A stretch of 32,955 nt of DNA from an uncultured Pelagibacteraceae bacterium (GTDB lineage Bacteria; Pseudomonadota; Alphaproteobacteria; Pelagibacterales; Pelagibacteraceae). Under the pieces are notes generated by a model, which was not told the origin of the DNA, made no database searches, and saw only the letters and a program-made list of their open reading frames with translations. Of this stretch, positions 1-32,955 are shown piece after piece. The stretch is from positions 140,001 through 172,955 of the forward strand of contig CACHBR010000002.1 in assembly GCA_902578115.1 (NCBI GenBank), given 5' to 3'. Positions within the stretch are counted from its first letter, which is position 1; each line of letters opens with the position of its first letter. Both the position numbers and the translations under genes were made by a program.

Positions 1-1011
1 ATATTCTTCGTGGAATTTCGGGTAAAAACTTAACCCAATAAACGCGTTGTGCCAAACTGTATGTTTTATTCTTGCAAAATCATTTTTATATAAATCAGAT
101 AAATTTTTATTGACAAGTATTTTTCCACTTATTGTAATTATAAAAGTGAAAAAAATTAAAGTTAGAATTGAATAATTCTTAAATCTTTCTAATGTTTTAG
201 ATAATACAGAATATAAGTAAACAAATATCAAAAATATTAGCCCAATATAAGCAGTTCCTCTAACCAAACAGATAAACAATAAAATGGTCAATTGCAAAAA
301 ACAAAGAAAGAAATTTAGCCTATCAAATTTTTTTTTGTCTAAGATGAAAAATAAAAGATGTAACACAGGTAAAGTTGAAAGAGTTGTAATAAATCGGGAA
401 TTAGATAATGAAAATATTTCAGTGGATCCTCCATAATTACAAATTAAAACCAATATAAACGAGAAAAGAAAGATGAGAAAAATATAAAAATAGATATTAT
501 CTTTATAATATGAAATCATAAATAATATTGATGTAAATAAGAAGATAGATATATATAAAAATTTTAAACTACTTAATTTGATACCAAAAATTGAGAAAGC
601 AATTATGTTGTATAAAACATATCCAATATCACCAAAGTATATGTGTTGTTTATCAAAATTTTGGATTTTTAAATTTTGAGCTTCGTGAATTGTCTTTGTA
701 ATTATTTCGTCATATTCATTAAGCTGTTTAACATTTTCAAAGTTAACCAAATACTCACCAATTATAAATAAATATCTTGTGGAATACTCAGTAATGCTAT
801 TAATTGATTTTAGAACATTAAAAATTTCAATCAATCCAACAAAGCCGTTTAAGTTATATTTTAGAAAAGATATTGCTATACTTATCGAGGAAAAATTTTG
901 AATTGTGATCTCACCTAAAACTCTGCTTCTTGAATCGAAAAAAGAAATAATTACAAATATACACAGAAGCATGACTGCAAAAAAAATATTTTTTTTTATT
1001 TTAACATTCAT
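1..1011 (-). CDS. Polytopic membrane protein, partial (C-terminus beyond left edge)
   Basis: An open frame of 337 codons runs leftward from an ATG at 1011-1009 to the window edge without a stop, so the protein is truncated by the window and not necessarily in nature. It begins with a short basic stretch and a hydrophobic segment (about residues 9-24). A soluble, probably periplasmic portion of about 100 residues follows. Several strongly hydrophobic helices come next (about 125-145, 148-165, 170-190, 215-235, 240-260, 275-295). The last visible part contains a 'KHTVWHNAFIGLSFYP' stretch, a loop motif I associate with uncharacterised polytopic proteins near glycosyltransferase genes. This architecture could fit a GT-C-like glycosyltransferase or an O-antigen-type membrane protein, but I do not recognise a family. 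It is divergent from the gene at 1121. Confidence 0.75.
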   Translation of the reverse strand, partial: MNVKIKKNIFFAVMLLCIFVIISFFDSRSRVLGEITIQNFSSISIAISFLKYNLNGFVGLIEIFNVLKSINSITEYSTRYLFIIGEYLVNFENVKQLNEYDEIITKTIHEAQNLKIQNFDKQHIYFGDIGYVLYNIIAFSIFGIKLSSLKFLYISIFLFTSILFMISYYKDNIYFYIFLIFLFSFILVLICNYGGSTEIFSLSNSRFITTLSTLPVLHLLFFILDKKKFDRLNFFLCFLQLTILLFICLVRGTAYIGLIFLIFVYLYSVLSKTLERFKNYSILTLIFFTFIITISGKILVNKNLSDLYKNDFARIKHTVWHNAFIGLSFYPKFHEEY

Positions 1012-1120
1012 GTAATTATGACTATTGGTTTATAACATATACAAATAAAAAGATGTATTATTATAAATAATTTTGATAAAAATTATCAGTTTCAATGTTT
1101 TTTTGCCTTATAATTAAAAT
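1012..1120. promoter_or_regulatory. Divergent intergenic region with possible promoters
   Basis: This 109-base gap separates two divergent genes and should hold both promoters. A perfect TATAAT lies at 1109-1114 on the plus strand, only six bases before the ATG at 1121. If used, it would give a leaderless or nearly leaderless message. On the minus strand a TATAAT lies at 1065-1060, about 50 bases before the divergent ATG. No good -35 hexamer at 16-18 bases is visible for either, and such boxes are common by chance in DNA this A+T-rich. Confidence 0.3.
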
Positions 1121-2395
1121 ATGAAGATTAAAAAAATAGCGATTGTATTATTGTCATTTTGTTTGATTTTAGCAATTATTTTTGTTTTCAAAAATTTTTT
1201 TATTTCAGTTTCTGTAAAATACTTACCTACAGAATTGAAGAATGTAATTAAATTTACACTTAATAAAAAAAATGAGTATTTACTCAACACTCAAAATATA
1301 AATGAAAAATTATTCAACGATTATAACGTAAAATTTTTACCAGAAACTCAAAAATTGAAGCTTAATTTTGAAAAATATCAACTTCAATTTATTCCAAAAT
1401 CTGAAATTGGATACTTTCAAAAACTAGTAGAAAAAAAAGGAAATAGCTATAAAAGTTTTTACATTGATAGTCTTGATAATGATCATTTAATTTTGACAGA
1501 TTCTTCAGGAAATTCTTATTTCGTTTCAGATATAAATAATTTAAATTTATCTTTGGCTAAATTAAAACCAGTTACAAAAAATATAAATCCTACAAAGGTT
1601 TTAGACACTCTTACTTTTAATAACAATTTATTTATCGCATACATAGATACAAGTAATGAGAATTGCAGAAATTTTGTTATATCAAGATCTGAAATAAATA
1701 AGAAAAGTTTAAATTATGAGGAATTTTTTAGGGAAAAAAAATGTTCAAATTTTATTCAAGGCGGTAGAATGCAAATTTTAAATTTTAAAGACAGTCCTGG
1801 GCTTCTTTTCTCTATCGCTGATAATCTTGTTGATAAACCCAACAATTTGCCTCAATCAAATAATTCTAATTTTGGAAAAATTTTATTTAAAGATTTTAAA
1901 GAAAAAAAAGCAATAATATTTTCAAAGGGTCATAGAAATCCACAAGGGTTATTAGTTCAAGATAATATAATTTTATCAACTGAACACGGTCCTAGAGGCG
2001 GGGATGAAATAAATAAAATTGAATTTGGGAAAAATTATGGATGGCCAATCGCATCCTACGGAATGAAATATTCCTCAAATTCAGAGTATTTAGAGAGTCA
2101 TTCCATCAATGGTTTTGAAGAGCCTATTTTCTCTTTTATACCTTCCATAGGAATATCTGAAATAATTAAAATCCCAGATAGCTTTAATAAGAATTGGAAG
2201 AATAATTTCTTAGTGTCTTCCTTAAATAAAAAAAGTTTGTACAGGGTAAAATTTGAAAAAAATTATTCCAAAATTAATTATTTTGAAGAAATATACATAG
2301 GTCAAAGAATAAGAGATATTAAAATCTTAAATAAAAAAATATTTTTAGCTCTAGAAAATTCGGGAGAATTAGGAGTCCTATCTGCATATGAATAA
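1121..2395 (+). CDS. Membrane-anchored PQQ-dependent sugar dehydrogenase-like protein (GSDH family)
   Basis: This 424-residue protein has a basic start and a hydrophobic segment at about residues 5-23 with no obvious cleavage site, so it is probably anchored in the inner membrane facing the periplasm. The C-terminal half carries hallmarks of the glucose/sorbosone dehydrogenase beta-propeller family: 'GHRNPQGL' (270-277), 'EHGPRGGDEIN' (288-298) and 'NYGWP' (305-309), plus a late 'GQRIRDIKIL' stretch. In the family the His and Arg residues of these motifs line the active site and the PQQ pocket, and the reaction is oxidation of aldose sugars. The N-terminal half is divergent, so the sugar substrate and even PQQ use are uncertain. 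The last eight bases overlap the following methyltransferase gene, indicating co-transcription. A role in periplasmic sugar oxidation or glycan modification is inference. Confidence 0.8.
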   Translation: MKIKKIAIVLLSFCLILAIIFVFKNFFISVSVKYLPTELKNVIKFTLNKKNEYLLNTQNINEKLFNDYNVKFLPETQKLKLNFEKYQLQFIPKSEIGYFQKLVEKKGNSYKSFYIDSLDNDHLILTDSSGNSYFVSDINNLNLSLAKLKPVTKNINPTKVLDTLTFNNNLFIAYIDTSNENCRNFVISRSEINKKSLNYEEFFREKKCSNFIQGGRMQILNFKDSPGLLFSIADNLVDKPNNLPQSNNSNFGKILFKDFKEKKAIIFSKGHRNPQGLLVQDNIILSTEHGPRGGDEINKIEFGKNYGWPIASYGMKYSSNSEYLESHSINGFEEPIFSFIPSIGISEIIKIPDSFNKNWKNNFLVSSLNKKSLYRVKFEKNYSKINYFEEIYIGQRIRDIKILNKKIFLALENSGELGVLSAYE

Positions 2396-3083
2396 TATTC
2401 TAAAATATCCAGGTAAAGAACTTGCATTGTTTGACCAAGCAAAATTTTGGAGAAAATATGTTTACTTATTAACAAAAAAATTTTTTGGAAAAAATATACT
2501 TGAAGTTGGTGCGGGTATAGGAAGTTTTACTAGCAATTATTACAAAGAAGACTCGAACATAACACTAACCGAACTAGATCAAAATAATATAGAAATTTTA
2601 AGGAAAAAATTTGCAAATAAAAAGAATATTTTAATTGAAAATAAATTTACAAACAAATTTGAAAAAAAATTTGATACAATTATTTATATGTCAGTTTTAG
2701 AGCATATTGAACATGACGTTAGTGAAATTAATATAGCATTATCAAAATTAGAAAGCCAAGGCTATTTAATAATTTTGGTTCCAGCACATAATTATATGTA
2801 TAGTCAGTTTGACAAGGAGATAGGACATTTTAAAAGATATGAAATAGATTTTTTTCAAAATCTTAAATTTAACAATTCAAAAATTATTAAATGTTTTATG
2901 ACAGACACTATGGGCTGGATATTATATTACTTAAATAAAATTTTTTATAAAAATGAAAAATATCCTAGTAAGCTAAAAATTTTTTTATGGGATAAATTAT
3001 TTGTTCCCTTTACAATCATTTTGGACTTTCTTACTTTATATAAGATGGGCAAGAATATTATTGTTATAATAAGAAAAAACTAG
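2388..3083 (+). CDS. Class I SAM-dependent methyltransferase
   Basis: This is a 231-residue Rossmann-fold methyltransferase. The SAM-binding glycine motif is 'EVGAGIGSF' (39-47), the acidic end of strand 2 is around 'TELDQ' (61-65), and the post-motif 'MSVLEHIEHD' (101-110) is typical of Methyltransf_11/23 proteins. 'VPAHNYMYSQFDKEIGHFKRY' (about 131-151) is also characteristic of a subset often found beside glycosyltransferases. The last third is hydrophobic and basic, suggesting membrane association, perhaps acting on a lipid-linked substrate. It overlaps the upstream dehydrogenase gene by eight bases, so the two probably form a small operon separate from the locus starting at 3179. Substrate unknown. 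Confidence 0.85.
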   Translation: MNNILKYPGKELALFDQAKFWRKYVYLLTKKFFGKNILEVGAGIGSFTSNYYKEDSNITLTELDQNNIEILRKKFANKKNILIENKFTNKFEKKFDTIIYMSVLEHIEHDVSEINIALSKLESQGYLIILVPAHNYMYSQFDKEIGHFKRYEIDFFQNLKFNNSKIIKCFMTDTMGWILYYLNKIFYKNEKYPSKLKIFLWDKLFVPFTIILDFLTLYKMGKNIIVIIRKN

Positions 3084-3123
3084 TTTTTATTGGATTTTTG
3101 CTGTATTTATTTCCCTTTACAAC

Positions 3124-3178
3124 CGTTCAAAAATTGTACACTATAACGTTCAAATAATGAACGCGAGCAATTTTTAAC
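3124..3178 (+). promoter_or_regulatory. Nested inverted repeats upstream of the MarR-type regulator
   Basis: A perfect inverted repeat CGTTCA (3147-3152), AATAA spacer, TGAACG (3158-3163) lies just upstream of the regulator gene. A further direct copy of CGTTCA is at 3124-3129. It is flanked by an outer inverted repeat: GTTCAAAAATTG (3125-3136) pairs with CAATTTTTAAC (3168-3178) with one bulged base and ends directly at the ATG. A TATAAC at 3142-3147 could be a -10 box overlapping the operator. This could be a DNA operator for autoregulation by the winged-helix protein or an RNA leader hairpin. The palindrome is seen directly; its function is inferred. Confidence 0.5.
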
Positions 3179-3514
3179 ATGAGTAAAGAAGAGAATAAAT
3201 ACAACGAAAACAGTCAAGAATATCTAGAAATCTTGAGACACATTAAAAAGACCGAAGAGCTTTCTCAAAGAAATTTAGCTAAAACGTTAGGTTTTAGTTT
3301 GGGTAAATTAAATTACTTAATCAGAGCACTTCAAAAAAAAGGGTTAATAAAAATAGAAAATTTTAAGAAAAATCCAAATAAATCAAAATATCTTTATTAT
3401 TTAACACCCAAAGGTCTAACTGTAAAAACCACATTAACCTTAAATTTTATGGAAAGAAAGCTTGCAGAATACGATGAGCTTAAAAAGGATTTAGAAGGAG
3501 AAAAAGGGGAATAA
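3179..3514 (+). CDS. MarR-type EPS-associated transcriptional regulator
   Basis: A 111-residue protein made almost entirely of a winged helix-turn-helix domain. The segment at about residues 16-55 ('KKTEELSQRNLAKTLGFSLGKLNYLIRALQKKG') is the recognition HTH, and 'YLYYLTPKGLTVKTTLTLNFM' (about 70-92) is the wing and following helix. The C-terminus is a charged helix. It matches, from memory, the small 'MarR family EPS-associated transcriptional regulator' group found at the head of exopolysaccharide loci in Proteobacteria. Its stop codon shares a base with the start of the NusG-like gene (TAATG), so the two are translationally coupled. The palindrome directly upstream suggests autoregulation. 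The ATG chosen is the only one near, and no Shine-Dalgarno sequence precedes it. Confidence 0.85.
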   Translation: MSKEENKYNENSQEYLEILRHIKKTEELSQRNLAKTLGFSLGKLNYLIRALQKKGLIKIENFKKNPNKSKYLYYLTPKGLTVKTTLTLNFMERKLAEYDELKKDLEGEKGE

Positions 3515-4011
3515 TGTGGACAGTGTTAAAATTTGATAAAAAGGCTTTAGCATTGCTAAAAGAAGATCTGTCTTTAAAGTTGGGTAAGAATTTAAAAATC
3601 TATATACCAAAATTAAGAGTCCAAAAATATAAAAACAATAAATTAATTAACAAGGAGGTTAATCTGTTAGGTGACTATTTATTTTGTTTTCATGAAAATT
3701 TATCCAATAAAAAAATAAATGAAAGTTTGAAATTCTCAAGAGGATTAAAATGTATTCTCAAAGGATTTGAATCATCCCAAGAGGATATTCGTAGTTTTGT
3801 TGAGAAATGTAAATCTTCGGAATGTGAAAATGGTTTTGTTTCAAGAGATTTCTTCAATTTAGAATTAAATAGAACATATAAATTTTCATCGGGACCTTTT
3901 ACAGACAAAATTTTTCAGATCATAAATTTTCAAAGGAATAGAATTAAAATTTTAATGGGTAACATAGAAACAACAATTAATAGGAAAAAGTTTTTATATA
4001 TACCTGTATAA
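3514..4011 (+). CDS. NusG/RfaH-like specialised transcription elongation factor
   Basis: A 165-residue NusG paralogue. The N-terminal NGN domain opens with 'MWTVLKFDKKALALL' and contains 'IYIPKLRVQK' (about 29-38) and 'LLGDYLFCF' (about 51-59), the usual core strands. The C-terminal part has a KOW-like beta barrel with 'FSSGPFTDKIFQIINFQ' and 'IKILMGNIETTI' (about 124-156). It is shorter than housekeeping NusG and sits at the head of a polysaccharide operon rather than next to secE/rplK, as expected of RfaH/UpxY-like specialised factors. Such proteins ride RNA polymerase and suppress early termination in long surface-glycan operons. An AAGGAG at 3495-3500 and a GGGG at 3506-3509 precede the ATG, one of the few recognisable ribosome binding signals here. 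A G+C-rich candidate recruitment site follows at 4059-4073. Confidence 0.82.
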   Translation: MWTVLKFDKKALALLKEDLSLKLGKNLKIYIPKLRVQKYKNNKLINKEVNLLGDYLFCFHENLSNKKINESLKFSRGLKCILKGFESSQEDIRSFVEKCKSSECENGFVSRDFFNLELNRTYKFSSGPFTDKIFQIINFQRNRIKILMGNIETTINRKKFLYIPV

Positions 4012-4058
4012 ATCTAAAAAAATGTTTAAAATAATTGTAAATCGAATTTTTTACAAAG

Positions 4059-4073
4059 TGCGGAGCGTTGGCT
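4059..4073 (+). promoter_or_regulatory. ops/JUMPstart-like element in operon leader
   Basis: GTGCGGAGCGTTGGCT is strikingly G+C-rich within an A+T-rich 71-base gap between the NusG-like gene and the first biosynthetic gene. GCGGAGCGT differs from the enterobacterial RfaH-recruiting ops core GCGGTAGCGT (recalled from memory) by a single missing T. AGC (4064-4066), GTTG loop and GCT (4071-4073) can form a small hairpin, comparable to the non-template hairpin of ops. GGAG (4062-4065) is about 17 bases from the ATG, too far for a normal ribosome binding site. A role as loading site for the adjacent NusG paralogue is inference. Confidence 0.5.
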
Positions 4074-4082
4074 AAAATATAA

Positions 4083-5066
4083 ATGAAAATAGTCGTTACA
4101 GGTGGTGCAGGTTTTATCGGAAGTAATCTTGTTGATTATCTTGTTAAGAAAAAACACAAAGTAATCGTAATTGATAATTTTAGTACTGGACTTAAAAATA
4201 ATCTAAAATTGAGCCAGAAAAAAGTAAAAATAATAAATAAAGATATTTCATATAATAATAACCTTGATAGAATTTTTAAAGGAGTAGATTATGTTTTTCA
4301 TTTAGCCGGACTTGCTGACATTGTGCCAAGTATTGAAAAACCAGAATCATACTTTAGATCTAATGTGCTTGGAACATTTAATATTTTAGAAGCTTGCAGA
4401 AAAAATAAAATAAAAAAAATTATTTATGCAGCATCGGCAAGTTGTTATGGTTTACCTAAAAAATTTCCTACTAATGAACTTGAGAAAATAAATGTTAAGT
4501 ATCCTTATGCATTTACAAAATGGCAAGGAGAAGAATTGGTTAAACATTGGTTTGAAATTTATAAGCTACCATATATTTCTATGAGATTTTTTAATGTTTA
4601 TGGACCTCGTTCAAGAACTTCGGGTGCTTATGGTGCTGTTTTTGGAGTGTTTCTTGCACAAAAAGTAGCAAAAAGACCTTTGACAGTAGTAGGCTCTGGA
4701 AAACAAACAAGAGATTTTATTCACATAACTGACATTGTTGAAGCATTATACAAGGCGGCTTTTTCAAAGGTTGAAGGTAAAATTTATAATGTAGGAAGTG
4801 GAAAAGAAACAAGCGTAAATAAAATTGCAAATCTAATAAGTAAAAAAAGAATAAGTATTCCAAAAAGACCAGGTGAGCCAGATCGTTCACTTTCAGATAT
4901 TAAAAAAATCAAAAAAGATTTAAATTGGAGACCTAAAGTAAGTATTGAAAAAGGGGTTCAAGACTTATTGGAAAATTTACATCATTGGAAAAAAGCACCC
5001 GTATGGACTCCAAAAAAAATAAAAAAAGCTACAAAAGTTTGGTTTAAATTTTTGAAAAAGAAATGA
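4083..5066 (+). CDS. NAD-dependent nucleotide-sugar epimerase (extended SDR)
   Basis: A 327-residue extended short-chain dehydrogenase. It has the NAD-binding 'TGGAGFIG' (6-13), the 'HLAG' region (about 73-76), a catalytic 'ASASCYG' (117-123) and the active-site pair Tyr142/Lys146 in 'YAFTK'. 'MRFFNVYGPR' and 'RDFIHITDIVEAL' later in the chain are typical of UDP-glucose/UDP-GlcNAc 4-epimerases and related dehydratases. It probably interconverts a UDP-hexose or UDP-HexNAc at C4 in the cytoplasm, supplying precursor to the operon. It is the first biosynthetic gene after the ops-like element and overlaps the next gene by ATGA, so the two are coupled. A 4,6-dehydratase cannot be excluded. Confidence 0.82.
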   Translation: MKIVVTGGAGFIGSNLVDYLVKKKHKVIVIDNFSTGLKNNLKLSQKKVKIINKDISYNNNLDRIFKGVDYVFHLAGLADIVPSIEKPESYFRSNVLGTFNILEACRKNKIKKIIYAASASCYGLPKKFPTNELEKINVKYPYAFTKWQGEELVKHWFEIYKLPYISMRFFNVYGPRSRTSGAYGAVFGVFLAQKVAKRPLTVVGSGKQTRDFIHITDIVEALYKAAFSKVEGKIYNVGSGKETSVNKIANLISKKRISIPKRPGEPDRSLSDIKKIKKDLNWRPKVSIEKGVQDLLENLHHWKKAPVWTPKKIKKATKVWFKFLKKK

Positions 5067-6586
5067 AAAAAAAATTTTTTAAACTAGAAACATTAAAAAG
5101 GTTACTCGAAAAAGAGAAAACAATAGGAAGAAAAATAGTCCACTGCCATGGAGTTTTTGACCTTATTCATATTGGCCACATAAAGCATTTTAAGGAGTCC
5201 AAAAGACTTGGAGATATTTTAGTTGTAACTGTGACTCCTGACAAATTTGTCGATAAAGGCCCTGGAAGACCAGCATTTAAAGAGAGAACGAGGATCGAGG
5301 CTTTAGAGGCACTCGAAGATATTGATTATTTAGCTCTAAATACAGAGAGAAGTGCTTTATCAGCCATAAGAAAAATCAAACCAAATTTTTACTGTAAAGG
5401 ACCCGACTATAAAAATTTTTCTCACGATTTAACTGGCAAAATTAGTGATGAGGTAAAGGAAGTAAAAAAGTTCAAAGGTAGAGTGATTTTTACAAAATCA
5501 GAAACTTTTAGCTCAACTCGATTAATAAATGAAAACAGTGGAATTTTATCCGATGAGCAAAAAATGTTTATTAAAAATATTAAAAAAAATAATAATTTTA
5601 TTTCTACAAGAAAAAAAATTGAGAATTTCAAAAAACTTAAAGTTTTGCTTGTTGGCGAGATAATTATTGACCAATATGTTTTTTGTGAAGCCCTTGGTAA
5701 ATCAGGAAAAGAACCAGTTTTAGCTTTGAGAGATTTATATACAGAGGAGTATTTAGGTGGGGCTGGAGCTATTTCAAATCACCTTTCAACTTTTTGTAAA
5801 AATATCAAACTGTTATCTATGCTTGGGGAAAGAGAAGAGTTTAAAAAATTTATAAACTCTTCAATTCAAAAAAACGTGAATTTAGAATACATAAAAAAAA
5901 AAAATTCTCCCACAATAATCAAAAAAAGATTCTTGGATCATGTAAGTCATAGTAAAGTTCTTGGTGTCTATAAAATTAATGACGAACTGTTAACAAAACA
6001 AAATGAAAAAAATTTTAATAAAATATTAATTAAAAATCTAAAAAAATTTGATCTTGTAATAGTGTCTGATTACGGTCATGGACTTATTTCAAAAAAAAGT
6101 GCAGAAATTATAACAAAATATTCTAGATTTTTAGCTCTTAATGCGCAAGTTAATGCAGCCAATATAGGTTATCACACAATGAGAAATTACAAGAATTTAG
6201 ATTGTGTTATTATTAATGAAAAAGAGATCCGTCATGAAACAAGAGACAAAAACACAAATATAGAAAAATTAATGATAAATCTATCCAATGCACATAATAT
6301 TAAAAACTTAATTGTTACTAGAGGGTCAAGTGGATCAACAATCTTTAATTCAAAATCTCAAAAGTTTTTTTATTCCCCCGCATTTGCAAAAGCCACAATT
6401 GATAAAATAGGAGCAGGAGATGCAATGTTATCGATGGCTTCACTTTGTCTCAAAATGAAGCTTCAACCTGACATAACACTTTTAATTTCATCGTTAGCTG
6501 CAGCTTTTTCTGTAGAAAATATAGGTAATAAAAATAAAATATCCAAAATGAAAATTTTAAAAAATTTGGAAAATTTATTTAAATAA
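5063..6586 (+). CDS. Bifunctional nucleotidyltransferase-PfkB sugar kinase (HldE domains in reversed order)
   Basis: A 507-residue fusion. Residues about 24-160 are a cytidylyltransferase-fold domain with 'HGVFDLIHIGHI' (29-40), the HxGH nucleotide-binding signature, and 'FSSTRLIN' (149-156). Residues about 190-505 are a PfkB/ribokinase-type kinase with 'GGAGA' (232-236), 'VSDYGHG' (334-340) and 'IGAGDA' (449-454), whose Asp is the catalytic base. In the heptose enzyme HldE the kinase comes first and the adenylyltransferase second; here the order is reversed. The enzyme probably phosphorylates a sugar and then activates it with a nucleotide, but whether the sugar is a heptose and whether ATP or CTP is used cannot be read. 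No GmhA or GmhB gene is in the window. An A12 tract lies at 5893-5904 in the coding sequence. Confidence 0.85.
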   Translation: MKKKFFKLETLKRLLEKEKTIGRKIVHCHGVFDLIHIGHIKHFKESKRLGDILVVTVTPDKFVDKGPGRPAFKERTRIEALEALEDIDYLALNTERSALSAIRKIKPNFYCKGPDYKNFSHDLTGKISDEVKEVKKFKGRVIFTKSETFSSTRLINENSGILSDEQKMFIKNIKKNNNFISTRKKIENFKKLKVLLVGEIIIDQYVFCEALGKSGKEPVLALRDLYTEEYLGGAGAISNHLSTFCKNIKLLSMLGEREEFKKFINSSIQKNVNLEYIKKKNSPTIIKKRFLDHVSHSKVLGVYKINDELLTKQNEKNFNKILIKNLKKFDLVIVSDYGHGLISKKSAEIITKYSRFLALNAQVNAANIGYHTMRNYKNLDCVIINEKEIRHETRDKNTNIEKLMINLSNAHNIKNLIVTRGSSGSTIFNSKSQKFFYSPAFAKATIDKIGAGDAMLSMASLCLKMKLQPDITLLISSLAAAFSVENIGNKNKISKMKILKNLENLFK

Positions 6587-6590
6587 AAAT

Positions 6591-7391
6591 ATGGAAAATT
6601 ATTTTACAACTGAGGAAATTAACACTCAAAAAAGTCTAATAAAAAAAGGATATTTTATTTTTGATATTAAAGAAAAAAAATTACTGAATGAAATAAGAGA
6701 CAAAACTTTGTTTCATGTAAAGGATTGGTTTAAAAAAAGAAAAATTAAACTTAAAATAAACACAAATATATTAAACAATATTCATAAATTTATCTCAATT
6801 GAAAATTTAAATTCACTAAGGCTGCATGTTTACAATAAATTAAACTTAGATAGAAAATTTCACGAAAACTACTTTTTTATTGGCAAACAATATATTGATA
6901 TTTTATGTGGTAACGAAGTTTCTATGCAAAAAAAAGTAAATTTAAGTATCCAGCTACCTAAGGACGATAGTTCGTTATTACCAGTACATTCAGATGTTTG
7001 GCAAGGAGACTCTCCGTACGAATTAGTTTTATGGATACCTTTAGTAAACTGTGCCAAAACAAAATCAATGTATATTTTACCAAAAAAAATTAATAAAAAA
7101 TTTCAAGACAAATTATTCAAATATAATTCAACATCAAAAATTTTTGATGAGGTGAAGGGAAAAGTTAAATGGTTAGATATAAAGTATGGACAAGGACTTA
7201 TATTTACCCAAAATATTATGCATGGAAATGTAGTAAATTTAGAAAAAACTACAAGGTGGAGTTTTAATTGCAGATTCAAATCTTTACTTTCACCATATAG
7301 TGGAAAAACAATTGGTGACTTCTTTTCACCAATTACAATAAGAGCAGCTACTAGACTAGGTATGAATTATGAAGAACCTAAAAAAAAATAG
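6591..7391 (+). CDS. 2OG-Fe(II) oxygenase of the sporadic carbohydrate cluster type
   Basis: A 266-residue protein with a jelly-roll iron site: 'HSDVWQGDSPYELVLWIPL' supplies His133 and Asp135, 'IMHGNV' supplies His211, and Arg222 or Arg228 ('TTRWSFNCRFK') would bind 2-oxoglutarate. This pattern matches, from memory, the 'sporadic carbohydrate cluster 2OG-Fe(II) oxygenase' family (TIGR04324), which occurs with LIC12192-family proteins such as the one encoded directly after it. The likely role is hydroxylation or oxidation of an activated sugar. The gene starts a few bases after the kinase fusion and overlaps the next gene by 23 bases. The family name should be confirmed by HMM search. Confidence 0.78.
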   Translation: MENYFTTEEINTQKSLIKKGYFIFDIKEKKLLNEIRDKTLFHVKDWFKKRKIKLKINTNILNNIHKFISIENLNSLRLHVYNKLNLDRKFHENYFFIGKQYIDILCGNEVSMQKKVNLSIQLPKDDSSLLPVHSDVWQGDSPYELVLWIPLVNCAKTKSMYILPKKINKKFQDKLFKYNSTSKIFDEVKGKVKWLDIKYGQGLIFTQNIMHGNVVNLEKTTRWSFNCRFKSLLSPYSGKTIGDFFSPITIRAATRLGMNYEEPKKK

Positions 7392-7773
7392 CAAAGGTTA
7401 TAGAGGCTATATTTTCTCAAGAAAAATCAAAGGTTTACTTATCCCACAAAAGGTACAAAATTTAGTGATAAGAGATTATGCAAATAGAAAAAAACTTTTT
7501 TTTAAATTGAGTAAAGTTGAATATTCCTTTAGCGGATCTTATATAATGATGAAAAGTTTAATTAAAGAGACGAAGACTCTTGATGGATTAATTATTTATA
7601 GTATTAATCTTCTTCCTGAAAACAAGTCTGAGAGAAAATATTTTTTAAATAGTTTTTTAAAACAAAAAAAAAAAATACATTTTGCTTTAGAAGAAATAGC
7701 CTTAGATAATAAAAATAAGATTAGAGAAATAGAGGATATTTACTTCGTGAAAGAAAATTCTAAAGTTATTTAA
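7369..7773 (+). CDS. Sporadic carbohydrate cluster protein, LIC12192-like
   Basis: A 134-residue protein beginning 'KGYRGYIFSRKIKGLLIPQ' with 'VQNLVIRDYANR' (about 28-39), 'EYSFSGSYIMMKSLI' (about 51-65), 'LDGLIIYSINLLPE' (about 72-85) and a C-terminal 'IHFALEEIAL'. These blocks match my memory of TIGR04323, named for Leptospira LIC12192 and found sporadically in surface carbohydrate clusters. No biochemical function is known to me. The fold looks like a small alpha/beta protein reminiscent of a resolvase-like or nucleotide-binding domain, but that is a guess. It overlaps the upstream oxygenase gene by 23 bases, and the two families co-occur. An A12 run at 7664-7675 encodes consecutive lysines and could be slippage-prone. 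Confidence 0.8.
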   Translation: MKNLKKNSKGYRGYIFSRKIKGLLIPQKVQNLVIRDYANRKKLFFKLSKVEYSFSGSYIMMKSLIKETKTLDGLIIYSINLLPENKSERKYFLNSFLKQKKKIHFALEEIALDNKNKIREIEDIYFVKENSKVI

Positions 7774-7845
7774 ACTTTCAAAAAGAAACTTTATATTTTG
7801 AATATAATATGATAATTGATATATCAATTTTGAAATTATAATTAC
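7774..7845 (+). promoter_or_regulatory. Largest internal gap, with 16-base palindrome and -10-like box
   Basis: This 72-base gap is the longest inside the biosynthetic gene series. It contains TATAAT at 7803-7808 and a perfect 16-base palindrome, AATTGATATATCAATT, at 7814-7829, which would fall near a transcription start. It might be an internal promoter with an operator. The palindrome is all A+T except two bases, and one or a few of this length are expected by chance in a window of this composition. No -35 element is convincing. Confidence 0.25.
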
Positions 7846-9099
7846 ATGTCATCCAACTTTGTACCAGTAAAAAATTGTAAACTTTGTAGATCTAAAAACT
7901 TAAAAAAAGTTTTGGGTTTACCAAAATTACCAATCGGTGATAAGTATTTACCTAAAGATCAGGCACAAATGACCAAAGAAGTTTTTGAACTTGACATTAT
8001 GATGTGCCAAGATTGTTACCATTATCAGAACAATGGTTTTGTTAATCCAGATTTAATATACGATTTTTACTTATCAAGGCCAGCAGCTACCAATCCAAAA
8101 CTAGCGGAAGCTTTTAAAGAATATGCAAATTACCTGGTTAAGAATTTTTCAAACAATAAAAAGGATCTTTTTGCGGTCGAAGCAGGAAGTAACAACGGTA
8201 TATTTATTAATTATATGCAAAAAAACCTAAATATTAGAGTTTTAGGTGTAGAGCCTTCAAATTTAGCTAAACAAGCAGTAAAAAATCAAATTAACACTTT
8301 GAATACTTACTTTAATTTAGAAGTTGCAAAAAAGATAAAAGAAGAAAATGGTCAAGCTGACTTTTTTATTGCAAATCATACTTTTTCAAACATAGTGGAC
8401 AACAATGATTTTGTACAAGGCGTTAAACTTCTTTTAAAAGATGATGGCGTTTTTTCAATGCAAACTCACTATCATAAAGCTGTAATAGAAAAAAATCTGA
8501 TCGAAAATTTCACGCATGAACACTTATCTGGATTTCATGTCAAGCCGCTAAAAAGTTTTTTTGAAAGAAATGGTATGGAACTTTTTGATGTGAAAGTGGT
8601 ACCAGCGAAATCTGGATCTATCAGATGTTTTGTTCAAAAAAAAGGTGGACCAAACAAAATTCTAAAATCAGTACAAAATGTCATTGCTGATGAAGATAGT
8701 TTCGGGATGAGTAAAATTGATCGGCACGAAAGTGTAAAAAAATTTATTGAGCAAAGAAAAAAACAATTACATGATTACATCGATCCTATAATTAAAAAAG
8801 GAAAAAAAATCGCTGGTTATGGAACATCGATTGGCGCAACAACATTTAGCTTCAACTACAATTTAGGTAGTTCTATAGATTTCTTGATTGATGATGATGA
8901 ATTCAGGCAAGGTCTGTTGAGTCCATTTTTTCATATTCCTGTTGTTTCACCTAAAGCTATAGAAGAAAAAAATCCAGACTCAATACTCATTTTAGCTCCA
9001 CTTTACGCAGACAATATTATAGATCAAAATAAAAACTATATATCTAAAGGTGGCAAATTTATTAAAATTTGGCCGGAGTTCGAAATAATCAAAAATTAA
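7846..9099 (+). CDS. NDP-sugar C-methyltransferase (Methyltransf_13/23/14 architecture)
   Basis: A 417-residue protein with the three-part layout of NDP-ketosugar C-methyltransferases such as TylCIII. The N-terminal zinc-binding domain has Cys11, Cys14, Cys54 and Cys57 ('CKLC', 'CQDC'). The central Rossmann methyltransferase has SAM motif 'VEAGSNNGIF' (111-120) and the conserved 'FTHEHLSGF' (about 223-231), whose His/Glu lie at the active site in the family. The C-terminal Methyltransf_14 domain has 'IAGYGTSIGATTFSF' (about 323-337) and 'IDFLIDDDEFRQG'. The expected reaction is C-methylation of a 4-keto or 3-keto nucleotide sugar in the cytoplasm, giving a branched-chain sugar. A related but more divergent protein follows at 9124. 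Confidence 0.88.
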   Translation: MSSNFVPVKNCKLCRSKNLKKVLGLPKLPIGDKYLPKDQAQMTKEVFELDIMMCQDCYHYQNNGFVNPDLIYDFYLSRPAATNPKLAEAFKEYANYLVKNFSNNKKDLFAVEAGSNNGIFINYMQKNLNIRVLGVEPSNLAKQAVKNQINTLNTYFNLEVAKKIKEENGQADFFIANHTFSNIVDNNDFVQGVKLLLKDDGVFSMQTHYHKAVIEKNLIENFTHEHLSGFHVKPLKSFFERNGMELFDVKVVPAKSGSIRCFVQKKGGPNKILKSVQNVIADEDSFGMSKIDRHESVKKFIEQRKKQLHDYIDPIIKKGKKIAGYGTSIGATTFSFNYNLGSSIDFLIDDDEFRQGLLSPFFHIPVVSPKAIEEKNPDSILILAPLYADNIIDQNKNYISKGGKFIKIWPEFEIIKN

Positions 9100-9123
9100 T
9101 TTAATTAAAGTATAATCTAAAGA

Positions 9124-10338
9124 ATGCCCAAAATTTGTTGTAATCAAAATACTAAAGCATTAAGAACATTTAACAATCTCTCACTCTGTAATAAATTTTT
9201 AAAAACAAGAGAGCAAAAAGAGATCAAGTTTAAATTAAAATTATCACACTGCAGAAACTGTGGGCTTTTACAACTTGAAAAAGCAGTACAAGCTAACAAG
9301 ATTGCCCAACAGCACGCATGGATGAGATACTTTGAGCCAGAGGAACATTTAGATGATCTCACCCAACAAATTAAAAAAATCTGCAAATTCTCAAACAAAA
9401 AGACTATAGCAGGCATCACCTACAAAGATGATACACTTTTAAAAAGATTTAGAAAAAAACTAAATTCTAAATCGTGGAGAATAAAACCTAAGATTGATTT
9501 AAAAATCAAATATGACAGTGCGGCTAGTGAAACTGTTTTACCCAAGATAAATTCAACAAATGTTAAAAAATTAATAAGAAAATATGGGCAAGCAGACCTT
9601 TTGGTCGGTAGGCATATATTAGAACATGCTCCAAATACATTTATGTTTTTAAACCAATTAAAAAAATTAACAAAACCTAATGGATATATTTTATTTGAGG
9701 TACCAGACTGCACAAAACAAATTCAAAACAACGATTATACTATGCTCTGGGAAGAGCATAATTTATATTTTACTCCAGAAACTTTAGAAAATTATTTTGC
9801 ATCTAACTTTCCTAACTTTGAATTAGTCAAACTTTTTAAATATAAATATCCTATTGAAAATGCTCTTTTAGTTTTATTAAAAAGAAAAAAAGTAAAAAAT
9901 ATTAAAAAAAATAAATATAAACCTAGTAGAAATTTAAAAATGACTGATAATTATATTAAAAATTTTAATTTTGTAAGAGATAGTATTATAAAAAAATTAA
10001 TTTTTTTAAAAGATAAATATGGAAAAATTGCAATCTTTGGTGCTGGGCATATTTCAATTATGTTTATTAATCTTTTAAATTTAAAAAAATATATAGATTT
10101 TGTAGTAGATGATAATACAAACAAACAAAAACATTTGATGCCAGGATCTAAACTAGAAATTAAAAATAGTTCTTATCTAGTTAGCAATAAAGTAAAAATA
10201 TGTCTTATGTCACTCAATCCTTTTATAGAAAGAAAAGTAGTAAATAAAAATAAGGTTTTTTTAAAAAATGGTGGTAAATTTATTTCTATTTTTCCCTATA
10301 AAAAGAGTCAGTCTATTTTTGGTAATATAAAATTATGA
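9124..10338 (+). CDS. Divergent C-methyltransferase-like protein with degenerate SAM motif
   Basis: This 404-residue protein shares the overall layout of its upstream neighbour. It has paired cysteines near the N-terminus ('CC' at 5-6) and 'CRNC' (about 43-46), a central methyltransferase-like domain with 'VGRHILEHAPNTFMFL' (about 161-176) and 'LFEVPDC', then 'LWEEHNLYFTPETL' resembling the active-site HEH region. A C-terminal domain has 'IAIFGAGHISIMFINLL' (about 302-318). The glycine-rich SAM loop expected before strand 2 is not recognisable: 'AGITYKDDTLLKRF' sits there. It may bind SAM differently, act as a partner of the 7846 product, or no longer methylate. TATAAT at 9111-9116 lies just before the ATG, but no -35 is visible. 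Confidence 0.78.
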   Translation: MPKICCNQNTKALRTFNNLSLCNKFLKTREQKEIKFKLKLSHCRNCGLLQLEKAVQANKIAQQHAWMRYFEPEEHLDDLTQQIKKICKFSNKKTIAGITYKDDTLLKRFRKKLNSKSWRIKPKIDLKIKYDSAASETVLPKINSTNVKKLIRKYGQADLLVGRHILEHAPNTFMFLNQLKKLTKPNGYILFEVPDCTKQIQNNDYTMLWEEHNLYFTPETLENYFASNFPNFELVKLFKYKYPIENALLVLLKRKKVKNIKKNKYKPSRNLKMTDNYIKNFNFVRDSIIKKLIFLKDKYGKIAIFGAGHISIMFINLLNLKKYIDFVVDDNTNKQKHLMPGSKLEIKNSSYLVSNKVKICLMSLNPFIERKVVNKNKVFLKNGGKFISIFPYKKSQSIFGNIKL

Positions 10339-10395
10339 TACTGAATTTAATTAATTTACACATTCTAGTAGAAAAAAAATTATCTGAATAAAAAA

Positions 10396-11103
10396 ATGAA
10401 AAAAGATGTATCGATTGTTGTTGGAGGAAGCAAAGGTATAGGAAGAGCAATTTATCTAAATTTAAAAAAACAAAACAAGAAAGTTTTTGTGGTATCAAGA
10501 TCTAAAAAGTCCAATGATCATATATCTGTAGATCTGTCTAAAAAATACGAAATTCAAAGCGCAATAAAATCTAAAATTGCCTCAAAGTATAAAGTTAAGA
10601 ATCTTATTTTTTGTCAAAGATATAGAGGTGATGATTTAGAAGGACACTTTGAGACAGCGTTGTTTTCATCACACTGCTTTATTGAGGCAATTAAAAAAAA
10701 TCTAGCTAAGAATTGTTCAGTAGTATTTATTAATTCAATTGCTAGTCAGTTTATTGTGAGCGAGCAAAATCTTGGTTATCATTTGTCTAAGGCAGCTCTT
10801 GAAAATTTTGTTAAATATAATGCTGTAGAATATGGAAAAAAAAGGGTCAGATTTAATTCCATTTCTCCCGGAACAGTTATTAAGCCCGAAAGTGAAAATT
10901 TTTTTAAAAAGAGTAAAAAATATAGTGTTGTCTCTAAAAAAGTAATACCTTTACAAAGATTATGCAAAGTAGACGATATAATTAATCTCACAAACTTTTT
11001 GTGTAGTGATAAGTCATCATATATTACAGGTCAAAATATTGTATTAGACGGCGGATTATCAGTAATAGGGCAAGAAACAGTAGCGAGAAAATTTATTAAA
11101 TAA
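10396..11103 (+). CDS. Classical SDR oxidoreductase (FabG-like)
   Basis: A 235-residue classical short-chain dehydrogenase with cofactor loop 'GGSKGIG' (10-16), active-site Ser114 in 'INSIAS', and Tyr128/Lys132 in 'YHLSK'. The 'SPGTV' and C-terminal 'GQNIVLDGG' are also typical. The usual NNAG strand-4 motif is replaced by 'FCQRYRGDD' (about 72-80), which marks a subtype rather than loss of function because the catalytic residues are intact. In this context it probably reduces a keto group on a nucleotide sugar or side chain rather than serving fatty acid synthesis. It sits between the C-methyltransferases and a second SDR, with only a few bases before the next gene. Confidence 0.85.
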   Translation: MKKDVSIVVGGSKGIGRAIYLNLKKQNKKVFVVSRSKKSNDHISVDLSKKYEIQSAIKSKIASKYKVKNLIFCQRYRGDDLEGHFETALFSSHCFIEAIKKNLAKNCSVVFINSIASQFIVSEQNLGYHLSKAALENFVKYNAVEYGKKRVRFNSISPGTVIKPESENFFKKSKKYSVVSKKVIPLQRLCKVDDIINLTNFLCSDKSSYITGQNIVLDGGLSVIGQETVARKFIK

Positions 11104-11106
11104 TTT

Positions 11107-12093
11107 ATGAAATTTAAAAAAATTTTGATAACAGGCGGCGCCGGATATGTTGGCTCTTTACTAACTGAGCAATTAATTAATTTAGGTTATGTGGTAACAG
11201 TTCTAGATCTAATGATTTATGGAGAAGATGTTTTAAAAAAAAATAAAAATTTAAATATAGTTAAAGGTGACATCAGAGATCAAAATTTATTAAATGAAAT
11301 TATCCCAAGCCATGATGTTGTTATACACTTAGCATGCATTTCAAATGACCCTAGTTTTGAATTGAACCCAACACTTGGTAAATCAATTAATTTGGACTCC
11401 TTTTTACCCTTAGTTCAGATTTCAAAGAATTCAGGTGTAAAAAGATTCATTTATGCTTCTTCTTCATCTGTTTATGGCATCAAAAAAGAACAGGATGTTC
11501 ATGAAGACATGTCACTAAACCCATTAACAGATTACTCAAAGTATAAAATGGAATGTGAAAAAATTATTTTAAAATTTAAATCTGAAGACTTTGTTCCTAT
11601 TATAATAAGGCCAGCTACTGTATGTGGATATTCTCCAAGGCAAAGATTGGATGTTGTTGTAAATATCTTTGCTAACCTAGGTTATAATAATCGTGAAATA
11701 AAAGTTTTCGGGGGAGAACAGCTTAGGCCAAATATACATATAAAGGATATGGTTAACGCTTATTTAATTTTACTTCAATCTGAGGATAAAAAAGTATCAG
11801 GTGAAATATTTAATGTAGGCTATGAAAATGTGTCTGTTCAAGATTTAGCAAAAACTACTAAAAATGTTCTGGGAGATGATATAAAATTGAAAAATATATC
11901 TTCTGATGACAATAGGTCCTATCATATATCATCAAAAAAAATTAAAGATGTGTTAGAATTTTCTCCAAAATATACTATCAAAAATGCTATTGAAGATCTT
12001 AAAAATGCTTTTGAAAATAAATTACTACCAAATTCTTTAGAGGATGAAAAATATTTTAATATAAAAAAAATGCAGAAAATTAAATTAAAGTAA
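11107..12093 (+). CDS. NAD-dependent epimerase/dehydratase (extended SDR)
   Basis: A 328-residue extended SDR with 'GGAGYVG' (10-16), a catalytic 'YASSSSVYG' segment (about 116-124) and a Tyr-Ser-Lys-Tyr-Lys active-site run in 'DYSKYKMECEKI' (about 141-152). 'RPATVCGYSPRQRLD' and 'RPNIHIKDMVNAY' complete the fold. It acts on a nucleotide sugar in the cytoplasm, as an epimerase, 4-reductase or dehydratase, and I cannot choose between these from sequence. It ends two bases before the aminotransferase gene at 12096, and order and spacing suggest the two work consecutively: keto sugar formation then transamination. Confidence 0.82.
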   Translation: MKFKKILITGGAGYVGSLLTEQLINLGYVVTVLDLMIYGEDVLKKNKNLNIVKGDIRDQNLLNEIIPSHDVVIHLACISNDPSFELNPTLGKSINLDSFLPLVQISKNSGVKRFIYASSSSVYGIKKEQDVHEDMSLNPLTDYSKYKMECEKIILKFKSEDFVPIIIRPATVCGYSPRQRLDVVVNIFANLGYNNREIKVFGGEQLRPNIHIKDMVNAYLILLQSEDKKVSGEIFNVGYENVSVQDLAKTTKNVLGDDIKLKNISSDDNRSYHISSKKIKDVLEFSPKYTIKNAIEDLKNAFENKLLPNSLEDEKYFNIKKMQKIKLK

Positions 12094-12095
12094 TC

Positions 12096-13199
12096 ATGAG
12101 AGTTAGGTATTCATATTTAAGACAACAATTTTCTAACTGTCCGGATTTATGGTCAAGATTAAAGAAGTTTGTCAAAACCGGCGATTTTACTTTAGGAAAG
12201 CCATTGCAGGAATTTGAAAAAAAATTTGCAAAGTTAATTGGCGTTAAATATGCTGTAGGAGTAAATTCTGGAACCGATGCAATTAAACTTCCTCTTAAAG
12301 CATTAAATATCAAGCCAGGTGATGAAGTCATAACTGCGGCAAACACTTTTGTGGCAACTGTAGGAGCAATCTCGGAATTAGGTGCTAAACCAATATTTGT
12401 AGATTGTGATGATACGTTTTGTTTAAATACCGATCAAATTGAAAAAAAAATAACTAAAAAAACTAAGGCAATTGTTCCCGTTCATTTTACCGGGTATATG
12501 ACGTTTATGCCAAAATTAATGAAAATTTCAAAAAAACACAAAATACCAATAATTGAAGATGCATGTCAGTCTATCCTAGGAGAAATAAATCATAAAAAAG
12601 CTGGAAGCTGGGGTTTGTTTGGTGCATTTTCACTTCATCCATTAAAAAATATTAATGTTTGGTCTGATGGAGGAATTATTACCACGAATAATTACAAATT
12701 TTATAAAAAACTTTTATTACTAAGAAATCATGGTTTAATAGATAGAGATACCGTAAAAATAAATGGTTTTAATTCTAGACTGGACACTTTTCAAGCTGTT
12801 GTTGGAAACTGGCTGTTACCTAAGGCAAAAAATATTGCAAAACAAAGAATTAGAAATGCAAAATTTTATGATGAAAAATTATCAAAAATAAAACAAATTT
12901 CTATTCCACCAAGACCAAAAAATTATAAAATTGTTTATCATCTTTATATAGTTTTTGCTCAAAAAAGGGACAAGCTTTTAGAATATTGCAGGTCAAAGGG
13001 AATAGAGGCCAAAGTACACTATCCAAAACCCATGTATTTACAAGAAAGTCAAAAATACTTAAAACATAAAAGAGGTGATTTTCCAGTAACTGATGCCCAT
13101 ACAAAAAAAATTATAACATTTCCTTGTGATCAACACTTAAAAGCTAAAGAGCTAAAATATGTTGTTGATACCGTTCAAAAATTTTACTCAAAAAATTAA
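12096..13199 (+). CDS. DegT/DnrJ/EryC1/StrS sugar aminotransferase (first of tandem pair)
   Basis: A 367-residue PLP-dependent aminotransferase. 'VNSGTDAI' (56-63) binds the PLP phosphate, 'IEDACQS' (153-159) holds the Asp contacting the pyridine nitrogen, and 'FSLHPLKNIN' places the Schiff-base lysine at 184. Length is normal for the family, which aminates NDP-keto-sugars using glutamate. It begins two bases after the preceding SDR gene and its stop is directly followed by the ATG of a second DegT gene. The two products share the same landmarks at nearly the same positions, suggesting an old duplication with divergence to different substrates or ring positions. Confidence 0.88.
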   Translation: MRVRYSYLRQQFSNCPDLWSRLKKFVKTGDFTLGKPLQEFEKKFAKLIGVKYAVGVNSGTDAIKLPLKALNIKPGDEVITAANTFVATVGAISELGAKPIFVDCDDTFCLNTDQIEKKITKKTKAIVPVHFTGYMTFMPKLMKISKKHKIPIIEDACQSILGEINHKKAGSWGLFGAFSLHPLKNINVWSDGGIITTNNYKFYKKLLLLRNHGLIDRDTVKINGFNSRLDTFQAVVGNWLLPKAKNIAKQRIRNAKFYDEKLSKIKQISIPPRPKNYKIVYHLYIVFAQKRDKLLEYCRSKGIEAKVHYPKPMYLQESQKYLKHKRGDFPVTDAHTKKIITFPCDQHLKAKELKYVVDTVQKFYSKN

Positions 13200-14306
13200 A
13201 TGAAAATACCATACGTAGACTTACAGGCTCAATGGAGAGCAGAAAAAAAAGAGCTTTTACCAAGAATAAGCAACATATTATCCAAAGGTCAGTATGTAAT
13301 TGGCCAGGAAATTGATAAATTTGAAAATAATATTACAAAAATTTCAAAAACAAAATACGCTGTGGCTTTAAACAGTGGGACTGATGCTCTAACTTTAGGA
13401 CTTAAATTGATTGGAGTTAAAAAAGGTGATGAAGTAATAACACCCCCAAATTCTTTTATATCTTCAACTACTTCAATTGCCCATGTTGGTGCAAAACCTG
13501 TATTTGCAGACGTTCTTAAGGATCAAAACATAGACCCAAGACAAATAGAGAAGAAGATAACAAAAAAAACGAAAGCAATTATGCCGGTTCATTTAACGGG
13601 ACGTGTATGTGAGATGAACCCTATTCAAAAGATTTCAAAAAAATATAATATTCCAATAATTGAGGACGCAGCACAATCTATTGGTTCAAGATATTTTAAT
13701 AAACAATCTGGGTCATTTGGTGAAGTGGGTTGTTTTTCTGCACACCCATTGAAAAATTTAAATGCTTGTGGTGATGCAGGTTTTTTAGTCACAAATAACT
13801 TTGAAATATACAAAAAGGCAAGAATTTTAAGAAATCACGGTTTAGAAAATAGAAATAAGGTAAATCATTTTGGTTTTATTTCTAGAATGGACATTATACA
13901 GGCTGCAATACTTAATTTTAGATTAAAAAAATTAAATTCTACCGTTAAAAAAAGAAGGGCTAATGCAGACTTTTATTTTAAAAATTTAGATAGAAAATTT
14001 TATTTTTTAAATGATGAAAAAGAATATCAATTTAATACTTATCATACATTTGTTGTACAAACTCCAAAAAGAGATAAATTGATTGAATTTCTAAAAAAAA
14101 ACAACATTGGAACTGCAATTCATTATCCAATACCAATTCATCTTCAGCCAGCATCAAAGTATTTAGGTTTTAAAAAAGGAGCTTTCCCCGAAACTGAAAA
14201 ACAAAGTAAAAAAATTATTACCATTCCAATCCATCAAAATTTATCAATGTCTAACCTTAAAAAAATAGTTCATTTGATGAATAAATTTGCAAAGAACAAT
14301 TCCTGA
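13200..14306 (+). CDS. DegT/DnrJ/EryC1/StrS sugar aminotransferase (second of tandem pair)
   Basis: A 368-residue aminotransferase with 'YVDLQAQW' (5-12), 'LNSGTDAL' (57-64), 'IEDAAQS' (154-160) and the PLP lysine at 185 in 'HPLKNLN'. 'IHYPIPIHLQPA' near the C-terminus is typical of the VioA/WecE/QdtB side of the family. It starts on the base after the upstream stop and its own TGA overlaps the transketolase start (TGATG), so translation is coupled in both directions. The product likely installs an amino group on a second keto-sugar or at a second carbon. The formyltransferase at 19471 could act on the resulting amine. Confidence 0.88.
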   Translation: MKIPYVDLQAQWRAEKKELLPRISNILSKGQYVIGQEIDKFENNITKISKTKYAVALNSGTDALTLGLKLIGVKKGDEVITPPNSFISSTTSIAHVGAKPVFADVLKDQNIDPRQIEKKITKKTKAIMPVHLTGRVCEMNPIQKISKKYNIPIIEDAAQSIGSRYFNKQSGSFGEVGCFSAHPLKNLNACGDAGFLVTNNFEIYKKARILRNHGLENRNKVNHFGFISRMDIIQAAILNFRLKKLNSTVKKRRANADFYFKNLDRKFYFLNDEKEYQFNTYHTFVVQTPKRDKLIEFLKKNNIGTAIHYPIPIHLQPASKYLGFKKGAFPETEKQSKKIITIPIHQNLSMSNLKKIVHLMNKFAKNNS

Positions 14307-15130
14307 TGCCCAATCCTTTGAAAATAAAACTTGATAAAAGATCCAAATATTTAAGAAGTTTAGTTGTAAGATCTCTTTTGGGAGGTGGAAGAGGTCACAT
14401 GGGTTCAGCAATGTCTTTAATCGAAATTCTTAGAGTACTCTATGATGATATAATTAATTTTAAAAGTTCTCAGCCCAAAAAAAAAGATAGAGATAGAGTA
14501 ATTTTAAGTAAGGGTCATGGATGTTTGGCACTATATGCTGTCCTAGCAGATAAAGGTTTTTTTAAAAAAAGTGAGCTTGATAAAACAAGTAAGTTTGATT
14601 CTATACTGGGCGGACACCCTGAGTCTCTAAAGGTAAAAGGAGTAGAGGCTTCGACCGGAGCTTTAGGACATGGTTTAAGCATTGGAGTAGGAATGGCTAT
14701 AGCAGCAAAGATTAAAAAACAGAAACATAAAATATTTGTTATATTAGGTGATGGAGAAATTAACGAGGGATCTATATGGGAAGCTGCTTTGTCAGCTTCA
14801 AAACATAAGCTTAATAATCTTAAAATTCTATTAGATTATAATAAAATTCAATCATATGGTTTAGTTAAAGAAGTTTTAAACTTAGAACCCTTAAAAGATA
14901 AATGGAAAAGTTTTGGTTTTGATGTATCAGATGTTAATGGGCATAATATTAAACAACTTAAGAAAAATTTAACAAAATTTATTAGTGATAAAAAGAATAA
15001 ACCCTCAATAACGATTTGCAACACAATCAAAGGAAAAGGCTTTTACTTTGCTGAAAATAACCCAAAATGGCATCATAGAAATTCGTTTACAAAGGAAGAA
15101 ATTGACAATTTAAATCAGTGTTTAAAATAA
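14306..15130 (+). CDS. Transketolase, N-terminal subunit (split)
   Basis: This 274-residue protein corresponds to the thiamine-pyrophosphate-binding half of transketolase. It has 'GGGRGHMGSAMS' (26-37), 'LSKGHGCLALYAVL' (67-80), 'GGHPE' (102-106), 'STGALGHGLSIGVGMA' (116-131) and the TPP/Mg motif starting at 'GDG' (148-150) and ending at Asn179. The C-terminal half is encoded by the next gene, so a functional enzyme would be a heterotetramer. Split transketolases occur in archaea and some bacteria. Finding one among NDP-sugar genes implies transfer of a two-carbon unit to a sugar of this pathway, or local supply of a seven-carbon precursor. Both are inference. Confidence 0.9.
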   Translation: MPNPLKIKLDKRSKYLRSLVVRSLLGGGRGHMGSAMSLIEILRVLYDDIINFKSSQPKKKDRDRVILSKGHGCLALYAVLADKGFFKKSELDKTSKFDSILGGHPESLKVKGVEASTGALGHGLSIGVGMAIAAKIKKQKHKIFVILGDGEINEGSIWEAALSASKHKLNNLKILLDYNKIQSYGLVKEVLNLEPLKDKWKSFGFDVSDVNGHNIKQLKKNLTKFISDKKNKPSITICNTIKGKGFYFAENNPKWHHRNSFTKEEIDNLNQCLK

Positions 15131-15139
15131 ATATTTTAT

Positions 15140-16066
15140 ATGAGAAAAACTTCTTTAGATACCGTTTATAAACTAGCTAAAAAAAACAAAAATATAATTT
15201 TTATAGGTTCAGATCTTGGACCTGGTGTTTTGGATAATTTCAAAAAAGAAATGCCAGAACGATTTTTAATGGAAGGAGTTTCAGAGCAATCAATAATCGG
15301 TCTATCGGCAGGTTTAGCAATGGAAGGATTCATTCCGTATGTAAATACAATTGCTACATTTATAACAAGAAGATGCTTCGAACAAATTGTTGTTGATCTT
15401 TGTCTACATAATTTACCAGTAAAATTAATTGGAAACGGAGGAGGATTAGTTTATGCACCTCTGGGTCCCACACATCAAGCAATTGAAGATATATCAATAA
15501 TGAGATCCATACCAAATATGTCAATAATTTCACCTTGTGACGCGGTTGAAATGAAGGCACTGATTGAACAATCTGTTGATTATAAAGGTCCTCTTTACAT
15601 CAGATTGGCTAGAGGTGGAGATAAAATAATTACTGAAAAAAAAGATTTGATACAGATTGGTAAAGGTATAGTAAAAATTGAACCTCAAGATTATCTCTTT
15701 TTAACCACTGGAGTAATGACTCAGATAGCGATTGAAGCGTCAAATTTTTTAAAGAAAGAAAAAAATGTAGAATGCGGAGTCATACATCTTGGAACAATTA
15801 AACCTTTAGATACCAAGCTACTTTTAGAGTGGATACCAAAAGTAAAAAAAGTAGTAACAGTTGAAGAAAATGTACTTTCCGGAGGATTTGGGAGTAGCAT
15901 TCTTGAATTTACAAGCGAGCATTTTCCAGAAAATTTAACCAAAATTAAACGAATAGGACTGGAAGATAAATTTATTGAACAATATGGTAGTCAAGATTTG
16001 CTTTTAAAAAGTAATAACTTGACTAAAGAAAATTTAATAAAACATATACTTTCTTTTATTAATTAG
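15140..16066 (+). CDS. Transketolase, C-terminal subunit (split)
   Basis: This 308-residue partner supplies the pyrimidine-binding and C-terminal domains. 'FLMEGVSEQSIIGLSAGLA' places the thiamine-activating Glu at residue 49. 'YVNTIATFITRRCFEQI' and 'GPTHQAIEDISIMRSIPN' follow, then 'YIRLARGG' and a C-terminal domain with 'VEENVLSGGFGSS'. These fit the pyr domain and transketolase_C. It begins nine bases after the N-terminal subunit gene. Together the two make a complete enzyme of about 580 residues, smaller than the roughly 660-residue fused housekeeping transketolase. Substrates of such split, cluster-located enzymes are usually not central-metabolism sugars. Confidence 0.9.
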   Translation: MRKTSLDTVYKLAKKNKNIIFIGSDLGPGVLDNFKKEMPERFLMEGVSEQSIIGLSAGLAMEGFIPYVNTIATFITRRCFEQIVVDLCLHNLPVKLIGNGGGLVYAPLGPTHQAIEDISIMRSIPNMSIISPCDAVEMKALIEQSVDYKGPLYIRLARGGDKIITEKKDLIQIGKGIVKIEPQDYLFLTTGVMTQIAIEASNFLKKEKNVECGVIHLGTIKPLDTKLLLEWIPKVKKVVTVEENVLSGGFGSSILEFTSEHFPENLTKIKRIGLEDKFIEQYGSQDLLLKSNNLTKENLIKHILSFIN

Positions 16067-16095
16067 TCATTTTTTTTTCATCAATTATAAAACTA

Positions 16096-17409
16096 ATGTC
16101 GAAAATCTATTCAAAGTTAAAAACAACGTATATTGAAGTTGGTTTTAAGATATTTGTAATTAAAATTTTTAAATTTATAAAAAAAAATTTTACTGTTTTT
16201 TCTATTTTCCTTTTTCTTTTACCACTTCTCCTGGTTATAGTATTTTTAGTTAGATTTGTTTCAATTTTTAGACAAGTAAGATTTTTCTCATTAAACTTTG
16301 ACAGAATTGGTAATCTATACCCATTATATTGGTATCAAAAATTACAAAGCCAAACTTCTGGAAAGTTTATTGATTTATTTTTTATAGGACAGCAAAATGT
16401 AAGATTAATAACTTGGAAAAATATTACAACTAGAAAAATAATAGTGTTACCGTTTAGTTTAATTTGGAAAAATTTTATTTTTCTAAATAATTTTTTTTGG
16501 AATAGTGAAAAATATAAAATTAAAGATTTATCTTATTTAACTTCTTATTACTCAACCCAACAAAATTATGAAGAATCTTCAAAGATTATTAAAGATTTAA
16601 ACTTAGATTATTTTTTACAAAAAAAAATTAATCTTTTGAACTTTAAAAAAAAAGAAATTAAAATTGGTCAAGAATTTTTAAAAAAAAAAAAAACTAAAGA
16701 TTTTACTTATGTTTGTTTTTCCTCAAGAGACAGTGCTTACTTAAAGTATTACAACAAAAATAAAAATTGGGATTATCATAATTGGAGGAATTGCAATATA
16801 GATAATTATCAATCTGCATTAAACTATTTATGTCAAAAAGATATAGTTTGTTTTAGAACAGGCTATAAAGTAGAAAAAAAAATTTCATTTTCAAACGATA
16901 AAATTATTGATTATGCAGACTCAATTTATCAATCCCAATTTTTAGATATATATTTGCCAAGCAGATGTTTATTTTCAATAAATGCTCAATCAGGAATTAC
17001 TATTCCTGCCGAATTTTGCGGTAGACCAATTGTTTATGTAAATTGGCCTGACATGCATTTAAGTGCTTGGCACAATAATTCATTAGTTATTTTTAAAAAA
17101 TTTTTTTCAAGTAAAAAGAAAAGATACTTAAAATTTAAAGAAATTTTAGATTTAGATCATAAAGTTCTAACAAGTAATTTTAAAATAATACAAAAAAAAT
17201 TTGATATTGTGCTAGAAGAGAATAGTCCGGATGAGATAAAAGATGTAGTTGAGGAGCAATTGAAAAGAATTAATAACGAATGGGTAGAGACAAATGAAGA
17301 CAAAATACTGCAGAAAAAATTTTGGAATATATACGAAAAAAAATTTGTTAAGTCACCGACATTTAGAGTAGGCGCAAACTTTCTTAAAAAAAACATTCAC
17401 CTTATATAA
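16096..17409 (+). CDS. Putative glycosyltransferase, TIGR04372-like, membrane-anchored
   Basis: A 437-residue protein with a basic start and a transmembrane segment at about residues 33-58, then a cytoplasmic or interfacial domain. 'YVCFSSRDSAYL' (about 205-216), 'NWRNCNIDNYQSAL', 'VCFRTGYKVEK' and 'SINAQSGITIPAEFCGRPIVYVNW' match the layout I remember for TIGR04372, a glycosyltransferase family of sporadic carbohydrate clusters. The neighbour at 17409 has the same blocks, so the two form a paralogous pair. An A14 homopolymer at 16680-16693, encoding Lys196-Lys199 with adjoining bases, is the longest I see in the window and would shift the frame if it slipped. The stop overlaps the next start (TAATG). 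Confidence 0.72.
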   Translation: MSKIYSKLKTTYIEVGFKIFVIKIFKFIKKNFTVFSIFLFLLPLLLVIVFLVRFVSIFRQVRFFSLNFDRIGNLYPLYWYQKLQSQTSGKFIDLFFIGQQNVRLITWKNITTRKIIVLPFSLIWKNFIFLNNFFWNSEKYKIKDLSYLTSYYSTQQNYEESSKIIKDLNLDYFLQKKINLLNFKKKEIKIGQEFLKKKKTKDFTYVCFSSRDSAYLKYYNKNKNWDYHNWRNCNIDNYQSALNYLCQKDIVCFRTGYKVEKKISFSNDKIIDYADSIYQSQFLDIYLPSRCLFSINAQSGITIPAEFCGRPIVYVNWPDMHLSAWHNNSLVIFKKFFSSKKKRYLKFKEILDLDHKVLTSNFKIIQKKFDIVLEENSPDEIKDVVEEQLKRINNEWVETNEDKILQKKFWNIYEKKFVKSPTFRVGANFLKKNIHLI

Positions 17410-18812
17410 TGATAAAAATTTTTATAAAAAAAATCGTAATTATTTTCTATAATTTACAAAATATAATATTTGGAAGACTTCTATATGATAGGCCATCAAG
17501 AAGAGTTTTAGATTTAGATAAACAGAGAAACGTGAATACAATAAATACAGTAGAAACTTTTTTAAATAATAGTACTTTTAAATTATCTAATCAACATCCA
17601 TATATTAATGCCTTTTATTCAAAGGAACTTTTCGAAATTTCTCCCTTGAAAGCTTTTAATGAAATTAAAAATTTTGAAACAATAAAACTAGAATGGTCCA
17701 AAAAAAATCCTAAGTTTAAAACAAATTTTGATTATTTACCTTTTGAAAAAATTGCTGGTGCTATAGGTAACTATTCCGAACTTTTTAATTACTTAAAATA
17801 CCGATTCAATATTGAAAATAAAAAAACTAAACCTAAAATTATCGTAGCTGACAAAAAACAAATTACAAACCAGTACCTATTTAAACATTTTGAAAATTAT
17901 ATTGATCTTATTGAGAACCCTAGAGATTTTAACCAAAAAAAGTTTATTGTTGAAGTCAATAAAATGGCTATTGATGTAGCATCGATTTTTAATGGCAAAT
18001 ATTATCCTCATCCATTCGCGGCAAATTTTGTTAATCAAAAATTAAAAAAAGTAAGAAATAAAACGTTTCATCAATTTCGACTATCAGTTGATGATTTAGA
18101 ATATGGTTTTAAAAATTTAGAAAAAGTAGGTATTAATAAAAAGGATTGGTATGTATTATTTCATATTAGGGATGGAAAAGGTGATGAATGTAGAAATTCA
18201 AAACCAGAAACATACTTGAGGGCGATGAAAAACATAATAAATAAAGGGGGATGGGTTATAAGAGTTGGCAGGCATGAGAAATTTAGATTTCCTAAAATTG
18301 ATAGACTTTTTGATTACTCTTTCTCAGAAATAGCTAATGACAGAATGGATATTTTTCTTGCAGCAACTTGTAAATTTTGTGTAGGTACTTCATCTGGTTA
18401 TGCTCCGATACCAAAATATTTTGGAAAACCCCTATTACTAACCAACTGTTTACCTGTCGCGGCATACTTAGAGTTAAACAACCGCGATATTTTTTTACCA
18501 AAAAAATTAATTGATAAAAAAACAAAACGAAAAGTTAATTTTAAAAACTACTTTGGATTTCCTATAAATTATTTTACAAGACCTAATATTTTTATTAAAA
18601 ATGAATTAGAAATTATAAATAATAGTCAAGAAGATTTAGAAAAAGCAGTAGATGAAATGTTTAATCTAAACATTGGAAACCCAAGCAGCCAGTTTTTAAA
18701 TAAAAATAGCCTGTTTAGAAAAAAATTAAAAGATGATTTAGAGAAAGATTTTGATTTTCCATTAGAACACGAATGTAATTTTAGTGAAACATTAATAAAT
18801 CAATATTTATAA
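17409..18812 (+). CDS. Putative glycosyltransferase, TIGR04372-like
   Basis: A 467-residue protein whose second half has 'WYVLFHIRDGKGDE' with His252, Arg254 and Asp255, then 'GGWVIRVGRHEKFRFP', 'FLAATCKFCVGTSSGYAPIPKYFGKPLLLTN' and 'NNRDIFLPKKL'. This is the typical order of TIGR04372 glycosyltransferases, with a GT-B-like donor-binding end. It starts with a short hydrophobic, basic segment that may anchor it to the membrane. It is probably a cytoplasmic or membrane-associated transferase adding one of the cluster's unusual sugars to a lipid-linked intermediate; donor and acceptor are unknown. It is coupled to its paralogue upstream and to the methyltransferase downstream by TAATG overlaps. 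Confidence 0.78.
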   Translation: MIKIFIKKIVIIFYNLQNIIFGRLLYDRPSRRVLDLDKQRNVNTINTVETFLNNSTFKLSNQHPYINAFYSKELFEISPLKAFNEIKNFETIKLEWSKKNPKFKTNFDYLPFEKIAGAIGNYSELFNYLKYRFNIENKKTKPKIIVADKKQITNQYLFKHFENYIDLIENPRDFNQKKFIVEVNKMAIDVASIFNGKYYPHPFAANFVNQKLKKVRNKTFHQFRLSVDDLEYGFKNLEKVGINKKDWYVLFHIRDGKGDECRNSKPETYLRAMKNIINKGGWVIRVGRHEKFRFPKIDRLFDYSFSEIANDRMDIFLAATCKFCVGTSSGYAPIPKYFGKPLLLTNCLPVAAYLELNNRDIFLPKKLIDKKTKRKVNFKNYFGFPINYFTRPNIFIKNELEIINNSQEDLEKAVDEMFNLNIGNPSSQFLNKNSLFRKKLKDDLEKDFDFPLEHECNFSETLINQYL

Positions 18813-19474
18813 TGAAACAATTAAATTTTATATCATCACTCCATAAATCTACTAAGAGAGACTACATTGAAAGAATGATTAATGAGAAAGTTAAATGTGT
18901 AAAAATCGCAAAAAAATATGACTTTCATTATTGGGATGGAAATAGAAAATATGGATACGGTGGATATAAATTTATTGATGGTCGATGGTCGAGTGTTGCA
19001 AAAAAAATTATAAAATTCTACAAATTAAATAATAAATCTAAAATACTAGATGTTGGTTGCGGAAAAGGATATTTATTATATGAAATTAAAAAAATTTTAC
19101 CAAAAATCAAAATTAAAGGATTTGATATTTCAGCTTATGCAATAAAGAATAGCAAAAAGGAAATAAAAAAATATCTTTTTAGACATGATGTAAAAAGAAA
19201 ATTTCCTTTCAAAAAAAAAGATTTTGATTTGGTAATATCTTTAGGATGTTTACACAACCTTAAAATTTTTGACTTAGAAAAATCATTAAATGAGATTTCC
19301 AGGGTTGGGAAAAAACAATATATTATGGTTGAAAGTTTTAGAAATGATAAAGAATTGTTTAATTTACAATGCTGGGCTTTGACAGCTGAGTCTTTTTTAC
19401 ATGTTTTAGAATGGAAGTGGACCCTAAAAAAATTCAATTATGAAGGTGATTACGAATTTATTTTTTTTGAATGA
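18812..19474 (+). CDS. Class I SAM-dependent methyltransferase
   Basis: A 220-residue Rossmann methyltransferase with 'ILDVGCGKGYLL' (about 74-85), an acidic strand-2 end in 'KGFDIS' (about 99-104), 'PFKKKDFDLVISLGCLHNL' (about 131-149) and a C-terminal 'GDYEFIFFE'. The N-terminal 60 residues carry 'FHYWDGNRKYGYGGYKFIDGRW', an aromatic, glycine-rich lid that may bind the sugar substrate. Start and stop both overlap neighbouring genes (TAATG upstream, ATGA downstream). It is likely an O- or N-methyltransferase for a sugar in the same glycan; target position unknown. Confidence 0.85.
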   Translation: MKQLNFISSLHKSTKRDYIERMINEKVKCVKIAKKYDFHYWDGNRKYGYGGYKFIDGRWSSVAKKIIKFYKLNNKSKILDVGCGKGYLLYEIKKILPKIKIKGFDISAYAIKNSKKEIKKYLFRHDVKRKFPFKKKDFDLVISLGCLHNLKIFDLEKSLNEISRVGKKQYIMVESFRNDKELFNLQCWALTAESFLHVLEWKWTLKKFNYEGDYEFIFFE

Positions 19475-20217
19475 TAATTAAAAAAAAAATTTTAATATTA
19501 CTTAATTCTGAAGATATATTTGCCATACAAGGACTTAAAATATTATTCAAATCAAATTTTTTTGAAATTAAAGCAATAATTGACTCTAAAAAAACAAATA
19601 AGAAAAATTTAAACTTTACAAAAAAAATTAAACACTTCTACAATAGATTTCCTCACTCTGATAAAAAAATTTTAAATTTTATTAAATTAAATAACATTGA
19701 GACATGTATATCACTTGGTTTTCAATATAGAGTAAGAGCGTCTTTTATAAAATTATTTTCTAAAGGGATTTTTAATATTCATCCTGCAATTTTACCAAAC
19801 AATAAAGGAAGTCATAGTAGTTTTTACACTATAATGAATAATGATCATTTAGGTTCAACCTTACATCTTATGAATGAAACATTTGATAGTGGTCCAATCG
19901 TTGATCAAATAAAGCAAAAACTTAAAATAAATCATGATGCTGATTTTGTTTTTAAAAGATCGAGACAGATTGGATTAAAACTTTTGAAGAAAAATTTAAA
20001 AAAAATCTATCTCAATAAGTTTAAAAAAAAATACAATAAAAAGACCAATATTAATTTTAAAAAAAATATTGTAAAAGCTAGCACTCTTAAATTTGATAGA
20101 AAGTATACCGGAGAATATTTATGGCGATTAATAAGGGCAGTAAATTATAAAAATAACGGATTTTATATTAAATTTAAAAAAAAAGTATTTAAGGTTACTC
20201 CCCATATCGGCTCTTAA
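19471..20217 (+). CDS. Sugar N-formyltransferase (formyl-H4F-dependent, FMT-like fold)
   Basis: A 248-residue protein with the catalytic triad of the formyltransferase family: Asn102 and His104 in 'FNIHPAILPNNKGSH' and Asp139 in 'MNETFDSGPI'. The Asn-x-His spacing and the Asp about 35 residues later match methionyl-tRNA formyltransferase, ArnA-N and VioF/QdtF-type sugar enzymes. At 248 residues it lacks the long C-terminal domain of tRNA formyltransferase, in keeping with a sugar substrate. The expected reaction transfers formyl from N10-formyltetrahydrofolate to an amino group on a nucleotide sugar. It is followed one base later by a DegT aminotransferase, the enzyme type that makes such amines. 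Confidence 0.85.
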   Translation: MIIKKKILILLNSEDIFAIQGLKILFKSNFFEIKAIIDSKKTNKKNLNFTKKIKHFYNRFPHSDKKILNFIKLNNIETCISLGFQYRVRASFIKLFSKGIFNIHPAILPNNKGSHSSFYTIMNNDHLGSTLHLMNETFDSGPIVDQIKQKLKINHDADFVFKRSRQIGLKLLKKNLKKIYLNKFKKKYNKKTNINFKKNIVKASTLKFDRKYTGEYLWRLIRAVNYKNNGFYIKFKKKVFKVTPHIGS

Positions 20218-20218
20218 C

Positions 20219-21322
20219 ATGATAGTAATTAAAAAAAATTATAAGTATCCTTGGTTTAAACCTTTTGTAGATAAATCAATTAAAAGCAAAATAGGAAAAA
20301 TTTTTGATAAAAATCTTAACACCATGGGTTTAAAAACAAAAGAACTCGAGAACAAATTAAAAAAATATTTGAATGTAAAACATGTTATTTTAACCACAAG
20401 CGGTACAAGCGCATTATTTATGGCATCCATGGTATATGATTTAAAACCTGGAGATGTGATAATTACTCAAAATTTAACCTGGATTGCTACAATTAATCCA
20501 TTTTTGATTAGAAATTGTAAAATAGTATTAGCTGACACAATACACAAGCAAGAAAATGTCAATTATGATTCTTTAAACAAATTAATAAAAAAACATAAAC
20601 CAAAAATTGTAATATTAGTGCACATGAATGGGCAAGCTGTTTATAACAAGAACTTTAATAAACTGAGGGCAAAGATGAATTTCAAAGTAATTGAGGATAC
20701 AGCACAATCATTTGGAATCAAAGGCGATAAAAAAAACTTTGCTGGAACGAATTATGATATTGGATGTTTTTCTTTCAGTATATCTAAACTAATTAATATG
20801 GTTTACGGTGGTTTTTGCGTCACAAACAATAATAAATTAGCAAGAAAATTGATAGCTATACGTAATAATGGGGTAAATTCTAATCCGGAAAACGCACTTC
20901 TTGAACTTCCGACTGAAATAGGACTAAACTTAAAACCCAGCGATTTACACTCTTGTTTTGGTATAGAAAACTTTAAAAATAAACATAAAATTTTTAATAA
21001 TGCAAAAAAAATATATAAAAAATACGAACAAAAATTAAAAAATCCAAAATTAGAACTGGTAAAAATTAATTTAAAAAACAGTATTCCTGTTTATGTTCAA
21101 GTATTAGTAAAAAATAAAAAAAAATTTTATAATTTTTGTAATAAACACTCGATTCAAATACACTTTGGTACACGAACCTTAGATAATGTTATAAAAAAAT
21201 TTAGAAAAGAGATGCTTAATAATTCAATATATTTATCAAAATATCTAGTACGTTTACCTTGTGGTCCAAATTACAGTTTGTATGATTTAGAAAATATAAT
21301 AAAAATTCTAAATAGGTACTAA
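20219..21322 (+). CDS. DegT/DnrJ/EryC1/StrS aminotransferase (third copy)
   Basis: A 367-residue PLP enzyme, more divergent than the tandem pair at 12096 and 13200. It keeps 'TTSGTSAL' (59-66), 'NLTWIAT' (85-91), 'IEDTAQS' (158-164) and the PLP lysine at 190 in 'FSFSISKLIN'. 'PWFKPFVD' at the start and 'RLPCGPNYS' near the end resemble PerA/RfbE-type perosamine synthases and relatives. With the formyltransferase directly upstream, the simplest reading is amination followed by N-formylation of a dideoxy or deoxy amino sugar, which is inference from order. Its stop overlaps the cupin start. Confidence 0.85.
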   Translation: MIVIKKNYKYPWFKPFVDKSIKSKIGKIFDKNLNTMGLKTKELENKLKKYLNVKHVILTTSGTSALFMASMVYDLKPGDVIITQNLTWIATINPFLIRNCKIVLADTIHKQENVNYDSLNKLIKKHKPKIVILVHMNGQAVYNKNFNKLRAKMNFKVIEDTAQSFGIKGDKKNFAGTNYDIGCFSFSISKLINMVYGGFCVTNNNKLARKLIAIRNNGVNSNPENALLELPTEIGLNLKPSDLHSCFGIENFKNKHKIFNNAKKIYKKYEQKLKNPKLELVKINLKNSIPVYVQVLVKNKKKFYNFCNKHSIQIHFGTRTLDNVIKKFRKEMLNNSIYLSKYLVRLPCGPNYSLYDLENIIKILNRY

Positions 21323-21780
21323 TGATAAAATTTAGAAAAGAGAGCAACGAAGTTTTATATAACACAACAAAACTGCCTTTATTGAATAAAACTCAATATG
21401 ATTTTTTAAAAAGATTAGCAAAAAAAAATAAAAAAAAAATTATTAGATTATGTGTTCACAAATCAAAAAAAGAATTAATTCATCAAATGTTTATTGTCCA
21501 TCCTAAAAATTATTATGTTCAACCACATTTTCATAATAGAGAGGAGTCAATGCTGATATTAAGTGGAAAAGTTGATGTGATAATTTTTGATAGAAAAGGC
21601 AATAAAAAAAAGATAATAAATATGGGAGATTTTAATTCAGGAAAAATATTTTATTATAAATTACCTAAAAATACTTTACATACTTTGATTATAAGATCTA
21701 AAATATTATTTTTCTTAGAAATTACGCGTGGGCCATTTCAAAAAAGCAATATGACAAAATTAAAAATTAAGAAATTTTAA
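21322..21780 (+). CDS. WbuC-type cupin metalloprotein
   Basis: A 152-residue single-domain cupin. 'QPHFHNREESMLILSGKV' provides His69, His71 and Glu75, and 'KNTLHTLII' provides His120, a complete 3-His/1-Glu metal site. 'RLCVHKS' near residue 42 and the pattern 'HQMFIVHPKNYYVQPHFHNREE' are characteristic of the WbuC family found in O-antigen clusters, whose activity I believe is not established. It follows the aminotransferase by TAATG overlap, suggesting it acts on the same sugar. Sugar isomerase or epimerase roles are possible, as for other cupins in such clusters. Confidence 0.82.
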   Translation: MIKFRKESNEVLYNTTKLPLLNKTQYDFLKRLAKKNKKKIIRLCVHKSKKELIHQMFIVHPKNYYVQPHFHNREESMLILSGKVDVIIFDRKGNKKKIINMGDFNSGKIFYYKLPKNTLHTLIIRSKILFFLEITRGPFQKSNMTKLKIKKF

Positions 21781-21812
21781 TTTTTTTACAATTTCTCAAA
21801 TAAAAAATAAAA

Positions 21813-23564
21813 ATGTTTTCATTATTCCGCGAAGTTACATCGATTTTAAAAACAAAAGATAAAGTAAATTTGTACAAGATTATATTCTTGAAGTTTTTTC
21901 TTGGAATTTTGGAAGCATTAAGTGTTTTAACTTTTGTACCCTTTTTTTATATCTTGACAGATAAAGATTTTATTAACTCAAATAAATTCATAAGTGAAAT
22001 AAATAATTTTTTTAATTTGTCTTCATCGCAGTTAACTTTAACTTTCTTATTACTTCCTTTAGGAACTATTATAGTTTTAAATTTTTATAGATTGTTTGTT
22101 TCATGGATTGAAACAAAACTAATTAATAATTTATGGTTTTCTTTTCACTCTAATTTATTTTATTATTATCTGAGTAAGCCTTACTTATATCATGTTGAAA
22201 ATGATAGTAATTTTCTTTTAAGTAAATTTATGATCAGAGCTAATGACGCACTTACTGGAACAATAATACCAATTTATTTTTTAATAGGAAGTATTTTAAC
22301 TTCATTAGTTCTTATTTTTATGATTTTTATTTATAATCCTATTGTAAGTTCTATCTTAATAATATTTATACTTATTTTTTATTTAACTTTATTTCAATTA
22401 TTAAAAAAAAAAGTTGAAGAATATTCAGTATTTTCTCCAATATTTTCTAAAAAGACTTTTTCTATAGTTGAACAAAGTTTTAAATCAATAAAATCTATTA
22501 TTATTTCTGGTAGCTATAAATTTTTCCATGAACAATTCAATAAATACGCTAAAACATACGCTAATAATTCTGCATCAGTTCAATATTACAGTCAGACACC
22601 AAGATCAGCTATAGAAATTTTTTCATATTTATTAGTATTTGCCTTTACCTTTTTTTATATTTTTTTTAAAGGTAATGATGTTAATGAAATAGTTGTTATA
22701 CTAGGTGTTTATTTGATAACTTTTCAAAAACTTATCCCAATTTTAAATGACTTATTTAGCAAGTATTATTCAGTTCTCAAAAATAAACATACATTTTTAT
22801 CAATGAAACAAGAATTACATGACTCAGAAATTTTTAATTTAAATAACGATGGAAGAAGGGATATTATTGAGGACAATCTTAAATTTAAAAACTCAATCAT
22901 TCTAAAAAACTTAAACTTTTCATATCCTGATAAAAATAATTTTAATTTAGAAATTGATTTTTTAGAAATTCCTTATGGCGAGGTTTTAGGAATTACTGGA
23001 AAATCAGGTTCAGGAAAAACTACATTTCTTAATATTTTTACTGGACTAATACCAAACGATAAATTTGATATATCAGTAGATAGTAAAAAGATTAACAATA
23101 AAAATTTAAAAAAATACCAAAAATTAATTGAGTATTTACCACAAAATATTTTTATTCTTAATGATACAGTTAAGAAAAATATTGCTTTTGGTGTGAAAGA
23201 AAGTGAAATAGATATAATGAAAGTAAAAGAGGCTGCTAAACTTGCAGAAATTGATAGTTTTATTGAGCAAGAGTGTAGTAACAAATACGAGACCATTGTA
23301 GGGGAGAACGCAATTAAATTAAGTGGGGGTCAAAAACAAAGAATTGGAATAGCGCGATCTTTATATTTAGATAAAGAAATAATAATATTTGACGAGGCTA
23401 CAAATTCTTTAGATAAAAATACAGAATTAAAAGTAATTAAAAATATTTTATCTAAAAAAAATAAAACGATTATTATTGTGACACATAACTTGGATTTATT
23501 AAGTAATATTAATAAAGTTTTATATTTTGATAAAGGGAGGATATTGAAAAAATCAATTAATTGA
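21813..23564 (+). CDS. ABC exporter/flippase, fused permease and ATPase (PglK/MsbA-like)
   Basis: This 583-residue half-transporter has an N-terminal type IV exporter membrane domain with hydrophobic spans at about residues 22-48, 74-98, 149-172, 176-198, 270-288 and 291-310. The ATPase domain follows: Walker A 'GKSGSGKT' (396-403), Q-loop 'YLPQNIF', ABC signature 'LSGGQ' (503-507) and Walker B 'IIIFDEA' (523-529), with the switch His in 'IVTHNL'. All catalytic landmarks are intact. As a homodimer it would flip or export a lipid-linked glycan across the inner membrane. It is the only transporter-like gene in the locus and no Wzx or Wzy was seen, which makes it the likely exporter of the oligosaccharide made here. 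Confidence 0.88.
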   Translation: MFSLFREVTSILKTKDKVNLYKIIFLKFFLGILEALSVLTFVPFFYILTDKDFINSNKFISEINNFFNLSSSQLTLTFLLLPLGTIIVLNFYRLFVSWIETKLINNLWFSFHSNLFYYYLSKPYLYHVENDSNFLLSKFMIRANDALTGTIIPIYFLIGSILTSLVLIFMIFIYNPIVSSILIIFILIFYLTLFQLLKKKVEEYSVFSPIFSKKTFSIVEQSFKSIKSIIISGSYKFFHEQFNKYAKTYANNSASVQYYSQTPRSAIEIFSYLLVFAFTFFYIFFKGNDVNEIVVILGVYLITFQKLIPILNDLFSKYYSVLKNKHTFLSMKQELHDSEIFNLNNDGRRDIIEDNLKFKNSIILKNLNFSYPDKNNFNLEIDFLEIPYGEVLGITGKSGSGKTTFLNIFTGLIPNDKFDISVDSKKINNKNLKKYQKLIEYLPQNIFILNDTVKKNIAFGVKESEIDIMKVKEAAKLAEIDSFIEQECSNKYETIVGENAIKLSGGQKQRIGIARSLYLDKEIIIFDEATNSLDKNTELKVIKNILSKKNKTIIIVTHNLDLLSNINKVLYFDKGRILKKSIN

Positions 23565-23607
23565 TAATAATAGCAAGGTAAACTAATTTTTATAAAAAAA
23601 ATAAATT

Positions 23608-24624
23608 ATGAAAGTAAATTTAAACAACAAATCAATTTTGATAACCGGAGGTACTGGTTCGTTCGGTTCAACTTTTGTGAGTTCAATTCTAAAAAATTAT
23701 AAACCAAAAAGGATAATTATATTTAGTAGAGATGAGCAGAAACATTTTAAAATGCAAGATGAATTTTTAGATGACCCACCTTCACCTGTAAGATATTTTC
23801 TAGGAGATGTAAGAGATCTAGATAGATTAAATCTTGCTATGCAAAATGTTGACATAGTTGTTCATACAGCTGCTTTAAAGCATGTTCCATTAGCCGAATA
23901 TAATCCTTTCGAAGTAGTAAAAACAAACATATTGGGAGCACAAAATATTATTCAATCCGCTATTCAAAATAAAGTAAAAAAAGTAATAGCTTTAAGCACT
24001 GACAAAGCGTCTTCCCCAATAAATCTTTATGGAGCGACGAAATTAGTATCAGATAAATTATTTATAGCGGCTAATAATTATAAAGGAAATACCAAAATAA
24101 AATTTTCTGTAGTTAGGTATGGAAATGTAATGGGTAGCAAAGGATCATTTATTTCTTATCTTATAAAAAATAAAAATAAAAAATTTATAAGTGTAACAAA
24201 TCAGGATATGACTAGATTTAATATAACCTTAAACGAGAGTGTTGATTTCGTTTTAAACTGTATAGATAAAATGTGGGGAGGTGAAATTTTTGTACCAAAA
24301 ATACCATCCTATAAAGTGACCGATTTAGTTAAAGCTATTAGTCCTAAATCAAAAATTAAAATAGTAGGTATTAGACCAGGTGAGAAAAAACATGAAGAAA
24401 TGGTTTCAATTGATGAGTCTATAAATACAATAGAGTTTAAAAATTATTTTGTAATTGCTCCAAATTCAAAGTTCTTAAATTGGAATAAAAAAAAATATAT
24501 TTTAAAAAACAAAAATTGCAAACCATGTAAAAATAATTTTTCATATAATAGTAAAAATAATTCAAAATTTTTAAGCCCATCTGATCTACGTAAAATAATT
24601 AACAAAAATAAAGTTATTTTTTAA
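23608..24624 (+). CDS. pseB: UDP-GlcNAc 4,6-dehydratase (inverting), pseudaminic acid step 1
   Basis: A 338-residue SDR with 'GGTGSFG' (14-20), 'FSRDEQKHFKMQ' (39-50), 'AALKHVPLAEYNPFE' (88-102), 'LSTDKA' with Asp132-Lys133, and Tyr141/Lys145 in 'YGATK'. The TDK...YxxxK arrangement and numbering match the hexameric FlaA1/PseB group, which converts UDP-GlcNAc to UDP-2-acetamido-2,6-dideoxy-beta-L-arabino-hex-4-ulose. The substituted 'LSTDKASSPINLYGATK' block is diagnostic against the legionaminic (LegB) and O-antigen FlaA1-like membrane dehydratases, the latter being longer with transmembrane helices. It starts the Pse module, three bases before pseC. Confidence 0.93.
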   Translation: MKVNLNNKSILITGGTGSFGSTFVSSILKNYKPKRIIIFSRDEQKHFKMQDEFLDDPPSPVRYFLGDVRDLDRLNLAMQNVDIVVHTAALKHVPLAEYNPFEVVKTNILGAQNIIQSAIQNKVKKVIALSTDKASSPINLYGATKLVSDKLFIAANNYKGNTKIKFSVVRYGNVMGSKGSFISYLIKNKNKKFISVTNQDMTRFNITLNESVDFVLNCIDKMWGGEIFVPKIPSYKVTDLVKAISPKSKIKIVGIRPGEKKHEEMVSIDESINTIEFKNYFVIAPNSKFLNWNKKKYILKNKNCKPCKNNFSYNSKNNSKFLSPSDLRKIINKNKVIF

Positions 24625-24627
24625 AAA

Positions 24628-25776
24628 ATGATAAGTTACGGAAGGCAACATATCGATCAAAATGATATTAATTCCGTTACAAGAATTTTAAAAAGTAGGT
24701 TAATTACTCAAGGACCATTAGTTTCTAAGTTTGAAAAAGAATTATGCAAAGAGACTGGCTACAAATACGCATCTGCTGTATCAAACGGAACAGCCGCTCT
24801 TCACTTAATTGGTTTAGCATTAGGTTGGAAAAATGGCGATATTATTTTAACAACACCTATTTCATTCCTAGCAACAAGTAATTCTATTATTTACTCTGGA
24901 GCAAGACCTGAATTTGTTGATATAGAGAAAGATTTTTATACGATTGATGTAGAAAAGCTTGAAAGAAAAATAAAACTTTTAAAAAAAAAGAAGAAAAAAG
25001 TAAAAGCAATTGTTTGTACAGACTTTGCAGGCCACCCGTGTAATTGGCCCGCCCTTAAAAAATTATCAAAAAGATTTAAAATTAAACTTGTAAATGATAA
25101 TTGCCATTCTTTAGGTGCACAGATTAATAAAAACAAGCATTATTCTTCAAAATTTTCTGATTTCTCCTCTTTAAGTTTTCATCCTGTTAAGTCAATTACA
25201 ACTGGTGAAGGTGGGGCTGTATTAACCAATGACAAAAAATTAGATAGAAAAATAAAATTATTAAGATCCCATGGAATGGTAAAAGAAAATAAATTTGAAT
25301 TATGGAAATATGAAATGAGAGAATTGGGTTATAATTATAGAATTTCTGACATCCAATGCGCTTTAGGTGTGAGTCAATTAAAAAAATTAAAAAAATTTAT
25401 AAAAAAAAGAAAATCTATTGCTTTAAATTATGATCGAGCTTTTAAAAATATTAAAAACATAAGCATACCTAAAATAAAAAAAAATTACAGTCATGCTTAT
25501 CATTTATATCCATTAAAAATTAATTTTCAAAAATTTGGTATATCAAAAAAAATTTTTTTTAAAAAAATGAAACAAAATAATATTTCGTTACAAGTACATT
25601 ATATTCCCATACACCTTCAGCCTTATTATAAAAAAAAATTTAATACTAAAAGCGGATCATTTTTAGTATCCGAAAATTTTTACAATCAAGAAGTTTCCTT
25701 ACCAATCTTTTATGATCTTAAAAAAAATCAACAAGAAAAAGTAATAAAAAACATTAAAAAATTACTTAAAATATAA
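24628..25776 (+). CDS. pseC: UDP-4-amino-4,6-dideoxy-N-acetyl-beta-L-altrosamine transaminase
   Basis: A 382-residue DegT-family aminotransferase beginning 'ISYGRQHIDQNDI', the typical PseC start. PLP landmarks are 'VSNGTAAL' (51-58) and the Schiff-base lysine at 188 in 'SFHPVKSITTGEGG', a strongly conserved PseC stretch. It transfers an amino group from glutamate to C4 of the PseB product. It is directly followed by pseF with no gap. An A-rich stretch around 24981-25000 encodes a lysine run within an apparently inserted loop (about residues 114-126). Confidence 0.92.
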   Translation: MISYGRQHIDQNDINSVTRILKSRLITQGPLVSKFEKELCKETGYKYASAVSNGTAALHLIGLALGWKNGDIILTTPISFLATSNSIIYSGARPEFVDIEKDFYTIDVEKLERKIKLLKKKKKKVKAIVCTDFAGHPCNWPALKKLSKRFKIKLVNDNCHSLGAQINKNKHYSSKFSDFSSLSFHPVKSITTGEGGAVLTNDKKLDRKIKLLRSHGMVKENKFELWKYEMRELGYNYRISDIQCALGVSQLKKLKKFIKKRKSIALNYDRAFKNIKNISIPKIKKNYSHAYHLYPLKINFQKFGISKKIFFKKMKQNNISLQVHYIPIHLQPYYKKKFNTKSGSFLVSENFYNQEVSLPIFYDLKKNQQEKVIKNIKKLLKI

Positions 25777-26466
25777 ATGAACGTAGCAATTATACCAGCA
25801 AGAGCTGGTAGCAAAAGAATTCCAAAAAAGAATATAAAAAAATTTCAAGGCATGCCAATTTTTTATTGGCCTCTTGTAGCTGCTAAAAAAACAAATTTGT
25901 TTGATAAAATAATTCTATCTACCGATAGCAAATTAATTGCAAAAATTGGAAAAAAATACAATATGGATGTTCCATTTATAAGACCAAAAAATATCTCAGG
26001 TGATCATGCTTCTACGTCTTCAGTTATTAGTCATGCAATAAGATGGCTAAGAAATAACAACGTAAATCCAAAATTTATATGTTGTATATATCCTACTGCT
26101 GCATATTTAAATCCAAAAGATCTAATTACAGGTTATAAAAAAATAAAAAAAAATAAATGGGATTATGTTTTCTCAGGTGGGAGATTTAATTCATCAATAT
26201 TTAGATCTTTTAAGAAAAATAGATTTAACGGACTTAAAATGTTATTTTCCAAGTATTATAACAAAAGGACACAAGATATTTTTGATACCTATCATGACGC
26301 TGGACAATTTTATTGGGGTAGATCTGAATCTTGGTTAAAAGAAAAACCAATTTTTGCAAAAAATTCTACAATTGTAGAAATACCAACGTGGAGAATACAT
26401 GACATTGATACCATTGAGGATTGGAAGACAGCAGAAAAAATGTGGAAATTAAAAAATTTAAAATGA
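25777..26466 (+). CDS. pseF: Pseudaminic acid cytidylyltransferase
   Basis: A 229-residue CMP-sugar synthetase. 'IPARAGSKRIPKKN' (6-19) is the CTP-binding signature of the NeuA/PseF/KdsB group, 'STDSKLIA' and 'CCIYPTAAYL' follow, and 'YHDAGQFYWG' (about 172-181) is typical of PseF. The terminal 'IPTWRIHDIDTIEDWKTAE' is the conserved end. It activates pseudaminic acid with CTP, the last cytoplasmic step before transfer. Its TGA overlaps the ATG of the deacetylase gene (ATGA). Confidence 0.92.
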   Translation: MNVAIIPARAGSKRIPKKNIKKFQGMPIFYWPLVAAKKTNLFDKIILSTDSKLIAKIGKKYNMDVPFIRPKNISGDHASTSSVISHAIRWLRNNNVNPKFICCIYPTAAYLNPKDLITGYKKIKKNKWDYVFSGGRFNSSIFRSFKKNRFNGLKMLFSKYYNKRTQDIFDTYHDAGQFYWGRSESWLKEKPIFAKNSTIVEIPTWRIHDIDTIEDWKTAEKMWKLKNLK

Positions 26467-27158
26467 TAAAAGATAAAAACTCAGTACTAGTAATTGCTGC
26501 ACACCCTGATGATGAAGTTTTGGGTTGTGGAGGTACTATTGCAAAATTGTCAAAAAAAGGAGTAAAAGTAAATATTTTATTTATCTCAAATGGGGTCGAC
26601 TCAAGAAATCAAAAAAAACTTCAAACAAAAATAAAAATTTTAGAAAGAAAAAAAGCTGCAAAAATATCATCTCGTATATTGGGTGCAAAAAAATTAAGTT
26701 TTGCAAATCTTTCTGATAATCAATTAGACAAATATCCGTTGCTGAAAATTATTAAGATAGTTGAAAAATATATTAGAAAGTTAAAACCAAAGACGATTTA
26801 TACGCATTATGAAAATGACCTCAATATAGATCATCAGATTGTTAATAAAGCGGTTATTACAGCAACAAGACCTCAAAAGAAAAGTAGTGTCAAAAACATT
26901 TTCTTTTATGAAATACCATCAAGTACTGAGTGGAAAATTGACACAAAGTCAAAAATATTTAATCCAAATTGGTTTGAGGATATTTCATTATATAAAAATA
27001 AAAAATTTAAAGCACTAAAAGCTTACAAAATGGAAATAAGACAATGGCCACATCCTAGATCTTTAAAAGGTATCGATGCACTTTGTTCTTGGAGGGGAGC
27101 AACAGTTGGAGTTGAAGCGGCTGAAGCTTTCATGTTGGGAAGAAAAATAAAAAAATGA
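26463..27158 (+). CDS. PIG-L family deacetylase
   Basis: The start is set at 26463, giving 231 residues, because this ATG overlaps the pseF stop in the usual ATGA manner and begins 'MIKDKNSVLVIAAHPDDEV'. An in-frame ATG at 26421 would add 14 residues lying inside pseF. The zinc motif 'AHPDDE' (13-18) and downstream 'THYENDLNIDHQIV' are intact, as in LmbE/PIG-L deacetylases that remove N-acetyl groups from sugars. Homologues occur within Pse and Leg clusters of other bacteria. Placed between pseF and pseG, it may deacetylate an intermediate to expose an amine for a non-acetyl substituent. Substrate unproven. Confidence 0.87.
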   Translation: MIKDKNSVLVIAAHPDDEVLGCGGTIAKLSKKGVKVNILFISNGVDSRNQKKLQTKIKILERKKAAKISSRILGAKKLSFANLSDNQLDKYPLLKIIKIVEKYIRKLKPKTIYTHYENDLNIDHQIVNKAVITATRPQKKSSVKNIFFYEIPSSTEWKIDTKSKIFNPNWFEDISLYKNKKFKALKAYKMEIRQWPHPRSLKGIDALCSWRGATVGVEAAEAFMLGRKIKK

Positions 27159-28681
27159 ACATTATTTTCCGTTTAGACGCATCTAAAAATAACGGTATTG
27201 GACATCTTATTAGATGTAAAAGTTTAGCCTCTTCATTAATCAATAGAGGAGCAAAAGCTCATTTCATTATGAGATATTTAGATATGGAATTTAAAAAATT
27301 TCTTAAAATGAGAAAATGTAAAGTAACTATTCTTCCTAAAAGGAAAATTTTCTCTAAACTAGATCACGAAAATTTATGGCCTAAAAGATTCCAAAAAATT
27401 GATGCAATAGATACAAAAAAAATTATATCAAATAAAGAAATAGATCTTCTTGTAATTGACCATTACGGTTTAAATTCAATATGGGAGAAAGCTCTAACCA
27501 AAAAAGCAAAAAAAATTATGGTTATAAGTGATTATTTAAACAGAAGACATTCATGCGATTTTTTTCTAAATCAAAATATTGTTAAAGAGCAAAATTTGAA
27601 TTTTAACCAAAATTTACCAAAAAAATGCAAAATCCTCTTGGGACCAAAATATTCATTAATTGATAAATCTTATGCAAATTATAGAAAAAATGTTAAAATA
27701 AAAAACAAATTAATAAGTAAGGTTTTTATTTCTTTTGGTGGAAGCGAAACACCAAAGTTATTAGAAAAAGTAATCGAGTCATTTGATTGCAACATATTAA
27801 GAAATTTACGATTAATTATCGTTTCAAATAATGAATTAAAAAAATTTCCAAAAATTAAAAAAAATTTTTATAAAAAACAAAAAACTTTAACTAAACTTAT
27901 AAACAAAAGTGATTTTTGTATTGGAGCCGGAGGAATTAGCACTTGGGAAAGAATGTGTTTGGGAAAACCATCATTAGTCTTCTCAATCTCGAAAAATCAG
28001 GTTCAAATTTGTAAAGACCTTAAAAATAAAAATTTAATTTATTATGTAAAAGGTTATAAAAATATCAAACCAACATTTATAAGAAAAAAAATAATTTCAA
28101 TTATAAAAAATATAAAACTTTTCAATGAAAAAAAGTTAAATAATATTATAACTGTTGATGGTCTTGGAGTAAGTCGAGTAACCGAAATTTTATATCCCTC
28201 TTTTTCAAAAGACTTAAAATTAAGAAAAACTATATTAAGTGATATGATAAATTATTATAATTGGGTAAACGAAAAAGATGCGATAAAAAGCTCGTTTAAT
28301 AATAAACAAGTTCATATTAAGAAACATATAAAATGGTTCAAAAAACAAATTATGAGTAAAAAAACTTTGATGTTTGTTTTAGAGGCAAAAAGATTACCTG
28401 TAGGTCAAATTAGATTTAACCTTACTAATAAAAATGCCAATATAGATTACTCTTTAGATAAAATTGTTAGAGGAAGAAATTGGGGTAAGAAAATTATAGA
28501 TCTTGGATTAAAAAAAATCAATTTTTCAAAATTTAATGCAATTAATGCTGAAGTTAAAAAAAATAATTATAAATCTATCTCTGTATTTAACAAACTTGGT
28601 TTTACACAAAAGTTTTTTAAAAATAAATATTTTTACTCCCTTTACAAGAAAAATTATATTGTTGAAAATGACAAAATTTAA
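27155..28681 (+). CDS. pseG: PseG-PseH fusion: UDP-sugar hydrolase plus N-acetyltransferase
   Basis: A 508-residue fusion. Residues 1 to about 345 are PseG: 'FRLDASKNNGIGHLIRC' (5-21) is the donor-type loop, 'VIDHYGLN' (about 107-114), 'FISFGGSE' (about 191-198) and 'FCIGAGGISTWERMCLGKPS' (about 251-270) follow the GT-B-like fold that hydrolyses UDP from the 2,4-diacetamido sugar. From about residue 355 a GNAT domain begins, with 'RGRNWGKKIIDLGL' binding acetyl-CoA and 'NNYKSISVFNKLGF' near its end, as in PseH. Steps three and four of the Pse pathway are therefore on one chain. It overlaps the neighbours on both sides. Confidence 0.9.
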   Translation: MNIIFRLDASKNNGIGHLIRCKSLASSLINRGAKAHFIMRYLDMEFKKFLKMRKCKVTILPKRKIFSKLDHENLWPKRFQKIDAIDTKKIISNKEIDLLVIDHYGLNSIWEKALTKKAKKIMVISDYLNRRHSCDFFLNQNIVKEQNLNFNQNLPKKCKILLGPKYSLIDKSYANYRKNVKIKNKLISKVFISFGGSETPKLLEKVIESFDCNILRNLRLIIVSNNELKKFPKIKKNFYKKQKTLTKLINKSDFCIGAGGISTWERMCLGKPSLVFSISKNQVQICKDLKNKNLIYYVKGYKNIKPTFIRKKIISIIKNIKLFNEKKLNNIITVDGLGVSRVTEILYPSFSKDLKLRKTILSDMINYYNWVNEKDAIKSSFNNKQVHIKKHIKWFKKQIMSKKTLMFVLEAKRLPVGQIRFNLTNKNANIDYSLDKIVRGRNWGKKIIDLGLKKINFSKFNAINAEVKKNNYKSISVFNKLGFTQKFFKNKYFYSLYKKNYIVENDKI

Positions 28682-29375
28682 ACCAGAAGACATTTTTAAA
28701 AATTCTTTTTTTTCTACAAAAGATAAGTTAAAGAACTTTTCAAAATATGTAAGGAGACAAGATCTTGCTAGATTTATGGTGTTTTTTGAACTCTTTAAAA
28801 AACAAATGAATTTAAAAGGTAGTATAGTTGAATGCGGAGTTCATCAAGGTGGTGGCATCATGACTTGGGCTAAACTTTCAAGTATTTTGGAGCCATATAA
28901 TTATCATAGAAAGATAATAGGTTTTGATACCTTCAAAGGAATTCCAAGGTTGGCAAAATATGACAAAAATAAAAAAAAATTGAAAAAAGCTACATTTAAA
29001 GAAAAATTTGACATTGTTGGGGATATTAAAAATTCTATAAAGGAATATGATCAAAATAGATTCATTAATAATGTCTCAAAAATTGAATTAATTAAAGGGG
29101 ATGCAAAAAAAACAATACCAAATTATATAAAAAGAAACAGACATCTTTTAATATCCTTACTATATTTTGATTTTGTAGTTTACGAGCCTACAAAAATAGC
29201 ATTAAAATATTTTTTACCAAGGATGTCCAAAGACTCAATTATAGCTTTTAATGAGCTAAATAATGAGGATTGGCCAGGAGAAACAACAGCATTACTTGAA
29301 AAGTTTAATATAAAAAAATTTAAAATTGATTGTTTTCCATATGAACCAAATATATCTTATATAGTGATAAAGTGA
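28668..29375 (+). CDS. TylF/MycF-type SAM-dependent O-methyltransferase
   Basis: The start is placed at 28668 ('MTKFKPEDIF', 235 residues). A longer frame from 28536 would add 44 residues read out of frame inside the PseG-PseH gene and looks artefactual. It overlaps that gene by 14 bases. 'IVECGVHQGGGIMTWA' is the SAM loop of the TylF/MycF/NovP family, 'GFDTFKGIP' the following strand, 'YFDFVVYEPTKIAL' and 'IAFNELNNEDWPGET' the metal-binding and capping regions. These are Mg-dependent sugar O-methyltransferases. It probably O-methylates the nonulosonic acid or a neighbouring sugar. Confidence 0.87.
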   Translation: MTKFKPEDIFKNSFFSTKDKLKNFSKYVRRQDLARFMVFFELFKKQMNLKGSIVECGVHQGGGIMTWAKLSSILEPYNYHRKIIGFDTFKGIPRLAKYDKNKKKLKKATFKEKFDIVGDIKNSIKEYDQNRFINNVSKIELIKGDAKKTIPNYIKRNRHLLISLLYFDFVVYEPTKIALKYFLPRMSKDSIIAFNELNNEDWPGETTALLEKFNIKKFKIDCFPYEPNISYIVIK

Positions 29376-29379
29376 GTTT

Positions 29380-31035
29380 ATGAAAAAAAATATTAAAAAA
29401 ATCTTATTTATTAATACACCAAGGCTAACGTTAAAACAGCTTAATGAATATAGCGAAAGATCTAAATATTATTGGGAAGTATATCCTCCACTAGGTTTTA
29501 TGTATTTAAGTGCAGCAATAAAAAATGAAATTAAAGATATAGATATAAAAGTTTTAGATTTACATATTGAGAGCATAAAAAAATCACAAAATAACGAAGA
29601 AGTACATTGGCTTAATATGACAAAAGATATGGTCGAGGATTTTAAACCAGATATGATAGCAATAAGCGTAATGTTTGGTGCATCTTTCGAATCTGCCCAA
29701 ATGATTGGTCAATATTTAAGAAAAGAATACCCAAATACTGTAATAGCATCAGGAGGTGTTCACGTGACAGGTATTGTCAAAGAAAAAAATAACGGTTTAG
29801 ACTTTAACGATTTTGTAATCATCAAGGAGTCAGAAAAACATTTCCCACAACTTATTAAATATTTAAACTTCGAAACTGATTTAGTAAACGGAGTTGTTCC
29901 AATAAAGACGACAAAAGTTAGAAAAAAAGAACATTTTACTGGTGATACTGACCCTGTAGAACACGTAGATGAACTTCCAATACCAGACTACGGCATAGTT
30001 GATATTAAAAACTATTATAAACACGGCATCTTATCTGCGGCGCAAACCGTAGCGTATGACACTCCATTAGCAACAATGCAAACAGTTAGAGGTTGTACTG
30101 CAAGATGTACTTTTTGTAGCGTAAGAAATTTTAATGGGTTTGGAGTTAGAACCCACTCACCTGAAAGAGTTTTAAAAGAAATTGAATTACTTTACAAGAA
30201 ATTTGGCATTAGACATATAGACTTTGTTGATGATGATTTTACAGTTTCACGATCAAGAGTAATTGAAATATGCAAAATGTTGATCAAAAGAAAATATAAT
30301 TTAACCTGGTCTATAGGCAATGGAATTAGGCTAGGAACTTTAGATGATGAGCTTTTAACATATATGGCTGACTCAGGTTGTACCTATTTTTCATTGGGTA
30401 TTGAAAGTGGAGATGACAAGATGTTAAAAGAGATGAAAAAACCCTTAACATTAAAAATTCTAAATAAAAAAGCACCTCTATTAGAAAGACATACTAGAAT
30501 ATATTACAGGGCAAATTTTATAACAGGATATCCTGACGAAACACCGGAACAACTTAATAGAACGTTTGAATGTGCAAAAAATTACAGTTGGGATTGGTGT
30601 TTATTCTCTTTATGTAAACCTCTGCCTGATACTGAACTTTACAACAAACTTTTAGAAAATAAATTTGAGGATACAAAATTTGCAAGTGGAAAGAAAACTA
30701 ACGAGTCTTATAATTTCCAAGAACATGCTGGTATTGTTGCAGATGAAGAAAGAAAAATTTTCGAGCTTACATATAATAAAAATTTGGAAATAAATTTTAA
30801 GCTTAATAAAAACTTGCAAGGAAGACATGTTAAACGAGCAATAAGTGATTTTGAGAGGGTAACCAAACTTTCAGAAAACCATGCTTTTGCATGGAATTGT
30901 TTGGCAATTGGGTATGAGAAAATTCAAGATCAAGAAAAGCTAAAAATTGCTAAAGACAAAACTAAAGAAATAATTAAAAATAGCAATTACTGGGCCAAAA
31001 AGTTTGAAGAATTAAATTTTAAACCTGTTTATTAG
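29380..31035 (+). CDS. Radical SAM protein with cobalamin-binding-type N-terminal domain
   Basis: A 551-residue protein. Residues about 5-190 have the alpha/beta layout of B12-binding radical SAM enzymes ('YPPLGFMYLSAAIKN', 'IASGGVHVTG'), though I see no DxHxxG signature. Residues about 232-440 are the radical SAM barrel, with the [4Fe-4S] cysteines C239, C243 and C246 in 'CTARCTFC', then 'DDDFTVSR', 'LGIESGDDKML' and 'ITGYPDE'. The C-terminal 70 residues look like a TPR-type helix pair ('AISDFERVTKLSENHAFAWNCLAIGYEK'). The target is unknown; such enzymes methylate unactivated carbons, rearrange rings or epimerise sugars. Location between a MycF-type methyltransferase and a dioxygenase points to late tailoring of a nonulosonate. 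Confidence 0.85.
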   Translation: MKKNIKKILFINTPRLTLKQLNEYSERSKYYWEVYPPLGFMYLSAAIKNEIKDIDIKVLDLHIESIKKSQNNEEVHWLNMTKDMVEDFKPDMIAISVMFGASFESAQMIGQYLRKEYPNTVIASGGVHVTGIVKEKNNGLDFNDFVIIKESEKHFPQLIKYLNFETDLVNGVVPIKTTKVRKKEHFTGDTDPVEHVDELPIPDYGIVDIKNYYKHGILSAAQTVAYDTPLATMQTVRGCTARCTFCSVRNFNGFGVRTHSPERVLKEIELLYKKFGIRHIDFVDDDFTVSRSRVIEICKMLIKRKYNLTWSIGNGIRLGTLDDELLTYMADSGCTYFSLGIESGDDKMLKEMKKPLTLKILNKKAPLLERHTRIYYRANFITGYPDETPEQLNRTFECAKNYSWDWCLFSLCKPLPDTELYNKLLENKFEDTKFASGKKTNESYNFQEHAGIVADEERKIFELTYNKNLEINFKLNKNLQGRHVKRAISDFERVTKLSENHAFAWNCLAIGYEKIQDQEKLKIAKDKTKEIIKNSNYWAKKFEELNFKPVY

Positions 31036-31044
31036 TATAATTAA

Positions 31045-31947
31045 ATGAATATTTTAGATAATTTTTTAAAAAAAGGCCTTATAAATTTCGGGAGCATTAT
31101 AGATAAAAAAAAATGTAAGGAATTACATGACAAGGTTTTTTCAAGTAGAGATCTGTCTGAAGGTTTATTTAGAAGTGAAAAAGATTTTTTAAGTAATCCT
31201 GATTCAAAAAAAACAAATCCAGGAAAGGGAAAAAATAATTTTGCAGAAAAGTTTGACCTTTCTTTTATTGAAAAAAACCCTGTAGTTAAAAAGAATATTG
31301 ATTTATTGGTTGGTGAGGATCATGAAATTTTGTTGAAAAATTTTGTAATAGGTGTTCCAGACAATTGGATACCAACCTGGTTAAAGAAAAAAACGGAAAA
31401 ACAACTAGCGGCTAACTTAGGTTCCTATGTAAAACCAGAGTATAGAGATGTTACTTATTTTAGAGGAATTGATTTTCACATGGATTTAATTGATCATGCA
31501 AATTCAATTGGTGATAATATAACCGTATATTTATATTTAAACGACGTCACCGAAGACATGTCGCCGCTAAACGTAATAGAGGGTAGCCATGTATTTGGAG
31601 CAACGAAATTTCCACATTATCTTAAAAATAATACTGTTAATTCAATCGAATATGGTTCGAGTGAAAAAAATTTCAAAAAGTTTCAAAAAAAAGTTTTGAT
31701 CGCAGAAACAGGAAGCCTTTTTCTTTGGTCTTCGTTTATTTTACACGGAACTCAGCCTCAAAAGTGTGATACGCCGAGAATTTCACTTAGATATGATATT
31801 AAACCTAATAAAAAAAATAAAAATACTTTAATAGCAAAATTCTTAAACGAAATTCAAGGTGATCTATCAATGCCTATAGTAAGGGATGATATAGATTTAA
31901 ATTCAACAGACCATAAGCAAATAAAATTTCAAAAAATTCTAAAATGA
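31045..31947 (+). CDS. Phytanoyl-CoA dioxygenase (PhyH)-family protein
   Basis: A 300-residue Fe(II)/2-oxoglutarate oxygenase. 'IDFHMDLIDH' supplies His145 and Asp147. 'YLYLNDVTEDMSPLNVIEGSHVFG' is the conserved beta-strand block. 'LFLWSSFILHGTQP' gives His234, and 'RISLRYDIKP' the 2OG-binding arginine (Arg245 or Arg249). The complete triad suggests a functional oxygenase. It differs from the 2OG oxygenase at 6591 in length and motif wording, so the two belong to different families. Its TGA overlaps the pseI start. Hydroxylation of a nonulosonate or lipid acceptor is plausible; the substrate is not readable. Confidence 0.85.
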   Translation: MNILDNFLKKGLINFGSIIDKKKCKELHDKVFSSRDLSEGLFRSEKDFLSNPDSKKTNPGKGKNNFAEKFDLSFIEKNPVVKKNIDLLVGEDHEILLKNFVIGVPDNWIPTWLKKKTEKQLAANLGSYVKPEYRDVTYFRGIDFHMDLIDHANSIGDNITVYLYLNDVTEDMSPLNVIEGSHVFGATKFPHYLKNNTVNSIEYGSSEKNFKKFQKKVLIAETGSLFLWSSFILHGTQPQKCDTPRISLRYDIKPNKKNKNTLIAKFLNEIQGDLSMPIVRDDIDLNSTDHKQIKFQKILK

Positions 31948-32955
31948 GTTTCATAAAGATTTTGAAACATAAGATTGGCAAATCTGCCAAACCATTTATT
32001 ATTGCAGAGGCAGGAATAAACCATAATGGCTCTTTAAACAAAGCATTTAAAATGATTAAAGTAGCTAAAGCTTCAAATGCAAATGCTATAAAATTTCAGA
32101 CCTATAAAGCTGAAGAATTGATTAGTAATACTAAAAAAAAATATAGATATAAATCTAATGGTAAATTTATTTCAGAGTCTATGTATGATATTTTTAAAAG
32201 ATGTGAATTTACTGAGAGCGATTGGTTTAAAATAAAACAGAAGTGTGATAAAGAGAAAATTACTTTCTTATCAACCCCATCATCTTTTAAAGATTTGAAA
32301 TTATTATCTAAATTAAATGTACCCGCAATAAAGATTGGATCTGACGACTTTAACAATATTCCATTAATAGAAGAGGCTAGAAAAACTAAATTACCACTAA
32401 TATTATCTTGTGGAATGTCAACGTTAAATGAAATTGAAACAACACTTACTCACTCGGGAGCTTTAAAAGGATATCCAGTTATTTTGATGCTATGTGTATC
32501 TAAATATCCAACTTTACCAAAAAACGTAAATATAGAGAGATTAAAATACTTAAACTTTAAATATCCAAAAATTAAACTTGGTTTTTCAGACCATACCGTA
32601 GGATCTGCAGCAGCATCTCTTGCTTTAGCTTATGGAGCCAGATGTTTTGAGAAACATTTTACCTTAAGCAAAAATGATAAAGGGCCTGATCATTGGTTTT
32701 CTGAAAATAAGGATACACTCACAAAATGGATAAAATCAATTCATGACTCTTTTGAAATGCTCGGAAAAGATAATATTTTTCCTATTAAAGAAGAAAAGGC
32801 TATGAGAGTTTTAGCAAGAAAAAGCATAGTATCTTCGAGAAATATAAAAAAGGGAGAAGTTATATCAAAAAATAATATTTCATTTAAAAGACCAGGTGAT
32901 GGTTTACCACCAATAAATTTTAAAAACATAATTGGTTTAAAATCAAAAAAATTTA
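31944..32955 (+). CDS. pseI: Pseudaminic acid synthase (NeuB family), cut by right edge
   Basis: An open frame starts with the ATG overlapping the upstream stop (ATGA) and runs 337 codons to the window end without a stop; the family is about 340-350 residues, so little is missing. 'FIIAEAGINHNGSL' (18-31), 'AIKFQTYKAEEL', 'STPSSF', 'IKIGSDDFNN', 'GFSDHTVGSAAASLALAYGA' and 'EKHFTLSKNDKGPDHWFS' are NeuB-family blocks that bind the metal, PEP and sugar. A C-terminal SAF antifreeze-like domain starts around residue 285 ('ARKSIVSSRNIKKGEVI'). It condenses PEP with the 6-deoxy sugar freed by PseG. The Pse assignment rests on pseB, pseC and pseG upstream; NeuB and LegI look similar. Confidence 0.88.
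   Translation, partial: MSFIKILKHKIGKSAKPFIIAEAGINHNGSLNKAFKMIKVAKASNANAIKFQTYKAEELISNTKKKYRYKSNGKFISESMYDIFKRCEFTESDWFKIKQKCDKEKITFLSTPSSFKDLKLLSKLNVPAIKIGSDDFNNIPLIEEARKTKLPLILSCGMSTLNEIETTLTHSGALKGYPVILMLCVSKYPTLPKNVNIERLKYLNFKYPKIKLGFSDHTVGSAAASLALAYGARCFEKHFTLSKNDKGPDHWFSENKDTLTKWIKSIHDSFEMLGKDNIFPIKEEKAMRVLARKSIVSSRNIKKGEVISKNNISFKRPGDGLPPINFKNIIGLKSKKF

Follow-up and report, generated by a model that had tools for sequence, protein, structure and literature searches.

How NusG paralogues encoded within their own operons locate these operons has been stated to be unknown (PMC7593976), and whether non-template hairpins that lack T6 recruit other factors has been posed as an open question (PMC11001881). 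Both questions are raised by a locus of a SAR11 bacterium in which the gene for a small NusG-like protein is followed by a G+C-rich site and a long run of surface-glycan genes; the whole 32,955-nt stretch of DNA that was analysed is referred to below as the window. Among homologues of the window from named genomes, the eight closest all carry the label Pelagibacteraceae, which places the window in a SAR11-family genome. The SAR11 element quite likely serves as a loading site of the ops/JUMPstart type for the operon-encoded NusG paralogue, within a module autoregulated by MarR_EPS. A literature search for RfaH together with SAR11 found no paper.

Gene organization and the leader site

The module and its putative target lie on the forward strand. 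The open reading frame at 3179..3514 scores 117.5 bits with the profile of the MarR_EPS repressor (TIGR04176), above the cut-off of 88, and overlaps the frame at 3514..4011, which encodes a 165-aa NusG paralogue of the RfaH/UpxY-like kind and whose stop codon ends at 4011. The first gene of the target operon, an NAD-dependent epimerase/dehydratase recognized from the ORF list and a family match, occupies 4083..5066, and all genes 3' of the leader site run in the same direction up to the end of the window, which is also the end of the contig; this co-directional surface-glycan cluster (4083..32955, from the ORF list) is the presumed target. As with ops-type elements, the leader in which the SAR11 site lies precedes a long surface-polysaccharide operon.

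Taken alone, the paralogue is too diverged to match any Pfam family, and its scores with the UpxY (NF033644; 22 bits, cut-off 100) and RfaH (TIGR01955; 15.8 bits, cut-off 144.5) profiles are below the family thresholds; a PDB profile search by sequence gave nothing useful. Among 102 relatives, UpxY is the best NCBIfam match for 59, and there are hits to RfaH for 14, LoaP for 9 and NusG for 4. The AlphaFold model (pLDDT 88.6) consists of an NGN domain and a KOW domain predicted with high confidence to be beta-stranded, and Foldseek matches this model to structures of NusG and RfaH, among them RfaH bound to the ops-paused complex (8phk) and together with ops DNA (5ond). These predictions support the identification of ORF 3514-4011 as a NusG-type protein, in line with the earlier note on this DNA, which had placed a small NusG/RfaH-like gene ahead of the G+C-rich site. 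An order-level search found no paralogue outside the SAR11 family.

The core of the site in the window is AGTGCGGAGC-GT-TG (4057..4070). The chance of finding AGTGCGGAGC within a 49-nt stretch of the local composition is about 2e-6. The 16-mer GTGCGGAGCGTTGGCT (4058-4073) starts 46 bases past the paralogue stop, a gap originally counted as 48. It has no second copy in the window (0.02 occurrences expected with up to 3 mismatches), nor in the entire 959-kb assembly when as many as 3 mismatches are allowed; the full site thus occurs once in the genome, which removes the earlier concern that it might recur at many unrelated places. Rfam contains no match for the leader element, and a search of the leader for an intrinsic terminator found none.

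Conservation of the site across SAR11

In a sample of 397 SAR11-family genomes, there are 132 copies of AGTGCGGAGC, distributed over 119 genomes, compared with about 9 occurrences of the reversed-pattern control, and the paralogue is represented by 106 copies in 105 genomes. The exact 10-mer follows 99 of the 106 paralogues on the same strand, at a distance of 37-85 bp (mostly 42-58) counted from the last matched codon; six of the other seven carry, at the same place, a variant with one or two changed bases (AATGCGGAGC in three cases, TGTGCGGAGC, AGTACGGAGT and TTGCGGAGC), and one has none. Clustering at 50% identity divides the paralogue proteins into 47 groups, and identity between the leaders is only about 36% over the 30-60 nt ahead of the site versus 100% in the site itself, so that the conservation of the site does not simply reflect the closeness of the genomes. 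The comparison of homologous leaders that had been proposed as a check yields a core that is invariant in 99 of 106 leaders of otherwise diverged sequence. The first downstream genes belong to 38 homology groups, which, together with the divergence of the leaders, indicates that the site is part of the NusG module, whichever gene follows it.

The extended motif can be written as hairpin-AA-AGTGCGGAGC-NN-TG; of the 99 loci, 92 have T at position 13 and 91 have G at position 14. Position 12 (4068 in the window) is A or T in 97/99, mostly giving ATG or TTG, a preference for which the pause model discussed below does not account. A mini-ORF of the form GTG-CGG-AGC-NNT-GNN-stop was considered and rejected, given that a stop at positions 17-19 is present in only 46/99 loci and that the conserved bases are the third codon positions, not the first and second.

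Away from the paralogue, 32 of the 33 other copies of AGTGCGGAGC look like chance matches within genes, the exception being a trans site (L106) described below. Among the matches listed for TGCGGAGC-NN-TG outside the paralogue loci, 59 of 60 lie inside open frames, a loose test in that 46 of the 99 genuine sites also touch an open frame; two pattern scans revealed no convincing extra copy besides L106 among the matches listed.

A covarying hairpin in the leader

Immediately upstream of the site, the window contains a conserved leader hairpin, TTGTAAA-N8-TTTACAA (4035..4056), whose 3' end lies at -14 from the predicted pause. In 88 of the 99 leaders, a stem with 5 or more consecutive base pairs is found at this place; the hairpin ends 0-3 nt ahead of the 10-mer. 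The 3' arm is of the TTTACA or TTTGCA type in 62 leaders, and the remaining 37 mostly have other letters in the arms with the pairing kept, for example, TACAAAA/TTTTGTA, GACTT/AAGTC or TTATCGAAA/TTTTGATAA. The pairing score of these 37 atypical leaders is 11.3, versus a maximum of 8.9 in an arm-swap control that ignores kinship, the arm changes being many and mutually unlike; in a shift control with all 99 leaders, the score is maximal at exactly the position of the hairpin. The leader hairpin is variable in sequence, with its pairing maintained by covariation, and its loops (3-14 nt) have no conserved sequence and are not of the UNCG type read by LoaP.

The 3-bp AGC/GCT hairpin described in the earlier note is present in the window and is not conserved: of the 98 leaders that could be read here, only 41 have the G15 that it requires. 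What matters structurally is the invariant GCG-G-AGC core, together with the upstream covarying hairpin.

Relationship to ops, RfaH and JUMPstart

When E. coli RNA polymerase is paused at ops, the non-template strand forms a mini-hairpin, opsHP, with the pairs G2:C9, C3:G8 and G4:A7 and a G5-T6 loop, and the pause is at U11 (PMC11001881); every validated target has TG at ops positions 11-12, and T6 is inserted into a pocket of RfaH formed mainly by H20, R23, Q24 and R73 (PMC5995543). The SAR11 core GCGGAGC (4060..4066 in the window) corresponds to the enterobacterial ops hairpin, GCGG(T)AGC, minus T6, which identifies the single base by which the site had been reported to fall short of ops. 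At the sequence level, all three opsHP pairs are retained in 99/99 exact sites; these bases are invariant, so covariation cannot test the pairing. T6, which is required for RfaH, is missing from all SAR11 sites, and two bases instead of one precede the TG, such that the length from G-10 to T-1 is unchanged. The ops pause register, G-10...T-1 G+1, is preserved, with G4 of the motif invariant and T13 and G14 kept in 92 and 91 of the 99 sites, and would correspond in the window to G-10 at 4060, T-1 at 4069 and G+1 at 4070.

Given the absence of T6 and the scores below the family cut-offs, the SAR11 element is not classed as a member of the ops/RfaH group. With RfaH/ops in the E. coli JUMPstart, which was matched in 5,375 of 5,426 genomes, it shares the GCGG.AGC core, the register, the polysaccharide leader, a NusG-family factor and a hairpin just 5' of the site; the E. 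coli stem, CTGG...CCAG, directly precedes ops in the inspected loci (L269-L272). Unlike ops, the SAR11 site lacks T6 and has one extra base after the mini-hairpin. Unlike RfaH, the SAR11 factor is encoded within the operon that it precedes, is associated with MarR_EPS regulation, and has a KOW domain predicted as beta, as opposed to the autoinhibited alpha-helical form of RfaH. In a weak alignment of the paralogues to RfaH, H20 of the T6 pocket corresponds to D or E in 83/102 proteins and R73 is kept as K or R in 93/102, a combination that might make sense for recognition without a flipped T.

Probable MarR_EPS operators and a site in trans

In 98 of 104 loci, the MarR gene directly precedes the paralogue, and TTCA-N5-TGAA occurs at least once 5' of MarR in 92 of 98 SAR11 loci, usually in two copies about 22 bp apart that flank the region of the promoter and transcription start, which makes autoregulation likely. 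In the window, a promoter/operator region identified by direct reading (3116..3162, with TTTACA at 3116-3121) contains a degenerate operator, GTTCAAAAATTGTAC (3125-3139), and a second one, GTTCAAATAATGAAC (3148-3162). The same pattern is found 5' of MarR_EPS in a locus of another class (L226) and at the trans site L106; judging by this distribution, TTCA-N5-TGAA probably represents the MarR_EPS binding site.

A property of RfaH is action in trans on several unlinked operons. SAR11 genomes normally have one site, beside the paralogue gene; genome G296 contains a second site 11 kb away (L106, G296:C1:92818-92827), with no adjacent paralogue and an operator-promoter of its own; the next gene has its start codon within this site. 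The arrangement points to use in trans. The gene that ends 5' of L106 was recognized by eye and is presumably 23S rRNA.

Related arrangements in other lineages

Most MarR_EPS loci of other families have no adjacent NusG paralogue, and a convincing ops-like site 3' was found only in L226. This locus (L226/L243), which belongs to a family of another class and was found via the MarR_EPS loci of the wider phylum, consists of the operator GTTCAATATGTGAAC and MarR_EPS, followed by an RfaH-like gene, a hairpin (TCCGGGTGA...TCACCCGGA), the exact ops sequence GGCGGTAGCGTG and further genes. Six more members of the family possess the RfaH-like gene, the hairpin and ops, and the arms covary (AATTCAG/CTGAATT, ACAACAG/CTGTTGT, ATGTAGG/CCTGCAT). 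These seven loci (L243, L244, L246, L249, L250, L253 and L255) share with SAR11 the order of RfaH-like gene, covarying hairpin and site, and L243 additionally shares MarR_EPS and the TTCA-N5-TGAA operator; unlike SAR11, they have the exact GCGGTAGCGTG with T6, and MarR_EPS adjoins in one of the seven. Several of them, judged by eye, run into what we take to be nucleotide-sugar genes. The hairpin precedes ops at a nearly equal spacing in E. coli (L269-L272) and in L243-L255.

As the other-class loci and the JUMPstart have the same layout, the combination of hairpin and ops is recurrent and the SAR11 element is a variant of it. The parallel with ops drawn in the earlier note is thereby strengthened in three respects: the preserved pause register, the exact-ops layout with RfaH-like genes in another class and the trans copy. 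Bacteroides UpxY resembles the SAR11 factor in being a NusG paralogue encoded in the capsule operon under its control; the SAR11 protein scores far below the UpxY cut-off, and no matching cis site for UpxY was found in the literature examined. LoaP and the dfn operon likewise combine an operon-specific NusG paralogue with a leader hairpin; unlike the SAR11 factor, LoaP reads an RNA hairpin with a UNCG loop, and no DNA site was found for it (PMC12691694), whereas the SAR11 leaders have a hairpin of variable sequence and an invariant DNA core.

A model of factor loading and the alternatives

Under the loading-site model, MarR_EPS would repress its own promoter via the TTCA-N5-TGAA operators, and when the promoter fires, RNA polymerase would read marR, nusG and then the leader. 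The leader RNA hairpin would form and the polymerase would reach a consensus-type pause (G-10...T-1 G+1), where the exposed non-template GCGGAGC may fold into an ops-like mini-hairpin read by the NGN domain of the paralogue. The paralogue would then remain on the polymerase, displacing NusG, and suppress Rho-dependent and pause-related polarity, allowing expression of the cluster of about 28 glycan genes. We infer that loading of the factor on RNA polymerase probably lets this run of surface-sugar genes be transcribed. Counting against the model are the absence of T6, which is essential to the specificity of RfaH, along with the D or E that mostly replaces H20 in the weak alignment, the preference for A or T at position 12 and a sigma-70-like TTTACA-17-TAAAAT that overlaps the site.

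The last-named sequence could be an internal promoter that drives the glycan genes, with TTTACA as the -35 element, TAAAAT as the -10 element and the 10-mer within the 17-bp spacer. It is the joint top promoter-like match of the region (10/12), and a -10-like hexamer at that distance, 16-18 bases into the site (TAAAAT at 4073-4078 in the window), is present in 57/99 loci versus a background of 28/99. Nevertheless, an invariant spacer is not expected of a promoter, about half of the 37 atypical leaders have no -35 element yet retain the hairpin pairing, an ORF of at least 80 codons opens at the NTG of the site, 5' of the would-be transcription start, in 21 loci, and L106 has its own upstream operator-promoter, all of which renders an internal promoter highly improbable. 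The same NTG, present at motif positions 12-14 in 91/99 loci, and those 21 frames could speak for a translation signal, with GGAG as the ribosome-binding site, or for the start of a leader peptide. The spacing between GGAG and NTG is, however, just 2 nt, the frame from NTG has a median length of 6 codons, ATG and TTG are nearly equally frequent (45 vs 44), unlike in normal starts, the first gene starts elsewhere in most loci, up to 149 nt off, and neither the upstream hairpin nor the invariant TGC is needed for ribosome binding; we regard this explanation as extremely improbable.

A signal in RNA, whereby a LoaP-like paralogue would bind, once transcribed, either the hairpin of the leader or AGTGCGGAGC in its RNA form, would make use of the covarying hairpin and has a precedent in LoaP, which binds an RNA hairpin in the leader of its target (PMC12691694). 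In SAR11, the sequence and loop of the hairpin are unconserved, unlike the UNCG loop of LoaP, and what is invariant matches the ops hairpin and the pause register. The same arrangement, with ops as the site, recurs in the JUMPstart and in the other-class loci, and E. coli ops is recognized as DNA, so that reading at the RNA level seems distinctly unlikely. A possible, if doubtful, extension of the loading-site model is bipartite recruitment, by an RNA hairpin in the exit channel together with a non-template DNA mini-hairpin without a flipped base, the combination of hairpin and ops being ancestral for operon-encoded NusG paralogues and the JUMPstart a derived, trans-acting case. If so, the recognition rule would differ in kind from base flipping by RfaH.

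The approximately 100 diverged factor-site pairs of SAR11, which is among the most abundant groups of bacteria, are natural replicates of a T6-less ops hairpin with a compensated register, and they make both questions posed at the outset (PMC7593976, PMC11001881) directly testable. They also suggest that the JUMPstart hairpin is functional, as well as a way in which SAR11 could keep one regulator ahead of highly variable O-chain clusters.

Composition of the glycan cluster

Among the genes of the cluster identified by eye, those within 25777-32954 include what we take to be NeuA-, PseG- and NeuB-like genes, which suggests that the glycan may contain a nonulosonic (sialic-acid-like) sugar. Two adjacent genes at 14306-16066 presumably represent a split transketolase-like protein. 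In the HldE-like protein (5063-6586), the adenylyltransferase domain comes first and the kinase domain second, the opposite of the domain order in E. coli HldE.
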